A stretch of DNA of 64,000 nt from Limnohabitans sp. DM1 (GTDB lineage Bacteria; Pseudomonadota; Gammaproteobacteria; Burkholderiales; Burkholderiaceae_C): contig NZ_CXOO01000011.1 of assembly GCF_001269385.1 (NCBI RefSeq), positions 124,001 through 188,000 of the forward strand, given 5' to 3'. Position numbers and translations under genes: made by a program. Shown in pieces: positions 1 through 64,000 of this stretch; positions within the stretch are counted from its first letter, which is position 1, and each line of letters starts with the position of its first letter. The notes under the pieces are model-generated. The model ran no database searches and was not told the origin of the DNA. It saw only the letters and a program-made list of their open reading frames with translations.

Positions 1-136
1 GCGCAAGCGTAACCAAAGGCGCTGAAGATCGACGCCATCGAAACACGCTGGCCTTGCAATCGGCTGTTTGATCACCAATTAGCCACTCGGTAGCAATTTT
101 TCTTACCGATCTTCAACCTTGATTCAAATAATTCCT

Positions 137-1192
137 ATGCTGTTTAGCCCTCTTCAAATCGGCTCCGTTGCCCTCGCCAACCGCATGCTCATGGCACCGC
201 TGACCCGAGCGCGTGCCAGTGCAGGGCATCTGCCCAATCCGCTCATGGCCGAGTACTATGCGCAGCGCGCCAGCGCCGGTCTGATCATCACCGAGTGCAC
301 CATGATTGCCGAGAACACCTCGGCCTTTGTCAACGAACCCGGTATTTACAACGCCGCACAAATCGAAGCCTGGAAAGAAACCACTGCCGCTGTTCATGCC
401 AAGGGCGGCAAAATCTTCATGCAAATCTGGCACGCCGGCCGCGCCGCACACCCGGCCAACAATGACGGGGCTCCGATTGTTTCGTCCAGCAAACTGCCGC
501 TCCAGGGCGATGCCCACACCGCGCAAGGCATGTTGCCCCAAGCCACACCCCACGCCTTGCTGGAAAGCGAAATTGCCACCATCGTGCAAGCCTTTGCGCA
601 GGCCGCCAAAAACGCCATGGCTGCAGGTTTTGACGGCGTGGAAGTACACGGTGCCAACGGCTACTTGATTGATCAATTTCTGCGCGACAGCGCCAACCAA
701 CGCAGCGACAGCTACGGCGGCACATTGGAACAACGCGCACGCTTCCTGTTTGAGGTTTTGACCGCCGTGTGTGCGGCCATCGGCAGCGACCGGGTGGGCC
801 TGCGCCTGTCGCCCCTGAACAGCTACAACGACATGAAAGACAGCGACCCGCTTGCCTGGACAGCCTACCTGGCCGAGCAACTCAACCGCTTTGATTTGGC
901 CTACTTGCACATCATGCGGGCAGACTTTTTTGGCCTGCAAAAAGCCGATGTGATGCCCCTTGCACGCGCCCACTACAAAGGTGTGCTGATTGGCAACATG
1001 GGATACACCCCAGCCGAGGCCGAGGCGGCCACCACCGAAGGCAAGCTTGACGCCGTCGCCTTTGGCAACGGCTTCCTCGCCAACCCCGACTTCCCTGCCC
1101 GTGTGAAAGCGGGTGCGGCCATGAACGTACCCGACCAAAGCACCTTTTACACCCCCGGCGCCAAGGGCTACACCGATTACCCAACGCTGTAA
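137..1192 (+). CDS. nemA: Alkene reductase, old yellow enzyme family (NemA-like)
   Basis: This is a 351-residue FMN-dependent ene-reductase expected to reduce activated C=C bonds (N-ethylmaleimide, enones, nitro esters) with NAD(P)H in the cytosol. The TIM-barrel landmarks of the family are all present: an N-terminal LFSPLQIGSV...NRMLMAPLTR, LMAEYYAQRASAGLIITE, the flavin-site QIWHAGR, the substrate-site VEVHGANGYLIDQFL, SYGG, and the NemA-type ending YTDYPTL. A TTG lies in frame at 119, but the ATG at 137 starts exactly where family proteins start. It is a single-gene unit facing away from whatever lies left of the window. NemA is the best match by eye; a closely related xenobiotic or morphinone reductase cannot be excluded. 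Confidence 0.9.
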   Translation: MLFSPLQIGSVALANRMLMAPLTRARASAGHLPNPLMAEYYAQRASAGLIITECTMIAENTSAFVNEPGIYNAAQIEAWKETTAAVHAKGGKIFMQIWHAGRAAHPANNDGAPIVSSSKLPLQGDAHTAQGMLPQATPHALLESEIATIVQAFAQAAKNAMAAGFDGVEVHGANGYLIDQFLRDSANQRSDSYGGTLEQRARFLFEVLTAVCAAIGSDRVGLRLSPLNSYNDMKDSDPLAWTAYLAEQLNRFDLAYLHIMRADFFGLQKADVMPLARAHYKGVLIGNMGYTPAEAEAATTEGKLDAVAFGNGFLANPDFPARVKAGAAMNVPDQSTFYTPGAKGYTDYPTL

Positions 1193-1203
1193 TCAACGCT
1201 GAA

Positions 1204-1240
1204 GAAAAAAAGCCCGAACTGGGAACGGTTCGGGCTTTAA
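1204..1240. terminator. Bidirectional rho-independent terminator
   Basis: A perfect 9-bp stem (AGCCCGAAC at 1211-1219 with GTTCGGGCT at 1228-1236) encloses an 8-nt loop. The A-run at 1205-1210 gives a good U-tract when read on the minus strand, so it serves mainly the DUF2130 gene ending at 1294. On the plus strand a weaker TTT follows, which may help end the alkene reductase transcript. Confidence 0.8.
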
Positions 1241-1293
1241 GCGGATGTGGAGCGGGCTGAGGGGTGTTACCTCAGGGCGCATTGAGCGCCGTC

Positions 1294-2706
1294 TCAGTCG
1301 GGGATGTTCCCCGGCAACTCTGCAAACTTGGCCGCCATCGTGGGGTTGCCGCGCGTCAGCTTCTTGATCGTCAAGTCGTCGGCCTTGTCGTTGGCCAGGC
1401 GCAAATTGTTGGCTGACTTGTGCAGCGCTTCCTTGGTTTTTTCCAGGTCCTTGATGGCTTCGTCAATGCGTTTGACGGCTTCTTCAAAGCCCTCAGAGGC
1501 CAGACGCCAATTGCGGTCAAACGCCGTCTTGAATTCGTCCAGCTGGGATTCAAACTTGGTGATGTCCACGTTCTGCGAGCGCACCAGGGCCAGCTCGGAC
1601 TTGTACTTCATCGCGTTCAAAGCGGCATTGCGCAGCAGCGTGATCAGGGGCACAAAGAACTGGGGCCGCACCACGTACATCTTGGGGTAGCGGTGCGACA
1701 CATCGACGATGCCGCTGTTGTACAACTCGCTCTCCGGCTCCAGCAGGGACACCAGCACCGCGTACTCGCAGGCCTTTTCAGTGCGGTCTTTGTCCAGCTC
1801 TTTCAGAAAATCTTCGTTCCGCTTCTTGGTGGCCGTTTCGTCGCTTTCGTTCTTCATCTCAAACATGATGGAAACGATCTCGGCACCCGACTCGTCTGAG
1901 TCGCGAAAAATGTAGTCGCCCTTGCTGCCGTTGCGGGCGTCGTTGTCTTTCTCAAAATGCGCCCGTTGAAAAGCGGCTGCACGGATGCGGTTGAACTCGA
2001 TCTCGCAGTGCTGCTCCAGGGTTTCACCCACCATCTTGGTCGACAGCCGCGCCTTCATGTCGCGCAGGCGCGCAATCTCGCCATCGCGGTCGCGCAGCTG
2101 CAAGGCGAATTGCTCCTTGATAGCTTTCTCTTCCAGCTGGTTTTTCACGGTGATGAGGCTCAGATCATTTTTGAGGCCATCGCGCTCGCGAGCGACCACA
2201 CCCACGGCCTCGTTCACAGCCAATTGACGCGCTGTCTCGGTGGCCGCCAGCTTGGCTTGCAGCGCCTGAATTTCGGCGTCCTTTTTGGCGGCTTCGGCCT
2301 GCAGCGCATGGGCCAACTTGGCCTCGGCCAACTGGGCTGCCGCTTGGCTGCTGTTGCGCGCCCTCTCCTGTTCGGTCTTCAGCTCGTTGGCCAACTGATC
2401 GCGCTCTTTGCTCACCGTGCTCAAAGCCTCCGTCACCGCCAGCTTGCGCGTCACCTCGCCCGCGTCGAGCTGGGCTTTCAGCGCCTGAATCTCCGTGTCT
2501 TTGGCCGCCGCTGTTTTTTGCAGCGCATTGGTGACATTGGCCTCGGCCAAAGCAATCGCGTCGCGCTTTTCCCGCTCGGCCAGCTCCAGCCGCTCGTGCA
2601 ACTGCTTTTCAAAGTCGCCGTCGCGCACCTGCTTGAGGATGTCGGCGTATCCCGCCTCGTCGATCTTGAAGGCTTTGCTGCAGTGGGGGCAGATGATTTC
2701 GTGCAT
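1294..2706 (-). CDS. DUF2130 domain protein
   Basis: This is a 470-residue protein of the DUF2130 family, whose members pair a small N-terminal zinc-ribbon-like segment with a long coiled coil and a conserved C-terminal domain. Here the start [13 protein letters not shown] carries the CPHC pair, residues of about 30-230 are Ala/Glu/Lys/Gln-rich heptad-like coil, and the conserved block follows ([50 protein letters not shown]). The domain resembles restriction-type nuclease folds, but its function is not established. An upstream in-frame start at 2796 would add 30 residues of unlikely composition, so the ATG at 2706 was chosen. It sits beside the restriction cluster on the same strand but is separated from it by 162 bp. 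Confidence 0.85.
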
Positions 2707-2868
2707 GTTGGAGATGGTCTTATTGTTAGTTGAACTATGTATCTGACTGAGCATACCGGCCTGTAGTTTGAACCTGGCCCGCCCTTCGGGCACCAACCCA
2801 ATGTCGATGAAGTCCTAACTGAATGCTGCAGTTAGAGTTTGCGCTTATCTAACGCGGAAAGAAGAAAA

Positions 2869-5499
2869 TCAGCGCCTCCGCTGTAATTCGGTCAAACCCG
2901 CATCAAGAGCTGTTGCCGCCTCGACAATTCGTCGCACGGTTGCCCTATCAAACTCGTTGTCACGCTGAGCATCATGTGTCCCACTGTTGAGGTAGCCCCA
3001 TTCAATCGAACTACCGTTGATCCCCAAGAGATCATCAAATGCAGCCAATACAGTGGGCATTGCCGCGTGTGGATTTGGTATGCGCCCCAAAGCGGAACGC
3101 AGCTTGGAGCACTTGTTGTTGAGCTCCCAATTTGCTCTTGGTCCTCCGAGTTTGAGTTCCAGTCTGCCATCCCCCTGCTTTCCCAGCCACGTCCACAGAC
3201 GATCGGTAACGCTTTCGATGGCTGGCCTCGAATGGCGTAGAGCATCCCGTTTTTCTTCGGCAGCCAAAGCGGCTTGGGCTAGCAGGACGTAGTTTTTGGT
3301 GGGTGGATTGGTATCAACACATAGGTGGTGCCCCCCTTCATGAGGAAGGAACTTATAGACCTTGATAAGCTGAGCCCGCTGCACACCCAACTCTTGCTGG
3401 ATTCGGTGCAAAAACTCCTCAGCATGCGAAGTCAGGATGACTTGCTTGTCGGTAAGCAGATTCTCTTCAAAAAAAGTTCGCCAAATACCATTTCGGTGTT
3501 CATCGTCAATGGCGTTCACTACATCATCGAAGATCACAACTGGGCAGCCTTGTTCGATGTTCTTCGCCAGCAATATGGCCAATCCCAAGCATTTAATATG
3601 GCCTTCGCTGAGAATGATCAACGCGTCATAGCGGACCCCAGGTTCTGCGGTAAATTCAATCTCGATCTTGCCGTTTTCCGCAAGCGGGAGCCATAAAGCG
3701 TGAAGCAGATCAGCTGGTGGATCGTCTCGATTAAACGCGTTGTACAGATCTCGAGCGCGTTGCCCAAGACCTTGCAGGAGTAGGGCTGGCAATCCATCCA
3801 AATAGAGCTTTAAAGTCATTAAAAATTCGTCGTAGCTATCCCTGATCACTCGGTGATGGGCAATAACATTTGCCTCTGCGGCAACTTCGGCCACTAACTC
3901 GCGATTTGCTTCTTCAAACTGCGCCACTGCCGCGTGAGCTTGCTGCAATGCTTGCTGACTCGTAGCACGGATGGTCCGACAGTGCTCAATCTCGGCACGA
4001 TATCCGTTGAGTCGATCACGCTCTGTTGCAAGTTCTTGACGATGAGTCAGAATTTTTTGACTTTCGACATCGCGTTGCTCAACGATATTGACTAGCTCCA
4101 ACAAGGTCTGCCATGCGCGGTGACTGTCATCCACCCAGGGCTGCAGCCACAAACCGTCGGCGGCGACTGGTAACGGCGGCAGATTCGCGAGGTTGAGTTT
4201 TTCTGGACAGACGGTAGCAATGGCGCGGATGGCCGCAGACATTGTTGCGAGCAACGTTTGCAGCGCGCTGTTCAAAGCCAATCGGTATTGTTGTTCTTGG
4301 CGCTGGATTGCCGCAAGCTCTGCGAGTTGCGCCAAACCAGCTCGCGCATTGTCAAATGGGTTGATGGAAACCTGACTCAGATCGGTTCCACAAGCAGGAC
4401 ATGCCGTGGCTCCTTCACTTAATTGCAGTACAGCGGTGTAAAGCTGTGTATACGAAACATCCCCGGCACGAGCGGCTAGTTGACTGGTTGCTGCTCGCAG
4501 AAGTGCGTCTATACGATACGTCTCTGCAAGTGCACTCTCGAGTTCTATTCGGGTAGTGCCGAATATCTGTGGCGATGCGGCGTCGAGTAACCCTTGAACA
4601 TAAGGTAGGCGCCCCTGTGTCTGTGTATTTCCAAATAGCCAATCTGAAACCTCGTCAAATGATTTGCCCGGCCATATGCGTTGCGCCAGCGCGGACTCGT
4701 CGCGGTCCAGTTGCGCGAGTTTCTCAGCAGACGAGCTGATAAGTTGCTCTGAAGCCGCCAACTGAGTCCGGCGTGCTGCGAGTGTCAGGCTCTTGATCCC
4801 CGAAAGGTTGAGGTTCTCGTCAAGGGTTGGGTTGAAGCCTCGAACGAACTCGTTGAACTGATCCACCCCAAACAATGTGGCAATTAGTTGACGCTGGTCC
4901 CCGGGAGTCCTTGCTGCGATCCGAGCGAAGTCATCAAGACGATTTTTCTCGATGAAGCAGAATCGATACGCATCTTCATTGGCTGCAACTACAGCCGGTG
5001 ATGCATCGCCTGTGCGTGATGTCAAGATTGGCATCGTATGACTGCGAAGGCGAGCGTTGTTGCAGTACACGCGATGGTCTATTCGTTTGACCTTTGCTTC
5101 GCTGATAGAGCCCAGCATCGCTGCTTCCAGTGCTTCGCAAAAACTACTCTTTCCTGTGCCATTGGCCCCGTAGACGAGTGTTGTGTCTCGGCTGAGATCA
5201 AAGGTCTCTTGGCGCATGAAACCGCGAAACGGGCCCACTGTAAGGCTATGCAAACGCCCCATTTGTCGCTCGTTCCCACCTGGCAACACGCTCTGCTGAA
5301 TCTCCGCTGTGGTTGCAAGCAGATGGTTTATTGCGATTGGAGCCAGTCGCACAGAACGCGCACGTCGTGCTGTGCCGACTTCCGCGAGATGATCAAGATT
5401 AGCAAATACTAAATTTGCCATGCGCTTCACATTGTCCGAAATAGAAGATCCGGATAGTGATGTAAGAAACCGCTGATATTCAGAGCGAACTGATGCCAT
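2869..5499 (-). CDS. SbcC/Rad50-like ATPase with zinc hook, RloC-like candidate
   Basis: This 876-residue protein lies downstream of hsdR in the restriction operon. After a helical N-terminal ~80 residues comes an SMC-type ATPase half: LTVGPFRGF, Walker A GANGTGKSS (111-119), long alpha-helical arms with a CPACG zinc-hook motif near residue 366, then the signature-like SEGHIKCLGLAILLA and Walker B CPVVIFDDVVNAIDDEH near residue 650. The C-terminal region contains RPAIE (R758, E762) and LNSGTHDAQRDNEFD (H842), an R-x3-E plus distal H arrangement like the anticodon-nuclease triad of PrrC and RloC. Length (RloC is about the same size), zinc hook and linkage to hsd genes fit an R-linked RloC-like abortive-infection protein. 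The nuclease assignment is inference; a generic AAA_13 defence ATPase is the alternative. Confidence 0.75.
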   Translation of the reverse strand: MASVRSEYQRFLTSLSGSSISDNVKRMANLVFANLDHLAEVGTARRARSVRLAPIAINHLLATTAEIQQSVLPGGNERQMGRLHSLTVGPFRGFMRQETFDLSRDTTLVYGANGTGKSSFCEALEAAMLGSISEAKVKRIDHRVYCNNARLRSHTMPILTSRTGDASPAVVAANEDAYRFCFIEKNRLDDFARIAARTPGDQRQLIATLFGVDQFNEFVRGFNPTLDENLNLSGIKSLTLAARRTQLAASEQLISSSAEKLAQLDRDESALAQRIWPGKSFDEVSDWLFGNTQTQGRLPYVQGLLDAASPQIFGTTRIELESALAETYRIDALLRAATSQLAARAGDVSYTQLYTAVLQLSEGATACPACGTDLSQVSINPFDNARAGLAQLAELAAIQRQEQQYRLALNSALQTLLATMSAAIRAIATVCPEKLNLANLPPLPVAADGLWLQPWVDDSHRAWQTLLELVNIVEQRDVESQKILTHRQELATERDRLNGYRAEIEHCRTIRATSQQALQQAHAAVAQFEEANRELVAEVAAEANVIAHHRVIRDSYDEFLMTLKLYLDGLPALLLQGLGQRARDLYNAFNRDDPPADLLHALWLPLAENGKIEIEFTAEPGVRYDALIILSEGHIKCLGLAILLAKNIEQGCPVVIFDDVVNAIDDEHRNGIWRTFFEENLLTDKQVILTSHAEEFLHRIQQELGVQRAQLIKVYKFLPHEGGHHLCVDTNPPTKNYVLLAQAALAAEEKRDALRHSRPAIESVTDRLWTWLGKQGDGRLELKLGGPRANWELNNKCSKLRSALGRIPNPHAAMPTVLAAFDDLLGINGSSIEWGYLNSGTHDAQRDNEFDRATVRRIVEAATALDAGLTELQRRR

Positions 5500-5562
5500 G
5501 AAAATCCTTATGAAATATCTCTATGCCCTGTGCCACAAAGGCCAGTTAAGCCTTCACTGTCT

Positions 5563-8835
<3,273 letters not shown>

Positions 8836-8871
8836 GGTCGAATTGAGATTTGGCTGTGTGGGTGAAGGCAG

Positions 8872-10173
8872 TCAGGCGGCAGCTTGCCAGTCGCGGACGT
8901 CGATCTTTCCGGTGACGGCGGCAGAGATCAGGGCGGTGCGGCGTTCTTGCATGAGCTCAATTTGTGCCTGAGCTTGCAGAATGATTTTGTCGAACTTAGC
9001 GTTTTTTTCTTGCAGATATTTGGCGATTTCGATTGCTTCTGATAGCGGAGGTCTGGTTATTGGGAGGTTCTCGATAACCTTCATTCCAATGTTCTGCTGT
9101 GTTCCGAAGCTCCAACTGATTGCGATTGCATCAGAAAAATTCCGCGAACGCATAAAGTTCAAAACAAAATACGGATAGTTCAACTCATTGCATCTAATGG
9201 CAGCGAGTGGCGACCAAATGTTGAAGACATCATCCGTCTCGACAATTGCTGTCACACCTGTTGTCGCACCAGACTTGACCATATAAATATCGAATTTTTT
9301 TGGCGAGTACTTCTTCGAAAAACGTTGATTGTCTGCGTCAGAAATATGCGCGCGAATTTTTTCAAAATCAATTTGACCGGACGAAACAGCTTCTGCTGAC
9401 ACAAAGGGGATACCGGCATCAAAAAACTCGGGCGTTTCGTGCGGGCCATCGGTTATCGGTGTTGAAACAATGTGCTTGATTGCATGCACATCCCAATGTG
9501 CAGGGACTTCACCCAGCCACTCCACGCCGGAGTCTTTCATCGGGGCGTTGGGGTTGAGGCCTTTGGTGACGGCGTGGCTGATGACGGCTTGCCGCTTTTC
9601 CTTGAGCAAGTCAATCAGCCGCTGCTGCTTCTCAATCAAGGCATCAATCTTTGCCGTTTCGTGGTCAAGGAAGGCTGCAATTTTTTCCGATTCAAAACTT
9701 GGAATAGGAACATTCAAAAGACCAATAAAGTCCCAGCTTGCCCGTGGCATTTTTGAGCCATAGGTAGAAGAGTCAACCTGCTTAATGAACTCTTCTGTCA
9801 ACGTGAAGTAATGCAAAAACTTGGAATCTACTTTTCTGCTGGTCATAACCAGGAATTCGGAAGAGCAAATTCCTGAAAAATCGGCCAACCATGATTTGGC
9901 AAGATACGGCCTTAATTTCCCGAACAGGACGTCGCCAATTGAAAATACGTTTGATATTCCTTCAGGGGTAACTTCTTCGGTGGCAATGAACTTCCCGCTA
10001 TTTGATTGAACGTTTTCCAGCCCAACATATCTTTCTTCGTTACGCGGGGCCACTTTTTTACCAGCGAGCTCGCTGGCAAATTTCAGACGAACACAATCCC
10101 AATCACAAGGAATATTGCCCAACCACTCCACACCAGAATCCTTGTACCCCGGATAAGCCTTGTACAAACTCAT
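8872..10173 (-). CDS. hsdS: Type I restriction enzyme, S (specificity) subunit
   Basis: This 433-residue HsdS would supply both half-site recognition domains of the M2S complex. The internal duplication is clear: each half begins with KDSGVEWLG plus a Pro-Trp segment (about residues 11-27 and 212-228), followed by a variable target-recognition domain and then a conserved helical spacer (FLDHETAKIDALIEKQQRLIDLLKEKR after the first, IAKYLQEKNAKFDKII after the second). The start codon overlaps the stop of the truncated upstream gene (ATGA at 10170-10173), the normal hsdM-hsdS coupling. With that gene destroyed, HsdS translation has lost its natural partner and probably its promoter. Confidence 0.93.
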   Translation of the reverse strand: MSLYKAYPGYKDSGVEWLGNIPCDWDCVRLKFASELAGKKVAPRNEERYVGLENVQSNSGKFIATEEVTPEGISNVFSIGDVLFGKLRPYLAKSWLADFSGICSSEFLVMTSRKVDSKFLHYFTLTEEFIKQVDSSTYGSKMPRASWDFIGLLNVPIPSFESEKIAAFLDHETAKIDALIEKQQRLIDLLKEKRQAVISHAVTKGLNPNAPMKDSGVEWLGEVPAHWDVHAIKHIVSTPITDGPHETPEFFDAGIPFVSAEAVSSGQIDFEKIRAHISDADNQRFSKKYSPKKFDIYMVKSGATTGVTAIVETDDVFNIWSPLAAIRCNELNYPYFVLNFMRSRNFSDAIAISWSFGTQQNIGMKVIENLPITRPPLSEAIEIAKYLQEKNAKFDKIILQAQAQIELMQERRTALISAAVTGKIDVRDWQAAA

Positions 10174-10260
10174 TCCGCGTCCCCCTCGCCCACGTTCGCC
10201 AGATAAAACTCATGCAGTTTGGCCTGCAGCAGTTTCTTGTCCGGCCACAGGGTCTGGCGG
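10170..10260 (-). pseudogene. 3' remnant of the gene upstream of hsdS (probably hsdM)
   Basis: Only the last ~29 codons survive, ending LLQAKLHEFYLANVGEGDAE and a stop that overlaps the hsdS start by ATGA. The reading frame runs straight into the terminal repeat of the IS element at 10260/10261. Position, orientation and coupling make hsdM the obvious candidate, since the classical operon order places the methylase directly before hsdS. The remaining tail is too short to prove this from sequence alone. Confidence 0.65.
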
Positions 10261-10278
10261 CAATCCACCGAACTTAAG
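10261..10278. repeat. Left terminal inverted repeat of the IS
   Basis: CAATCCACCGAACTTAAG; its reverse complement recurs at 11645-11662 with one substitution (CTTATGTTCGGTGGATTG). Confidence 0.88.
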
Positions 10279-10459
10279 ATATAATTATTGACGCAACTCA
10301 TTGATTTAATTGAAGTTTTTCTTATTTTCTCTCGCCGCAACATGACAACCACCATGGTAAGAAAATATAGGGTTAACCCTTGGGTCATCGCCTCTTGATG
10401 ACCTGACCTCTGTCTTTGCCAAGCTGGGTCAGTTCATACACAGCACCGCCTTTGCAGAT

Positions 10460-11641
10460 TTGGCCCGAGGTGCCCAGTCCACCGCCTTTGTTCGCCAACG
10501 CAAACTGCCCCTGCCTTGTCTCGTGGGCGCTTTGCTCAGCCAACGCTCTCAATCTCAGCAGCTGATGCTGGACTCGTTTTTCGCCAGCTTGGCCGGTCAC
10601 CCAGGCCTGCAGCGCGGCGCCTCTGATCGCGCCTTTGCCCAAGCACGCAACAAACTCAAGCCCGCAGCCCTGACCGCTTTGAATGCTCAATTGCTGGACC
10701 TGGCTCAAGCCAGAGACTGGATGCCGCTTTGGCATGGCTTGCGTGTGGTGGCCGCAGACGCCTCTGTGTTCATGCCCGCCACCCGTGCGTGTCACCGAAC
10801 GCGCCTTGCGGCACATCCCGATCAGCGCTTGTTTGGCCTGTATCTGCCCGGCCCTGAGCTGTGTCTGCATGCCCAGCTCTACGGCCCTGAGACTGGCGAG
10901 CGTCAGATGCTTTTTGAGAGTCTGCACCACCTGCAAGCCAATGATGTTCTGGTGCTTGACCGGGGCTATCCGGCCGCTTGGTTGATCGCCCTGTTGCAGC
11001 AGCAAAGCATCCGCTTTTGTATGCGCTGCGACAGTGACAGCGGCTTCAAGGCGGTGCGCGAGTTCTTGCGCAGCGGCACCAGCGAGGCGATGGTCACCCT
11101 GAACATGCCCAGCACTGAAGATGCCAAGGATTACGAGTTCATTCGCCAAGCCCCGCGCGTGCGACTGGTGCGTTGTGTCAGCTCCAGCGGCAAGGTGCGC
11201 GTGCTGCTCACCAACATGGATGCACGGGCGTTTCCTGCTGAGGTTTTTGGGCAGCTGTACCACCAACGCTGGCGCATCGAAGAAGCCTTCAAACGCCTTA
11301 AGCACCGCCTGAAAATCGAAAGCGTCAGCGGCCTGAGCCAGCAAGCCTGTGTCATTGATATCGCCGCCAAAGTGTTGGCCGACAACCTGGGCGCTTTGCT
11401 CAGTTACTGTGCCCGTGGCATGCAAGAGCGCACTGATCGAATCTGCAACCGCAGCTACGCGGCCAGCCTGATGCAACGCATGCTGCCCCGTTTGCTGTTG
11501 CTGCCTAGCGCCCTTGCGACGTGCATCGCCCAGAGCATCGAACTGCTCAAGGGCAATCTGGTGCGAAGGGTTGAAGGCCGATCTCGGCCACGACCTGCGA
11601 GCAAAACAAAGCCGCATCCGCATTTGGCTTACAAGGCGTAG
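10460..11641 (+). CDS. IS4-family DDE transposase
   Basis: This transposase has 393 residues from the TTG at 10460. Catalytic blocks are visible: the first Asp in VVAADASVF, the second in VLVLDRGYP, and the YREK signature in YHQRWRIEEAFKRLK (Y-x2-R-x3-E-x6-K), which also carries the catalytic Glu. The open frame continues upstream to a stop near 10364 and encodes a plausible family N-terminus (LTSVFAKLGQFIHSTAFADLA), but it has no ATG, GTG or TTG there. The true start may be the CTG at 10403 or another non-canonical codon. No frameshift or internal stop is seen, so the element could be active. Confidence 0.92.
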   Translation: MARGAQSTAFVRQRKLPLPCLVGALLSQRSQSQQLMLDSFFASLAGHPGLQRGASDRAFAQARNKLKPAALTALNAQLLDLAQARDWMPLWHGLRVVAADASVFMPATRACHRTRLAAHPDQRLFGLYLPGPELCLHAQLYGPETGERQMLFESLHHLQANDVLVLDRGYPAAWLIALLQQQSIRFCMRCDSDSGFKAVREFLRSGTSEAMVTLNMPSTEDAKDYEFIRQAPRVRLVRCVSSSGKVRVLLTNMDARAFPAEVFGQLYHQRWRIEEAFKRLKHRLKIESVSGLSQQACVIDIAAKVLADNLGALLSYCARGMQERTDRICNRSYAASLMQRMLPRLLLLPSALATCIAQSIELLKGNLVRRVEGRSRPRPASKTKPHPHLAYKA

Positions 11642-11644
11642 AGG

Positions 11645-11662
11645 CTTATGTTCGGTGGATTG
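11645..11662. repeat. Right terminal inverted repeat of the IS
   Basis: CTTATGTTCGGTGGATTG lies 4 bp after the transposase stop codon and is the inverse of 10261-10278 with one mismatch. Confidence 0.88.
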
Positions 11663-11993
11663 GTGCGTGAGTGGGTTGGTGTACGTGAGCTTGATTTGCC
11701 TCTTGAGTGTGCAGGCAATAATCCCCACTGCAATGGCCAGTTGTCTAATTTCAGTTCAACTACAACTGGTATCGGGATACGCGTTAATTTTGATAATGAC
11801 AAATCATTTTTTCTGACTTCCCTCCCTGTAACTTTCTATAAAATTCGCTGACGCATTTATATGAAGGAAATGACAAAAGTCATGAATTATTAATATTTAT
11901 AAAAATGCAGAAAAATTTTTATACATTTATTTTTCAAGACTTTTTCAGCTTCTAAAATAAAGAAACCATAGGGATAAATTTTTTAAAATAATT
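11663..11993. other. Non-coding A+T-rich stretch at the left edge of the island
   Basis: These 331 bp between the IS and the first island gene become very A+T-rich after about 11780. No convincing reading frame, terminator or repeat is visible, and no copy of the right island edge (31505-31672) could be recognised. The A/T tracts just before 11994 probably contain the promoter of the downstream gene. Confidence 0.5.
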
Positions 11994-12818
11994 ATGATGG
12001 CTTTACCCTCTTTCAACAACACAAATCGTGCGAAGCAAAGCGTTAAGCCGCGAATCCTAGTACTTGAAATCAGAGACAAGAATCAACCTGAAGCTAAGGT
12101 GTTGGGCTTGCTGGTTGTCGAGAGGGAGGAAATATACCGCCGTGACCCTCGTGACGGGGAAATCTATGAGGCGTCGATTCGGCTGTTTTATCAACGTATT
12201 ACCGGCAGATTTTCACAAGGCCTTAGTGGAAGAGGTCGGTTCGATGGCAGCTACTCGCGCAGTTTCAATTCAGTTTCAGTAACGTCATCTTCAATGTCAA
12301 AAGGGGCTTTGTTTTTAGATTTACCGGGACTGTATGGCCAGCGGGTCGGAACTTACCTCATGAATGAAATTGTCCAATGGGTGCAACAGTGGCCGGATGC
12401 ATCAGTCAACAGCATTGAGTTGCTTGCTGGCCAAGCCCATGAAAAAAATAAAACCCGACGTAATCGTTTCTATGAGCAGTTCGGTTTTGTATTTGACTAC
12501 ACCGACCCTGAGCAGCGAGAAGGTCGGTCTCGCAGCACATCAGCGAGTGCTCTGGTTCAAATCGAGACGTGGAAACAGAATATCGTTGAACATCGAATGC
12601 TCGATTATTTAACAGATGTGCTTAACGCTCAAGAACACGCCAGCTCGAAATTAGAGGGTTGTAAACGTGCTTACGCACAACGGATCGCTGAGGAAAGACA
12701 GGCAATGGCCAAACCCATTCGTTGGGCATTAAGACAGTTATACTACCAATACGCCAGTACCATTTACGTTGTGCTTATCTTGATAGTTTTTGTTGTCATC
12801 TTATTTCTGAATAAATAA
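11994..12818 (+). CDS. GNAT-like protein with C-terminal membrane anchor
   Basis: This is a 274-residue protein. Residues of about 20-60 form beta-rich sequence (PRILVLEIRD, VLGLLVVER). Residues 115-170 look like GNAT motifs A and B: LPGLYGQRVGTYLMNEIVQWV, then RRNRFYEQFGFVFDY. An alpha-helical, charged linker follows, and the last ~21 residues are one hydrophobic helix ending in Lys (IYVVLILIVFVVILFLNK), i.e. a tail anchor facing the cytosol. The acetyltransferase call is by pattern only and the substrate is unknown. Two adjacent ATGs (11994, 11997) are possible starts. Its low G+C resembles the island rather than the core genome. Confidence 0.65.
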   Translation: MMALPSFNNTNRAKQSVKPRILVLEIRDKNQPEAKVLGLLVVEREEIYRRDPRDGEIYEASIRLFYQRITGRFSQGLSGRGRFDGSYSRSFNSVSVTSSSMSKGALFLDLPGLYGQRVGTYLMNEIVQWVQQWPDASVNSIELLAGQAHEKNKTRRNRFYEQFGFVFDYTDPEQREGRSRSTSASALVQIETWKQNIVEHRMLDYLTDVLNAQEHASSKLEGCKRAYAQRIAEERQAMAKPIRWALRQLYYQYASTIYVVLILIVFVVILFLNK

Positions 12819-13145
12819 TCACTTGGCAATACCCAAAAAGACCGCCAGACACCGCTCAATCTCCACCATCGTATCTGTGTCAATGTGACCGAATGCTGGC
12901 CCTACCTTGTCCAACTTCACAGTCACAGTCTTGTCAATCATTACCTGTGACGGCTTCTGCAAACCGTTCCCGTCGCTTGGCTGAACAGTAATGCGCAGGA
13001 GTGGAGCGGCAACAAGCGTGCTCGACACGGGCAGAACTGTAACTGTGGCGTGTTCGCCGAATTGGTCGGCCTGAATGACCAAGGCTGGCCGAGGTTTTCC
13101 GAAATCGCCTTGCATAGCGATGGTCACAAAATCACCACGCATCAT
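12819..13145 (-). CDS. mazF: PemK/MazF-family toxin
   Basis: This 108-residue protein has the MazF/PemK SH3-like barrel pattern: MRGDFVTIAMQGDFGKPRPALVIQAD at the start, VTVLPVSS, LQKPSQVMIDKTVTVK and the closing IERCLAVFLGI helix. Family members are ribosome-independent or ribosome-linked mRNA endoribonucleases. Its start overlaps the antitoxin stop by ATGA, the usual antitoxin-first arrangement. A toxin-antitoxin pair at the edge of a mobile island fits a stabilisation role. Confidence 0.9.
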   Translation of the reverse strand: MMRGDFVTIAMQGDFGKPRPALVIQADQFGEHATVTVLPVSSTLVAAPLLRITVQPSDGNGLQKPSQVMIDKTVTVKLDKVGPAFGHIDTDTMVEIERCLAVFLGIAK

Positions 13146-13360
13146 TCATTCCAACCATCCATGTCAGCTAGAGCCTCATCCATGAAGTGCTGCATATCAG
13201 CGTCGACCAGGTCGGCCTGCGCGGCAAGATGGCACTGGCGGCGGCATTCCTCTGCAAATTCTGGCCGCCGCGTATCCGGCACCCAAATTTGAACTGGTCG
13301 CAACCCGGCCATGCGCAGGGCGTCGCGGTGCCTTTGAACTCGTGAATTAACGTGTTCCAT
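13142..13360 (-). CDS. mazE: MazE-like antitoxin (DUF3018 type)
   Basis: This 72-residue antitoxin has the conserved block RDALRMAGLRPVQIWVPDTR followed by PEFAEECRRQCHLA, characteristic of DUF3018 MazE-like antitoxins. The N-terminus probably forms the DNA-binding part and the acidic C-terminus (ADADMQHFMDEALADMDGWNE region) wraps the toxin. A strong Shine-Dalgarno AGGAGG lies 5 nt before the ATG at 13360. Two copies of an operator-like 12-mer lie upstream. Confidence 0.9.
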   Translation of the reverse strand: MEHVNSRVQRHRDALRMAGLRPVQIWVPDTRRPEFAEECRRQCHLAAQADLVDADMQHFMDEALADMDGWNE

Positions 13361-13375
13361 GATGGCCTCCTTGGC

Positions 13376-13417
13376 GTTACATGCAACATTTTATGCGTCA
13401 CTGCTGTTACATGCAAC
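13376..13417. promoter_or_regulatory. Candidate MazE operator: duplicated 12-mer
   Basis: GTTACATGCAAC occurs twice, at 13376-13387 and 13406-13417, spaced 30 bp (nearly three helical turns). Each copy is almost palindromic (GTTNCATGNAAC). It sits 16-57 bp upstream of the antitoxin start, where autoregulatory operators of such pairs lie. Confidence 0.6.
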
Positions 13418-13517
13418 TTCGCTTGAAGGCTGGCAGCGTAACCGATGCTGACACTGCAAGATTTTTTGCTGCAGATATGCCATAGTTCTCACCGCTGATA
13501 AAAAAGGAAACCAGCTA

Positions 13518-13673
13518 ATGAATGTTATTCAAATTACCGATGGTCTCTGGTGGGTCGTTGACAATAGCGGTACCGAATTGGCGGGTCCCTTTAATAGCCA
13601 GGCGCTGGCTTTGAAATGGATCGAGGACCAAACTGACACTGACACGCAAAATTATCCCAGCGAACGGGGCTAA
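13518..13673 (+). CDS. Small hypothetical protein, 51 residues
   Basis: The predicted protein begins MNVIQITDGLWWVVDNSGTE and continues with AGPFNSQALALKWIEDQ, a soluble, well-composed sequence that looks genuinely coding. AAAAAAGGAAA lies upstream of the ATG as a ribosome-binding site at slightly long spacing. It is convergent with the SGNH hydrolase gene (end 13742) and divergent from mazEF. I do not recognise the family. Confidence 0.6.
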   Translation: MNVIQITDGLWWVVDNSGTELAGPFNSQALALKWIEDQTDTDTQNYPSERG

Positions 13674-13741
13674 CTGGGCAATGTCCAGCCGCCGCGTAGC
13701 CAATAGCACTTGAAATCGTGGAGCTGCGGTTGTTGGATGCT

Positions 13742-14227
13742 TCAGTATCTGGCCAACACGCTTGCCATCCGTTTGCAACCCATCTGATTGAAGTGGACCC
13801 CATCGTCCTGCATCTGCTCAACGGGACGCTCATAGACCACATCACCGAACTCCCTGGCCACCCCCAATATTTGGCTGCGTGCCGGGTACTTCGGGGCAGG
13901 AGCAATCCAAATCACCGTCTTAGCCTGGGCAACAATATTGCGAGCCTGTAGCAAACTTGCAGCATTTGCGTTTCGTCCATCGTTTGAGCCCAAACTGATC
14001 AACACCACTTCAAAGGTGTGGGCATCACGCTCAACAGAAACACCAAATCGACGCACCCAGTCTTGCGTTGTGATGCCTTTCTCGGCCATCACCCTGCAGT
14101 GGGGCGCATGGGCACCAGCACCCTGGGCAATCGAGTCGCCCATGACCAAACATCTTGCAAAGCCAGGCCCCGCAATCGACAGGCCTGCCAGCCATAACAA
14201 GCCCATCCGACCCCAAACGAACATCAT
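13742..14227 (-). CDS. Exported SGNH/GDSL-family hydrolase
   Basis: This 161-residue protein begins with a signal peptide (MFVWGRMGLLWLAGLSIAGPGFA, probable cut before RC). The SGNH blocks follow in order: block I VMGDSIAQG with the nucleophile Ser, block III ISLGSNDG, and block V DGVHFNQMG with the catalytic Asp and His. Such enzymes hydrolyse esters or thioesters of lipids, glycans or peptidoglycan; the substrate here is unknown. Its ATG overlaps the topB stop (ATGA at 14224-14227), so it is the last gene of the integrase-topoisomerase unit. A periplasmic cell-envelope role during element transfer is conceivable but unproven. Confidence 0.8.
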   Translation of the reverse strand: MMFVWGRMGLLWLAGLSIAGPGFARCLVMGDSIAQGAGAHAPHCRVMAEKGITTQDWVRRFGVSVERDAHTFEVVLISLGSNDGRNANAASLLQARNIVAQAKTVIWIAPAPKYPARSQILGVAREFGDVVYERPVEQMQDDGVHFNQMGCKRMASVLARY

Positions 14228-16491
14228 GGTTTGCCAGGCATGATGTTTTTGCACGCAGGATAGCCACTACACCCATAAAAAGGCCCCCGTGCGCTTTGCC
14301 TGAGCAGTGTTGGCTTGCCACACGCAGTGCATTTCGGTGTGGTTGACTGCATCACAGGCGCTTTTGCTCCACCCTGAGGAGCGGGCGAAGTTTTGGCTCC
14401 AGGCTTGCCTCCAGCATCTGGCAAGGTGGTTTTGCAATCGGGGTATCCCGTGCACCCCCAAAAGGCCCCAGAAGCGCCTTGACGTTGTCGCATGGCCTTG
14501 CCGCATGATGGGCATGCATGTGTCGTCTTTGAGGCCTCCATGGGCTTTTGCGTGCTGTTCTTTGCCACCGCACTCGACCGCTCTCCCTGGAGAGCTGAGG
14601 GCTTTGGGTTACTGGCCCCCAGCTGCTTGATTTTTTCAATCTGCCCTTTGAGCCAGGTGCCCAGCTGAGATTCGAACGTGGCCAACGGCAAGGAGCCGTC
14701 CTCCACCTTGGACAAATGGTCCTCCCACAAAGCTGTGAGCACCGGGTCGACCATGTGAGGTACGGCCTGCTCCACCACCTCGATGAGCTGTTCACCACGA
14801 TCAGTGGGCACTATGAATTTTCCGGCCTTGTCGAAGTACCCCCGCTTAAAAAGACCGTCCAAAGTCGCTCCACGGGTTGCATCGGTGCCGATCCCCGCTT
14901 TCTCCTTGTTTTGCATGACTTTTTTCAGACGTGGATCGTCGATCTCCCTGTCGACAGACTCCATCGCCGCAATCAAAGTGCCTTCGGTGTAACGCTTGGG
15001 GGGCTGCGTCTGTGTCTTACTCACTTCCGCCTTGCGATTGATCATCTGCTGGCCCACTTTCACATCCGGCAACGCCTGGTCCTTGGGTGTATCTTCACCA
15101 TCGTCCGTGGATTTGGCTTTGCTTTTTGCTTTGGCCGCTGCTGCAGCTTCTTGCAGATCCACATAGGCCAGCTTCCAGCCCTGCACCAAAGGCACCCGTC
15201 CAGTCGCAGCAAACAGCTCGTTTTCACAGCTGCCCTGTATGCGTGTTTCTTGGTACTTGTAAACACCCAAAAACTGAGCCAGGTAGCGACGACGAATCAA
15301 GTCATACAGCAACCGCTCGTTGGCGCTCATGTCAGCCAGTCGGACTGCAGTGTTTGTGGTCGGAATGATTGCGTGGTGGGCCGTGATTTTTTGATCATTG
15401 AAGGCCCTGGAGGGCTTCGATAGATCGGCTTTGGCCACCAGGCTGGTCATCTTGGGATCGGCTTGCTTGATGGCTTCGCACACTTGCGAGGCCTCAGCCA
15501 GCATGCTCATTGGCAGGTGTTCACAATCGCTTCGGGGGTAGGTAGTGGCCTTGTGCTTTTCATACAAGGCCTGCGCCAGATCCAGAACAGCCTTCGCACC
15601 CATGCCATAACGCGCAGAGGCCTCCTTTTGCAGCGACCCCAGCGAGTAGAGCAAGGGAGCAAGCTCGTGCTTGTCATCACGCTCAACTGAAACCAATCGC
15701 CCCATCTTGCCGTTGATTTTCTGGGCGACTGAACGGATGTAGGCTTCATCAACACAGTGCCCATCTTTGTCGAGCTTGTCAGCCTGCGTTTGCCAGCTCA
15801 TAGGCACTGGCGAGCCTGATATCTCCCAAATGGTCTTGAGCACAAAATAGGGTTTGGGCACAAAATTTCTGATGGCTCGTTCACGCCGAACAACCAAGCC
15901 CAAAACCGGTGTCTGCACGCGGCCGCAATGCACCACACCACCTTTTCCACCGGCACCGAATGTCTTGGTCAGCGCCATGGTGAGGTTCATGCCCGCCAAC
16001 CAGTCAGCGCGAGCCCGACCTAAACCAGAGTCGTACAAGGGCCTTGTCTTTTCGCCTGGCAGCATCTTGGCCAAGGCCTTGCGGATGGAGGCGTCATCAA
16101 GCGCCCCAAGCCACAAACGCTTGACCGGGCCACGGTAGCCGCAAAGCTGCATGACCTCCCGGGCAATAACTTCACCTTCCCGGTCGGCATCGGTGGCGAT
16201 CACGACTTCTGACGCACTCTTGAGCAGCTTGCTGACCACTTGAAACTGGGATTGTGTTTTCGGTTTGACATCCATGTGCCAAGTTGCCGGCAACACCGGC
16301 AGGTGATCCATTGACCAGACCTTGAGCTCAGGGTTGTAGTGCTCGGGCGGGGACTGCTCCAGGAGGTGGCCAATGCACCAGGTCACGGTGACGCCATCAC
16401 CCGTCCTGCAGCCATTGCCGGATTGACGAGCACCCACGTGCTTGGCAATGTCGGCTGCCTGAGATGGTTTTTCGCAGATAAAAAGTCTCAT
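14224..16491 (-). CDS. topB: DNA topoisomerase III of the mobile element
   Basis: This 755-residue type IA topoisomerase has the N-terminal TOPRIM domain (MRLFICEKPSQAADIAK, VIATDADREGEVIAREV), the cleavage-domain region GIGTDATRG and YLAQFLG, and two C-terminal zinc ribbons of the CPSCGKAM...GCTGYPDC and CTACGKPT...GCSGYPACK type. TopB relatives are standard passengers of PFGI-1/ICEclc-class elements, where they probably resolve replicating or transferring DNA. The start overlaps the integrase stop (ATGA), so the two are translationally coupled. Confidence 0.96.
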   Translation of the reverse strand: MRLFICEKPSQAADIAKHVGARQSGNGCRTGDGVTVTWCIGHLLEQSPPEHYNPELKVWSMDHLPVLPATWHMDVKPKTQSQFQVVSKLLKSASEVVIATDADREGEVIAREVMQLCGYRGPVKRLWLGALDDASIRKALAKMLPGEKTRPLYDSGLGRARADWLAGMNLTMALTKTFGAGGKGGVVHCGRVQTPVLGLVVRRERAIRNFVPKPYFVLKTIWEISGSPVPMSWQTQADKLDKDGHCVDEAYIRSVAQKINGKMGRLVSVERDDKHELAPLLYSLGSLQKEASARYGMGAKAVLDLAQALYEKHKATTYPRSDCEHLPMSMLAEASQVCEAIKQADPKMTSLVAKADLSKPSRAFNDQKITAHHAIIPTTNTAVRLADMSANERLLYDLIRRRYLAQFLGVYKYQETRIQGSCENELFAATGRVPLVQGWKLAYVDLQEAAAAAKAKSKAKSTDDGEDTPKDQALPDVKVGQQMINRKAEVSKTQTQPPKRYTEGTLIAAMESVDREIDDPRLKKVMQNKEKAGIGTDATRGATLDGLFKRGYFDKAGKFIVPTDRGEQLIEVVEQAVPHMVDPVLTALWEDHLSKVEDGSLPLATFESQLGTWLKGQIEKIKQLGASNPKPSALQGERSSAVAKNSTQKPMEASKTTHACPSCGKAMRQRQGASGAFWGCTGYPDCKTTLPDAGGKPGAKTSPAPQGGAKAPVMQSTTPKCTACGKPTLLRQSARGPFYGCSGYPACKNIMPGKP

Positions 16492-18368
16492 GATGTTTGG
16501 GCTCCCTTGAGGGTTTGAACAGACAGTAAGTCAATGGCTCGCTGCCTCTGTGACAGATCGGCCTTGACGTAGATGCCCGTGGTGGAAATGGACTTGTGGC
16601 CAAGCAGGAGCTGTGTGACAGCCAGATCCCCTTGGGTGGCATTGAGTACCCGATGCGCAAAGGTATGTCGCATGAAATGCGGTGTCGCACGTCGAAAGTT
16701 CTCAGCTAAATCAGGAGATGGACAGGCCATGGCCACCTCCTGAAAAAAGTCCTTGAGCACAATCCTCAATCGGGCTGTGCTCAGTGCGCCATTGCTGACT
16801 TGATCAGGATTGACCGGCTCTCCAATGCAGCCAATCAGGGGCCATTCGCTGGGCTGCAGTCCACTGGTGCCCAGCTGATCAATCGCATGGTCATGCAATG
16901 CCTCCAACACCTCTTCCTTGAGTGGCAAAAGTCGCTCACGAGCGCCCTTGCCAATGACACGCAGACAAGTGACCGTGCCTGCCTCTGCATCAAAGGGCTT
17001 GACCACAGCAGCCCAGCTGCTCGGGATCTCGCCAATGCGTAGCCCCGTGCTTTCCAGTAAAGCAAAAATGGCCACCATGCGCCGCTGCCGGGGGCCGCTG
17101 GGCATCGCCATCAAAACTTGCTGAATCAGCTCCAAGTGGGCATTGCTGAAACAACGCTGAACATCCATTTGCACGCCTCTTTCATGAGGGGTGCGAACCC
17201 TGGAAAATGGATTGGCCTTCAGGTACTGCGTCTCGACCAGAAAACCATACAAATGCCCGATTGCGGCGAATGCTCTGGCAGTGCTTGTTGGTGACAACGG
17301 GCCGCGCATCGTCATGTGATTATTTGCCGAACGGGGTCTGCACCATTGCGCAGGCGGGTTTTGCAAAAATTTGGCATGCGCGGTGGCATCCACCACGGTC
17401 AGATCGGACAGACCCTTGTTCAGCTCCCTCTGTGCCCATAACAGAAGCCTGGCCACATCCCGCGAGTACGCTTTACGAGTGTGAGGAGACAGAAAATCCA
17501 GCGTGCCCATCCATGCCTGCAGGGCTTGCTGATCGCTCTGCGCCCCCAGGGCATTGGTCCCAGTTGCACGTAGCAGCGCGCCAGCCGTAGGGCTCTCCCA
17601 TCCAGACAGAGCCGTAGTAGAACTCGCAACTGGACCGGCCATAACCGGCTCCAAAAAATTCACATGGTCCTGCAGCCACTGGACCAGTCTCACACCACGG
17701 TCTTTGCCGATACCGGGCACCAAGCGATACCAGTGCTTGCCCCGTAAACGCACCAGGGCGGTCAAGTCCGACAACGCTGATACGCCCACAGACCGAAGAT
17801 GACGAACAAGTCCAGTGCCCAGCCAAGCCTCAATGTCATCGGATAAGCAGGGGAGTCGAACGCCAGTGGTTTGAATCAAAGTTAAACCGTGAAGACAGGC
17901 ATCTACATCAACACAGGATGAAGCAGGGGAGGCATTTACCTGGTCAATCTCAGGACCATAACGATCACGGTACAACCCAAGTAACTCAGCCTCGCTCCAA
18001 GCATCAGGATCATCCAGCTCTTCGGAAAACTCTGCCAAAGAAGGCAGTCGGGGTTTCGCGGGTGCTTGCGGTTTCAGCAACGCTGACTTCAGCGTCACCG
18101 CAAGAGTGTGATGCCCCAGGCCCTGCAATATGAGCTGAGCTTGTTGTGCCACGTCACACAGGTAAGTCCGAATCACCCGCAAATCCGAATGCACCTCGGG
18201 CAGAAACCGGCCCCCAGCGGACTCTAAATTCATGCCCTGCAAAACGGCACGCATGAAAGCCAGGTCATGCAGACACAGACCGCTCGATCTTGAAATGCAG
18301 GATTTTCCTGCCGGACGACCGCGTCGGCGGGAATTAATTTTGAAATCCGCTAGGAAGATAACTTCCAT
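16488..18368 (-). CDS. Tyrosine integrase with long N-terminal extension
   Basis: This is a 626-residue site-specific recombinase. The C-terminal catalytic domain has Arg in ESTGLRIGEI, the H-x-x-R box HFMRHTF, the LLLGHKSISTTGIY block and the nucleophile Tyr near residue 600. A SAM-like core-binding domain precedes it (about 280-390). The N-terminal ~250 residues are unusual: an Arg/Gly-rich start (RRRGRPAGKS), a helical region, and a helix-hairpin-helix-like segment LVPGIGKDRGVRLVQWLQ near 210-230. Such extensions occur in integrases of large beta- and gammaproteobacterial elements. A perfect 16-6-16 inverted repeat spans its start codon. Confidence 0.93.
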   Translation of the reverse strand: MEVIFLADFKINSRRRGRPAGKSCISRSSGLCLHDLAFMRAVLQGMNLESAGGRFLPEVHSDLRVIRTYLCDVAQQAQLILQGLGHHTLAVTLKSALLKPQAPAKPRLPSLAEFSEELDDPDAWSEAELLGLYRDRYGPEIDQVNASPASSCVDVDACLHGLTLIQTTGVRLPCLSDDIEAWLGTGLVRHLRSVGVSALSDLTALVRLRGKHWYRLVPGIGKDRGVRLVQWLQDHVNFLEPVMAGPVASSTTALSGWESPTAGALLRATGTNALGAQSDQQALQAWMGTLDFLSPHTRKAYSRDVARLLLWAQRELNKGLSDLTVVDATAHAKFLQNPPAQWCRPRSANNHMTMRGPLSPTSTARAFAAIGHLYGFLVETQYLKANPFSRVRTPHERGVQMDVQRCFSNAHLELIQQVLMAMPSGPRQRRMVAIFALLESTGLRIGEIPSSWAAVVKPFDAEAGTVTCLRVIGKGARERLLPLKEEVLEALHDHAIDQLGTSGLQPSEWPLIGCIGEPVNPDQVSNGALSTARLRIVLKDFFQEVAMACPSPDLAENFRRATPHFMRHTFAHRVLNATQGDLAVTQLLLGHKSISTTGIYVKADLSQRQRAIDLLSVQTLKGAQTS

Positions 18369-18383
18369 TATCTTCCTAGCGGA
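18346..18383. repeat. 16-6-16 perfect inverted repeat over the integrase start
   Basis: The left arm TCCGCTAGGAAGATAA (18346-18361) and right arm TTATCTTCCTAGCGGA (18368-18383) are exact inverse complements around a 6-bp centre, CTTCCA. The geometry matches a tyrosine-recombinase core site (two binding arms around a 6-8 bp crossover) and also a strong autoregulatory operator. It contains the integrase ATG. Confidence 0.85.
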
Positions 18384-18461
18384 AAAAATGCCCTAAATCG
18401 GGGGTCTCAAAAATACGAGAGTCTCTGAACATAAAAATCCCCAATGAAATCAACAAGTTAT

Positions 18462-18567
18462 AAGGGTGGAAGATCTTTCCGTTGGATATGATGGTGATGG
18501 GCGCGAAGTTTCGCAGCCAAGCTCCCACCACCCGACCTACAAACCAAACTTTAAGGAAAGACCTTCC
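18462..18567 (+). promoter_or_regulatory. Structured leader that sequesters a ribosome-binding site (copy 1)
   Basis: GGAAGATCTTTCC (18468-18480) pairs with GGAAAGACCTTCC (18555-18567), which contains the AAGGA ribosome-binding site and touches the ATG. Only one position, an A-C mismatch at pair 6, fails to pair. Inside the enclosed region, GGTGATGGG (18493-18501) pairs with CCCACCACC (18524-18532), capped by GCGAA/TTCGC (18503-18514). The same closing stem with five compensatory changes precedes the small gene at 23379. Confidence 0.7.
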
Positions 18568-18771
18568 ATGAAAACGAAACCTACTGAAACTCAAGAACTC
18601 ACCAGTGCCATGCTCCACGTTGCAGCAGCGCAAATAGCCAGTAACTGGATTTCAGAAAATTCAATAAATCAAGTGGATGCTGAAAAACAATTTCAGCTTG
18701 CTTTCAAACTGATTCAAAGCAGTCACCTCAATCACTTGGATCAGCTCACTTCTGGGCCGCTGAATTCATAA
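18568..18771 (+). CDS. Small protein behind structured leader, 67 residues
   Basis: The soluble, mostly helical protein begins MKTKPTETQELTSAML, followed by HVAAAQIASNWISEN and DAEKQFQLAFKLIQSS. The ATG at 18568 is preceded by AAGGAAAG, which is buried in the leader stem. It runs against the island's main operon and its last 26 bp overlap the end of the convergent minus-strand gene. I do not recognise the family; the shared leader links it to the 59-residue gene at 23379. Confidence 0.65.
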   Translation: MKTKPTETQELTSAMLHVAAAQIASNWISENSINQVDAEKQFQLAFKLIQSSHLNHLDQLTSGPLNS

Positions 18772-19045
18772 CAAGCTGCTTTTGCTTTTCCGAAAGTTCG
18801 TCAACTTTTTGTTGACGAGCCTTCAAGTAGGCTCTGGCATCCAACATCAATTGCGTGGAACGCGGGGTCTGCGGCAACATATTGAGGAAACTTACAACCT
18901 CCGTCTGGCTCCCCTCAAGACCAAGGCTTTCGAGCACTTTGACAATGCCATCAATCAACGTATAAATCGGTTGACGGTGGACTTCAGAGACGGGCCACTC
19001 AGAAAAACTCGGAGTCAAGAAAATGTGGGTTTGATTCAGTTTCAT
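18746..19045 (-). CDS. Hypothetical island protein, 99 residues
   Basis: The protein begins MKLNQTHIFLTPSFSEWPV and continues through IYTLIDGIVKVLESLGLEGSQTEVVSFLNMLP to a Lys/Gln-rich C-terminal helix (YLKARQQKVDELSEKQKQL). It is soluble and helical with no catalytic motif seen. It lies between the integrase and the membrane-protein genes on the same strand, with a plus-strand zinc-ribbon gene in the gap to its right. Confidence 0.65.
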   Translation of the reverse strand: MKLNQTHIFLTPSFSEWPVSEVHRQPIYTLIDGIVKVLESLGLEGSQTEVVSFLNMLPQTPRSTQLMLDARAYLKARQQKVDELSEKQKQLVMNSAAQK

Positions 19046-19099
19046 TTGATGTTTACCTCGTTTAAAAAACTTTGAAATTAATAACCTGATTCAGTGAAT

Positions 19100-19294
19100 A
19101 TGGAATTCCCGAATTCTGAAAATATATGCCCACGTTGCGGCACACACATGCAACGCTACGGTCAAGATCATTGGACATGCTATGACTGTTGGCTGGCATT
19201 CACAAAACCCAGTGAATCTAAAAAATCCATGTTTTCACGTTCATGCAAATTGGTAAATGCTTGGCTTAAGAGCGTCATTGCGTGGTTGAGATAA
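19100..19294 (+). CDS. Small zinc-ribbon protein, 64 residues
   Basis: The N-terminal half is a compact zinc ribbon: CPRCGTHM then, after 12 residues, CYDCW. It is followed by a basic, Lys/Ser-rich tail and an amphipathic helix (LVNAWLKSVIAWLR). An ATG at 19100 or a GTG at 19094 could start it; no clear ribosome-binding site is visible. Its 3' 115 bp are antisense to the end of the minus-strand gene 19180-19635. The Cys spacing makes coding plausible. Confidence 0.5.
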   Translation: MEFPNSENICPRCGTHMQRYGQDHWTCYDCWLAFTKPSESKKSMFSRSCKLVNAWLKSVIAWLR

Positions 19295-19635
19295 GACAGT
19301 GATGCTTGTCCTGAGGGCAAACCATCCAAGCTCAAAAGGTATCTCAAATCCCCCGGCTTACGCAAACTCGATACACGATTCATTGTTGGATGAAACGGAG
19401 GAAAAAATGCCATTAAATTCCAGCTAAATGCAAATTTGTGTTTTGACACGATACACGCCCGGTATAAATCGTATGCTTTATATTTATCAGAGGAGTGTAG
19501 ATATTGAAAATACTCTGAATTTTCAAATCCAAAATTCTCGGAAATCATTCCTGTTGTTAAGTAGATTTTTGCAAGCTCTTGATAACCGCTCATCTCAGCT
19601 ATCATGGTTAGTGGTTTATATGATGAAATTCTCAC
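19180..19635 (-). CDS. Hypothetical island protein, 151 residues
   Basis: The start overlaps the stop of the preceding membrane-protein gene by ATGA, which supports it as coding. The protein begins MRISSYKPLTMIAEMSGYQELAK and is helical and aromatic-rich (EYFQYLHSSDKYKAYDLYR), with no motif I can assign. The 3' end lies antisense to the zinc-ribbon gene, so the true C-terminus and the reality of that partner depend on each other. Confidence 0.55.
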   Translation of the reverse strand: MRISSYKPLTMIAEMSGYQELAKIYLTTGMISENFGFENSEYFQYLHSSDKYKAYDLYRACIVSKHKFAFSWNLMAFFPPFHPTMNRVSSLRKPGDLRYLLSLDGLPSGQASLSYLNHAMTLLSQAFTNLHERENMDFLDSLGFVNASQQS

Positions 19636-19910
19636 AAAATACTCCTTTCATCGCCCGTTTTTTTCCAGCCACCAAGATGTGCAAGTTTTTCAATCACAGC
19701 AATTCCGAGTCCAATAATTACCAATATGATAACAACCCCAATTATTCCAAGAATAATTGATAATCCATCCACTTCATGAATAAATGGACGGTTCTTGATG
19801 CTTAACAAAAACCACCCCACTGGGTAGCCTGCGGCAATTACAGAAATTAAAAATGCAATTCTTTTCAAAACAACAAACAAACCAATAAATACTGCCGATA
19901 TTTTTTTCAT
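19632..19910 (-). CDS. Small inner-membrane protein, two helices
   Basis: This 92-residue protein has two hydrophobic segments, ISAVFIGLFVVLKRIAFLIS and LSIILGIIGVVIILVIIGLG, and a short charged tail (KLAHLGGWKKTGDERSIL). The start MKKISAVF is typical of an inner-membrane insertion. It follows the AT-hook gene by 11 bp and is coupled to the next gene by ATGA. Function unknown. Confidence 0.65.
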   Translation of the reverse strand: MKKISAVFIGLFVVLKRIAFLISVIAAGYPVGWFLLSIKNRPFIHEVDGLSIILGIIGVVIILVIIGLGIAVIEKLAHLGGWKKTGDERSIL

Positions 19911-19921
19911 ATTGGAATCCC

Positions 19922-20191
19922 TTAAAAAAGACTTTGATTGAGTAATTGCTCCAGAATGACTGTTTCTTCCTGGGCAGTGAGATGGATGCCTGAGGCGTTG
20001 ACCATGGACTTAAATCCGCGAATCAAACGAGGAACCTCAGCGTTTTTCCGAGGTCGACCACGACCGCGCTTTGCGAAGTGGGAAAACAGTAATCCCTGCA
20101 TCATCTTGATGGTGATCGCACCGATGGCTACTTGCTCGCCATCAGTCAAGACTAAGCCAGGTGATTTCACAGGGTGATCAACCGCGCTCAT
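19922..20191 (-). CDS. AT-hook-containing small protein, 89 residues
   Basis: The ATG at 20191 overlaps the stop of the 41-residue membrane protein upstream. After a helical N-terminal half (GEQVAIGAITIKMMQGLLFSH) comes KRGRGRPRKNAE, a textbook AT-hook (RGRP core flanked by basics), then LTAQEETVILEQLLNQ. It is likely a minor-groove DNA-binding accessory protein of the element, for example in silencing or nucleoprotein assembly; this is inferred from the motif only. Confidence 0.65.
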   Translation of the reverse strand: MSAVDHPVKSPGLVLTDGEQVAIGAITIKMMQGLLFSHFAKRGRGRPRKNAEVPRLIRGFKSMVNASGIHLTAQEETVILEQLLNQSLF

Positions 20192-20313
20192 TTGGACACC
20201 ACGGACAAAAAGAGTGCCGCCACGGCGATGGCCACGGTGACTGTAAAAACCACAATAGCCCCAAACATCGCCCATTGGCCATGCTTGGATAATTTGGATA
20301 AAACCATGCTCAT
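20188..20313 (-). CDS. 41-residue single-pass membrane protein
   Basis: The frame begins MSMVLSKLSKHGQWAMFG, followed by a ~21-residue hydrophobic helix (AIVVFTVTVAIAVAALFLSVV) and a terminal SK. Its ATG overlaps the previous gene's stop (ATGA at 20310-20313) and its own stop overlaps the next ATG (20188-20191), so it is locked into the translational chain. AAGGAG lies just upstream; the third codon (ATG, 20307) has better spacing. Function unknown. Confidence 0.65.
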   Translation of the reverse strand: MSMVLSKLSKHGQWAMFGAIVVFTVTVAIAVAALFLSVVSK

Positions 20314-20606
20314 GCGCTCCTTTTTAGGGTGCTCAAACTGACTTGGGCACGATGCGTCAGACATGCTTGACCAACGTAGTGACCACGCTCCAGGACACGC
20401 TCAGCGGTAAACCTGATAAGGCTTTGACGCTGAAGCTGAGTGACGATTGCACGTATCTCTTCAATGCTCCAGGTGGGCCTCCAATGGCGCTCTAAACCCG
20501 AAATCGTCATCGGTTGCTGCTCCAGTGTCTTGAGCACCATTCGGGCCTCCAAGCTGATCAATTCAGCAGGCAGGCCAAGAGTTTGAAGTCGTTGAACCAT
20601 TTCCAT
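20310..20606 (-). CDS. Winged-helix-like small protein, 98 residues
   Basis: The sequence MEMVQRLQTLGLPAELISLEARMVLKTLEQQPMTISGLERHW, then IEEIRAIVTQLQRQSLIRFT, has the helix-turn-helix plus wing pattern of small regulators, ending with a basic tail. It starts 6 bp after the preceding gene and is coupled to the small membrane protein by ATGA. A DNA-binding role is inferred from the fold pattern; no family is recognised. Confidence 0.6.
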   Translation of the reverse strand: MEMVQRLQTLGLPAELISLEARMVLKTLEQQPMTISGLERHWRPTWSIEEIRAIVTQLQRQSLIRFTAERVLERGHYVGQACLTHRAQVSLSTLKRSA

Positions 20607-20612
20607 GACCTC

Positions 20613-21068
20613 TTAATCGTCTGGACCAGACCCACAGCCTGCAGGGCAAGAGCCAAGCTCGATGCCGTGCGAGCAATATCCATGTTCAGCATTCCAATTC
20701 TGCGATTCAGCTCTCTCTTGAGCCGTGGCGTAGTCAAATGCCCGTGCCATCTCTAAAACCCGTTGACTCCAAGGTTCTGGCAACCGAGCAGTGAGACCAT
20801 CCACAGAAGCTGAAAAATTCTCGACATACAAGTCATGCGACTGGCTGCATGTGCGCCCAGCCTCATTCGCCAATTCTGTCAATTGCTCACGCAAAGCAAC
20901 TTCATTCACATTCGCTTGAGCCGTCGCATGACTTGTTTCCACCAGACACCCGTCGACCAACATCAGCCCAGATTGGGTGATCTCAATCGTGATCGTGTCG
21001 CCCAAAATCACCCACGGAACCTGTTGCACCACAGGGTCCAATGGGTTGGCATACCGCTTTGAAGACAT
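20613..21068 (-). CDS. Island protein with C-terminal Cys/His zinc motif
   Basis: This 151-residue protein has a beta-rich N-terminus (VPWVILGDTITIEITQSGLMLVDG), a helical middle and a C-terminal CSHGIELGSCPAGCG that should bind one zinc ion (C-x-H-x6-C-x3-C). Similar Cys-rich endings are common in uncharacterised proteins of integrative conjugative elements. It lies 78 bp downstream of ssb in the same direction. Confidence 0.65.
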   Translation of the reverse strand: MSSKRYANPLDPVVQQVPWVILGDTITIEITQSGLMLVDGCLVETSHATAQANVNEVALREQLTELANEAGRTCSQSHDLYVENFSASVDGLTARLPEPWSQRVLEMARAFDYATAQERAESQNWNAEHGYCSHGIELGSCPAGCGSGPDD

Positions 21069-21146
21069 GACGCATCCCTTTCTTCATTGACGTTACGGTG
21101 GTGCTCCATGAGGTTCTGGTGCCTCATCGTTGGAGCCCCTCGCTAT

Positions 21147-21575
21147 TTAGGCCTGATCCGAGTTGCCAGCCTGCTCTTGAGTCCGTCTAGCTTTCATGAC
21201 GATTTGCTCAACACGGTTGAGTGCCAGAGAAACGCTTGTTGCATCGACCCGGATCTCGAAAGAATCCGACTTGCCCTGGGCGCGGTCAGCATCGGACACG
21301 CGATAAATGTGCGGGTATGACTGGCCCATCACGACCACTCGCATCCCTTTACGCAGAAGGTTGCCGCAACCTTCTGCCAGGCGCTCATTCCAAACAGTGA
21401 TTTGTGCTGGCTGGGATTTATCTGGGTCCTGAACCAGGTTGCCCTCATGGTCTTCGCGCCAAACATCGCTCATGATCCGCATCTCACAAATCACGCGATC
21501 TTCACCACGGACTTTGATCTGCTTGACAGCGGGGTCAGCCAAAAGATTGCCCGTCAAAATGCTCTCTGTTGCCAT
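21147..21575 (-). CDS. ssb: Single-stranded DNA-binding protein of the element
   Basis: This 142-residue OB-fold protein matches element-encoded SSBs: MATESILTGNLLADPAVKQ, VICEMRIMSDVWRED, ITVWNERLAEGCGNLLRKGMRVVVMGQSY. The acidic tail typical of chromosomal SSB is missing; it ends RRTQEQAGNSDQA. The ATG at 21575 follows AGGGAG by 8 nt; an upstream in-frame extension to 21653 has unnatural composition. It probably coats DNA during element replication or transfer. Confidence 0.88.
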   Translation of the reverse strand: MATESILTGNLLADPAVKQIKVRGEDRVICEMRIMSDVWREDHEGNLVQDPDKSQPAQITVWNERLAEGCGNLLRKGMRVVVMGQSYPHIYRVSDADRAQGKSDSFEIRVDATSVSLALNRVEQIVMKARRTQEQAGNSDQA

Positions 21576-21661
21576 GAAAAAAACTCCCTGACCGAAAATT
21601 TCAGGCGATGGACTCGGCCACTCGCATTGCCTGTTTGGGCAAACCGCCCACATTCAAATCT

Positions 21662-22090
21662 TCATTGCTCAGCCAAAGCATTTGAGGCTTTGCGATTTTT
21701 CAGATGCGCCTGCAGCCGCTTGATCGATTGCTGGTACATCAGAGACAACACATTCAGTTCACCCATGCGGCGATTGACTGATTCAAAGTGCCGCTTCACA
21801 GGTGCTGTCAGCAATTTCATTTCTGGCAGGATGTCCTCCCAGTTGCGATTGCGGCCAAAGGCATACCAGCGCAAGAACCGTGCACCATCCTTGCGGTTTT
21901 CGACCCTGGCGCGGATGCTTGTTCCGTCGACCACTGATGACTCAGCCAAAAGCTCCATCTCAATCAAAATCTGCTTGAGGCACGCTTGCTGAGAACGGAT
22001 CAGGTTCATGAAGGCCGGACGACCGGTGAGTTGGGCCAACACAAAGCCCTCGGTCCCTGGCTGCAACAATTTCTCTTTTACGCCTGTCAT
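21662..22090 (-). CDS. DUF3158 family element protein
   Basis: This 142-residue protein has the DUF3158 hallmark GARFLRWYAFGRNRNWED and the helical C-terminal half VKRHFESVNRRMGELNVLSLMYQQSIKRLQAHL. DUF3158 genes accompany ssb and the TIGR03761 gene in PFGI-1-class elements. Upstream of it on this strand lie 670 bp without a minus-strand gene, holding the duplicated structured sequence. Confidence 0.8.
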   Translation of the reverse strand: MTGVKEKLLQPGTEGFVLAQLTGRPAFMNLIRSQQACLKQILIEMELLAESSVVDGTSIRARVENRKDGARFLRWYAFGRNRNWEDILPEMKLLTAPVKRHFESVNRRMGELNVLSLMYQQSIKRLQAHLKNRKASNALAEQ

Positions 22091-22203
22091 TTCGGCTCAC
22101 TTTCAAATTGCCAAAAGGTCGGGGCGTTGCCCCTTACCCTTAAAGGCCTTTAGGAACACAAAGTTGTGTATTCCGGTCAGTTCCATCAAATCGATAAGAA
22201 GGA

Positions 22204-22431
22204 GGAGAGAGAACAGGGGGCGGACAGCTGCGTGGCTTACAGCTGGGGAAGTCGTAAAAGCCACAGGTGGCCTCACGTCAGCCATCGAATCACCAAGGCA
22301 TACCCGAGTCGTGGCATGTGAGCGAAAAGTGAAAACAGCAACACCATGTCCAAGGCTCAGCGGCGAAAGTCGCACCAGTTCGTCGCCCGATTCACGACGA
22401 CGATTTCCCCCAACGCCCCCTGTCTCTCTCC
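22204..22431 (+). ncRNA. Candidate structured RNA, copy 1
   Basis: The 5' arm at 22204-22222 (GGAGAGAGAACAGGGGGCG) pairs with the 3' arm at 22414-22431 with one bulged A, giving an 18-bp closing helix. Internal hairpins include CAGCTG/CAGCTG (22225-22245), GCCAC-AG-GTGGC (22260-22271), CGGC-GAAA-GTCG with a GNRA tetraloop (22361-22372) and TCGTCG/CGACGA (22380-22400). The GNRA loop exists only when read on the plus strand. No promoter was identified and no known family is recognised. Confidence 0.65.
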
Positions 22432-22525
22432 AAAACTTCAAATCAGACACCACTCACCTCCAACTGATAGCGAACCGACAAACCTGTCCAGTGAGCGGTC
22501 AGTTCCATCGAATCGGTAAGATGGA

Positions 22526-22750
22526 GGAGAGAGAACGGGGGTCGGACAGCTGCGTGGCTTACAGCTGGGGAAGTCGCAGAAGCCACTGGTGGCCACACGC
22601 CTGCCATCGAATCACAAAGGCGTACCCGAGCCAAGACATGTCTGCGAACCATTGAAAATGCACCATGTCCAAGACTCAGCGGCGTGAGCCGTACCCGTTC
22701 GTCGCCTGATTCACGACGACGACTGCCCCTAACGACCCCCGTCTCTCTCC
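22526..22750 (+). ncRNA. Candidate structured RNA, copy 2
   Basis: This copy has the same architecture as copy 1: closing helix 22526-22544 with 22733-22750, same bulged A, and hairpins GCCAC-TG-GTGGC, CGGC-GTGA-GCCG (22680-22691) and TCGTCG/CGACGA (22699-22719). Relative to copy 1 the closing helix has two compensatory changes (G-C to U-A and A-U to G-C), the tetraloop stem changes G-U to G-C, and GAAA becomes GUGA, still GNRA. This is the pattern expected for selection on RNA structure. Confidence 0.65.
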
Positions 22751-22761
22751 AAAACATCAGC

Positions 22762-23241
22762 TTAGGCATCATTCCCCCCGATACCGTCCAGCCCTGGTAA
22801 CTGACTGTCTTTGAGCCCTTGCAGCCGCAAGCTCAGCTCAACCCAGTCAACCCGAAACTTCTGTCCAATCGTGCGTGATCGTGGCCACAAGATGATCAAA
22901 CCAGCGTCAGCAAGGTCGGTAAATGCACGTCTGCAAGACCGTTCAGACAAGAACGTGGTTGAGTAGCGTGAGATGTAATAGCGACCGGAACGTTCTTGGA
23001 ATTGCTTGAGACCATCCTGAAAATGCAAGCGCAGCCCATCCCACATGACCGTGGCTTCGGCCAAAGAGCCCTCACAAACTGCGATCAGAGAAACAAACAA
23101 GCTCGGGGTTAACCCTGAAATGCGCAATGCATCCCATGCCTGAGCTGCCGAATCCAATTGTTCTTCCGTGTAAGAACGAGGCTCAATGGCGAACCTTGAA
23201 AACAACTCATCGTCAGCTGCTGTTGGAAACGGATAGCTCAT
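22762..23241 (-). CDS. Winged-helix element protein, 159 residues
   Basis: This is a soluble protein whose C-terminal half (YYISRYSTTFLSERSCRRAFTDLADAGLIILWPRSR...KFRVDWVELSLRL) has the helix-turn-helix plus wing pattern also seen in the initiator at 24567-26585 and the small gene at 26598. The ATG at 23241 is favoured over 23247 because GGAG lies 8 nt upstream of it. Its promoter-side flank overlaps the structured leader on the other strand. A role in element replication control is inferred from fold and context. Confidence 0.7.
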   Translation of the reverse strand: MSYPFPTAADDELFSRFAIEPRSYTEEQLDSAAQAWDALRISGLTPSLFVSLIAVCEGSLAEATVMWDGLRLHFQDGLKQFQERSGRYYISRYSTTFLSERSCRRAFTDLADAGLIILWPRSRTIGQKFRVDWVELSLRLQGLKDSQLPGLDGIGGNDA

Positions 23242-23258
23242 GAACATGACTCCAAAAA

Positions 23259-23378
23259 AAGGGTGGGAGAGCCTCTCAGGTAAGATTCAAGCGGGGTAGT
23301 TCCATGGGACTCGACCCCCATGGGACGGAACCGACCCCGTTTGTTCATCAACTTCACCCATGAAAGAGAGGCCCTCCC
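23259..23378 (+). promoter_or_regulatory. Structured leader that sequesters a ribosome-binding site (copy 2)
   Basis: GGGAGAGCCTCTC (23265-23277) pairs with GAGAGGCCCTCCC (23366-23378), which holds the GAGAGG ribosome-binding site and abuts the ATG at 23379. The single mismatch is A-C at pair 6, exactly as in the 18468 leader. Both leaders are preceded by AAGGGT. The interior is another strong structure: CGGGGT/ACCCCG with GTTCC/GGAAC and CATGGG/CCCATG around 23290-23335. Confidence 0.7.
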
Positions 23379-23558
23379 ATGACCACAAAAGCGACTGATT
23401 CTGCGAATCAACCAGTCACGCTTGACCAGCTCCAAGACATTCAATTCCGGATCGAAAGCGCCATGCATGCATTGCTTGGCGGTCAGGAAACGCTGGGACT
23501 TGATCCCAATACAGTTCTCGAAATCGATCAACAGATCAGGGCTGTTTCGCTGAATTGA
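23379..23558 (+). CDS. Small protein behind structured leader, 59 residues
   Basis: The predicted protein runs MTTKATDSANQPVTLDQL, then QDIQFRIESAMHALLGG and LDPNTVLEIDQQIRAVSLN: acidic, helical, clearly protein-like. It opposes the island operon and fills most of a 437-bp gap between two minus-strand genes. A hairpin with the features of a terminator follows at 23578. The N-terminus (M-T-T-K-x-T) loosely resembles that of the 67-residue protein at 18568, but the leader is the stronger link. Family unknown. Confidence 0.65.
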   Translation: MTTKATDSANQPVTLDQLQDIQFRIESAMHALLGGQETLGLDPNTVLEIDQQIRAVSLN

Positions 23559-23577
23559 TTCCAGCTTTATTGCCTTA

Positions 23578-23606
23578 GGCTGCTGCCTTTGGATAGCAGC
23601 CTTCCT
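23578..23606 (+). terminator. Hairpin terminator after the 59-residue gene
   Basis: GGCTGCT (23578-23584) and AGCAGCC (23595-23601) form a 7-bp stem around a 10-nt loop, followed by TTCCTT. The U-tract is short, so strength is uncertain. Confidence 0.5.
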
Positions 23607-23678
23607 TGAGCAACAGGGTTTACGCATCACATCCTGAATGGATTGCTGAACCAGTTTGAGTGTGGTGATGTGCCGCAT

Positions 23679-24554
23679 TCAAACAAGCCCCGCAGAAGTC
23701 ACTTCTTCGTCAACATGCTCAACCATGGTCAAGGCCACATCATCAAGAACACGTTGCTCAGCCGCAGAAAGCCGTTCCTTGCGCATCGTGTGGCGTGGTG
23801 CTTTCTTGCCTGTGAAAACCTCGTCGTCCATGGGACCAAAGATTTTTTGTGCCGCCTCAACCCGCTTGGCTGCATCTGGCTGGGTGTTGTTGGGCAAAAA
23901 GTCTGCACGGCTCAGTGGCTTCATTTCATCAGACAGCAAAATTCGCTGAGCTCGAATGGCGCTTTCAAACATGCTCCTGATTTCATGCTTGAGTGCATAG
24001 AGGGCGTTGTGCTGATCCTGTTTGGTCAGCAGGTCTCGACGCTCAGCAGACTTCAGAACACGCACGCACTCATCAAACATGACGATCACCGTGCTCATCA
24101 TGTAGCCATAGGGGGAGTGGTAGCCCAGAGAAACCGATTGGGTTTGCTGAGCCCGGATGATGGTGTACGACAGCCCCATGGACTTGTGCTCATCCATTTT
24201 CTTGATTTGTGGATCGCGAGCCGCTTTGATCATCCGCTTGATTCGCTCAACACGGCTGTCAATGTCGATGAGCGTGGCATCGGCATATGGGTTGTCCTTG
24301 GAAGTCAAACCAAATAGCTGCCGCAGGGCACTTGCCGCATGTCGCGCACCAGGCACACCGAAGCGGTACTGCTCACCAGGTGCACGGCCCAAATACAGCA
24401 ACATGGCTTCACGTGTGTGCAACTCCATCGTGTCCTCTTCAGCAACCAAACGGCTCACCGGCTCATTTTTGGTTGCGCCAGGCTTGGAGCCCTGAGGTGA
24501 TTGCGTCACCTCTTGAGAGGCTTGGACGGTTGTGACAGCTTCTTTTTTGCTCAT
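23679..24554 (-). CDS. TIGR03761 (PFL_4669) family element protein
   Basis: This is a 291-residue member of the PFL_4669/TIGR03761 family, one of the marker genes of PFGI-1-class integrating conjugative elements. Recognisable blocks are MELHTREAMLLYLGR, ALRQLFGLTSKDNPYADATLIDID, VSLGYHSPYGYMMSTVIVMFDE and QKIFGPMDDEVFTGKKAPRH. The first 40 residues are a disordered Ser/Thr/Gln-rich tail. It follows the initiator gene by 12 bp. Biochemical function is unknown; its constant association with parB, ssb and topB suggests DNA processing or maintenance. Confidence 0.85.
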   Translation of the reverse strand: MSKKEAVTTVQASQEVTQSPQGSKPGATKNEPVSRLVAEEDTMELHTREAMLLYLGRAPGEQYRFGVPGARHAASALRQLFGLTSKDNPYADATLIDIDSRVERIKRMIKAARDPQIKKMDEHKSMGLSYTIIRAQQTQSVSLGYHSPYGYMMSTVIVMFDECVRVLKSAERRDLLTKQDQHNALYALKHEIRSMFESAIRAQRILLSDEMKPLSRADFLPNNTQPDAAKRVEAAQKIFGPMDDEVFTGKKAPRHTMRKERLSAAEQRVLDDVALTMVEHVDEEVTSAGLV

Positions 24555-24566
24555 GGTGTTGCCTAG

Positions 24567-26585
24567 TTATGGTTTGACTGGAAGGGGGAGTGAGGTGACC
24601 AATTGACACTGGCTCACCTGGACAAGGGCTGGATTTCGCTGCAGCACATCGACCATGACCTGATCAATCTTGGCTGCGTAGGCCGACTTGATGTGGTCGA
24701 TCTTGAAACGGCTGGCGCACAGTAAAAGCTTTTGACACTGCTGATCCAGCCCGACAGAGATCGGTTTAAGCCACACCTCAATCTGCTGTTCGGGCATGCA
24801 TTGAGGTAGCTGCTCCAAGATTGCAGCCCACAAAGCCACAGCCCGAGGATCCCGAGCTGGTGCAGGCCTGGAGGCTAAAGCGGGCAGGGCAGACTTGATC
24901 GGCGAAGGTGTTTGCTGCACAACCTGATGCTTTGGCTCTACAGCACGGTTGCGGGCCTCCTGCAGCTCATAGGCCCCCGACAACAGCAAGACGCCTTTTT
25001 GCTCTTTGAGCAAAAGCGATCCGAGATAGGTCACTATGCTTCGGACCTGTCCATTTGCGTCAGCGTGAGCCACCTCATCGAGGATCAGCTGCAAACGGTC
25101 GTGTGGCAAGGACTTGGCCACAGGGTGATCAACCACCAATCGCTTGATTGCCGTTGAGGCTGAGCCAGTAGGCCAGATCAGTTGATCAAAAGAAACACCA
25201 CCGCCACCACCATCCTGAGTCGATTGCTTTTGTGCGCTTGTGGTTGATTCAGAGGTAATGGTTGAAGAAGGAGGAGGTGTAGTCTTATTTGTAATCAAAA
25301 ACCGCGCGCCCGCATGTAGGGCTGTGTTTTTCATCCCTAGCGACTGTGAAAAGCCGCCAACTGGATTGAGATTTCCAGCCGACTGAAAGGATGGATTTGA
25401 CTGCTCAAATTGATGTTGAGCCTCATCGGGGTGTAAAACGACCTGTGATTTCCCACCATCAAGATTGACGGAATTCGCCAAACTGGAGGAAGAGGGGGGA
25501 TTTACGGTGCTTGTTGCACCAGATGGCCATGACCTAACCTGTTTCTTGTTTTGGTCGGCCAATTTGGCCGACTGTCCGCAATACGGACGATCGGCCAATT
25601 TGGCCGATGTATTCCCGGGTGACTGGTCAGCCAATTTGGCAGACTGTCCGCAATACGGACGATCCGCCAAATTGGCGGAGATGTTCCCAGGTAACGCACT
25701 CGCCAAATTGGCGGACTTAGCATTCCCCCCCGCTGCTTGCAATCTTGACTTGCCCAGCAAGCCCAGGATGCTTTGCGCGGTATTGCCATGATTGATACCC
25801 CCTAAACGAATCGCAATTAGTTGCTTGCTCAGTTCACTGATGTTCACCTTGATGAAATACCGACGACGTGGGTACTCCATCAAGGCTTGTTCCAGAAGGT
25901 TGAGTTGGCATAATTTTTGCTTGCATGTCCTGATTTGTGATTCCGACAATCCTGTTTCAGCTGTCCATTCAGCCAGGCCGATGGAAAACCATTCGCTGTG
26001 TTTTCCACCGATCAAGGCACGCTGGGTGGCAAGTGCTCGGCTCAGAAACACGGCAGACGTGATGGATTGAGTGAGCTGGCCGTAAACCCTGTAGAACGCC
26101 AAGCTCTTGCCCAATAGGGCTTTCACCTGCTGGGCATTGGACCGCACATCAAAGAGTGACCATTGAACAGGTTCACTGCGAAGTAAGCGGGCCAGGGCTT
26201 GGCTCACGTCTGGCAGGCGAACTCGGAAAGCCAGACGGGCAGGGGTGCCAGAACGTGATTCGTCGATCAGTCCAGCCTTTTTGAGATAAACCCGCGCAGA
26301 TTCTTGTTCGTAGCGGGACAGCCCTGTTTCAAGAGCCCATTGATCCCTCGTTTTGCTGATCCAGCCGCCGTTGGCGACAACATCAACACCCACACGAGTC
26401 CAGTACAGCAATTGACTGAGCATCAGGCCAGCCTTCGGGTCACCAGCGATCCGTGCCAAGTTGGCTGAGTATCCAATTGGACGCTCTGACGCTAGGCTTG
26501 CCAGCAAGGCCCCAATGGGATCAGCTGGAGGCTCCCCGCTTGTGGGCGGGGGAGGCTTCCTAGCGATCAATCCAAATGATTGCAT
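24567..26585 (-). CDS. Replication-initiator-like protein with DnaA domain I-like C-terminus
   Basis: This 672-residue protein contains two winged-helix units: about 45-130 (LSQLLYWTR...WALETGLSRYEQESARVYLKKAGLI) and about 170-260 (VFLSRALATQR...WTAETGLSESQIRTCKQKLCQLNLLEQ). These resemble plasmid and phage initiator DNA-binding domains. Residues 291-344 are five 12-residue repeats around S-A-x-L-A encoded by a palindrome array. A Ser/Thr/Gln-rich linker and a helical domain follow. Residues of about 582-655 (LWAAILEQLPQCMPEQQIEVWLKP, then SRFKIDHIKSAY) align with DnaA domain I, which in DnaA binds DnaB helicase. The probable role is origin recognition plus helicase recruitment for the excised element; this is inference from domain layout. 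Confidence 0.75.
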   Translation of the reverse strand: MQSFGLIARKPPPPTSGEPPADPIGALLASLASERPIGYSANLARIAGDPKAGLMLSQLLYWTRVGVDVVANGGWISKTRDQWALETGLSRYEQESARVYLKKAGLIDESRSGTPARLAFRVRLPDVSQALARLLRSEPVQWSLFDVRSNAQQVKALLGKSLAFYRVYGQLTQSITSAVFLSRALATQRALIGGKHSEWFSIGLAEWTAETGLSESQIRTCKQKLCQLNLLEQALMEYPRRRYFIKVNISELSKQLIAIRLGGINHGNTAQSILGLLGKSRLQAAGGNAKSANLASALPGNISANLADRPYCGQSAKLADQSPGNTSAKLADRPYCGQSAKLADQNKKQVRSWPSGATSTVNPPSSSSLANSVNLDGGKSQVVLHPDEAQHQFEQSNPSFQSAGNLNPVGGFSQSLGMKNTALHAGARFLITNKTTPPPSSTITSESTTSAQKQSTQDGGGGGVSFDQLIWPTGSASTAIKRLVVDHPVAKSLPHDRLQLILDEVAHADANGQVRSIVTYLGSLLLKEQKGVLLLSGAYELQEARNRAVEPKHQVVQQTPSPIKSALPALASRPAPARDPRAVALWAAILEQLPQCMPEQQIEVWLKPISVGLDQQCQKLLLCASRFKIDHIKSAYAAKIDQVMVDVLQRNPALVQVSQCQLVTSLPLPVKP
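25554..25715. repeat. Five palindromes at 36-bp spacing inside the initiator gene
   Basis: Type A palindromes lie at 25554-25572 (GTCGGCCAATTTGGCCGAC, perfect 9+1+9), 25590-25608 (perfect 9+1+9), 25626-25644 (one mismatch), 25663-25679 (perfect 8+1+8) and 25699-25715 (core 6+1+6). Their centres at 25563, 25599, 25635, 25671 and 25707 are exactly 36 bp apart. Two identical type B palindromes, GTCCGCAATACGGAC, sit at 25574-25588 and 25646-25660. Between the 72-bp halves a G-C to C-G arm change is compensated. Candidate iterons of an origin, or ParB sites. Confidence 0.85.
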
Positions 26586-26597
26586 GACCGGTGTTCC

Positions 26598-27020
26598 TCA
26601 ATGCAAGGCAGTCGGCCCATTGGCCTGCACATGGGCCTGACTGGGGAGGCGACTGAGGGATACCAGCATTGTTTTGAGTTTGTCGAAATTGATGCTGTAT
26701 TGAGTTCGAGAAGGAAACCCGATCCGTCGCTCATGCAGCAGATCCAGATCCCGCAGACGTTGCCTGGCACCCTTGAGTTCACCATTGGTCAAGCGAGTGG
26801 TTCGTTTGATTTTTTCTTGGTCCAGGTCTACCCAGTCACCGTGTGCTTCTTCAAGTGCCGTGGACAGAAACAAGCCTGCGGTCAGGCTTTGAGTGATGTC
26901 CACCAACACGGGGTTGAAAGAGATCGGCTGCTGCAGCGCGATGAACAACAATTCCGGATTGGTGGACAGTTCATCGAGCAAATCCACCTCGGGTGCCTTG
27001 AAGTTGGTATTTGTATTCAT
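26598..27020 (-). CDS. Small winged-helix protein, initiator-like
   Basis: This 140-residue protein carries one winged helix: ITQSLTAGLFLSTALEE...WVDLDQEKIKRTTRLTNGELKGARQRLRDLDLLHERR...YSINFDKLKTML. The pattern closely parallels the repeated domain of the large initiator 12 bp downstream, so it may bind the same DNA or regulate that gene. The ATG at 27020 overlaps the upstream stop (ATGA); a longer frame up to 27104 would be antisense-style sequence and is not needed. Confidence 0.75.
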   Translation of the reverse strand: MNTNTNFKAPEVDLLDELSTNPELLFIALQQPISFNPVLVDITQSLTAGLFLSTALEEAHGDWVDLDQEKIKRTTRLTNGELKGARQRLRDLDLLHERRIGFPSRTQYSINFDKLKTMLVSLSRLPSQAHVQANGPTALH

Positions 27021-27409
27021 GAGTGGCTCCATATAGTTTTCAGCACTTGGTTCAACACAGAAAAATCCCTGTCTATGCGGTTTCTGCGAAATCCCAGCGC
27101 CCAAAATGAATGCCAGACTGACTGAGACAGTCGATCTAACAAAGGTGCATGGAGTTGGAACGTCAAATCAAACTGTTCGTTAAATTGAGCGCTAATGACC
27201 CAATCAAAGTTTGAATCTGACTTCTCAGACCAGCAGACAGAACGAATATTTCGCTCAATCATCTGAGCGACCTTTGCAGAAGATTTGAAATAGATGTAAG
27301 GTGCTCTGCCACCCCACCAGTGACCTTCGCACGAAGCGACTGTTTCGATGTCACCCGTGCCGTTCATCGTGTCCACAAGGGTCTTGATCTTGGCTTCAAT
27401 GATGGCCAT
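27017..27409 (-). CDS. Hypothetical island protein, 130 residues
   Basis: The protein begins MAIIEAKIKTLVDTMNGTGDIETVASCEGHWW; further blocks are APYIYFKSSAKVAQMIERNI and DWVISAQFNEQFDLTFQLHAPLLDR. It is an alpha/beta soluble protein with no recognised motif. AGGAGG lies 5 nt before the ATG at 27409 (2 nt before the alternative ATG at 27412). It is divergent from the plus-strand gene at 27448 with under 40 bp between, leaving little room for two promoters. Confidence 0.65.
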   Translation of the reverse strand: MAIIEAKIKTLVDTMNGTGDIETVASCEGHWWGGRAPYIYFKSSAKVAQMIERNIRSVCWSEKSDSNFDWVISAQFNEQFDLTFQLHAPLLDRLSQSVWHSFWALGFRRNRIDRDFSVLNQVLKTIWSHS

Positions 27410-27447
27410 CATGACCTCCTACTTCATTATTGAAATGGGAGGAGACA

Positions 27448-27960
27448 ATGGCTGACGTCGAATTGCAAAAACAGCTGACCGAATTGCAAAATGAACTGGA
27501 CAGTTTGAAGAAGAGGGTGTCCGAGGATGAGGCTGTCATAGCTTCACTCCAAGCCTGGACGCAATATGGTTTTGGCATGCTGTTAAAACATCTTGCCTGT
27601 CCGAACGACGTAGATCGAGCAAATGTGTCTGGTCTGCTTGAAAAGGTGTTTCTGGACATGTACCGCACACTAAAACAGGGATTCCGTGGCGACGCTGAGA
27701 TGACAACTTCCACGGATGGGTTTGATCGCCTGTATATATGTGCGCAAGAAACTGCCGATATTTGGCAATCAATGCGTGATCACAATTTTGATGAGTCGCC
27801 TGATCAAGATGGTTACAAGCTGATAAATGTTGCGCTAGACATGATGTACCGCATAGACCCACTGACTCAGAGGCATAGTCCATTTGAAACACCTGAGGAA
27901 AAGCGTCTTCGAAAATTTGCACGAGATGCGGTGTTTCAGGCAAAGAACCGTCGAACCTGA
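27448..27960 (+). CDS. Coiled-coil protein on the opposite strand, 170 residues
   Basis: It begins MADVELQKQLTELQNELDSLKKRVSEDEAVIASL, a heptad coiled coil, followed by a helical domain (DRANVSGLLEKVFLDMYRTLKQGF, RLYICAQETADIWQSMRDH) and a basic tail. GGGAGGAG lies 4 nt upstream of the ATG, a strong ribosome-binding site. Its last 425 bp are antisense to the minus-strand frame 27536-28219. Composition and start signal argue that this gene is real; function unknown. Confidence 0.65.
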   Translation: MADVELQKQLTELQNELDSLKKRVSEDEAVIASLQAWTQYGFGMLLKHLACPNDVDRANVSGLLEKVFLDMYRTLKQGFRGDAEMTTSTDGFDRLYICAQETADIWQSMRDHNFDESPDQDGYKLINVALDMMYRIDPLTQRHSPFETPEEKRLRKFARDAVFQAKNRRT

Positions 27961-28219
27961 TAGATTGCAGTGCTTTATCAGAACAAAAGCGATAAAGAGA
28001 ATGCACATCAAACAGTCGATGGCGATGCAGTAATTGACGGCCCGGATTGAAAAAACACTGATTGGCCAGCTCTTGATAGTGTGCTTTGATGATGTCTTGC
28101 ATCATCATTCGGTCACGACTGACGGCCGCAGCCAACAGGCGTGCCCAATGCTTTTCCAAAAGCGTTTCAAGCGATGGCCTCCAAACGTTCAGGAATTCTT
28201 GGAGCAGAGCGCCTTTCAT
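27536..28219 (-). CDS. Hypothetical island protein, 3' part antisense to another gene
   Basis: The start overlaps the upstream DUF2857 stop by ATGA, and the first ~86 residues (MKGALLQEFLNVWRPSLETL, RMMMQDIIKAHYQELANQCFF) look like a normal helical protein. Beyond residue 86 the frame lies opposite the coiled-coil gene and becomes Cys/His/Gln-rich and less protein-like. Either the gene truly overlaps, or its natural 3' end was replaced when the plus-strand gene arrived and read-through supplies an accidental tail. The 227-residue length is therefore provisional. Confidence 0.45.
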   Translation of the reverse strand: MKGALLQEFLNVWRPSLETLLEKHWARLLAAAVSRDRMMMQDIIKAHYQELANQCFFNPGRQLLHRHRLFDVHSLYRFCSDKALQSIRFDGSLPETPHLVQIFEDAFPQVFQMDYASESVGLCGTSCLAQHLSACNHLDQATHQNCDHALIAKYRQFLAHIYTGDQTHPWKLSSQRRHGIPVLVCGTCPETPFQADQTHLLDLRRSDRQDVLTACQNHIASRLGVKL

Positions 28220-28761
28220 GTTGAAGCTCCTGGGATGTAAATCAGGGGATAGAGACCGGCCAAAGGCAGATATGGAAATTGCTGCGCCAGTACCACCCAG
28301 CGGTCGATTTCGTTGTCGTACTCTTTGATCAGCTTGGACCAGCTCGCATAGATGTCATCGACCGTATGACCTGCAGGCTGGGGCACTGACTTGGGCGCCG
28401 GGGGCGCGTTCAACTCTTTGCGCAGTTCAATCCAGCGATCCCGTGACAGATTGAAAAGTCGCCTTATCAGCGGAAAATTTGCCTGGCGCAGAATCAATAT
28501 GCGTAAAGCTGCGTCACGTCTTTCTTTTTCTTGAAGACCTTGTGCGATCCAACTGACACCATCAAGTTGGACCCATAGACGTAGAGGGACTTCTTGTGGC
28601 TGTTCCAGCGTCAGCTTCGTCAATGTCTGGCGCATGTCGTCAGATAAATTGAGGGCTTGGTCGGACAGCAGCTCGATGGCCGCAATGCGGCTCAGCGTCG
28701 TAGAGCGTAAGCAAACCCACCCCGAGGTGCCGGGTGGTGGCTGAGAGACGACGGCGCTCAT
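28216..28761 (-). CDS. DUF2857 family element protein
   Basis: This 181-residue protein has the DUF2857 pattern: DQALNLSDDMRQTLTKLTLEQ, DAALRILILRQANFPLIRRLFNLSRDRWIELRKEL and the closing AQQFPYLPLAGLYPLIY. It directly follows parB with a TGATG overlap; a GTG at 28764 is the alternative start. DUF2857 genes are regular neighbours of the parA-parB pair in this class of element; some relatives act as regulators, but the role here is not determined. Confidence 0.8.
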   Translation of the reverse strand: MSAVVSQPPPGTSGWVCLRSTTLSRIAAIELLSDQALNLSDDMRQTLTKLTLEQPQEVPLRLWVQLDGVSWIAQGLQEKERRDAALRILILRQANFPLIRRLFNLSRDRWIELRKELNAPPAPKSVPQPAGHTVDDIYASWSKLIKEYDNEIDRWVVLAQQFPYLPLAGLYPLIYIPGAST

Positions 28762-30623
28762 CACTGCTGCTCCTGTTGGCTCAGCAGCCTAAAAGTGCCA
28801 ACTGCTTTGACAAGCTCACGGGCGTATTCGCCCACGGGGTTAGACAAATCGGTCAACAGTTCCAGGGTGTAGTAGCCGTCAGCCTGATAGGTTCCCCCCA
28901 GATGCGTTTGTACAAATTGCATCCAGCCGTCCTGATCTTCTGCCCGCGCCCTGAATCCGGCGGGGCCAGTATCGAACAGCGCAAAACCCCTTACACCCTG
29001 CTCGTTGGTGACTTGATGATGAAACCAGTCGACGGTCAGCTGACCTGACATGGTGGCCAAAAGCCACCATGCCTGCGCGGCAAAGTCAGTGGCACTGACA
29101 CCCAGCGAGCTGGCTGGTGCATCCATGAAATAACCCAGCGGCATTCCAGGCGCATTGCGCAAGAGGGGAGTCAACGATGCATAGTCAGTCAAATCCATGA
29201 TGCAGCTGCGCATGCTTTCAACAGCCATTTCCAGGCTGGTGGTACCGGGCAGCTGGCCCTGTTCACCAATCGGGTCTGCGCCACCTTCAAATGGGGCTGT
29301 ACCAGTGTTGTTTTGCCCATCTACAGTGCCAGGATTAGGAATCCTCTTGAGGAGATGCTCTGGGGCTGTTTTGACGCCATTCAGGGCTGAGGGCACTCGG
29401 CCTGTTGGTACAACGTAATCAGAGTCAGCGACTTCATCTTGTTCACCTGACGGTGTATGAGTGCTGGTGTCGTAATCACCGCTGTTGTCTTGACCACCAC
29501 CCACAATGTCAGACTGGTCTGAGCCTGTACCAGCGCCAAGTAAGTCGGTATCAGCGACACCAGACTCAACGCCGTAATTTCCAGGAGTGGTGCTGGCAGC
29601 AGAAGTCGCTTGGGGAGAACGCAATTGATCCAAGGTACTTTGCAATTGGGCGACCGTGATCGTGCGATCAGCTGAGATGGCTTGCATGCATGCGCTCAGC
29701 TCTGCTTCAGTTAGGCCGAACCATGCGGATGCCATTCTGGCCAAGTGCGCTTCGAGATCGCGGGCCAATGAAGTTGGCTTTGCGTCATCGAGTTCATACT
29801 CACTTGTTGCATTCATCAGACCTTGATCATCTTGATCGGCAGCAAACGATTGAAGCCATTCTGAATAGGCTGCGTCAAGGGAATTAGCTGATTTGCTGCT
29901 TTCGAATAATTTGGATCGAATAGATTGAAGCCCAGTGTATTGAGGGCGTAACTTACTTGGCACATCAGCACTACCCAATTTCTTGGCCAAATCACCTAAT
30001 TGCGACAACTTTGTGATCGTAAATTCATAATCACTCAGGGCCGTTTTTTCCAGGGAAAGGCCTTGCTTCTTGAGTTCAGCAGCGAAGTCTCGCAGCGAAA
30101 TATCACGCCCAAGCTCCTGAGAGCGGAGCTTTCGTAACTCAAGATAGCTGTTGGCGGTATCCCAAAAGCACATGGCAGAACGAGTTAAGTTCTCAGACAT
30201 GTGCCCCACCAGCAAGTGCGATTCGGCCTTGAAATTCACCAGATCGAAGTCAAGACTTGTGAACCGTTCTGGATATTCTTCAGCCAGTTCCCAGAGGATG
30301 GACAACCGTGTATTTCCGCCCTTGGCCAGGATGTATCGGTCGCTTCCTGGTCGTTTGGTCACGGCAAGGTTTTGATCCAGTCCCCGATCAAGGATGGATT
30401 CTTTGATTTCTTCGCGCTTTTCGTTTGGCCGTGTGCGGGGGTTGCGCTCATAGGTGCCGACATCACGGACTTTCAGACGAATGATGGCGCGACCGTCAAA
30501 GTCGCCTGGTTTGGAGGTGGGCATGGGGTTGCCTGTGCCAGTGCTGGTTTTCAATTGTTCTTGCTGATCCATTTGCTCTTTCAGCGCCTGACGCATGTCG
30601 TTTGCACTCAGTCGCTTACTCAT
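28761..30623 (-). CDS. parB: ParB family partition protein, PFGI-1 element class
   Basis: This is a 620-residue element-type ParB. The N-terminal ParB/Srx nuclease-like domain is clear (IIRLKVRDVGTYERNPRTRPNEKREEIKESI, LAVTKRPGSDRYILAKGGNTRLSILWEL), followed by the helix-turn-helix region (RDISLRDFAAELKKQGLSLEKTALSDYEF). Residues of about 330-470 are a low-complexity Asp/Gly/Ser/Thr linker, and a C-terminal domain of about 150 residues completes the protein. The start at 30623 overlaps the parA stop by ATGA. It should bind parS-like sites on the element. Confidence 0.9.
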   Translation of the reverse strand: MSKRLSANDMRQALKEQMDQQEQLKTSTGTGNPMPTSKPGDFDGRAIIRLKVRDVGTYERNPRTRPNEKREEIKESILDRGLDQNLAVTKRPGSDRYILAKGGNTRLSILWELAEEYPERFTSLDFDLVNFKAESHLLVGHMSENLTRSAMCFWDTANSYLELRKLRSQELGRDISLRDFAAELKKQGLSLEKTALSDYEFTITKLSQLGDLAKKLGSADVPSKLRPQYTGLQSIRSKLFESSKSANSLDAAYSEWLQSFAADQDDQGLMNATSEYELDDAKPTSLARDLEAHLARMASAWFGLTEAELSACMQAISADRTITVAQLQSTLDQLRSPQATSAASTTPGNYGVESGVADTDLLGAGTGSDQSDIVGGGQDNSGDYDTSTHTPSGEQDEVADSDYVVPTGRVPSALNGVKTAPEHLLKRIPNPGTVDGQNNTGTAPFEGGADPIGEQGQLPGTTSLEMAVESMRSCIMDLTDYASLTPLLRNAPGMPLGYFMDAPASSLGVSATDFAAQAWWLLATMSGQLTVDWFHHQVTNEQGVRGFALFDTGPAGFRARAEDQDGWMQFVQTHLGGTYQADGYYTLELLTDLSNPVGEYARELVKAVGTFRLLSQQEQQ

Positions 30624-31504
30624 TTGGCGTCTCCAATTGGCTGATGCCCAGGGAGCCACAGACCTTTTAGGTTTGGCATGACTTCGTGCAAAAGTGCATG
30701 CATGACCTGCGACGGCGTGACATTCGCATCGCTGTCCAGCTCATGTACTGGGCGCCGCAATGAGCGGCACTGCTCATAGACGGTGGAGTAGGGGACTTTT
30801 GTGTCAAGCAGCCTGATGGTTGGATGGCTGCGAAACTGGTCACGAATGGCCTCTTCAACCATTCGTGCGTTAGTGGTTCGCGGCATCGCGTTGACAAAAA
30901 TCGCCAGCTGGCCTGCTCGCATTTCCGGAATCATGTCGCTCATGACGTTGAGCTGTGACAGCATCTCCAGCGTGCCGGTGATGAACTCGCTGAAATTGAG
31001 CATGTCCGGTTTGATGGGGGTGAGCATCAAATCGGCAGCCATGGCCGCAGTGCGTTGAAGCTCGCCTTTGGCGCCCTGGGTGTCGATGATCACCAGGTCA
31101 AAGTTTTCTCGGATGATGGGCTGACGGACTGCGCGTTTGAGCAGCAGCAGCCGATCTTCACGCTCCTTGAGCCAGGCCTGGATGTGGTCTTCCATGTTGG
31201 AAGGCAACAGCCAGAGGTTTTGAACATTGGTTTCGACAATGTCACCATCAAGGATGACACCACCACGAGAAATCACCTGGTTCATGCCTGGTGACTCTTT
31301 GGTCAGTGGCGTCTGTGTGCCGAAGAATTTCGACAGCGCCGGTTGCATGTCTGCATCGATGAGCAGCACGCGCTGACCAAGCGCTGCAGCGAGGCCACCC
31401 AAGTTGGCCGCAGTGGTTGTTTTACCAGCGCCGCCCTTGGTGTTGACGACTGATATGACCGTTGTACTTTTCACAAAATGCTCCTGTTGTTCGTGTTTGG
31501 ACAC
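30620..31504 (-). CDS. parA: ParA/MinD-type partition ATPase
   Basis: This 294-residue ParA has the deviant Walker A VVNTKGGAGKTTTAANLG with signature Lys, LLIDADMQPALSKFFG (Walker A') and DLVIIDTQGAKGEL (Walker B). No N-terminal DNA-binding domain is present, as in element and type Ib ParAs. It is the first gene of the long minus-strand unit and so probably lies near the right end of the island. The 168 bp upstream to the ankyrin gene should contain its promoter, but no end sequence could be recognised there. Confidence 0.92.
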   Translation of the reverse strand: MSKHEQQEHFVKSTTVISVVNTKGGAGKTTTAANLGGLAAALGQRVLLIDADMQPALSKFFGTQTPLTKESPGMNQVISRGGVILDGDIVETNVQNLWLLPSNMEDHIQAWLKEREDRLLLLKRAVRQPIIRENFDLVIIDTQGAKGELQRTAAMAADLMLTPIKPDMLNFSEFITGTLEMLSQLNVMSDMIPEMRAGQLAIFVNAMPRTTNARMVEEAIRDQFRSHPTIRLLDTKVPYSTVYEQCRSLRRPVHELDSDANVTPSQVMHALLHEVMPNLKGLWLPGHQPIGDAK

Positions 31505-31672
31505 AACAAGAAAAGCATCTACAGACCTTTACCCCTGAGACTATGCTTGGCAACTGGACAACTACATCATCCAGTGACTTAACATAATATGCATCGTACG
31601 AAATTTAAGTGCATGAGATGAGGGATAAAACACCAGATCCATCAAACGAAAACGTCAGTCAGTTCAACCGAG

Positions 31673-32350
31673 TCAGTCCTTGATCACCGGTGGAAAAACG
31701 TACAAACGTGCCAGCCCTTGACGCATCAAGGACTCAGCATCCGGGCGACGACCCTGGACGGCAAAATCGAAGGCAGTCAAGCCTTGCTGGTTTTGTTTGA
31801 GCAAATCAGAGCCCGGCGCCTGGATCAGCGACTTGACGGACAAAGCACTGCCGTAGCGTGCGGCCATCATCAGCGGCGTGGTGCCGTTGGGTGATTCAGC
31901 ATTGACCTGCGCGCCATGCTTGAGGAGCAGATTCACGATGGCCGTGTGTCCGCCGGCGGCCGCGTAATGCAAAGCTGTCCAGCCAGGCTTGTTGACTTCG
32001 GCCCCACGTTCGAGCAAGCGTTCGACCAGCGTCAGATGGCCGCGCAAGGCTGCCATCATCAATGGGCTTTCGCCAGCGGTATTGAAGATGTCGATTCGTG
32101 TCTGTGGCCAGCGGATCAGCAGTTCGGCGACTTTGGGCGATGGCTCCTGGATGGCCAAAACAAGCGCTGGCGCCGCATTGACGTTCACAGAATTGGGGTC
32201 AAAACCCCGTTCCAGCAAAACCTGCACGGTGCGCGCATCATCAAAAGTCACAGCTCTGAAAAAGTCTTCGTAGGCGCCTGCAAAGGACAGGCTAGATATA
32301 AAAACTCCAGCCAAAACAACAGGCTTTTTCAAACTTTTAAAGTAAAACAT
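31673..32350 (-). CDS. Exported ankyrin-repeat protein
   Basis: This 225-residue protein has a signal peptide (MFYFKSLKKPVVLAGVFISSLSFAGA) and about five ankyrin repeats, with readable units such as GESPLMMAALRGHLTLVERLL, GWTALHYAAAGGHTAIVNLLL and GTTPLMMAARYGSALSVKSLI. It is likely a periplasmic protein-interaction module. It lies just downstream of tatD on the same strand and is the first core-type gene right of the island. Confidence 0.9.
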   Translation of the reverse strand: MFYFKSLKKPVVLAGVFISSLSFAGAYEDFFRAVTFDDARTVQVLLERGFDPNSVNVNAAPALVLAIQEPSPKVAELLIRWPQTRIDIFNTAGESPLMMAALRGHLTLVERLLERGAEVNKPGWTALHYAAAGGHTAIVNLLLKHGAQVNAESPNGTTPLMMAARYGSALSVKSLIQAPGSDLLKQNQQGLTAFDFAVQGRRPDAESLMRQGLARLYVFPPVIKD

Positions 32351-32355
32351 GAATA

Positions 32356-33165
32356 TCAACCGGTGGCCACGCGCAGGAAAAGTTGGTCAAAATTGGTGCT
32401 GGTCAGCGCCCCAATCGCTTCAGAAGTCGTGCCGCGCAACTCGGCCAGCTGTTTGGCCACAAAGGGCACATAAGAGGGATTGTTGGTCTTTCCGCGGTAA
32501 GGCACGGGGGCCAAATAAGGGCTGTCTGTCTCGATGAGCAAGCGGTCATCGGGTACAAATTTGGCCACTTCGCGCAAATCAGCTGCTGTTTTGAAGGTCA
32601 GGATGCCCGAAAAGGAGATGTAAAAACCCAGGTCCAAAGCGGCCCGGGCCACTTGCTGGCTTTCGGTGAAGCAATGGAATACGCCGCCCGCACACCCTGC
32701 CCCACCCATTTCGCCCTCTTCTTTCAAGATGGCAATGGTGTCGTCTGAAGCCTGACGGGTGTGGATGACCAAAGGCAAGGCCGTCTGACGAGCTGCGCGG
32801 ATGTGCGTGCGAAAACGCTCACGCTGCCATTCCATGTCGGCCACGGTGCGTCCACCTTTGCGCTCGTCCATTTGGTAATAATCCAGCCCGGTCTCGCCAA
32901 TCGCCACCACTCTGGGGCGAGCGGCGCCATCCAGCAGATCCTGCAGGCTGGGCTCACGCACACCTTCGTTATCAGGATGTACGCCCACCGTGGCCCACAT
33001 GTTGTCGTTGGCCATGGCCAGGCCGTGCACTTCGTCAAATTTCTCCATCGTGGTGCAGATCACCAGGGCGCGGGTCACTTGGGCGGCTTGCATGGCTTGC
33101 TGGATGCTGTCCAGCTCGTTCATCAGTTCGGGGAAATTCAGGTGGCAATGGGAATCGGTGTACAT
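32356..33165 (-). CDS. tatD: TatD-family metal-dependent DNase
   Basis: This 269-residue TIM-barrel hydrolase starts with the HxH metal site MYTDSHCHLNF. GETGLDYY, LVIHTRQASDD, FHCFTES and IETDSPYLAPVPYRGKTNNP supply the remaining ligands and the C-terminal signature. Family members are 3'-5' exonucleases linked to DNA repair and protein or RNA quality control. It is separated from holB by 3 bp. Confidence 0.95.
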   Translation of the reverse strand: MYTDSHCHLNFPELMNELDSIQQAMQAAQVTRALVICTTMEKFDEVHGLAMANDNMWATVGVHPDNEGVREPSLQDLLDGAARPRVVAIGETGLDYYQMDERKGGRTVADMEWQRERFRTHIRAARQTALPLVIHTRQASDDTIAILKEEGEMGGAGCAGGVFHCFTESQQVARAALDLGFYISFSGILTFKTAADLREVAKFVPDDRLLIETDSPYLAPVPYRGKTNNPSYVPFVAKQLAELRGTTSEAIGALTSTNFDQLFLRVATG

Positions 33166-33168
33166 GGT

Positions 33169-34173
33169 TCAGCCCTTGGACATCAGGGTTTGTTGGGCGT
33201 CGGCGGTCAGGGCCTCGAGCATCAGACCAGCATTAAAAGGGTGTTCGGCCGTGCGGGCAGATTGCATCAGACGCTTGAACCAGTCGGTCAGCACCGCCAA
33301 AGACGCACCACTGGGGGGTAATTGGCTTGTGTCAAAAAAGCGTGGCGCAGCGCCTGTTTGGCGCAGCACCAAGTCGTGGCAAAGCTTTTGCAAGGCGTCA
33401 ATGGCTTGGGCGGGGCTCAATTCGGCCAAGTGCCGGGCATCGCCCTGGCGCATGGCTTTGGGCAAATGGGCCCACCAGTCGGGCGACAAACCCGATTCGG
33501 CCTGTCGCAGCACATCGGTGGGACGCCCGCCAGCACTGCGCAGCAAGTCGTACGCAATCGCAGCGGGCACGCCCTGCCCCGTGAGCCACGGCAGTGCCTC
33601 GTCGGCTTCGGGCCATTTCATGGTGTGGGCCAAGCAGCGGCTGCGGATGGTGGGCAGCAGCATGTGGCTGGCCTCGGTGGCCAGCACAAAGCGCACATCT
33701 CCCGGTGGCTCTTCCAGGGTTTTGAGCAGCGCGTTGGCCGTGATGGTGTTCATGCGCTCGGCCGGAAACACCAGCACCGCCTTGCCTCGCCCGCGTGCGT
33801 CGGTGCGCTGCGAAAACTCCACCGCGTCACGCATCGCGTCCACGCGGATCTCTTTGCTGGGCTTGCGGGTTTTCTTGTCGATCTCGTCCTGGGCTTTTTC
33901 AGACAAAGGCCAGCCCAGCTCGATCATCACCGTCTCGGGCATCAGCACTTCAAGGTCGGCGTGGGTGTGCACAGCAATCGCGTGGCAGCTGGGGCAATCG
34001 CCGCAGGCGCCCTGAGCGGTGGGTTTTTCGCACAGCCAGGCCGAAGCCAAGGCCAGAGCCAGTTCGTACTGGCCCAGGCCCGACGGGCCTTGCAGCAGCC
34101 AGGCGTGGCCGCGCTGGGCGAGTAAATCGGTGGCTTGCCGGGCGATCCAGGGGGCGTTCAAGACGGCGCTCAT
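33169..34173 (-). CDS. holB: DNA polymerase III, delta' subunit
   Basis: This 334-residue clamp-loader subunit has the P-loop position [15 protein letters not shown], where the catalytic Lys is replaced by Gln, as expected for the non-hydrolysing delta' subunit. A zinc module follows ([10 protein letters not shown]). [22 protein letters not shown] and [20 protein letters not shown] are the conserved core blocks. The ATG at 34173 overlaps the tmk stop by ATGA. Confidence 0.93.
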
Positions 34174-34811
34174 GCGGCGGCTCCTCGCAGCCAATCACGC
34201 ACGACGCGTGACACATCCGCGCCCACGGCATCGATGGTCTGCGCCGCATCGATGCGTGCAAAACGGCTGGGCATCTCCGCTTGGCGGCGGGCGTAACCGG
34301 CCCGTACAGCGGCAAAAAAGTCAGCCGGTTGGGATTCAAACTTGTCCGGCACCCGGGCCGAAGCCAGACGTTCGGCCGCAATCAAGGGGTCCAGGTCGAA
34401 CCAAACAGTCAGGTCAGGTTGGCGCAAAGTGCCATCAGGCAGACCTTGCACCATGCCCTCGAGTTGGGCCAACACCTGCCAATCAAAGCCCCGGCCACCG
34501 CCTTGGTAGGCAAAGGTGGCGTCGGTGAACCGGTCGCACAGCACCACGTCGCCGCGACTGAGCGCGGGCTCGATCACCTGCACGAGATGCTCACGGCGTG
34601 CCGCGAACATCAACAACGCCTCTGTCAGCGGGTCCATGGGCTCGTGCAGCACCAGCTCGCGCAGCTTTTCAGAAAGAGGTGTGCCGCCTGGCTCGCGGGT
34701 CAGCACCACCGCCCTGCCCGTTTGGCGAAACAGTTCGGCCACGCGGGCGATGTGCGTGGACTTGCCCGCACCGTCGATGCCTTCAAAACTGATGAATGTG
34801 CCGCTGCTCAT
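34170..34811 (-). CDS. tmk: Thymidylate kinase
   Basis: This 213-residue dTMP kinase has P-loop [37 protein letters not shown], and the DR-Y motif [27 protein letters not shown] and the lid region [17 protein letters not shown] complete the fold. It is coupled to holB and follows mltG in the conserved mltG-tmk-holB order. Confidence 0.96.
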
Positions 34812-34869
34812 AAAGATGTGAAATCAATCCTTGATTGTCGCCGAAGCCGCAGGCCGGGCTGAACGCCGA

Positions 34870-35871
34870 TCACTGCCCGCGCTGGTAGCGGTTCACAGCC
34901 CGGTTGTGTTCGTCCAACGTGGCACTGAAATGGCTGCTGCCATCGCCCTTGGCCACAAAGTAAATGGCGGACGTTTTGGCCGGTTGCACCGCAGCCAGCA
35001 AGGATGCCTTGCCCGGCATGGCAATGGGCGTGGGCGGCAGACCGGCCCGGGTGTAGGTGTTCCAGGGGTTGTCGGTCGTCAGGTGCACCCGGCGCAAATT
35101 GCCGTCAAAAGCTTCACCCAAGCCATAAATCACCGTCGGGTCGGTTTGCAGGCGCATGCCAATGCGCAAGCGGTTGTTGAACACCCCCGAAATCTGCGCC
35201 CGGTCTTGCGCCTTGCCGGTTTCCTTTTCGACGATGCTCGCCAAAATCAGCGCCTGCTCGGGCGACTGCAAGGCAGCGCCGGGTTGCCGAGCTTCCCAGG
35301 CTTGTTGAAGCTGTTTGTCCATGGCTTTCATGGCCCGCTGCAACACCGCCAGGTCGCTGGTGCCTTTGGCGTACGAATAGGTGTCCGGGTAAAAACGCCC
35401 TTCCGGGGCCACGCCGGGGCGGCCCAGTTGGGCCATCAAGGCCTCGTCAGACAGGGCGCGGCTGTCTGGGCGCAGGTTTTCGGCTTTGGCCAAAGCCTGG
35501 CGCACTTGTCGCCAGTTCCAGCCTTCCACCACCGTCACGGTGCGCAGGCTTTCCTCGCCCCTAACCAGCATGCTCAACAAACGTTGGGGCGAAGTGCCCG
35601 GTGCAATTTCATAGCTGCCCGCACGCATCTGGCGCGACTGGCCCGACAAGCGAAACCACGCGAACAAGAGCGTGGGCGAAGTTTGGGCCCCCGCATCGGC
35701 CACGGCTTGCGCGATGCCTTTGGCCGAAGTACCCGGTTCGATGGACAAATCCAGCGTGGCCTGGCGGGTGTCGATGGGTTGGTGCAGCCACCAGAAAGCG
35801 CCACCCAGCAGGCCCAAGGCCACAAGCAACAGGCTGGCCAACCACTTCATCAAGCCTTTGAGCACGGCCAT
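34870..35871 (-). CDS. mltG: Endolytic murein transglycosylase MltG
   Basis: This is a 333-residue YceG-like protein with one N-terminal membrane helix (KWLASLLLVALGLLGGAFWWL), a LysM-like segment and the catalytic region ILASIVEKETG with the key Glu. RIGMRLQTDPTVIYGL and the NPWNTYTRAGLPPTPIAMPG signature follow. It cleaves nascent glycan strands during peptidoglycan synthesis. The start at 35871 is used; the Met at residue 8 is an alternative. Confidence 0.95.
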   Translation of the reverse strand: MAVLKGLMKWLASLLLVALGLLGGAFWWLHQPIDTRQATLDLSIEPGTSAKGIAQAVADAGAQTSPTLLFAWFRLSGQSRQMRAGSYEIAPGTSPQRLLSMLVRGEESLRTVTVVEGWNWRQVRQALAKAENLRPDSRALSDEALMAQLGRPGVAPEGRFYPDTYSYAKGTSDLAVLQRAMKAMDKQLQQAWEARQPGAALQSPEQALILASIVEKETGKAQDRAQISGVFNNRLRIGMRLQTDPTVIYGLGEAFDGNLRRVHLTTDNPWNTYTRAGLPPTPIAMPGKASLLAAVQPAKTSAIYFVAKGDGSSHFSATLDEHNRAVNRYQRGQ

Positions 35872-35941
35872 GTCCTTGTTCGGGTGTTGAAAACGTGGGG
35901 GGATGATAATTCACGTCCTTGCCAGACGACCGAGCCGCGAC

Positions 35942-36898
35942 ATGAACACCCCTGCAGATTTCAGCCCTCAGCTTCAAACCCTCTTGAACGGCATCAGCCC
36001 CCTGCCCCACTTGGGCGTGATCCAGGCCCAGGGCGAGGACGCGGCAAACTTTTTGCACAACCAGCTGAGCAACGATGTGCTGCTTTTGCCCGTGGGCCAA
36101 TCGCGCCTGGCGGCCTTTTGCTCGGCCAAAGGCCGCATGCAGGCCAGCTTCATCCTGGTCAAAACCGCGTCCGACACCGCCCTGCTGGTCTTGAGCCAAG
36201 ACTTGCTGGCCCAGACCCTCAAGCGCCTGTCCATGTTTGTGTTGCGGGCCAAAGTCAAGATGAGCGACGCTAGCGGCCAGTGGCAACTGCGCGGCTTGCT
36301 GGGCGACAGCGCCCGGGCCGCAGTGGGCGCAGCCGCCCCTTGGCAGACCCAGGTCCTGGACGGGGCGCACGCGGTGGCGCTTTATCCTGCCGTGCTGGGC
36401 GAGTCCCCAATTCCCCGCGCTTTGTGGATCGCCCCGGCTGGCCATTCGCTGCCTGCAGGTGTAGACGTGCCCAGCGACGTATGGACCTGGGCCGAAGCGA
36501 TGAGCGGCGTGACCCTGGTCAGCCAGCCCGTGTTCGAGGCTTTTGTGCCGCAAATGCTCAATTACGAGTCCGTAGGCGGCGTGAACTTCAAAAAAGGCTG
36601 CTACCCCGGGCAGGAAGTGGTCGCCCGCAGCCAGTTTCGCGGCACGCTCAAGCGCCGCACGGCGCGGGTGCACAGCCCTGTGGCCTTGAAGGCCGGGCAA
36701 GACATTTTCACGCCCACCGACCCCGAGCAGCCCTGCGCCACCGTGGTGCTGTGTGCTGCGCGTCCGGACGGTCAGGGCTTTGATGCGCTGGTGAGCGGCA
36801 CGACCGAGAGCATGCAAACAGGCTGGCGTGTGGGCGGTTCAGAGGGCGAAGCTTTGGAGATTTTGGTCCTGCCCTACGCCCTGCTGGCCGACATTTGA
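35942..36898 (+). CDS. ygfZ: YgfZ/GcvT folate-binding protein
   Basis: This 318-residue member of the YgfZ/CAF17 family supports iron-sulfur cluster assembly or repair with tetrahydrofolate. The signature KKGCYPGQEVVARSQFRG is intact, preceded by the GcvT-like fold (LGVIQAQGEDAANFLHNQLSNDV, AFCSAKGRMQASF). The ATG at 35942 was chosen; 13 codons upstream are open but of poor composition. It is divergent from mltG. Confidence 0.93.
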   Translation: MNTPADFSPQLQTLLNGISPLPHLGVIQAQGEDAANFLHNQLSNDVLLLPVGQSRLAAFCSAKGRMQASFILVKTASDTALLVLSQDLLAQTLKRLSMFVLRAKVKMSDASGQWQLRGLLGDSARAAVGAAAPWQTQVLDGAHAVALYPAVLGESPIPRALWIAPAGHSLPAGVDVPSDVWTWAEAMSGVTLVSQPVFEAFVPQMLNYESVGGVNFKKGCYPGQEVVARSQFRGTLKRRTARVHSPVALKAGQDIFTPTDPEQPCATVVLCAARPDGQGFDALVSGTTESMQTGWRVGGSEGEALEILVLPYALLADI

Positions 36899-36925
36899 GT
36901 CTTTGAAGGTGCTTGCCGCGCAGTC

Positions 36926-37783
36926 TCAAAGCTTGCGCACCATCTCGATGTGCGCAATCCCCGCATCTTCAAAAATCGCCCCATGCGGCTCATAACCTGA
37001 ACGTTTGTAGAAGCCTTCGGCGCTGCATTGGGCGTGCAAGATCACCTCTTTGTCGCCCCGGTGCTGCGCCGCGTCCATCAGGGCGTGCAGCACGCGGCGG
37101 CCCAGATCGCTGCCGCGCATCTGCTTTTTGACGGCCATGCGGCCAATGCGGGATACACCGGGCGCGTGCTGAATCAAGCGGCCTGTGGCCAGGCATAGGC
37201 CCATGCGGTTCAGGGCCACGGCGTGCAAGGCGGTGTCGTCTTCGTGGTCCAACTCCAATTCGACAGGCACTTTTTGCTCCACCACAAACACCTCGTGGCG
37301 CAGCGGGCTGGCGTGTTTCTGGAAATCGTGCCACGAGCCCACATGCACCTGCACCATGTCTTCGCCGCGCTCAAAGCCTTCGAGCATGTCGCGCAAGGGT
37401 GCTGGGATGGGCTGGCTCTTTTTGGCCACCGGGTCGGCATACACATAGACCATCTCGCTGCTGATCAGCAGTTCATCGCCCCGGAAAATCGCCCCCGCAA
37501 ACGTCATGGACGAGTTGCCCACCCGGTCGCAGCGCATGCACACGTCCAGAAAATCGTCCATCTCGGCGCTGGCGTGGTACTCCAGGCTGGCTTTTTTGAC
37601 GAACAAATCGCCGCCCAGTTGGTGCATGGTTTCGGCGTAAGGCATGGCCAGTTGCCGCCAGTATTCGGTGACGGCGGTGTCGAAATACATGAGGTAGTGA
37701 CCGTTGAAGACGATCTTTTGCATGTCCACCTCCACCCAGCGCACGCGCATGCGGTGAGACAAACGGAAATCTTGGCGTTTCAT
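36926..37783 (-). CDS. Fusion of hotdog thioesterase and GNAT acetyltransferase
   Basis: This 285-residue two-domain protein has residues 1-140 as a YbgC/FadM-type acyl-CoA thioesterase (RVRWVEVDMQKIVFNGHYLMYFD with the catalytic Asp region). Residues 145-285 are a GNAT domain of the ElaA/YjcF kind (HEVFVVEQKVPVELELD, GRLIQHAPGVSRIGRMAVKKQMRGSDLGRRVLHALM, AEGFYKRSGYEPHG). The fusion suggests one domain frees or senses acyl-CoA while the other uses an acyl donor; the substrate is unknown. It is convergent with ygfZ (27 bp) and 4 bp downstream of the esterase gene. Confidence 0.88.
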   Translation of the reverse strand: MKRQDFRLSHRMRVRWVEVDMQKIVFNGHYLMYFDTAVTEYWRQLAMPYAETMHQLGGDLFVKKASLEYHASAEMDDFLDVCMRCDRVGNSSMTFAGAIFRGDELLISSEMVYVYADPVAKKSQPIPAPLRDMLEGFERGEDMVQVHVGSWHDFQKHASPLRHEVFVVEQKVPVELELDHEDDTALHAVALNRMGLCLATGRLIQHAPGVSRIGRMAVKKQMRGSDLGRRVLHALMDAAQHRGDKEVILHAQCSAEGFYKRSGYEPHGAIFEDAGIAHIEMVRKL

Positions 37784-37787
37784 GGTT

Positions 37788-38750
37788 TCAACTTTCAAAA
37801 GCGTGTTGCAAAGCCCGGCCCGCATCGGCATGCGCTTGCAGGGCATCGGGAATGGCGCGGCCCATGGTGATGAAACCGTGGACCACACCTTTGTAAATCT
37901 CCAGATCGACCGGCACACCCGCCATGCGAAGGGTGTCGGCGTACTGCACGCCCTCGTCCACAAGCGGGTCGCATTCGGCCAGGCCTATCCAGGCGGAGGC
38001 CAGACCTGCATGGTCGGGTGCGTTCATCGGGGCAAAGCGCCAATCGTCGCGGTCGGCTTCGTCGATGTAGTTGGCAAAAAACCAGTCCACCGTGGTCTTG
38101 TCGAGCATGAAGCCTTCTGCAAAGGTGTGGTGCGAAGCGGTGTCTTGATGGGCGATGCAGCCGGGGTAAAACAGCAGCTGCAGGCGCAGGGGCAGGCCCG
38201 CATCACGGGCCATCAGGGCGCACACGGCGGCCAAGGTGCCGCCTGCACTGTCGCCGCCCACGGCCAATCGGGTCGTGTCCAGCCCCAGGGTCTGGCCGTG
38301 TTGATGCAACCAGTTCAGGGCGTCCCAGCTGTCGTGCACCGCCATTGGAAAGCGGTGCTCGGGCGCCAGCCGGTAGTCCAGCGACACCACGGCGCAGTGC
38401 CCTTGGCGCGAGAGTTGGCGGCAGAGCACGTCGTGGGTGGTGAGGCTGCCCACGCTGAAGCCCCCGCCATGGATGTACAGCAGCACGGGCAAGGCGAGCT
38501 CGCTGCGCGGGGCATACAGTCGGGCCGGCATGCTGTGGCCATCGCGGGCTGGCAAGGTGATGTCTTCCACCCGGTCCACCTGTGGGGCGGGCTGCAGGTC
38601 GAGCATGGGCCCGCCAATGTCGTAAAACTCACGCGCCTGTAGTGGTGTCATGACCGCCATCGGGGGGCGGCCTGCGCGTTCAACGCGCTCGATCAGGCTG
38701 CGTGTGGCGGCATTCAACAACGATCTGGGGTTGGTATGGTGGCTGCTCAT
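37788..38750 (-). CDS. Alpha/beta hydrolase, hormone-sensitive lipase family
   Basis: This 320-residue esterase has the HSL-family oxyanion motif YIHGGGFSVGS, nucleophile GGDSAGG, and acid and base positions ECDPLVDEG and GVVHGF. Substrates of such enzymes are short acyl esters. The ATG at 38750 gives the usual length. It probably shares a transcript with the thioesterase-GNAT gene and is divergent from the iron alcohol dehydrogenase. Confidence 0.92.
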   Translation of the reverse strand: MSSHHTNPRSLLNAATRSLIERVERAGRPPMAVMTPLQAREFYDIGGPMLDLQPAPQVDRVEDITLPARDGHSMPARLYAPRSELALPVLLYIHGGGFSVGSLTTHDVLCRQLSRQGHCAVVSLDYRLAPEHRFPMAVHDSWDALNWLHQHGQTLGLDTTRLAVGGDSAGGTLAAVCALMARDAGLPLRLQLLFYPGCIAHQDTASHHTFAEGFMLDKTTVDWFFANYIDEADRDDWRFAPMNAPDHAGLASAWIGLAECDPLVDEGVQYADTLRMAGVPVDLEIYKGVVHGFITMGRAIPDALQAHADAGRALQHAFES

Positions 38751-38935
38751 GGGTGTGTGGTTGTCGATGCCCTCAGGGCTGGGCGGCAGGGGCCTATTTA
38801 AACAAGGGGCTAACAAGGGTGACAGCCTCGGCGTGTCACCAATGCCTTCCTGCATCAAAATGGGCTTTGATCGTACAACGCCCTGCCCCGCTGTTCTGTC
38901 ACTTCCGAACCGGGGCACCAGATTGGAGTCTTCGC

Positions 38936-40072
38936 ATGTCCTTTATCAACTACGTCACCCAAATCCAGATCGACTTTGGCGCCGTGAAGCTGCTCCAGGC
39001 CGAGTGCGAGCGCGTGGGCATCCACAAACCCCTGATCGTGACCGACGCAGGCGTCAAAGCCGCTGGCGTGTTGCAAAAAGCGCTCGACGCCCTGCCGGGC
39101 CTGCCCGTCACCGTGTTTGACCAAACCCCCTCCAACCCGACCGAGGCGGCGGTTCGCGCCGCAGCGGCCATGTACAAGGCCAGCGGCTGCGACGGCCTGA
39201 TCGCGGTGGGCGGCGGCTCGGCCATCGACTGCGCCAAAGGCGTGGCGATTGCCGTGAGCCACGAAGGCCCGCTCAAAACCTATGCCACCATCGAAGGCGG
39301 CTCGCTCAAGATCACCGACCGCGTGGCCCCCATCATCGCCGTGCCCACCACCAGCGGCACCGGCAGCGAAGTGGCCAGGGGCGCGATTTTGATTCTGGAC
39401 GACGGGCGCAAAGTCGGTTTCCACTCCTGGTTCATCGTGCCCAAAGCGGCCATTTGCGACCCCGAACTGACTTTAGGCCTCCCGCCCATCCTGACGGCTG
39501 CGACCGGCATGGACGCGGTCGCGCACTGCATGGAAACCTTCATGGCAGCGCCCTTCAACCCGCCCGCAGACGGCATCGCGCTCGACGGCCTGGGCCGTGG
39601 TTGGGCCCACATCGAACGCGCCACGGTCAACGGCCAAGACCGCGAAGCCCGTCTGAACATGATGAGCGCCAGCATGCAAGGCGCCATGGCTTTTCAAAAA
39701 GGCTTGGGCTGCGTGCACTCGCTCAGCCACAGCCTGGGCGGCGTGAACCCGCGTCTGCACCACGGCACTTTGAACGCCATGTTTTTGCCCGCGGTGGTGA
39801 AGTTCAACGCGGCGGCTGAAAGCGTGCAAAAAGAAAACCGCCTGAACCGCATGGCCCAGGCCATGGGTCTGCAAAGCGGCTCAGACATCCCCGATGCCAT
39901 CCGGGACATGTGCGCCCGCTTGGGGCTGCCCACGGGCTTGGGCGCCATGGGCGTGACCGAGGGTCTGTTTGACGCCGTCATCACCGGGGCGCTGGCCGAC
40001 CATTGCCACAAAACCAACCCGCGCATCGCCTCGGCGGATGAATACCGGGACATGTTGTTGAGCAGTTTGTGA
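38936..40072 (+). CDS. Iron-containing alcohol dehydrogenase
   Basis: This 378-residue type III ADH has NAD-binding VGGGSAIDCAKGVA and PTTSGTGSEVARGAIL, with metal ligands in GMDAVAHCMETF, GCVHSLSHSLGG and LHHGTLNAMF (Asp and three His). Relatives act on butanol, 1,3-propanediol, 4-hydroxybutyrate or maleylacetate; the substrate cannot be set from sequence. GGAG precedes the ATG at 38936 by 9 nt. Confidence 0.94.
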   Translation: MSFINYVTQIQIDFGAVKLLQAECERVGIHKPLIVTDAGVKAAGVLQKALDALPGLPVTVFDQTPSNPTEAAVRAAAAMYKASGCDGLIAVGGGSAIDCAKGVAIAVSHEGPLKTYATIEGGSLKITDRVAPIIAVPTTSGTGSEVARGAILILDDGRKVGFHSWFIVPKAAICDPELTLGLPPILTAATGMDAVAHCMETFMAAPFNPPADGIALDGLGRGWAHIERATVNGQDREARLNMMSASMQGAMAFQKGLGCVHSLSHSLGGVNPRLHHGTLNAMFLPAVVKFNAAAESVQKENRLNRMAQAMGLQSGSDIPDAIRDMCARLGLPTGLGAMGVTEGLFDAVITGALADHCHKTNPRIASADEYRDMLLSSL

Positions 40073-40122
40073 ACTCCCCCCTCTCTAACTTTCGACAGTC
40101 ATTGATCTGGTAAAGTTCCTTC

Positions 40123-40359
40123 ATGCAACGAATCACAGGCCCATACAACGGTTACTTTATCGTGGCGAAGGCATTCCGCATTGGCAATGCGTGGATGGGT
40201 GAGGCACAAATTTTCCCAAATCGTCCGGAGAGCTTTGACGACACCAATTGGGTCGCGAAGCTCGGAGGCGATTGGAGTAACGCCCTCTCTGAACTAGACG
40301 CTATTGAGAACGCAGAGAGGGTCAGCCGAGAGAGAATTGAGCAGTTTCCACCAACCTAG
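40123..40359 (+). CDS. Hypothetical protein, 78 residues
   Basis: The sequence MQRITGPYNGYFIVAKAFRIGNAWMGEAQIF, then SFDDTNWVAKLGGDWSNALSELDAIENAERVSRERIEQF, is a compact alpha/beta protein of unknown function. It is found between the alcohol dehydrogenase and a Sel1 gene in an A+T-richer patch. Confidence 0.6.
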   Translation: MQRITGPYNGYFIVAKAFRIGNAWMGEAQIFPNRPESFDDTNWVAKLGGDWSNALSELDAIENAERVSRERIEQFPPT

Positions 40360-40415
40360 TTATTTTTCGATCAAGCCACTGGCACTAAATCCAGTGCGTT
40401 CTGCTCTGATGTGAT

Positions 40416-41300
40416 TTATTGAAGTAACCAGATAGGCCCGTGAGAGTCAAAACAGGCATTGCGCACCGCTTCGGCTCTGAGGTTGCTCATCAGTTGCAAC
40501 TCGCCCCACTTATTTATCTGAAATACTGCGGTAGTGTCTAAGACTTTCGTTGAGGTGTGCACGGAGTCTGTTATCCGAACCTCTCCCTCGCGCTCTTTAA
40601 CAGTTGTCTCAATCCACGCGTTATCCTTGTCTGCTGTGGCCAATCGCGCATACAACAGATTAATCAGTGGTAAGTGATGTCCATTTTTTTTGGGTGCGTT
40701 GCAATCGATACTAAAGCTGCGAACCATCCGCTCTGCTTTTGCCGACTCAAAATGGACGCGCTTTCGGTAGTCCTTTTCCAACCTTGCGATATACATCAAA
40801 TTAGATGGGTTAATCCATTCGACCGCCTCTTTGCGACTTTGTGGGACGCCGCGACCTCGGTTATACATGGCCCCAATCACTTCTTGTGCTTTTGTATTTC
40901 CCTGCATAGCGGCGCGCCTTAACCACTTAACCCCCTCTTTGTCATCTTGATTGGTGCCGCGCCCATTAATATATGCGAATCCCAAATTAGTTTGAGCCCA
41001 TGCAGTTCCCTGCTCTGCAGCTGATCTATACCATTTAAAGGCTTCAAAAAAATCTTTATTGACGCCTTGTCCGAGTTCATACATCAGTCCCAGGTTAGCT
41101 TGAGCCTCAGAATTTCCCTGCTCAGCAAGCGGTTTTAACAAACTGAAGGCCGAGACGTAGTCTTTTTCGCTGAGTTTTTTCTCGGCGGCAGAAAGCGATT
41201 CGGTCGAGGTTGTGCTTTGCCCAAAAACTGGAAAGCAAAGGCAAAGCGCAATCACTATTGCGGCGGATGCCAAGGATGTCGTTCTTAGTGGTGAGTTCAT
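40416..41300 (-). CDS. Exported Sel1-repeat protein
   Basis: This 294-residue protein has a signal peptide (ASAAIVIALCLCFPVFGQ) and three to four Sel1-like repeats (AEQGNSEAQANLGLMYELGQGVNKD, AEQGTAWAQTNLGFAYINGRG, AMQGNTKAQEVIGAMYNRGRGV) in residues 40-170. A C-terminal beta-rich domain of about 120 residues is not recognised. It is likely a periplasmic adaptor. Base composition is lower in G+C than the flanking core genes, suggesting later acquisition. Confidence 0.88.
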   Translation of the reverse strand: MNSPLRTTSLASAAIVIALCLCFPVFGQSTTSTESLSAAEKKLSEKDYVSAFSLLKPLAEQGNSEAQANLGLMYELGQGVNKDFFEAFKWYRSAAEQGTAWAQTNLGFAYINGRGTNQDDKEGVKWLRRAAMQGNTKAQEVIGAMYNRGRGVPQSRKEAVEWINPSNLMYIARLEKDYRKRVHFESAKAERMVRSFSIDCNAPKKNGHHLPLINLLYARLATADKDNAWIETTVKEREGEVRITDSVHTSTKVLDTTAVFQINKWGELQLMSNLRAEAVRNACFDSHGPIWLLQ

Positions 41301-41495
41301 GGCAATGTTTGAAGTTGATCTTGACCCCGTATCACAGATGGGTAAGCGTCGTGTACCCGAATCTTAAACGCTGCAATCAGACGCAGGCGTTTGCGAATCC
41401 GGCAAAATTCCTTCAACAAAGAGCATCTGACAAAAAAGCTAGAGGAAACTCCCCCTCCTCTGGACTGTTGCAATGAACCAATGGTTTTTTTGATT

Positions 41496-41540
41496 TGGTC
41501 GCCTGGGACGGAATCGAACCATCGACACGCGGATTTTCAA
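41496..41540 (-). pseudogene. 3' half of tRNA-Phe(GAA), possible attachment-site remnant
   Basis: Read on the minus strand: anticodon loop TTGAAAA (GAA anticodon), anticodon-stem 3' strand TCCGC, variable GTGTC, T-arm GATGG-TTCGATT-CCGTC, acceptor 3' strand CCAGGCG, discriminator A and encoded CCA. The 5' half is absent and replaced by the coding end of the TfoX-like gene, whose TGA stop lies in the anticodon loop. Such 3' fragments are what tRNA-targeting integrases leave at one end of an island. Confidence 0.7.
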
Positions 41541-42031
41541 CCCGACTTGCGTTCCGCGTCCAAATCGAACGGGGTGTCGAATCCACCCAACACCAGTTGG
41601 TCATCACCCGCCTTGACGATCGTCTTGGCGGCATTGGCCCCACCCGTGCGTGTGTCGGTGAATCTCTTTTTTTGACGTGACTTGGCCTTTTCTCTCGCCT
41701 GCACCTTGGCCAAATGTGCGCGCAAAGCAGCGTCCCAAGACGAACGTGACCACCGCACCGCCTCTTGTGGGTCGTCAAACACCGCATCCGGCGCGGCCCA
41801 ATACGACAGCGCCACGTCTTTGCCCTTCATCGGGTAAGTGAAGGACGTGAGGCCCAGGGCTTCAAAGTCGGGGCGATTTTGGTCGTCCACCTTCAAGTAA
41901 AGCTGCTGGTTCATCACGATGGCGAACATCATGCCCTCGTGGTACAGGCCGTGGCCGCCAAACATGCGGCGGGCCGACACGGTGCCCCAGCCTTCGAGCA
42001 ACTCCTGCACAAAGGGGATGAAGTCGCTCAT
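41537..42031 (-). CDS. TfoX N-terminal domain protein
   Basis: This 164-residue protein has the TfoX_N fold: MSDFIPFVQELLEGWGTVSARRMFGGHGLYHEGMMFAIV, YLKVDDQNRPDFEALG, and the aromatic VALSYWAAPDAVFDDPQEA. The C-terminal 45 residues are basic (REKAKSRQKKRF) and end exactly inside the tRNA-Phe fragment, so the last few residues may be acquired sequence. TfoX relatives are linked to competence regulation in gammaproteobacteria, but stand-alone N-domain proteins have no settled role. Confidence 0.82.
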   Translation of the reverse strand: MSDFIPFVQELLEGWGTVSARRMFGGHGLYHEGMMFAIVMNQQLYLKVDDQNRPDFEALGLTSFTYPMKGKDVALSYWAAPDAVFDDPQEAVRWSRSSWDAALRAHLAKVQAREKAKSRQKKRFTDTRTGGANAAKTIVKAGDDQLVLGGFDTPFDLDAERKSG

Positions 42032-42044
42032 GACAGCGGCGGTT

Positions 42045-42998
42045 TCAAGGTGCGTCGTGGCCGGGCATCTTGGCGCCCACATGCAACTCGCCCCGGGCCT
42101 CGGCCAGCTCCACCTGGCGCTGGCGTTCGGCCAGTTTGACCTTTTGCTCGGGTGTGCGCTGGTCGTGGCAGTGGTCACAGCTCACGCCCAGCACGTAGTT
42201 TGGCGACTGCTTGTCCTGCTCGCTCAAGGGCCAGCGGCAGGAACGGCACAGCTCATGGCTGCCGACGCCAAGGCCGTGGCCCACGCTCACGCGCTCGTCA
42301 AACACAAAGCACTCGCCTTCCCAAGTACTTTGCTCGGGCGGGATTTCTTCTAGGTATTTAAGAATGCCGCCTTCGAGGTGGTAGACCTCGTCAAAGCCGC
42401 GCATCTTCATCAACGCGGTGGATTTTTCACAGCGGATGCCACCTGTGCAGAACATGGCCACTTTGGTCTTTTTGGCGGCATCGCCCTGCAAATGGGGCTG
42501 CGCATCCAGCCAGGCGGGCAGCTGCACAAAATTCTTGAGGTTCGGGTTGACCGCGCCCTTGAAGGTGCCAATGGCCACCTCGTAGTCGTTGCGCGTGTCG
42601 ATCACGACCACATCCGGGTCGGCCAGCAAGGCGTTCCAGTCAGCGGGTTTGACGTACTGGCCCACAGTCTTGTTCGGGTCCAACTCGGGCACGCGCAAAG
42701 TCACAATCTCTTTTTTGAGCTTGACCTTCATGCGGGTGAAAGGCGGCTTGGGGCTCCAGGACTCTTTGTGCACCAAGCTGGCCAGGCGCGGATCGGCCCG
42801 CAAAAACGCCAGCACGGCACGGATGCCGTTTTCAGGTCCGGCAATCGTGCCGTTGATGCCCTCGTGGGCCAAGAGCAAGGTGCCCTTGACTTCGTTGTCT
42901 TCGCAACAGGCTTGCAAAGGGGCTTGGAGAGCCTCGAAGTCGGGCAAATCGACAAATTTGTAGAGGGCGGCGGTGAGAAAAAGGGGTTCGGTTGACAT
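42045..42998 (-). CDS. trhO: tRNA uridine(34) hydroxylase TrhO (rhodanese-like)
   Basis: This 317-residue YceA/TrhO protein has an N-terminal acylphosphatase-like domain ([19 protein letters not shown]), a rhodanese domain with active-site loop [13 protein letters not shown], and the [12 protein letters not shown] segment. A C-terminal zinc-like region [11 protein letters not shown]...GVSCDHCHD follows. It makes 5-hydroxyuridine at the tRNA wobble position. The Met at 42998 matches the family start. Confidence 0.93.
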
Positions 42999-43026
42999 GC
43001 CGTGATTATCCACTTTGTTAAAAGGG

Positions 43027-43314
43027 TCATGCCGCATAAGTGGTCAAAACCACATCAGCAGCATCTTGGCGCAGCGGAATAAGCGCTTGGTAGGCGGCAG
43101 ACGCGTGCCAGCCTTGTGCATCATCCAAAAAAGGGAAACGGATCACCACGATGTCAGGGTGCGGGTTAACGCCCGAAAACGATTGAACCTGTTCACCCCG
43201 AAACAAGAGCTCTCCGCCAAAAGGCAGCAAGGTCGCCAAGACCTGCGATCGGTATTGGGCCCATTTTTCGGGATTCTTAACGGTCATTTGACCGACGACA
43301 TAGGCTTGAGACAT
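43027..43314 (-). CDS. DUF1330 family protein
   Basis: This 95-residue dimeric alpha-beta barrel protein begins [29 protein letters not shown] and continues with [42 protein letters not shown]. Function of the family is unknown. It starts 12 bp after the patatin-like gene and ends shortly before trhO, all on the same strand. Confidence 0.85.
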
Positions 43315-43323
43315 GCGCAATCC

Positions 43324-44421
43324 TTACAAAGGCTGAACGATTGAAGAAGTTGGATTTTGCAACCAGTCGCTGAACTCATCCGCCATCTGCTGCGCCGCGC
43401 TGGCAGCAGCATTCCACACCTTCACCCGCCCCGCCAAATCGCGATCGTAGGTCATGAAGTCCTTGCGGTCGGGCAATTTGCCGTTCGGCAGGGTTTTGAC
43501 CCATTCAGGATTGGGGGCCAACACGATGGTGCTGTCCAGAAACGGCGTTGCGCCGTGTCGCCACTTGAGGGCTTTGTCGAGCCAGCCGGGCACCACGTTT
43601 TGCTGAAAGTGTGGGTACAGCACGATGGCGCGTTCGGGGCCTTTGCCTGCAACCTCATCCGGCGCAGTCCAGTTCAGGTGCAGGTGATAGTCGGTGATGC
43701 CGCCGTCCCAGTACGCGCCAGTGGGTGCGCCGGGGATGTCGTGCACAGCTTTCAGCGCAAACGGGATGGAGCAGCTGGCTTGCAGCGCGGGCATGAAGTT
43801 GCCTTCGGTCAGGCCCACGGCGCGGGTGCGAAAGTCTTGGGCGTCAAACGGCAAAGCCGCGCCCAGCCCTGAAAACACCACCCGCTCCAGCCAGCCGCCC
43901 AAGGCCCTGCGGTGCACGGCGTTGCTCAAAAATGCTCCCGCATAGCCCAGTGGCGTGCCCAAAGGGTGTTCGCGGTGCAGGATATGCCGCCCGCGTGAGG
44001 TGACGATGTGCAGACGGTAACGGGGATGGTTCAATACCTCAGGTATGCGGCTGCCGTAAAAGGCCTGCAGGCTTTGGCCAAACGCATCGCTCACCTGCTC
44101 GGCGCTCACGCGCTTTTTGCCCGGCAGCGGTTCGTAGTGCTGGTGGATGTAATCGTGCTCCAGCCGCTCAAACGCCGCCACCGAACCATTCAGGCAAGCG
44201 GTAGCCATGCGCCAGGCACCAATCGATGCACCCACCAGGTCCACAGGCTGCGTGCTTTGGCTCAACCACTCGCCAAAAATGAAGCGATCGAGCGGCCCCA
44301 GGATCAGGCCTTTGGGGCCACCGGCAGCGCCCGGAATCACGCCAATGTGCTCGGGCCGCAGACCATTTTCTCGGATGTGGGCCAGGGCCTTGGGGCCGGC
44401 GTGGATGTGAAGGGCTTGCAT
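43324..44421 (-). CDS. Patatin-like phospholipase
   Basis: This 365-residue protein has the patatin oxyanion and nucleophile region: HIGVIPGAAGGPKGLIL, then VDLVGASIGAWRMA (GxSxG), with the catalytic Asp in GAYWDGGITDYH. It lacks a signal peptide and is likely cytosolic or membrane-associated, hydrolysing acyl lipids. The start MQALHIHAGPKALAHI is accepted because no better upstream start exists. Confidence 0.85.
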   Translation of the reverse strand: MQALHIHAGPKALAHIRENGLRPEHIGVIPGAAGGPKGLILGPLDRFIFGEWLSQSTQPVDLVGASIGAWRMATACLNGSVAAFERLEHDYIHQHYEPLPGKKRVSAEQVSDAFGQSLQAFYGSRIPEVLNHPRYRLHIVTSRGRHILHREHPLGTPLGYAGAFLSNAVHRRALGGWLERVVFSGLGAALPFDAQDFRTRAVGLTEGNFMPALQASCSIPFALKAVHDIPGAPTGAYWDGGITDYHLHLNWTAPDEVAGKGPERAIVLYPHFQQNVVPGWLDKALKWRHGATPFLDSTIVLAPNPEWVKTLPNGKLPDRKDFMTYDRDLAGRVKVWNAAASAAQQMADEFSDWLQNPTSSIVQPL

Positions 44422-44448
44422 GGTGGGGTCAGTGGCTCACGGTGGTGT

Positions 44449-44829
44449 TCAGTGCACGGGGCTGCGGTAGGCGCGGCCCAAGCGCTCAGCCAGAGCATCG
44501 AGGCGGTGGTCAAGCGACCACAGCTCAGCACCCTCGCTCAGGCAGGTGGCGGCCAAGAGTTGCAAGTCAATCCAGCCGCAACCGCGCCCAAAAAGCTGTT
44601 CGCGCTCCATGAAATCCAGCATCTCCGGCAAGCTGGCTTGTTGAGCAGCTTGCAGCGATGCCAGATCTGCCAGCGTTTGAGCACGCCGGGGCGGCGTGCC
44701 GCAAGCGATTTCGCCCAGGATGCAGGGATGGATCAACACACGATCCTGCACCAGCAACTGCACCAAGGCCTCATTGCCGCGCCTGAAATGGTCCACCCAC
44801 ACTGAGGTGTCCACCAAAACTGGCGTCAT
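44449..44829 (-). CDS. vapC: PIN-domain toxin, VapC family
   Basis: This 126-residue PIN nuclease has acidic residues in [12 protein letters not shown], the Glu of LGEIACG, and the downstream [24 protein letters not shown]. VapC toxins cut initiator tRNA or rRNA. The start overlaps the antitoxin stop by ATGA. Confidence 0.93.
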
Positions 44830-45029
44830 GCGGGCAAGTCCTGCGCACGTCGAGGAATGTCGGGCATATCGACTTGGGTACCGCCCAGTGCGGCCAGACG
44901 TTTGGCCGCTTGCGTGCGGACAAAGGCCTTGATGGCCTCGCGAAACAAATCGGCCTTGTCCATGGACGGGTCGGCCACTTCCAAAGCCCTTTGGTAGAGC
45001 TGGTCGTCAATGGTCACGGTGGTTCGCAT
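44826..45029 (-). CDS. vapB: VapB-family antitoxin
   Basis: This 67-residue antitoxin begins [33 protein letters not shown], the ribbon-helix-helix/DUF2191 pattern of VapB partners, with a C-terminal toxin-binding tail. The ATG at 45029 is preferred over 45041. It is the first gene of the pair, coupled to vapC. Confidence 0.9.
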
Positions 45030-45104
45030 CACAGGCTCCAATCATCAAATAAGGTGCAATTATGCATCTCGGTGGATGACTTGGAGGGGTCAGAGTGAAG
45101 GCGC

Positions 45105-47468
45105 TTATTTCTTCAAGCCCTGCAGCTTGGCAAATGCGCTGGCCATGGCAGAGCCTGCTCCGGCTGCGGGGGGCGAGGTGTAACCACCGCCGCCGCCACG
45201 CTGGCGGTTGTCCCGCCCTGCCCCTTCAAACTTGTTGTCACGGGGGCCATCGCGTCTGGCAGGCGCGGCGTCGAGTTTCATGGTCAAGCTGATGCGCTTG
45301 CGGGCCACGTCGACTTCGAGCACCTTCACTTTGACAATGTCGCCGGTCTTGACCACCTCGCGGGCATCGGTCACGAATTTGTTGGCAAGCTGGCTCACAT
45401 GGACCAATCCGTCCTGGTGTACGCCCAAATCAACAAAAGCGCCAAACTGGGCCACGTTGCTCACGGTGCCCTCCAAGGTCATGCCCTCTTTCAGGTCTTT
45501 GATGTCTTCCACGCCGTCCGCCAGACGCGCCACTTTGAAGTCGGGTCGCGGGTCGCGGCCGGGTTTTTCCAACTCGCCCAAGATGTCTTTGATGGTGATG
45601 GCACCAAATTTGTCGTTCGCAAACAGCTCTGGCTTGAGGGTTTTGAGCACATCGCTGCGGCCCATGATTTCTTGAATGGGCTTGGCGGTTTTGACAATGA
45701 TCTGCTCAACCACCGGGTAGGTTTCGGGGTGCACGCCCGTCATGTCCAGCGGGTTGTCACCGCCACGAATGCGCAAAAAGCCCGCACTTTGCTCGAAAGT
45801 CTTGGCCCCCAAGCCGGTCACTTTGAGCAAATCCTGGCGGGTCTTGAACACGCCATTGGCATCACGCCAGCGCACCACCGACTTGGCCACGCTGGCCGAC
45901 AAACCCGACACGCGGGTGAGCAGCGGCACACTGGCCGTGTTCAGGTCCACGCCCACCGAGTTCACGCAGTCTTCCACGACCGCGTCCAGCGTTTTGGCCA
46001 GCTCGCTCTGGTTCACGTCGTGCTGGTACTGGCCCACACCAATCGCTTTGGGGTCGATCTTGACCAGCTCAGACAGCGGGTCTTGCAGGCGGCGGGCAAT
46101 GGATGCCGCGCCGCGCAGGCTCACGTCCACATCGGGCATTTCTTGACTGGCGAATTCGCTGGCCGAGTACACCGAAGCGCCCGCCTCACTGACCACCACT
46201 TTCTGAATCTCGACGCCATCGCGCAGGCGAGCCAGTTGCTTGATCAGATCCCCCGCCAATTTGTCCGTCTCGCGGCTGGCCGTGCCGTTGCCAATCGCGA
46301 TCAGGTTGACGTTGTGCTTTTCGCAGAGCTTGGCCAGGGTGAAGAGCGAGCCTTCCCAGTCCTTGCGGGGCTCGTGTGGGTACACCGTGGAGGTGTCGAC
46401 CAATTTGCCGGTGGCATCCACCACGGCCACTTTCACGCCCGTGCGGATGCCCGGGTCCAGGCCCATGACCACGCGCGGGCCTGCGGGCGCGGCCAGCAAC
46501 AGGTCGCGCAGGTTGTCGCTGAAGACTTTGATGGCGACTTTTTCGGCCTCTTCGCGCAGGCGTGCAAACAAATCACGCTCGGTGGACAGGCTCAATTTCA
46601 CACGCCAAGTCCAGGCCACACATTTGCGGATCAGGTCATCCGAGGGGCGGGCCGCATGGCTCCAGCCCAGGTGCATGGCAATCTTGCCTTCGGCGATGCT
46701 GGGTTTGCCGGGTTCAGGCTCCACGGGCAGCACCAGTTTGGCGTCGAGTATTTCCAAAGCGCGACCGCGAAACACAGCCAAAGCGCGGTGCGAAGGCACG
46801 CGGCCAATCGGCTCGTCGTAATCAAAGTAATCGCGGAACTTGGACACATCGGCGTTGTTCTCGTCTTTGCCGTCGGCCAGTTTGCTTTTGAACAGGCCCT
46901 CGTTCCAGAGCCATTCGCGCAGGGCTTGCACCAGCGAAGCGTCTTCGGCCCAGCGCTCGCTCAGCAAATCGCGCACGCCGTCGAGCACGGCTGCCGTGGT
47001 GGTGAAGTCGGCCCCTTCAATCGCGCCTGCAGGCAGCACAAAGGCAGCGGCTTCGGCATGCGGGTCAAGGCGTGGGTCGGCAAACAGCTTGTCGGCCAGC
47101 GGCTCCAGCCCGGCCTCGCGGGCGATCATGCCCTTGGTGCGGCGCTTGGGCTTGAAGGGTAGATACAGGTCTTCCAGCTCTTGTTTGGTGGGTGCCGCGT
47201 CGATGGCGGCCAGCAACTCGGGCGTCATCTTGCCCTGCTCGGTGATGCTCTTGATCACGGCTGCGCGACGGTCTTCCAGCTCGCGCAAATAGCCCAAACG
47301 CGACTCCAGCTCGCGCAGCTGGATGTCATCCAGGCCGCCCGTGACTTCTTTGCGGTAACGGGCGATGAAAGGGACGGTGGCGCCACCGTCCAGCAATTCC
47401 ACGGCGGTTTTGACTTGGTCAGGGCGGATTCGGATTTCTGCGGCCAGTTGGGCCAGGATTTTTTGCAT
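45105..47468 (-). CDS. tex: Tex, S1-domain transcription accessory protein
   Basis: This 787-residue Tex is the bacterial relative of Spt6. Readable domains are the N-terminal helical region (VPFIARYRKEVTGGLDD), YqgF-like RVVMGLDPGIRTGVKVAVVD, the HhH pair (SVGVDLNTASVPLLTRVSGLS and LLKVTGLGAKTFEQSAGFLRI) and the S1 domain (GTVSNVAQFGAFVDLGVHQDGLVHVSQL). The C-terminal tail is Gly/Arg-rich. The MQKILAQL start at 47468 matches the family; an upstream frame to 47525 is not needed. Confidence 0.96.
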   Translation of the reverse strand: MQKILAQLAAEIRIRPDQVKTAVELLDGGATVPFIARYRKEVTGGLDDIQLRELESRLGYLRELEDRRAAVIKSITEQGKMTPELLAAIDAAPTKQELEDLYLPFKPKRRTKGMIAREAGLEPLADKLFADPRLDPHAEAAAFVLPAGAIEGADFTTTAAVLDGVRDLLSERWAEDASLVQALREWLWNEGLFKSKLADGKDENNADVSKFRDYFDYDEPIGRVPSHRALAVFRGRALEILDAKLVLPVEPEPGKPSIAEGKIAMHLGWSHAARPSDDLIRKCVAWTWRVKLSLSTERDLFARLREEAEKVAIKVFSDNLRDLLLAAPAGPRVVMGLDPGIRTGVKVAVVDATGKLVDTSTVYPHEPRKDWEGSLFTLAKLCEKHNVNLIAIGNGTASRETDKLAGDLIKQLARLRDGVEIQKVVVSEAGASVYSASEFASQEMPDVDVSLRGAASIARRLQDPLSELVKIDPKAIGVGQYQHDVNQSELAKTLDAVVEDCVNSVGVDLNTASVPLLTRVSGLSASVAKSVVRWRDANGVFKTRQDLLKVTGLGAKTFEQSAGFLRIRGGDNPLDMTGVHPETYPVVEQIIVKTAKPIQEIMGRSDVLKTLKPELFANDKFGAITIKDILGELEKPGRDPRPDFKVARLADGVEDIKDLKEGMTLEGTVSNVAQFGAFVDLGVHQDGLVHVSQLANKFVTDAREVVKTGDIVKVKVLEVDVARKRISLTMKLDAAPARRDGPRDNKFEGAGRDNRQRGGGGGYTSPPAAGAGSAMASAFAKLQGLKK

Positions 47469-47726
47469 GCTTTGTGATCGTGTACAGGGCGAAACTGGCG
47501 AGTTTGCCACAAGGCTGAAAGGCATGACCTCTCAGGCATGGCCGATCTGCTCCAGGCTGTTTCTTAAATTTATTTTAAAAAATGATTCTATAAATTATAA
47601 ATAATTCACTTGAAACCTTAATTTTTCTAAAAAGAGAAAATCTACAATATTGACAATGAATTTGAATTAACAAATAATGGCAACTGTTAGCGATTTTGGT
47701 GGAAATCGCAATAAGGGTCACTAAAA

Positions 47727-48131
47727 ATGAAAATTCAAAGCAATGCGAAGACAAAATTTCTAAAGGCTATCCGGGGAGGTTCTCTTCTGCTGTCTGTTGT
47801 TGCACTGAGCGCTTGTCAAACCATGACCGTGGAACAAAGCGACCAAGCCAGTCATCCCACATTCACCCCGCTGTCCGTAGAGCAGCGGATCATGAACACC
47901 GTCTCGATCAAATGGGATGTCCGCGCAGACGCAGCAGAGTTCTGCGCCAAAAGCATGCGGATTCGCTCTTTGCAACCAGGCCGTGAACTAGCGTTCATCA
48001 CACCGCCCATGGCTTGTGCCATTTGGTATGTGCCTGGCAAGGAATGCACGGTGATCACCAGCAACAAGGTGTCACATGCGGTGCTGGGTCATGAAGTACG
48101 CCACTGCTTTGAGGGGCACTTTCACCGCTGA
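47727..48131 (+). CDS. Lipoprotein with C-terminal HExxH motif
   Basis: This 134-residue protein has a type II signal peptide with lipobox (VVALSAC, Cys near residue 30). The mature part contains CAKSMRI, CAIWYVPGKECTVI and ends with LGHEVRHCFEGHFHR, in which HEVRH fits the zincin HExxH consensus at the extreme C-terminus. Four Cys residues could form disulfides in the periplasm. A proteolytic role is possible but the domain is very small. About 200 bp of A+T-rich DNA upstream probably holds the promoter. Confidence 0.75.
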   Translation: MKIQSNAKTKFLKAIRGGSLLLSVVALSACQTMTVEQSDQASHPTFTPLSVEQRIMNTVSIKWDVRADAAEFCAKSMRIRSLQPGRELAFITPPMACAIWYVPGKECTVITSNKVSHAVLGHEVRHCFEGHFHR

Positions 48132-48160
48132 CTGAACGTTCAGGGCTTTCGCCCCTGCAC

Positions 48161-49072
48161 TCAGGCGCTGGCTTGGCGCAAGGCCTTGCGCAGCCCCTCG
48201 CCCACTTCGGGGCGTGCCGCAAAGGGGTCGGGCGGATTGATGCCTTGAACAATCGCCACCATGCGGCTTTGCACGTTGCCCAGCGCCTGCGGGTGACTGT
48301 AGATGTAGAACTGGTCTTTGGCGACCGCATCAAACACCTTTTGCGCCACATCGGCAGCCGACACTTTGCCGCTTCCAACCGCTTTATCGCTTTGCGCTTG
48401 GCCGATCAACTGGCTGGCTGTCGGCTTGTCAGCGGCGAGGTCCGCAGGACGGTTGCGGTGGCTCTGGCTGATGCCCGTAGGGACAAAGTAAGGACACAAA
48501 ACGCTGGCGCTGACCTGGTCAGACACCAGCTGCAAGTCTTGGTAGAGGGTTTCCGTCAAAGACACGACAGCGTGTTTGCTCACGTTGTAAATGCCCATGT
48601 TGGGGGGGGTGAGCAAACCGGCCATGCTGGCGGTGTTGACGATGTGGCCTTGGTAGGCCGGATCGGCCTTGGCGGCTTCGAGCATCATGGGGGTGAACAG
48701 GCGCACGCCGTGCACCACGCCCCAGAGGTTGACGCCCAGCACCCATTCCCAGTCGGCTACCGAGTTTTCCCAAACCAGGCCCCCTGCCCCCACGCCCGCG
48801 TTGTTGAACACGAAATGTGGTGCGCCAAAACGAGCCTTCACGTCGGCAGCCAACTGCTCCATGGCCGCCGCATTCGACACATCCACCTTGCGCGCCAGCA
48901 CCTGAGCGCCTTGGGCGGTCATCTCGGCTTCGGCTTTGTCCAGTGCGTCTTGCTGCACGTCCACCAGCACCAGGTTCATGCCCAGCTTGGCGCCGATGCG
49001 GGCGCACTCCAGCCCGAAGCCCGAACCCGCTCCGGTCAGCACAGCGGTTTTGCCTTGGAAGTTCTCGATCAT
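48161..49072 (-). CDS. Short-chain dehydrogenase/reductase
   Basis: This 303-residue classical SDR has TGAGSGFGLECARIG (cofactor loop), VFNNAGVGAGG, catalytic Ser in NTASMAGLL and the YNVSK active site (Y-x3-K). LVLVDV after the second strand with an acidic residue suggests NAD(H) preference. It is the last gene of the lipid-catabolism block and its ATG overlaps the GST-domain gene stop. The substrate is probably a hydroxyacyl or alcohol compound, by context. Confidence 0.88.
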   Translation of the reverse strand: MIENFQGKTAVLTGAGSGFGLECARIGAKLGMNLVLVDVQQDALDKAEAEMTAQGAQVLARKVDVSNAAAMEQLAADVKARFGAPHFVFNNAGVGAGGLVWENSVADWEWVLGVNLWGVVHGVRLFTPMMLEAAKADPAYQGHIVNTASMAGLLTPPNMGIYNVSKHAVVSLTETLYQDLQLVSDQVSASVLCPYFVPTGISQSHRNRPADLAADKPTASQLIGQAQSDKAVGSGKVSAADVAQKVFDAVAKDQFYIYSHPQALGNVQSRMVAIVQGINPPDPFAARPEVGEGLRKALRQASA

Positions 49073-50004
49073 GGGGAAACCTTTTTGAGTGTGAACCCGA
49101 CACGCGGGAAATGGACATGGACGGTGCCCGCACGGTCATCGGTGCGGCGCAGGGTGTAACGGGTGCGGGTGGCCGCGATCAGCTCGCCCTCGGTGGGCTC
49201 CAGGCCAAAGTTGTCGGCCGCGATCACCACCGCACTGCCCAGCGCGATGCCGTGATCGTCCTGAAACACCTCAGTGGGCACAGGCGCAGGCGTGGCGCTG
49301 CGGGCCACATGCAAAGCTTCCTCGGCGCTGCATTTGCCGGGCTTGCCGTGCCCGATAGCCTGCATGCGGGCCATCCAGGCTGGGATATCGGGCGTGGCGT
49401 CAAAAATGCTGGCCAATACTGGCGTGCGTTCTTGCGTGAACCACAGCGGGTGGTAGACCGCAAAATCGGCCACACAAGGCTGGTCGCCGAACAAAAAGTC
49501 TTGCCCGTGCAGCATGTTGGCGATGCGCCGCAGATAACTTTTGTACGTGCCAGTGGCGTCGGCAGACGCCATGCGGGCCGCGCCGCCGCGCATGGCGGTG
49601 CGGTCGGCCACAAAGGCCTGCACGCCCTCAGCAGGCGCACCTGCAAAGACTTGCGCCACGCCAGCAGGCTGAAAATTGTAGGCCATGGCGGCGGTGAACA
49701 AGGCGCTGTCGGCCCACTGCGCCACGATCCTGGCAGCACCCTTCACGGCGTCTGGATAGATCGTTGGCGTGGGGGCCAGCTGCTCCAGCACATCGCAAAT
49801 GAGTGCCGTGTCGCAGTAAATGTCCGCACCGATCTGCAGCACCGGCGTTTTGCGGTAACCGCCCGTGAGCGCCGTCAGGTCGGGCTTGGGCATGATCATC
49901 GGGATGAACACGCTCTTCCAGGCCAGTTGCTTGAGGCCCAGAATCAGGCGGACCTTTTCTGCAAACGGCGACGTGGGGTAATGGTGCAGGATCAGATCGG
50001 ACAT
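49069..50004 (-). CDS. Glutathione S-transferase-like protein, extended C-terminus
   Basis: This 311-residue protein has an N-terminal thioredoxin-like GST domain (MSDLILHHYPTSPFAEKVRLILGL, RKTPVLQIGADIYCDTALI) and a helical C-domain (GDQPCVADFAVYHPLWF). About 80 extra residues follow at the end, forming a beta-rich add-on (GIALGSAVVIAADNFGLEPTEGELI). The PTSPFAEKVR motif suggests a Ser-type catalytic residue. The ATG at 50004 matches the domain start. Confidence 0.88.
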   Translation of the reverse strand: MSDLILHHYPTSPFAEKVRLILGLKQLAWKSVFIPMIMPKPDLTALTGGYRKTPVLQIGADIYCDTALICDVLEQLAPTPTIYPDAVKGAARIVAQWADSALFTAAMAYNFQPAGVAQVFAGAPAEGVQAFVADRTAMRGGAARMASADATGTYKSYLRRIANMLHGQDFLFGDQPCVADFAVYHPLWFTQERTPVLASIFDATPDIPAWMARMQAIGHGKPGKCSAEEALHVARSATPAPVPTEVFQDDHGIALGSAVVIAADNFGLEPTEGELIAATRTRYTLRRTDDRAGTVHVHFPRVGFTLKKVSP

Positions 50005-50015
50005 GGGGCCTGGCC

Positions 50016-51032
50016 TCAGATCAGTTTGACCAGCTGCTTGCCAAAGTTCTTGCCTTTGAGCAGACCCAAGAAGGCCTCGGGCGCAGCGGCCAGGCCTTGC
50101 GCCACGGATTCGCGAGGGCGCAAGGTGCCCGTGCCGACCAGGGTGCCGAGTTCTTGCAGGGCTTCGGGCCAGACTTCCATGTGCTCGCTGACGATGAAGC
50201 CTTCGATCTTCATGCGGTTGACCAGAATGAGCGCCGGGTTGGCCATGGGCAGGGGCGCGCCATCGTAGCCGGCGATCATGCCGCACACCGCAATGCGGGC
50301 GAACGCGTTGGTGCGCAGCATCACCGCGTCAAGCACCATGCCACCCACGTTTTCAAAGTGACCGTCGATGCCGTTCGGGCAGGCTTCGCGCAGCGCCTTG
50401 GACAGGCTCAGGTAATCCTTGTGCTCCTTGTAGTCGATGCAGGCGTCAAAGCCCAGCTCCTTGACCACGTAGTCACACTTGTCTTTGCCGCCTGCAATGC
50501 CGACCACGCGGCAGCCGCGGGCCTTGGCCAATGCGCCATAAGCACTGCCCACCGCACCGCTGGCGGCGCTCACGGTCACGGTCTCGCCTGCTTTGGGGTT
50601 GATGATCTTGACCAGGCCGTACCAGGCGGTCACGCCGGGCATGCCCACAGCGCCCAGGTAGTGCGACAGCGGCACATGGGTGGTGTCGACCTTGCGCAGC
50701 GCGCCGATCACATTGGCATCCACCACGCTGTATTCCTGCCAGCCACCCATACCCACCACTTGGTCACCGGCTTTGAACTTGGGGTGCAGGCTTTCGACCA
50801 CCTCACCGACAGTGCCGCCAATCATGACTTGACCCAGGGGCTGGGGCACAGCGTAGCTCTTGCTCTCGTTCATGCGGCCACGCATGTAGGGGTCCAGGCT
50901 CATGTAGTGGTGTTTGACCAGCACTTGACCTTCTTGCAAGGCAGGAATGGGAGCTTCGACCAGTTTGAAGTTGGCCACAGTGGCTTCGCCTTGAGGACGG
51001 TTGTCGAGCACGATTTGGTGATTGAGTGTCAT
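50016..51032 (-). CDS. NADP-dependent oxidoreductase, MDR family (CurA-like)
   Basis: This 338-residue zinc-independent medium-chain reductase has LVKHHYMSLDPYMRGRMNESKSY, GVTAWYGLVKIINPKAGETVTVSAASGAVGSAYG for NADP binding, and FENVGGMVLDAVM. CurA/YncB-type enzymes reduce double bonds of enones and 2-alkenals. The chosen start MTLNHQIVLDNRPQG is typical; an upstream in-frame start at 51149 is unlikely. Confidence 0.92.
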   Translation of the reverse strand: MTLNHQIVLDNRPQGEATVANFKLVEAPIPALQEGQVLVKHHYMSLDPYMRGRMNESKSYAVPQPLGQVMIGGTVGEVVESLHPKFKAGDQVVGMGGWQEYSVVDANVIGALRKVDTTHVPLSHYLGAVGMPGVTAWYGLVKIINPKAGETVTVSAASGAVGSAYGALAKARGCRVVGIAGGKDKCDYVVKELGFDACIDYKEHKDYLSLSKALREACPNGIDGHFENVGGMVLDAVMLRTNAFARIAVCGMIAGYDGAPLPMANPALILVNRMKIEGFIVSEHMEVWPEALQELGTLVGTGTLRPRESVAQGLAAAPEAFLGLLKGKNFGKQLVKLI

Positions 51033-51079
51033 CTGTTTTCCGTTCTTTGTGGGTTGGTCGTAAAAATGAACAAAAAGAT

Positions 51080-51502
51080 TCAGTCTGTGTGAAGGGCATC
51101 GGTGCCCCGACGGGGCACATATTTGAACGTTCCGGTGGCATGTGCACACAAACGCCCCTCGGGGTCGTAAACACCACCTTCCGTGAAGGCGAGTTTGCGC
51201 GTGCGGTGCAACAAGCGGCCGCGACCAATCAGCCGGCCGCCTAAGGGGGCTGAAGCTGCTTGCATGAAACTGGTCTTCATTTCAATTGTGAAAACACCGT
51301 TGCTGGGCTCCACGCTGCGTGCGGCTGCCGCCAGCACGATGTCCAAAAAGGTCATGATCGCGCCCCCATGGACGACATCAAAAGAGTTGAATATTTCCGG
51401 ACGCATCGGAAACCACAGTTCGGATTGGCCGTCTTCAAATTTTTCCAATGTGATGCCCAAGTGGTCCACAAACGGAATCGGAACGCCAAAAGGAATGCTC
51501 AT
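51080..51502 (-). CDS. PaaI-type hotdog thioesterase
   Basis: This 140-residue PaaI/YbgC superfamily protein has FVDHLGITLEKFEDGQSEL, the active-site helix FDVVHGGAIMTFLDIVLA, and IEMKTSFMQAASAPLGGRL. It probably hydrolyses acyl-CoA intermediates or relieves stalled CoA esters of the pathway encoded around it. It sits 15 bp after the SDR gene. Confidence 0.9.
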   Translation of the reverse strand: MSIPFGVPIPFVDHLGITLEKFEDGQSELWFPMRPEIFNSFDVVHGGAIMTFLDIVLAAAARSVEPSNGVFTIEMKTSFMQAASAPLGGRLIGRGRLLHRTRKLAFTEGGVYDPEGRLCAHATGTFKYVPRRGTDALHTD

Positions 51503-51517
51503 TTCAAACCTTAGGGC

Positions 51518-52309
51518 TCAGCCGCCGATGATGGCGCTCACGCCGCCGTCCACCGCCAGCCATTGGCCCGTGATGTGTTTGCCTGCGTCGGACGCGAACA
51601 ACACCGCCAAACCCTTGAGGTCTTCGTCGTCGCCCAAGCGGCGCAGCGGAGCGGCTTGTGCCATGTTGTCGGCCCCGATGGTGTCCAAAAGGCCTTGGCT
51701 CATCTTGCTGGGGAAAAACCCTGGGCAGATCGCATTGACGGTGATGCCATGCTCGCCCCACTCGCCAGCCAGGGCTCGGGTGAAATTGATGACCGCACCC
51801 TTGGAGGTGTTGTAAGCGATGGTTTCCATCGGGGAAGGGTTGCCCGCCAGACCCGCGATGGACGCCACGTTCAGAATGCGGCCTTTCCCGCGTGGGATAA
51901 AGCTCTGCTTGGCCACTTCTTGAGAGAGGATGAAATAACCGCGCACGTTCAGGTTCATGACCTTGTCCCAGGCCGAGACCGGGTGGTCTTCGGCGGGCGC
52001 CCCCCAGGTCGCGCCTGCGTTGTTGACCAGGATGTCGATGGGGCCCATGCGCTCCATGGTTTCCGTGGCCAGGCGTCGAATGTCTTCTTCCTTGCCGCAG
52101 TCGGCAGCGATCCAGCGGGCATCGATGCCCGCGGCCTGCAGCTCAGCAGCGGCTTCTTCCAGGTCGGCTGCTTTGCGCGAGCTGAGCATGATCTTGGCGC
52201 CGGCTTCGCCCAAGGCATGGGCCATTTGCAGGCCCAGGCCTCGCGAGCCACCCGTGACCAAGGCCACTTGCCCGGTCAGGTCAAAAAGTTGCTGAATGCT
52301 GCGTGCCAT
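51518..52309 (-). CDS. SDR family 3-hydroxyacyl-type dehydrogenase
   Basis: This 263-residue classical SDR has VTGGSRGLGLQMAHAL, NNAGATWGAP, catalytic NVASIAGL and YNTSKGA, and the PGFFPSKMS loop. The close match to FabG-like/gluconate dehydrogenase-like SDRs and its place in a beta-oxidation block suggest oxidation of a 3-hydroxyacyl intermediate. The ATG at 52309 was chosen. Confidence 0.9.
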   Translation of the reverse strand: MARSIQQLFDLTGQVALVTGGSRGLGLQMAHALGEAGAKIMLSSRKAADLEEAAAELQAAGIDARWIAADCGKEEDIRRLATETMERMGPIDILVNNAGATWGAPAEDHPVSAWDKVMNLNVRGYFILSQEVAKQSFIPRGKGRILNVASIAGLAGNPSPMETIAYNTSKGAVINFTRALAGEWGEHGITVNAICPGFFPSKMSQGLLDTIGADNMAQAAPLRRLGDDEDLKGLAVLFASDAGKHITGQWLAVDGGVSAIIGG

Positions 52310-52332
52310 GTGGTGCTCCTGTTGTGTAGGTC

Positions 52333-52638
52333 TTATTCGACGATGAAATCCATGCAACGGCGCTCTTGGACGACCGCTTTCATGAAGGGTTTGATGGCCA
52401 GATGATCGGGGTGATTTTGGTAAGCCGCTAGCACCTGCGCGTCATCGATCAGCATGTGGAGGACCAAATCGTTGGTGCAGTCCATGCCGGGCGTGGCGGT
52501 GGCGACTTCGAAAGCGCGGATGCCGGGGACCACCTGGGCACATGAGAGCAATAGCGATTTCGCTTTTTCAAGGTTGCTCGCTTTGTCTGCCCCATCGGCG
52601 TGGTCTTTCAAATTCCACATGACGATGTGGCGGATCAT
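52333..52638 (-). CDS. Dabb (stress-responsive alpha/beta barrel) protein
   Basis: This 101-residue protein begins MIRHIVMWNLKD and contains PGIRAFEVATATPG, DLVLHMLIDDAQVLAAYQNHPDHLAIKPFMK: the Dabb fold, a ferredoxin-like dimer. It overlaps the acyl-CoA dehydrogenase stop by one base (TGATG). Function in the pathway is unknown. Confidence 0.9.
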   Translation of the reverse strand: MIRHIVMWNLKDHADGADKASNLEKAKSLLLSCAQVVPGIRAFEVATATPGMDCTNDLVLHMLIDDAQVLAAYQNHPDHLAIKPFMKAVVQERRCMDFIVE

Positions 52639-54452
52639 CAGAAGGCCTCTTCGGGCAAGTCGGCGCAAGTCGCGTCGCGGCTGCGCACCACATTCAGCCA
52701 AGCCCCGATCTTGGGCAGCTCGTAGCGGAAGAAGTAGCGGCAAGCGGCGCGTCGGCCTTGGGCTGCTGGGCTGTTGTCGTTGCCGAGGCTGTTGGCCACG
52801 TCGAGCCAGATCCAGGCGATCACGGTGTGGCCAAAGGCCTGCAAATACGGCACGGCGTTGGCCAGGGCTTGCGCAGGCTCGGCACCCGCCCAGGCTTGTT
52901 GGGTGGCTTGGCTCACTTGCTGGAGGGCATCGCGCAAGGCTCCCGCTTCCGGGGCCCAATTCGATTCGGCTTTGGCGGCCGTGGCCAGCATGCGCTCGGC
53001 CAGCAGCTGCAGGCCCCGGCCGTTTTCCATCAAGACCTTGCGGCCCAACAGGTCCATGGCCTGGATGCCGTGCGTACCTTCATGGATCATGTTCAGACGG
53101 TTGTCGCGCCAGTACTGCTCCACCGGGAAATCACGGGTGTAGCCGTAGCCGCCGTGAATCTGGATGGCCAGGCTGTTGGCCTCCAGACACCATTCGCTGG
53201 GGAAGCTCTTGACGATGGGCGTCAGCACTTCCAGCAGCAGGCGCGCCACATCGGCGTCTTCTGCAGTGCCCGTGTGTTGCTCGTCCACCAGACGGGCGCT
53301 GTACAGGGCCAAAGCCAGAGCGCCTTCGCTGTAAGCCTTTTGCGCCAGCAACATGCGCTTGATGTCGGCGTGTTCGATGATGCGCACTTGGGGCTGGCTC
53401 GCGTCCTTGCCCCCTGCCCCGGTGGGTCGGCCTTGCGGGCGGTTTTTGGCGTAGTCGAGGCTGGCGTAATAACCGGCCATGCCGAGCATGGTGGCGGCCA
53501 TGCCCACGCCGATGCGGGCCTCGTTCATCATGTGGAACATGCAGCGCAGGCCTTCGCCGGGCTTGCCGACGAGGTAGCCTACGGCTCCAGCATTGCCGCG
53601 CACGGGGTACTTGCCCTCGCCAAAGTTCAGCAGCGTGTTGGTCGTGCCGCGCCAGCCGCATTTGTGGTTCAAGCCCGCCAGGGCCACGTCGTTGCGCTCG
53701 CCGGTCAGCTGTCCATTCGTGTCCACCATCTTTTTGGGCACGATGAAGAGCGAAATGCCTTTGACACCCGGCACCAGCTGGCCGTTCGCGTCAGGGATCT
53801 TGGCCAGCACCAAATGGATGATGTTCTCGGAGAGTTCGTGCTCGCCCGAGGAAATCCACATCTTGTTGCCTTTGAGGCGGTAGCGTGCGCCCAAAGCGTC
53901 GTCTTCAAAACCTTCACCATCGGGCGTGGCGCGTGTGGTCACGTCGCTCAGCGACGAACCCGCTTGTGGCTCACTCAGACACATGGTGCCTGAGAAGCGC
54001 CCCGAAAATTCGTTGGCCGCAAACACATGCTTTTGCAGATCGGTGCCGTGCACCATGAGCAAATTGGCGTTGCCGCTGGTGAGCATGCCCGAGCCGATGC
54101 TGACGGAGGCCATGGCAAAAAAGGCGTTGGCTGCGGCTTCGACTGTGTAGGGCAGCTGCATGCCGCCGATCTCGTAGTCTTGCGCAGCGCTGAGCATGCC
54201 CGACTCGGCGTAGGCCTTGTACGCGTCGTGTGTGGCCTGGGGCAGGATGACTTTTTCGCCATCAAAGTGGGGTTCTTGTGTGTCCACCAGGCGGTTGAAA
54301 GGGGCGTATTTTTCCCGCGCAATGCGCTCGCAGGTGTCGAGCACCGCGTCAAAGGTTTCACGCGAGTGATCGGTAAATCGCTCGCGGCTTTGCAGGTTTT
54401 CGACCTTCAGCCAGTCGTGCAGCAAAAAATCAATGGTAGGACGAAGTGACAT
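52638..54452 (-). CDS. Acyl-CoA dehydrogenase, large (FadE5/DmdC-like) subfamily
   Basis: This 604-residue flavoenzyme has TMCLSEPQAGSSLSDV and YRLKGNKMWISSGEHE for FAD and substrate, a catalytic-Glu region within HIHGGYGYTRDFPVEQYWRD, and the large C-terminal extension typical of the FadE5/DmdC-like group. It catalyses alpha,beta-dehydrogenation of acyl-CoA, the first step of the beta-oxidation cycle completed by the neighbouring genes. Confidence 0.94.
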   Translation of the reverse strand: MSLRPTIDFLLHDWLKVENLQSRERFTDHSRETFDAVLDTCERIAREKYAPFNRLVDTQEPHFDGEKVILPQATHDAYKAYAESGMLSAAQDYEIGGMQLPYTVEAAANAFFAMASVSIGSGMLTSGNANLLMVHGTDLQKHVFAANEFSGRFSGTMCLSEPQAGSSLSDVTTRATPDGEGFEDDALGARYRLKGNKMWISSGEHELSENIIHLVLAKIPDANGQLVPGVKGISLFIVPKKMVDTNGQLTGERNDVALAGLNHKCGWRGTTNTLLNFGEGKYPVRGNAGAVGYLVGKPGEGLRCMFHMMNEARIGVGMAATMLGMAGYYASLDYAKNRPQGRPTGAGGKDASQPQVRIIEHADIKRMLLAQKAYSEGALALALYSARLVDEQHTGTAEDADVARLLLEVLTPIVKSFPSEWCLEANSLAIQIHGGYGYTRDFPVEQYWRDNRLNMIHEGTHGIQAMDLLGRKVLMENGRGLQLLAERMLATAAKAESNWAPEAGALRDALQQVSQATQQAWAGAEPAQALANAVPYLQAFGHTVIAWIWLDVANSLGNDNSPAAQGRRAACRYFFRYELPKIGAWLNVVRSRDATCADLPEEAF

Positions 54453-54494
54453 ATTGGGTTGAACGTTGAGGTTAAGTTATCAATTTGAGCATTT

Positions 54495-54602
54495 GGCGTT
54501 GAGCGTTCAGCGTGAATGCTGTGCCTTGGGCACAAGGCAGACCATCAAACGCCCAACGCTTATCGCTCAACGCCTAACGCAACACGCTCAACGCTCAACG
54601 CC
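54495..54602. repeat. Intergenic inverted cluster of CGTTGAGCG-type units
   Basis: GGCGTTGAGCGTTCAGCGTG (54495-54514) and its inverse CACGCTCAACGCTCAACGCC (54583-54602) match at 19 of 20 positions, with more CGCTCAACG-like units between. A smaller hairpin TGCCTT/AAGGCA lies at 54522-54539. The whole can fold as a long stem-loop between the acyl-CoA dehydrogenase and thiolase genes. Confidence 0.8.
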
Positions 54603-54605
54603 CCA

Positions 54606-55781
54606 TCACATCACTTCAAAAATGCCGCATGCGCCCATGCCGCCGCCGATGCACATGGTCACCGCCACACGCTTGGCACCACGGCGTTTGCCTTCGATCA
54701 GGGCGTGGCCCGTCAGGCGCTGGCCCGACACACCGTAGGGGTGACCCACGGCAATCGCGCCACCGTTCACATTCAAACGGTCAGCCGGAATGCCCAGCTT
54801 GTCGCGGCAGTACAGCACCTGCACGGCAAAGGCTTCGTTCAGTTCCCACAGGTCAATGTCTTGCACGGTGAGGCCCAAACGCGCCAAGGCTTTGGGCACG
54901 GCATACACGGGGCCAATGCCCATTTCGTCAGGCTCGCAACCGGCCACAGCAAAACCGAGGAATCGGCCCAGGGGCTTCAAACCGCGTTGCTCAGCCAGCT
55001 TTTCGTCCATCAACACGCAAGCGCCTGCACCGTCCGAGAACTGGCTGGCATTGCCTGCCGTGACCAAGCCACCGGGCAAAGCTGAGCGCAAGCCACTGAT
55101 GGCCTCGACAGTGGTGCCTTCGCGCAGACCTTCGTCCACGCTCACGGTCACTTGCTTGGTGGTCATGCCCATGACCTTGTCGATCACGCCTTGAGTGACG
55201 GTGATGGGGGCGATTTCGTCGTTGAACAAACCAGCGGCTTGGGCAGCGCAGGCTTTTTGCTGGCTGGCCGCACCATACGCGTCCATCACATCGCGACCGA
55301 TTTTGTAGCGCTTGGCCACTTGCTCGGCGGTTTGCAGCATGTTCCAGTAGATCTCGGGCTTCATCTTGGCCAGCGCCAAGTCTTGCAACATGTGGGTGTT
55401 CATCTCTTGCTGCACACAAGAGATGCTTTCCACGCCACCGGCCACATAGACCTGGCCTTCGCCCGCGATGATGCGTTGTGCAGCCAAAGCGATGGTTTGC
55501 AGGCCGGACGAGCAAAAGCGGTTGACCGTCATGCCCGACACAGAAATCGGCAAACCGGCCTTGAGGGCAATCTGGCGAGCGATGTTGGCACCGGTGGCGC
55601 CCTCGGGTGTGGCGCAGCCCATGATCACGTCTTCGACTTCGGCGGCATCAATGCCTGCGCGGGCCACGGCGTGTTGCACCGCGTGGCCGCCCAAAGTGGC
55701 ACCGTGGGTCATGTTGAAAGCGCCCTTCCAGCTCTTGGCCAGAGGGGTGCGTGCGGTAGATACGATAACGGCATTGGTCAT
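54606..55781 (-). CDS. Acetyl-CoA C-acyltransferase (thiolase)
   Basis: This 391-residue thiolase has the acyl-enzyme Cys in [13 protein letters not shown], the catalytic His region [20 protein letters not shown], and the second Cys in [16 protein letters not shown]. It completes beta-oxidation by thiolysis of 3-ketoacyl-CoA. Both flanking intergenic regions hold the CGTTGAGCG repeat clusters. Confidence 0.95.
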
Positions 55782-55800
55782 TTTGAATCCTTGTATTGGC

Positions 55801-55902
55801 TCGTTGAGCGTTGAGCGTTAGGCGTTGAGCGAGCAGCTAACTGGTCTTTTGACGCTCAACGCTGAACGCTGAACTCTCAACCTGCAAACTGAACGCTCAA
55901 CC
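55801..55902. repeat. Second intergenic cluster of CGTTGAGCG-type units
   Basis: Three direct units (CGTTGAGCG-like) at 55801-55832 face inverted CGCTCAACG/CGCTGAACG units at 55851-55902. The family is the same as at 54495-54602, now in the gap before the two-domain beta-oxidation gene. It can form a long imperfect hairpin. Confidence 0.75.
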
Positions 55903-55907
55903 CCAAG

Positions 55908-58019
55908 TCAGTTGAATGTCTTGCCTTCGGCCACCAAGCGCGCCAGCAGGGGCGCGGGTTGCCAGAATTGGGCGTCGTCGTGCGGGTTCTTGGCAAAGCG
56001 CTTCATGGCTTCGGCCACATTGAACAGGCCCACGGTGTCGGCGTAGTTCATGGGGCCACCGCGCCAGAACGGGAAGCCGTAGCCGGTGATGTAGACCATG
56101 TCGATATCGCTGGCCTTGCTGGCAATGCCTTCTTCCAGAATGTGCGCCGCCTCGTTGACCAAGGAGTACACCAGGCGCTGCACGATTTCTTCGTCCGAAA
56201 TCTTGCGGGGCGTGATGCCCATGGCCGCGCGGTGCTTCTCGATCATCTCGACCACCACGGCGCTGGGGATCGCGTCGCGCTTGCCAGCTTGGTAGTCGTA
56301 CCAGCCTGCGCCGGTTTTTTGGCCATAACGGCCCATCTCGCACAGCAGGTCAGCGGTTTTGCTGTACTTCATGCCCGGCTTTTCCTGGTAGCGGCGCTTG
56401 CGGATCGCCCAACCAATGTCGTTGCCAGCCAAGTCGCCCATGCGGAACGGGCCCATGGCGAAGCCGAACTTCTCGACAGCCTTGTCGACCTGCGCGGGAG
56501 TGCAGCCTTCTTCGATCAGGAAACCAGCCTGGCGGCTGTACTGCTCGATCATGCGGTTGCCGATGAAACCATCACACACGCCTGAGACCACCGAGGTCTT
56601 TTTGATCTTCTTGCCAATGGCCATCACGGTGGCCAGCACGTCTTTGCCGGTCTGGGCGCCACGCACCACTTCGAGCAGCTTCATCACGTTGGCCGGGCTG
56701 AAGAAGTGCATGCCGATCACGTCTTGTGGACGCTTGGTGAAGCTGGCGATCTTGTTCACATCCAGGGTGGAGGTGTTGGAGGCCAAAATTGCGCCGGGCT
56801 TCATCACTTCGTCGAGCTTCTTGAAGACGGCTTCTTTCACGCCCATTTCTTCGAACACGGCTTCGATCACCAGGTCGGCCTGGCCGATCTCGTCGTAGCT
56901 CAGCGTGGTGGACAACAGCGCCATGCGCTCGTCGTACTTCTCTTGTTTGAGCTTGCCTTTTTTGACCTGGGCTTCGTAGTTTTTGCGGATGGTGGCCACG
57001 CCACGGTCCAGGGCTTCTTGCTTCATCTCCAGCATCTTGACGGGGATGCCCGCGTTCAAGAAGTTCATGGAGATGCCGCCGCCCATAGTGCCCGCACCAA
57101 TGACGGCCACGGACTTGATCTCGCGCTTGGGCGTGTCTTCGGGCACGTCGGCAATTTTGCTGGCGGCGCGGTCGGCCATGAAGATGTGGCGCAAAGCCCG
57201 GCTTTCGGGCGTGAGCATCAGGTTCATGAAGATGTCGCGCTCGATGACCATGCCCTCTTCAAACTTCTTCTTGGTGGCGGCTTCAACCGCGTCCACGCAC
57301 TTGACGGGTGCGGGCAGGTTTTTCGCCATGCCCTTGACCATGTTGCGGGTAAATTGGAAGTAAGCATCACCTTGGGGGTGCTTGCAAGGCAAGTTGCGCA
57401 CCATGGGCATGGGCGAACCGTCTGCGTGTGCTGCGGCCACTTTGCGGGCCATGGCCAGTGCTTCTTCAGGCAGGCTTTCGGCCGACTGGGCCATGGCATC
57501 AAACAGCTTTTGGCCGGGCAACATGGCCAGCATTTCGCTCTTGATGGCTTCGCCGCTGACAATCATGTTGAGCGCGGGCTCGACACCGATCACGCGGGGC
57601 AGGCGCTGCGTGCCGCCCGCGCCAGGAATCAGACCCAGCTTGACTTCGGGCAGGGCCACGCTGGTGCCGGGTGATGCGATGCGGTAGTGGCAGCCGAGCG
57701 CCAACTCCAGACCGCCGCCCATGACCACCGAGTGGATGGCTGCCACAACGGGCTTGGCCGAATTTTCGCAAGCGCGGATGACGCTGAGCAAATTGGGTTC
57801 CTGGATCGCCTTGGGCGAACCAAATTCACGGATGTCTGCACCGCCCGAGAAGGCTTTGCCCGCGCCCGTGATGACGATGGCTTTGACCGATGCGTCGTTG
57901 TTGGCCTTCTCCAGACCATCGGTGATGCCGATGCGGGTGGACAGGCCCAAACCGTTGACGGGCGGGTTCATCATCGTGATGACCGCGACATCACCGTGGA
58001 CTTTGTATTCAGCTGTCAT
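55908..58019 (-). CDS. fadJ: Bifunctional enoyl-CoA hydratase / 3-hydroxyacyl-CoA dehydrogenase
   Basis: This is a 703-residue FadB/FadJ-type multifunctional enzyme. The N-terminal crotonase domain shows GAGKAFSGGADIREFG, HSVVMGGGLELALGCHYRIA and LGLIPGAGGTQRLPR. The central dehydrogenase has VIGAGTMGGGISMNFLNAGIPV, ILASNTSTLDVNKIAS and the catalytic His in IGMHFFSPANVMKLLE. The C-terminal 3HCDH repeats end with GFPFWRGGPMNYAD. With thiolase and acyl-CoA dehydrogenase it covers the full cycle. A palindrome resembling a TetR-type operator lies 34 bp upstream. Confidence 0.94.
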   Translation of the reverse strand: MTAEYKVHGDVAVITMMNPPVNGLGLSTRIGITDGLEKANNDASVKAIVITGAGKAFSGGADIREFGSPKAIQEPNLLSVIRACENSAKPVVAAIHSVVMGGGLELALGCHYRIASPGTSVALPEVKLGLIPGAGGTQRLPRVIGVEPALNMIVSGEAIKSEMLAMLPGQKLFDAMAQSAESLPEEALAMARKVAAAHADGSPMPMVRNLPCKHPQGDAYFQFTRNMVKGMAKNLPAPVKCVDAVEAATKKKFEEGMVIERDIFMNLMLTPESRALRHIFMADRAASKIADVPEDTPKREIKSVAVIGAGTMGGGISMNFLNAGIPVKMLEMKQEALDRGVATIRKNYEAQVKKGKLKQEKYDERMALLSTTLSYDEIGQADLVIEAVFEEMGVKEAVFKKLDEVMKPGAILASNTSTLDVNKIASFTKRPQDVIGMHFFSPANVMKLLEVVRGAQTGKDVLATVMAIGKKIKKTSVVSGVCDGFIGNRMIEQYSRQAGFLIEEGCTPAQVDKAVEKFGFAMGPFRMGDLAGNDIGWAIRKRRYQEKPGMKYSKTADLLCEMGRYGQKTGAGWYDYQAGKRDAIPSAVVVEMIEKHRAAMGITPRKISDEEIVQRLVYSLVNEAAHILEEGIASKASDIDMVYITGYGFPFWRGGPMNYADTVGLFNVAEAMKRFAKNPHDDAQFWQPAPLLARLVAEGKTFN

Positions 58020-58052
58020 GCTGGACTTCCTTTGCGTGAAAAGTTAAAAAAG

Positions 58053-58066
58053 AACGACCGTTCGTT
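58053..58066. promoter_or_regulatory. Candidate TetR-family operator
   Basis: AACGA-CCGT-TCGTT (58053-58066) forms 5-bp arms flanked by A-rich and T-rich sequence that extends the symmetry. It lies 34-47 bp upstream of the bifunctional beta-oxidation gene. Burkholderiales fatty-acid genes are commonly repressed by TetR-type regulators; the specific regulator is not encoded here. Confidence 0.5.
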
Positions 58067-58176
58067 TTTGTGCATTGTAGACACAAAAACCGCCCGGAAG
58101 GCAAAAATCTTGTCGCAACAGGGACGGTGACATGGACGGTTGGTGAAGGGGCAAGTGGACAGGCCCCAAGTCCGAA

Positions 58177-58872
58177 TCAGACCTCCAGCCATTCCTTGCG
58201 GATGTAGGCGTTGGCCCGCAATTCGTCGGGCGTGCCCTCGAAGACGATGGCCCCATGACCCATGACCAGCGCCCTGTCGGAGATGCTCATGGCAATGGTG
58301 AGTTTTTGCTCGATCAACAAAACCGAGACCCCTTTGGCTTTGAGGCTGTGCAGGAATTGGCCCACCAGCTCCACAATTTTAGGGGCCAGGCCCTCGGTGG
58401 GCTCGTCGATGATGATCAGATCAGGGTCGCCCATCAGGGTGCGGCACAGCGTGAGCATTTGCTGCTCTCCGCCAGACAACACGCCAGCTTCAGTGTGCTC
58501 GCGCTCTTTGAGGCGGGGGAACATGGCGAACATGTCCTCAAAGGACCAGCGGCCGTTTTGTCCGCTGCGTTTTTGACCCAGTTGCAAGTTTTGGCTCACC
58601 GTGAGCTTGGGGAAAATTTCGCGGTTTTCGGGCACATAGCCCAGCCCCAAGTGGGCGATTTCATAGGCCTTTTTGCCCTGGATAGGCTGGCCTTTCCAGT
58701 CGATGCGCCCCTCGCACTCCACCAAACCCATGATGGCCTTGGCGGTGGTGGAGCGGCCCGAGCCGTTGCGGCCGAGCAAGGCCACGATCTCGCCCTGCCC
58801 CACCTCAAAATTGACGCCATGCAGCACATGGCTTTTGCCGTAAAAGGCATGAAGGTTGTCGATTTGCAGCAT
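58177..58872 (-). CDS. livF: Branched-chain amino acid-type ABC transporter ATPase (LivF-like)
   Basis: This 231-residue ATPase has Walker A LLGRNGSGRSTTAKAI, with Arg at the usual Lys position of GxGK (GSGRST), the signature LSGGEQQM and Walker B LIIIDEPTEGL. The rest matches LivF. The Lys-to-Arg change in the P-loop is unusual and may lower ATP hydrolysis. It overlaps livG by TGATG. Confidence 0.92.
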   Translation of the reverse strand: MLQIDNLHAFYGKSHVLHGVNFEVGQGEIVALLGRNGSGRSTTAKAIMGLVECEGRIDWKGQPIQGKKAYEIAHLGLGYVPENREIFPKLTVSQNLQLGQKRSGQNGRWSFEDMFAMFPRLKEREHTEAGVLSGGEQQMLTLCRTLMGDPDLIIIDEPTEGLAPKIVELVGQFLHSLKAKGVSVLLIEQKLTIAMSISDRALVMGHGAIVFEGTPDELRANAYIRKEWLEV

Positions 58873-59642
58873 CAGTGGCCTCCTGCTTGGCTGTCTGCGA
58901 CCGGAGAGCCCAAATAAGCCTCCTGCACTTTGGCGTTGGCGCGCACGGCTTCGGGGGTGTCGAAGGCGATGACCTCGCCATACACCACCACCGCGATCTT
59001 GTCGGCCAGGCCAAACACCACGCCCATGTCGTGCTCCACCGTGAGCAGCGTTTTGCCCACGGTGACGTCTTTGATGAGCTGGATGAAACGCGAGGTTTCG
59101 CTCTTGCTCATGCCGGCCGTGGGTTCGTCCAGCAAGATCACGTCTGAGCCGCCCGCAATGGTCACGCCGATTTCCAGCGCACGCTGCTCGGCATAGGTCA
59201 GGTTGACCGCCAGCACGTCGCGTTTTTTGTCCAGATGGATCATGTCCAGCAGCTCGTCGGTGCGATCGTTGGCGTCTTTCAAGTTGGATAAAAACTTGAA
59301 GAAGCTGTACTTGTAGCCGAGGCTCCAGAGCACAGCGCAGCGCAGGTTCTCGAACACACTCAACTTGGGAAAGATGTTGGTGATCTGGAAGCTGCGCGAC
59401 AGTCCCATGCGGTTGATCTCGTAAGGCGTCTTGTTCTGGATGGCCTGGCCACCCAGCAAAATCTCGCCGCTGGTGGGGCCAAAGCGGCCGCTGATCAGGT
59501 TGAACAAAGTGGACTTGCCTGCGCCGTTGGGGCCAATCACGGCCACGCGCTCACCGGCTTGCACGGCCAGGTTCACGCCGCGGATGATTTCGGTCTTGCC
59601 GAAGTTCTTGCGCACGTCCTGGAGTTCGAGGGCGTAACTCAT
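58872..59642 (-). CDS. livG: Branched-chain amino acid-type ABC transporter ATPase (LivG-like)
   Basis: This 256-residue ATPase has Walker A VIGPNGAGKSTLFNLI, LTYAEQRALEIGVTIA in the signature region, Walker B VILLDEPTAGMS and the H-loop VEHDMGVVFGLADKI. It retains the canonical Lys, unlike the partner LivF. Its ATG overlaps the livM stop. Confidence 0.95.
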   Translation of the reverse strand: MSYALELQDVRKNFGKTEIIRGVNLAVQAGERVAVIGPNGAGKSTLFNLISGRFGPTSGEILLGGQAIQNKTPYEINRMGLSRSFQITNIFPKLSVFENLRCAVLWSLGYKYSFFKFLSNLKDANDRTDELLDMIHLDKKRDVLAVNLTYAEQRALEIGVTIAGGSDVILLDEPTAGMSKSETSRFIQLIKDVTVGKTLLTVEHDMGVVFGLADKIAVVVYGEVIAFDTPEAVRANAKVQEAYLGSPVADSQAGGH

Positions 59643-60931
59643 AAGGCCGCTTCCCTTCGCTTGATTTCTTTTTCGATGTCGGTCTGGATTTCACCCCAAT
59701 CGCGGGCAAACTGCCGGCGGGCCAGCTCAAACAAACCCAAGCCGGTGAGCATGACAAAAGCCGAGCCGAACCAGCTGTCCAGGCTCTTGGCGTTGAGCGT
59801 AGCGCCCATGAACTTGACGGTGTCACCCAAGGCCGAATTGAGCTGCAGGTGGTAGACCATCTCGATCATGGCCCCGGCCCCCGCGAGCATGACGATGCCC
59901 GTGAGGCCCAGTGCCAGGTAACTGGTCCAGATCTGGCGCAGTTTGCCGAACTTGGCCACCCGCAGGTTCATCATGATCAGGCTGGCAATACCGCCCGGCG
60001 CATACATGACCATGAACAGGAACACCAAGCCCAAGTAGAGCAGCCAGGCTTTGGTCAGCTCGGACAACATCACAAAGGCGATGATCATGAGAACCGCGCC
60101 GATGATGGGGCCAAAGAAGAAGGTCGCACCGCCCAAAAAGGTGAACAACAAGTAGGCACCCGAGCGGGCTGCCCCCACCACTTCGGCGGTCACGATCTCG
60201 AAGTTCAGAGATGCTAGCCCGCCCGCGATGCCCGCAAAAAAGCCCGAGATGATGAACGCCATGTAGCGCACACGCTGCGTGTTGTAGCCAATGAATTCGA
60301 CGCGCTCAGGGTTGTCGCGCACGGCGTTCAAAATCCGGCCCAGCGGCGTTTGCGTGAAGGCGTACATGAGCGCCACACACACAAAGGTGTAGGCCGCGAT
60401 CAGGTAATACACTTGGATTTGCGGGCCGTAGGTGATGCCAAAAAATGGCTGCCCCGCCACCCGGTTGCCCGAGACGCCCGCCTCACCCCCGAAGAACTCC
60501 GAAAACATGAGCGACATGGCGAACACCAACTCGGCCACGCCCAAGGTGATCATGGCGAACGTTGTGCCCGATTTGCGGGTGGTGACCCAGCCGAGCAGAA
60601 CAGCAAAGCCCATGCCGGTCAAGCCACCGATGATGGGCAGCAAACTGACCGGTATGTTGAGCTTGCCCGCGCTCACTGCGTTGAGCGCGTGAATCGCCAT
60701 GTAAGAGCCCAGCCCCGTGTAGACCGCGTGGCCAAAGCTGAGCATGCCGCCTTGTCCCAACAAAATGTTGTAGGACAGGCAAGCGATGATGGCGATGCCC
60801 ATTTGCGCAAGCATCGTGGTCGACAAGTTGCTGGTGAACACCAAGGGTGAAGCCACCAGAACCAGCGCAAACAGGCTCCAGATGACCCAGCGGCCAACGT
60901 TGTAGGGTTTGAATTTGTAAACAGCAGCCAT
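59639..60931 (-). CDS. livM: Branched-chain amino acid-type ABC permease (LivM-like), C-terminally extended
   Basis: This 430-residue membrane permease has roughly ten hydrophobic segments and the LivM signature region (LGWVTTRKSGTTFAMITLGVAELV, NPERVEFIGYNTQRVRYMAFIISGF). The C-terminal ~80 residues add further hydrophobic helices (LALGLTGIVMLAGAGAMIEMV and SAFVMLTGLGLFELARRQF) beyond the usual LivM length, as in several Burkholderiales transporters of this group. Confidence 0.92.
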   Translation of the reverse strand: MAAVYKFKPYNVGRWVIWSLFALVLVASPLVFTSNLSTTMLAQMGIAIIACLSYNILLGQGGMLSFGHAVYTGLGSYMAIHALNAVSAGKLNIPVSLLPIIGGLTGMGFAVLLGWVTTRKSGTTFAMITLGVAELVFAMSLMFSEFFGGEAGVSGNRVAGQPFFGITYGPQIQVYYLIAAYTFVCVALMYAFTQTPLGRILNAVRDNPERVEFIGYNTQRVRYMAFIISGFFAGIAGGLASLNFEIVTAEVVGAARSGAYLLFTFLGGATFFFGPIIGAVLMIIAFVMLSELTKAWLLYLGLVFLFMVMYAPGGIASLIMMNLRVAKFGKLRQIWTSYLALGLTGIVMLAGAGAMIEMVYHLQLNSALGDTVKFMGATLNAKSLDSWFGSAFVMLTGLGLFELARRQFARDWGEIQTDIEKEIKRREAAL

Positions 60932-60935
60932 GATT

Positions 60936-61970
60936 TCAAGTCTCGCGTGTACCCAACAGACCCTTGGGCCGGAAGATCAGGATCAGCACCAAAAACAGGT
61001 AGGGCAAGATGGGCGCGACCTGCGACAGCGTGAGCTTGGCAAAGGAGTTTTCCTGGGTTGCTGCCGACAAGGCCCAGCCCATGTCCTTGGCCAGCGTCAG
61101 GAAGGAGTAGTCAATGGCCACGGCGAAGGTCTGGATCACGCCAATCAGGATAGACGCCAAAAACGCCCCCGACAGCGAGCCCATGCCGCCCACCACCACA
61201 ACCACGAAGATGACCGAGCCCACGGTGGCGGCCATGGCAGGTTCTGTCACGAAGGTGCTGCCACCAATCACGCCCGCCAGGCCGGCCAGGCCCGTACCCG
61301 CACCAAACACCAGCATGAACACACGCGGCACGTTGTGGCCCAGCGACTCCACCATTTCGGGGTGGGTCAAAGCGGCCTGAATGACCAGACCGATGCGGGT
61401 GCGGGTGAGCAAAAGCCACAAAGACATCAGCATGAGCAGCGCCACCAGCATCATGAAGCCGCGTGTGGCCGGAAACGGCGAGCACACCACACGAATGGCG
61501 GCATCCGCTGCACTGCACATCTCGGCAGGCGCCGCGCCCCAGACCACACCCAGGCCGTTGACCGAGTGGTTGATCAGGGTAAAGGCTGAGCTGCGCAAAA
61601 TTTCAGGCGGGGGAAACTCCACCGCTGTGCGGCCCCACACCAGTTGCACCAATTCCAGCACCACATAGGACAGGCCAAACGTGACCAGCAGTTCGGGCAC
61701 ATGGCCGAAGGGGTGGACTTTGCGCAAGGTGACACGTTCAAAAACGGCACCGCAAGCCCCGACGAGCAGGGGCGCCACGACCAGTGAAGGCCAAAAGCCG
61801 ATCCACCCGGTGAGTGTGTAACCGAAATAGGCCCCGATCATGTAAAAACTGGCGTGCGCAAAGTTGAGCACACCCATCATGCTGAAAATCAGCGTCAGCC
61901 CGGAGCTGAGCATGAAGAGCAACAGTCCGTAACTGAGACCGTTGAGCATGGAGATGATGAAAAACTCCAT
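60936..61970 (-). CDS. livH: Branched-chain amino acid-type ABC permease (LivH-like)
   Basis: This 344-residue permease begins MEFFIISMLNGLSYGLLLFMLSSGLTLIFSMMGVLNFAHASFYM, the conserved LivH N-terminus. The coupling-loop region is RTRIGLVIQAALTHPEMVESLG, and VIGGSTFVTEPAMAATVG lies in the later helices. It starts the permease half of the operon after an intergenic terminator following the binding-protein gene. Confidence 0.94.
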   Translation of the reverse strand: MEFFIISMLNGLSYGLLLFMLSSGLTLIFSMMGVLNFAHASFYMIGAYFGYTLTGWIGFWPSLVVAPLLVGACGAVFERVTLRKVHPFGHVPELLVTFGLSYVVLELVQLVWGRTAVEFPPPEILRSSAFTLINHSVNGLGVVWGAAPAEMCSAADAAIRVVCSPFPATRGFMMLVALLMLMSLWLLLTRTRIGLVIQAALTHPEMVESLGHNVPRVFMLVFGAGTGLAGLAGVIGGSTFVTEPAMAATVGSVIFVVVVVGGMGSLSGAFLASILIGVIQTFAVAIDYSFLTLAKDMGWALSAATQENSFAKLTLSQVAPILPYLFLVLILIFRPKGLLGTRET

Positions 61971-62060
61971 AAAAACTTTCCAGACCCTCTGGGGTCTAAC
62001 TGCGTTACCGAAAGTGGGTTTGAACACTCAAACCCCAACCACACCCAAGGCACAAGCCCA

Positions 62061-62095
62061 TGAAAAAGCCCGATGAACATCGCGTTGATCGGGCC
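62061..62095 (-). terminator. Partial terminator between binding-protein and permease genes
   Basis: Read on the minus strand, GCCCGAT (from 62094-62088) pairs with ATCGGGC (62074-62068) around a 13-nt loop and is followed by TTTTT (62067-62063). Such an attenuating terminator lets the binding protein be made in excess over the membrane components. Confidence 0.75.
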
Positions 62096-62214
62096 TGAAC
62101 CCTCTCGACTTGTGCAGCACAGAACCACAGGCTCTGCGCTGCGCAAGACTGGCCGCCAAACCCTGAGCGCCCCAGACGGGACGCTCACAGGTCGGTAGCG
62201 GCAGGGGTGTCGCC

Positions 62215-63447
62215 TCAGCCTGGACGCTTCATCTGGCAGCTGGTGGGCGTGCTGGAGACGTAAGACGGGAATTCCTTGACCGGGGCCAAGGTCATGCCTG
62301 TGTTTTCGGGGCTGTATGGGAACTTCTTGTCGGCCTTTTGCCAGACTGTCATCCACAGCGGCTGCTGCAGCTGGTGGTCGGCTTTGCGGATTTCCACGTC
62401 ACCGTGGTAGCTCTTGAACTTCAGGCCCGACAGGGCGGCGGCCACTTTGACCGGATCGGTCGACTTGGCCTTGGCCATGGCTTCACCCAAGGCGCTGTAG
62501 ATCGAGATCACAGAGCCGGTGTAGAAGTCGTCGTTGAACTTTGTTTTGAACTCGGCCATCCACTTGCCCATGTCGCCCCCCATGTTGTAGTGGTTGTACG
62601 AAATCTGGAATACGCGGCCCGCCCCCCCCTGACCCAAGGCCGTGGGCGTGCCCGTGACGCCTGTGTAGTAGGTGTAGAACTTGCCGTTGTAGCCGCCTTC
62701 GTTGGCCGCCTTGACCAGCAGCGCCAAGTCAGACCCCCAGTTGCCGGTGATCACGGTGTCGGCACCCGAGGCCTTGATCTTGGCAATGTAGGGCGAGAAG
62801 TCGCGGACTTGGGCCAGTGGGTGCAGGTCTTCACCCACGATTTGCACACCCGGCATCTTGCGTGCGATGTTTTCCTTGGCGAACTTGACGACCTGGTGAC
62901 CGTGTGAATAGTTCTGATTGAACAAGTACACCTTCTTGATGTCCTTGTCGTCCTTCATGAAGGTGGTCATGGCCTCGATCTTCATCGAGGTGTCGGCGTC
63001 AAAGCGGAAGTGCCAGAAACTGCACTTGCTGTTGGTGAAGTCCGGGTCCACCGCGGAGTGGTTCAGGAAAATGATTTCCTTGCCGGGGTTGCGCTCGTTG
63101 TGCTTGTTCACGGCCTCAATCAGGGCGCCAGCCACGGAGGAGCCGTTGCCTTGGGTGATGTAACGCACGCCTTGGTCCATGGCGGCTTTGAGGGCGTTCA
63201 GGCTTTCAGCGGGGCTCAATTTGTTGTCAATGCCAATCACCTCGAATTTGACGCCAGCGGGGTTGGTTTTGCTGAATTTTTCAGCGAAGAACTGAAAGCT
63301 CTTGAGCTGGTTGCTGCCCACAGGCGCCATCAGGCCGGACAGCGGATCGATCCAGGCGATTTTGACGGTCTCGCCCTTTTGCGCATAGGCGCCCAAGGAG
63401 CAAGCGGCCAAAGCGGCTGCGGCGATCAAACGGTGTGTGGTTTTCAT
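62215..63447 (-). CDS. livK: Periplasmic branched-chain amino acid-type substrate-binding protein
   Basis: This 410-residue protein has a signal peptide (MKTTHRLIAAAALAACSLGAYA) and the Leu/Ile/Val-binding type I periplasmic fold: VKIAWIDPLSGLMAPVG, ITQGNGSSVAGALIEAVNKHN and ADTVITGNWGSDLALLVKAANE. The gene symbol is by role only. In this context (acyl-CoA synthetase, beta-oxidation enzymes) the ligand may be a carboxylic or aromatic acid rather than an amino acid. Confidence 0.9.
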   Translation of the reverse strand: MKTTHRLIAAAALAACSLGAYAQKGETVKIAWIDPLSGLMAPVGSNQLKSFQFFAEKFSKTNPAGVKFEVIGIDNKLSPAESLNALKAAMDQGVRYITQGNGSSVAGALIEAVNKHNERNPGKEIIFLNHSAVDPDFTNSKCSFWHFRFDADTSMKIEAMTTFMKDDKDIKKVYLFNQNYSHGHQVVKFAKENIARKMPGVQIVGEDLHPLAQVRDFSPYIAKIKASGADTVITGNWGSDLALLVKAANEGGYNGKFYTYYTGVTGTPTALGQGGAGRVFQISYNHYNMGGDMGKWMAEFKTKFNDDFYTGSVISIYSALGEAMAKAKSTDPVKVAAALSGLKFKSYHGDVEIRKADHQLQQPLWMTVWQKADKKFPYSPENTGMTLAPVKEFPSYVSSTPTSCQMKRPG

Positions 63448-63586
63448 TCAAGGTCTCCTGCGTTGTGAATCTGAACAAGGTCAGCGTAACCGCTGATGAA
63501 ACAAATGCGCTCGGGGTTTGCACCTAAGGCATATCACCCGCGCGACTTGCGCGGACCACTCGTGGGGTGTGAGGGCATGACGCGCA

Positions 63587-64000
63587 TCAAACGCCAGGCA
63601 GCACGTAGTCGGCCAATTGCTCGCGCAAACGGGTCTTGAGCATCTTGCCGGTGCCACCCAATGGAATGGCGTCGACAAAGACCACGTCGTCCGGAATCTG
63701 CCACTTCGCAGTCTTGCCTTCGTAAAAAGCGATCAGCTCTTCACGGCTGACTTCGGCGCCGGGTTTCTTGACCACGCACACAATCGGCCGCTCGTCCCAC
63801 TTGGGGTGGCGCATGCCAATGCAAGCGGCCATGGCCACTGCCGGGTGGGCCATGGCGATGTTTTCCACGTCGATCGAGCTGATCCACTCGCCGCCGGACT
63901 TGATCACGTCCTTGCTGCGGTCGGTGATCTGCATGAAGCCATCGGCGTCGATCGTGGCCACATCGCCGGTGGGGAACCAGCCGTCCACCAAGGGGTTGCC
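63587..64000 (-). CDS. AMP-dependent acyl-CoA synthetase, C-terminal part (cut by window)
   Basis: The visible 137 residues contain the end of the adenylation domain, [35 protein letters not shown] (motifs A8/A9), and the C-terminal domain with the catalytic Lys in [17 protein letters not shown] (A10). The frame stays open to the last base. It is a medium/long-chain fatty acid-CoA ligase type and would activate the substrate imported by the Liv-type system. Confidence 0.92.

Follow-up and report, generated by a model that had tools for sequence, protein, structure and literature searches.

A lineage-restricted, structurally constrained non-coding element between acaB and ssb of an ICE-type island in Limnohabitans

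The island and its operon

We analyze a window of 64,000 nt (the whole stretch of DNA under study) from a 4.9-Mb genome that is grouped in the same genus as Limnohabitans sp. T6-5. About 11.7-31.5 kb of the window is an ICE-type island whose core genes lie on the minus strand (Table 1). In this tightly packed operon, a 671-nt gap between acaB and ssb (22091-22761) houses two copies, W1 and W2, of a sequence that we call element A. A first-pass annotation, made from the letters alone, had described a tandemly duplicated, element-encoded structured RNA at this place. The two tandem copies are real, with a repeated unit of about 265 nt rather than the ~228 nt given there, and they lie within an operon of the ICE type (AcaB, ParB/ParA, SSB, TopB); the searches turned up one homologue only, in the T6-5 sister island.

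Several other features of the neighbourhood were recorded. Type I restriction R and S genes occupy 5563-10173, left of the island, and a tandem 72-nt repeat (86% identical, 25552-25695) lies inside the gene of the DnaA_N-domain protein. At the integrase start, 18346-18383 forms a perfect 16-bp inverted repeat with a 6-nt spacer, TCCGCTAGGAAGATAA-CTTCCA-TTATCTTCCTAGCGGA, whose core is also present in T6-5 and which looks like a tyrosine-recombinase core site or an operator. A TraI_2 relaxase gene is found on a different contig from the array in the window's genome (G000:C16:19314-20270) and on the array's own contig in T6-5 (G451:C2:253498-254454), about 60 kb off; in a similar gene row of Nitrogeniibacter, a mobH relaxase gene directly precedes parA. 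The island in the window may have been cut short, or may be merely mobilizable.

Of the 23 acaB regions that were fetched, 21 contain the 20-nt motif AAGGCCTTTAAGGGTAAGGG in the acaB-ssb interval with no more than 4 mismatches, among other places at L062 8830, L063 8897, L065 9408 and L066 1154; one of the two regions without it, L067, ends at acaB. By eye, its translation is frequently K[AP]F[KT]G[KR]G, and in L063, where the gene table is incomplete, the motif falls outside the listed genes. It is possibly a conserved DNA site.

Table 1. Positions of the genes, element copies and motifs discussed in the text (window coordinates unless a locus is named).
Feature	Position	Strand	Remark
ParA	30620-31504	-	profile match
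ParB	28761-30659	-	125 bits, under the NCBIfam cut-off of 143.75
DUF2857-like	28216-28764	-	under the Pfam cut-off
DnaA_N-domain protein	24567-26585	-	profile match
acaB / PFL_4669 family gene	23679-24554	-	above the Pfam cut-off; 107 bits vs the NCBIfam cut-off of 110.7
Element B copy 1	23257-23386	+	leads a 59-aa ORF, 23379-23558 (+)
Gene upstream of the element A array	22762-23247	-	weak relatives in genomes G029 and G239
W2, part common to all five known copies	22497-22759	+	structured core 22526-22750
W2 closing helix, 5' arm	22526-22544	+	pairs with 22733-22750, same bulged A
W2 closing helix, 3' arm	22733-22750	+	pairs with 22526-22544
Open frame through W2, 109 aa	22443-22772	-	no protein-selection signal
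W1, part common to all five known copies	22175-22440	+	structured core 22204-22431
W1 closing helix, 5' arm	22204-22222	+	pairs with 22414-22431, one bulged A
W1 closing helix, 3' arm	22414-22431	+	pairs with 22204-22222
W1 hairpin, loop GUGGCUU	22232-22264	+	loop able to pair with downstream AAGCCAC, 7 bp
W1 GNRA hairpin, GAAA loop	22360-22373	+	GUGA at the W2 equivalent
Open frame through W1, 116 aa	22103-22453	-	no protein-selection signal
Imperfect palindrome GGAACACAAAGTTGTGTATTCC bordering W1	22153-22174		strand not assigned; possibly operator-like
20-nt motif AAGGCCTTTAAGGGTAAGGG between acaB and ssb	22131-22150	-	in 21/23 fetched acaB regions at up to 4 mismatches
g21662, downstream of the array on the operon strand	21662-22090	-	its product is weakly related (E 5.6e-6) to one encoded next to ssb in G018
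ssb-like gene (SSB)	21147-21653	-	profile match
Element B copy 2	18460-18575	+	leads a 67-aa ORF, 18568-18771 (+)
Tyrosine recombinase (integrase)	16488-18368	-	profile match
TopB	14224-16491	-	profile match
T6-5 copies of element A (T1, T2, T3)	L006 1703-1968, 2025-2287, 2313-2578		three, in the sister island

Element A folds strongly on both strands

W1 and W2 are 83% identical overall and align as two blocks (22174-22343 with 22496-22665 at 84%; 22342-22458 with 22661-22777 at 83%). Checked letter by letter, both copies carry the 18-bp closing helix with the same bulged A that had been reported for them. The GAAA and GUGA loops of the GNRA hairpin exist on the plus strand only, as the annotation had it, and the minimum-free-energy (MFE) folds of the minus strand contain no GNRA loop. 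Pairing of the GUGGCUU loop with AAGCCAC is standard in 35 of 35 cells across the five known copies (one of them G-U), and 6 of its 7 pairs are invariant; because it hardly varies, this pairing is no test of a pseudoknot.

On the plus strand, W1 folds at -103.5 kcal/mol (z -6.35) and W2 at -99.7 kcal/mol (z -5.24), and none of 200 dinucleotide shuffles is as good in either case. Minus-strand folds are nearly as good (z -4.37 for W1 and -5.83 for W2; again 0/200 shuffles each). DNA parameters, used without a shuffle control, give -52.4 and -53.4 kcal/mol on the plus strand and -49.6 and -56.6 kcal/mol on the minus strand. The MFE folds of the two copies differ in their inner helices on both strands, with four shared hairpins on plus and three on minus. 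The island was also scanned coarsely, with 103 grid windows of 240 nt, two further windows placed on W1 and W2, 12 shuffles per window and a fixed yardstick; the placed windows rank 2nd and 3rd of 105. When the grid windows are ranked by themselves, the W1 window 22206-22445 is 2nd and no W2 window appears among the 14 listed; the first rank goes to 18206-18445, which contains the perfect 16-bp palindrome at the integrase start.

The fold is kept while the letters change

The five copies share a consensus structure of 69 pairs in 11 helices, in which 98.3% of 343 pair cells are paired, versus 36-52% in slid controls. Five pairs change on both sides (A3 columns 19/225, 24/220, 4/241, 56/207 and 118/153), and these include the two double changes named at first reading, A-U/G-C at 19/225 and G-C/U-A at 24/220. 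Double-change cells number 7 against a shuffled mean of 3.4, a count reached by 1 of 500 shuffles, and the covariation score is 0.093 versus 0.067 shuffled (1/500 as high). As many pairs with a double change arise in 31/500 shuffles, and as many pair types in 249/500. Some pairs are broken: 4/241 in two of the five copies, and 24/220, 56/207, 80/104 and 84/100 in one each; pair 126/143 meets a gap in two.

Five copies amount to few lineages, with W2 and T2 99.3% identical. The 5' end of T1 resembles W2/T2 and its 3' end resembles W1, a mosaic look that suggests conversion between copies. The covariation of element A is shallow, coming from few lineages and from copies that recombine. Secondary structure is conserved beyond chance within these few lineages, with one measure matched in 31/500 shuffles.

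We also re-placed the observed changes at random (300 mutants each) in five sequence-sharing comparisons among W1, W2 and T3. The real changes cost less fold energy than randomly placed ones on both strands, with P of 0.013, 0.000, 0.040, 0.000 and 0.030 on plus and 0.003, 0.003, 0.007, 0.017 and 0.007 on minus. Fold energy, substitution test and pair counts all back the description of the element as structured.

No sign of protein selection in the open frames

The minus strand is open through both W1 and W2, which the first-pass annotation had passed over. One minus and one plus frame are open in all five copies; in the window the minus frames are tiled with 11-nt overlaps, and in T2/T3 the minus frame is a single one of 213 aa. 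Tandem small protein genes on the minus strand, with the structure a by-product of composition, would account for these frames and for a pooled synonymous fraction of 0.38 in the open minus frame versus 0.29 expected. This excess is slight, however, and is equalled in the open plus frame. The 50 variable sites of the five-copy alignment are spread 17/16/17 over the codon positions, and the W1/W2 differences 11/13/12. By comparison, window and T6-5 differ at 7/4/27 sites of positions 1/2/3 in the upstream gene 22762-23247 and at 3/3/19 in acaB; g21662 and ssb, with 6 differing sites each, had too few to serve as controls. Since variation is flat across codon positions in the array and third-position-biased in its two coding neighbours, the open minus frames bear no sign of upkeep as protein, and Pfam and NCBIfam searches at E up to 0.001 gave no match for them. 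Purifying selection on a minus-strand reading frame, which had been named in advance as an outcome that would overturn the non-coding description, is thus not seen, and that description is supported. The protein-gene reading is disfavoured as regards selection, and we consider it very improbable. A small plus-strand protein related to a small ORF of G029 was also considered and dropped (E 0.065 over 8 residues, not meaningful).

Relatives of element A were found only in a sister island

A pattern scan of genome-collection contigs returned three contigs, of which one is genuine, that of Limnohabitans sp. T6-5. Its island is 94-97% identical to the window's from 11.7 to 29.8 kb, excluding the array and its upstream side, and carries three copies where the window has two. 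From 30.0 kb (the parA end, then chromosomal genes) T6-5 is collinear at 78-86%; the left flanks are not alike, and for bases 1-1250 of the window T6-5 offers one 69% piece and no close match.

Broader searches found little else. In the genus, a DNA search at E up to 1 matched somewhere in 60 of 90 genomes, with the element present in 2 of the 90 and the rest being pieces of 16-40 nt. The family sample yielded the window's own genome only, both by DNA (1/299) and by covariance model R1 (1/399, five candidates scored per genome). With W1 and W2 as queries and blastn words of 11, 72,556 PLSDB plasmid records gave no match at E up to 1e-5, and W1 had no match in the INPHARED phage collection. Covariance scores never rose above 8.3 bits in the 23 acaB regions (20 selected from matches, three from plasmids) or above 7.2 bits in five further stretches. 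Rfam 15 has no match at gathering score in the 64 kb; at E up to 5, 22000-22900 gives a single match, to the human lncRNA NPPA-AS1_3, that lies outside the element (22040-22072) and scores 13.6 versus 55 bits. Keyword searches of the open-access literature found no description of element A in the titles and abstract starts of the matches listed.

Candidates from pattern scans were rejected one after another. L007 (Pelomonas) reaches 17.2 bits but was selected by the pattern itself, and nothing else shared was seen; L008 (Ruminococcus) has no BLAST match and no covariance match up to E 10. Of the viral scans, one returned nothing and the others 18, 1 and 12 contigs. The 18 (L009-L026) score at best 15.1 bits, mostly through a short helix that the pattern itself includes; by reading, the lone contig shares nothing beyond the searched 20 nt, and nine of the 12 represent one conserved sequence in which no further likeness to element A was seen.

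In G029, the upstream gene is followed by 117 nt and then by the conserved 20-nt motif, and element A is absent. With relatives confined to T6-5 and none at the G029 place, element A is, as far as sampled, a lineage-special insertion of varying number. Two short palindromes of different sequence, around TTGTTCACCGTGAACA and GAAAAGTTGGTAACAGTTACCAACTTTTC (by eye), stand at its place in G029 (L065 9291-9407).

Discrete units with inverted ends, and a T2/T3 spacer that by reading is unlike the W1/W2 spacer, could also belong to a dispersed small mobile repeat (MITE-like or REP-like) without function for its host element. Against such a repeat, the window's own genome has no copy beyond the array's two at E up to 0.001, T6-5 has none outside its three-copy array except a 16-nt piece at E 0.88, and the substitutions preserve the fold. 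This reading is already disfavoured, and we hold it to be very unlikely. Given the kept fold, the missing protein signal, the lack of an Rfam match and, among the genomes searched, relatives in T6-5 only, element A, between acaB and ssb, is non-coding, structurally constrained and restricted to one lineage.

Element B, a second family of candidate leaders

Element B is a leader of about 115-130 nt, with two copies in the window. In copy 1, both an SD-like GAGAGG and the start codon are part of a closing helix formed with the 5' end; across the family, the 3' end holds an SD-like stretch and a start codon (ATG, once GTG) paired with the 5' end. The fold is predicted to occlude the SD-like site and start codon of plus-strand ORFs. 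The ORFs that follow are 59-286 aa long; one G456 copy has ATA in place of ATG, with no ORF listed. Relatives occur in T6-5 (four places), G029 (two), G065, G328, G087 and G456 (two). In the window, T6-5, G029 C11, G065, G328, G456 and G087, element B and the operon genes point in opposite directions, and no operon gene was found near the copy of G029 C26. The T6-5 counterpart of copy 2 (L091 13786-13901) leads a different 244-aa ORF; the leader is thus reused ahead of different ORFs.

Alignment A6 has 15 rows, 13 of them distinct. One T6-5 copy is represented three times among these, once in full and as two separate halves, so that full-length distinct rows number 11. Paired cells make up 90.1% of 372, a figure inflated because the alignment was fitted to its model, and 21 of 40 pairs have changed on both sides. 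Double-change cells number 63, versus 18.6 in shuffles (0/500 as many) and at most 17 in slid controls. On the minus strand, the element B places score far lower with R3 (27.0 versus 120.5 bits for the best). Of the two elements, B is the better-supported candidate RNA.

R2 with stricter filters found element B in 3 of 299 genomes of the family sample, the known carrier G065 not being among the matches; R3 found it in 4 of 90 in the genus sample, and the order sample gave 1 of 61, the own genome only. The G328 copy had no blastn match among plasmids. Rfam has no match up to E 5 for 23200-23600 and none at gathering score for 18460-18575. A promoter reading, with TAWGAT as the -10 box, was rejected after a count showed no fixed -35 distance. 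In T6-5, two small genes, L006 3385-3861 (-) and L092 4129-4527 (-), are convergent with element B ORFs and are missing at the window's equivalent place. Their products, of 158 and 132 aa, are membrane-protein-like by eye; the 158-aa one matched nothing in Pfam (E up to 1) or among plasmids.

Which strand and which molecule

The plus-strand RNA proposed by the first-pass annotation is favoured by the GNRA loops, though both strands fold, the G-U lean is small and no sigma-70-like promoter is seen on either strand. With wobble pairs forbidden in folding, G-U versus C-A cells stand at 6:2 for the plus-derived structure and 5:3 for the minus-derived one, a lean toward plus that is not significant. 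A simple scan of 21600-23400 for promoters of the sigma-70-like type found no -35/-10 pair at or above 9/12 on either strand. The element B leaders flank element A on both sides, on the same plus strand and ahead of ORFs, and we count this for a plus-strand RNA. Plus-strand RNA is thus the favoured identity of element A on the GNRA loops, the slight G-U excess and the nearby plus-strand leaders.

Two other readings are live rivals. Structure in the minus-strand operon mRNA, where the intergenic copies might stabilise the transcript, serve as a processing site or cause attenuation between acaB and ssb, would suit copies inside a tightly packed minus-strand operon, as it would the minus z-scores of -4.37 and -5.83 and a substitution test equally significant on minus. 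ICEclc has the orf95213-inrR-ssb cluster under a regulated promoter of its own, PinR (PMC3395598), so control at element A's place is plausible. The minus strand, however, lacks GNRA loops, the G-U/C-A cells lean toward plus (not significantly), and W1 and W2 differ in their inner helices while sharing four hairpins on plus and three on minus. We judge a role in the mRNA unlikely, though worth keeping in view.

The same degree of doubt attaches to a structured single-stranded DNA (ssDNA) site, folded from one strand of the transferred element, either a Frpo/ssi-like single-strand promoter or an sso-like origin near ssb, which would serve early ssb production or priming of the complementary strand. 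With its large, imperfect inverted-repeat units, present as similar copies a short way upstream of ssb, the array recalls Frpo1/Frpo2 of F (PMC9849209). The ssb genes have the plus strand as their template, and this strand also folds under DNA parameters (no shuffle control); the relaxase genes TraI_2, about 60 kb away on the array's contig in T6-5, and mobH, ahead of parA in Nitrogeniibacter, suit this reading as well. The missing -35/-10 pair at or above 9/12 on either strand speaks against it, as do a G+C-rich closing stem (13/19 in the W1 5' arm), the lack of a match in PLSDB (W1, W2) or INPHARED (W1), and the GNRA loops, which weakly indicate RNA.

Plus-strand RNA remains our first choice. 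We put at a little under one half (about 0.48) the probability that W1/W2 are a lineage-specific, structurally constrained non-coding element that is most likely a plus-strand RNA, antisense to the operon, and tunes the ssb arm; structure, lack of a protein-selection signal, position and the difference in copy number are observed, and strand, transcription and function are what we infer here. Element A would have been inserted into an ICE-type core operon, with acaB to one side and ssb to the other, and then multiplied in tandem, to two copies in the window and three in T6-5. Its working form would be an RNA made from the plus strand, antisense to the operon, and folded as a closed multi-branched domain with the 18-bp closing helix, the GNRA hairpin and a loop capable of a 7-bp pseudoknot. 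Because no plus-strand start codon is seen at its 3' end, a riboswitch-like cis leader was set aside, and the element would act as a stand-alone RNA. The ssb arm might then be tuned via antisense transcription or protein binding, with copy number setting the dose; by an alternative route, element A could act as an ssDNA promoter for expression of the ssb arm.

Two further candidates for the nature of element A were rejected: a B-like architecture, with no sequence relation visible by eye, and cobalamin-riboswitch-like boxes, with no Rfam match.

Wider meaning

What is known of how ICEs regulate their excision and establishment concerns mainly proteins and promoters, PinR of ICEclc being one example (PMC3395598). 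AcaB/PFL_4669-type ICEs in Limnohabitans and relatives might have a counter-strand regulatory layer in which covarying element B leader RNAs mask ribosome sites and start codons of small accessory genes and, in one lineage, a tandem array of element A, as a stand-alone structured RNA, lies between them by ssb, the two jointly timing establishment during transfer; we regard this larger picture as doubtful, more so than either rival above. A structured non-coding array at the place of acaB-ssb control, together with covarying leaders on the operon's opposite strand, would bring RNA (or folded ssDNA) control into an ICE backbone that is widespread. Limnohabitans sp. T6-5, which we take to be a cultured freshwater isolate, carries three A and four B copies and permits direct testing.

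Comparison with known systems

GOLLD, ROOL and OLE, orphan structured RNA candidates, occur in a mobile-element setting. Like element A, they are branched, stand-alone structured sequences with no assigned function, and we take element A to be the smaller. Element A differs in having no Rfam 15 match and in being found in one island lineage only.

Frpo1 and Frpo2 of F are 92% identical, Frpo2 lies upstream of ssb, and it is needed for early post-transfer ssb expression (PMC9849209). The Frpo/ssi sequences of F and ColIb-P9 share with element A that they are non-coding, strongly folded and present in near-identical copies, one of them just upstream of the ssb of a conjugative element (PMC9849209, PMC11541004). 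Element A lies upstream of ssb and folds on the plus strand, the ssb template. Unlike Frpo/ssi, it has no recognisable -35/-10 pair in the folded strand (0 sites at or above 9/12 in 21600-23400) and no blastn match in the plasmid collection; it is also tandem and branched, whereas the Frpo copies are about 5 kb apart.

ICEBs1 of Bacillus has an sso1 that resembles the sso of pBAA1 in sequence and structure (PMC4595007). The ICEBs1 sso and element A are both ICE-borne structured non-coding DNA with several stem-loops, the folds being compared by description only (PMC4595007). Element A is unlike that sso in its tandem copies and in having no match in the plasmid collection.

The place of element A has its own precedent in ICEclc. 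Here we take orf95213 to be the acaB counterpart and inrR the DUF3158 counterpart. Element A's place is then the corresponding region of a related ICE backbone and the ICEclc control point, where the regulated promoter PinR drives the orf95213-inrR-ssb cluster (PMC3395598). ICEclc has a regulated promoter there; the structured array, missing from the G029 equivalent, is an addition in the Limnohabitans island.
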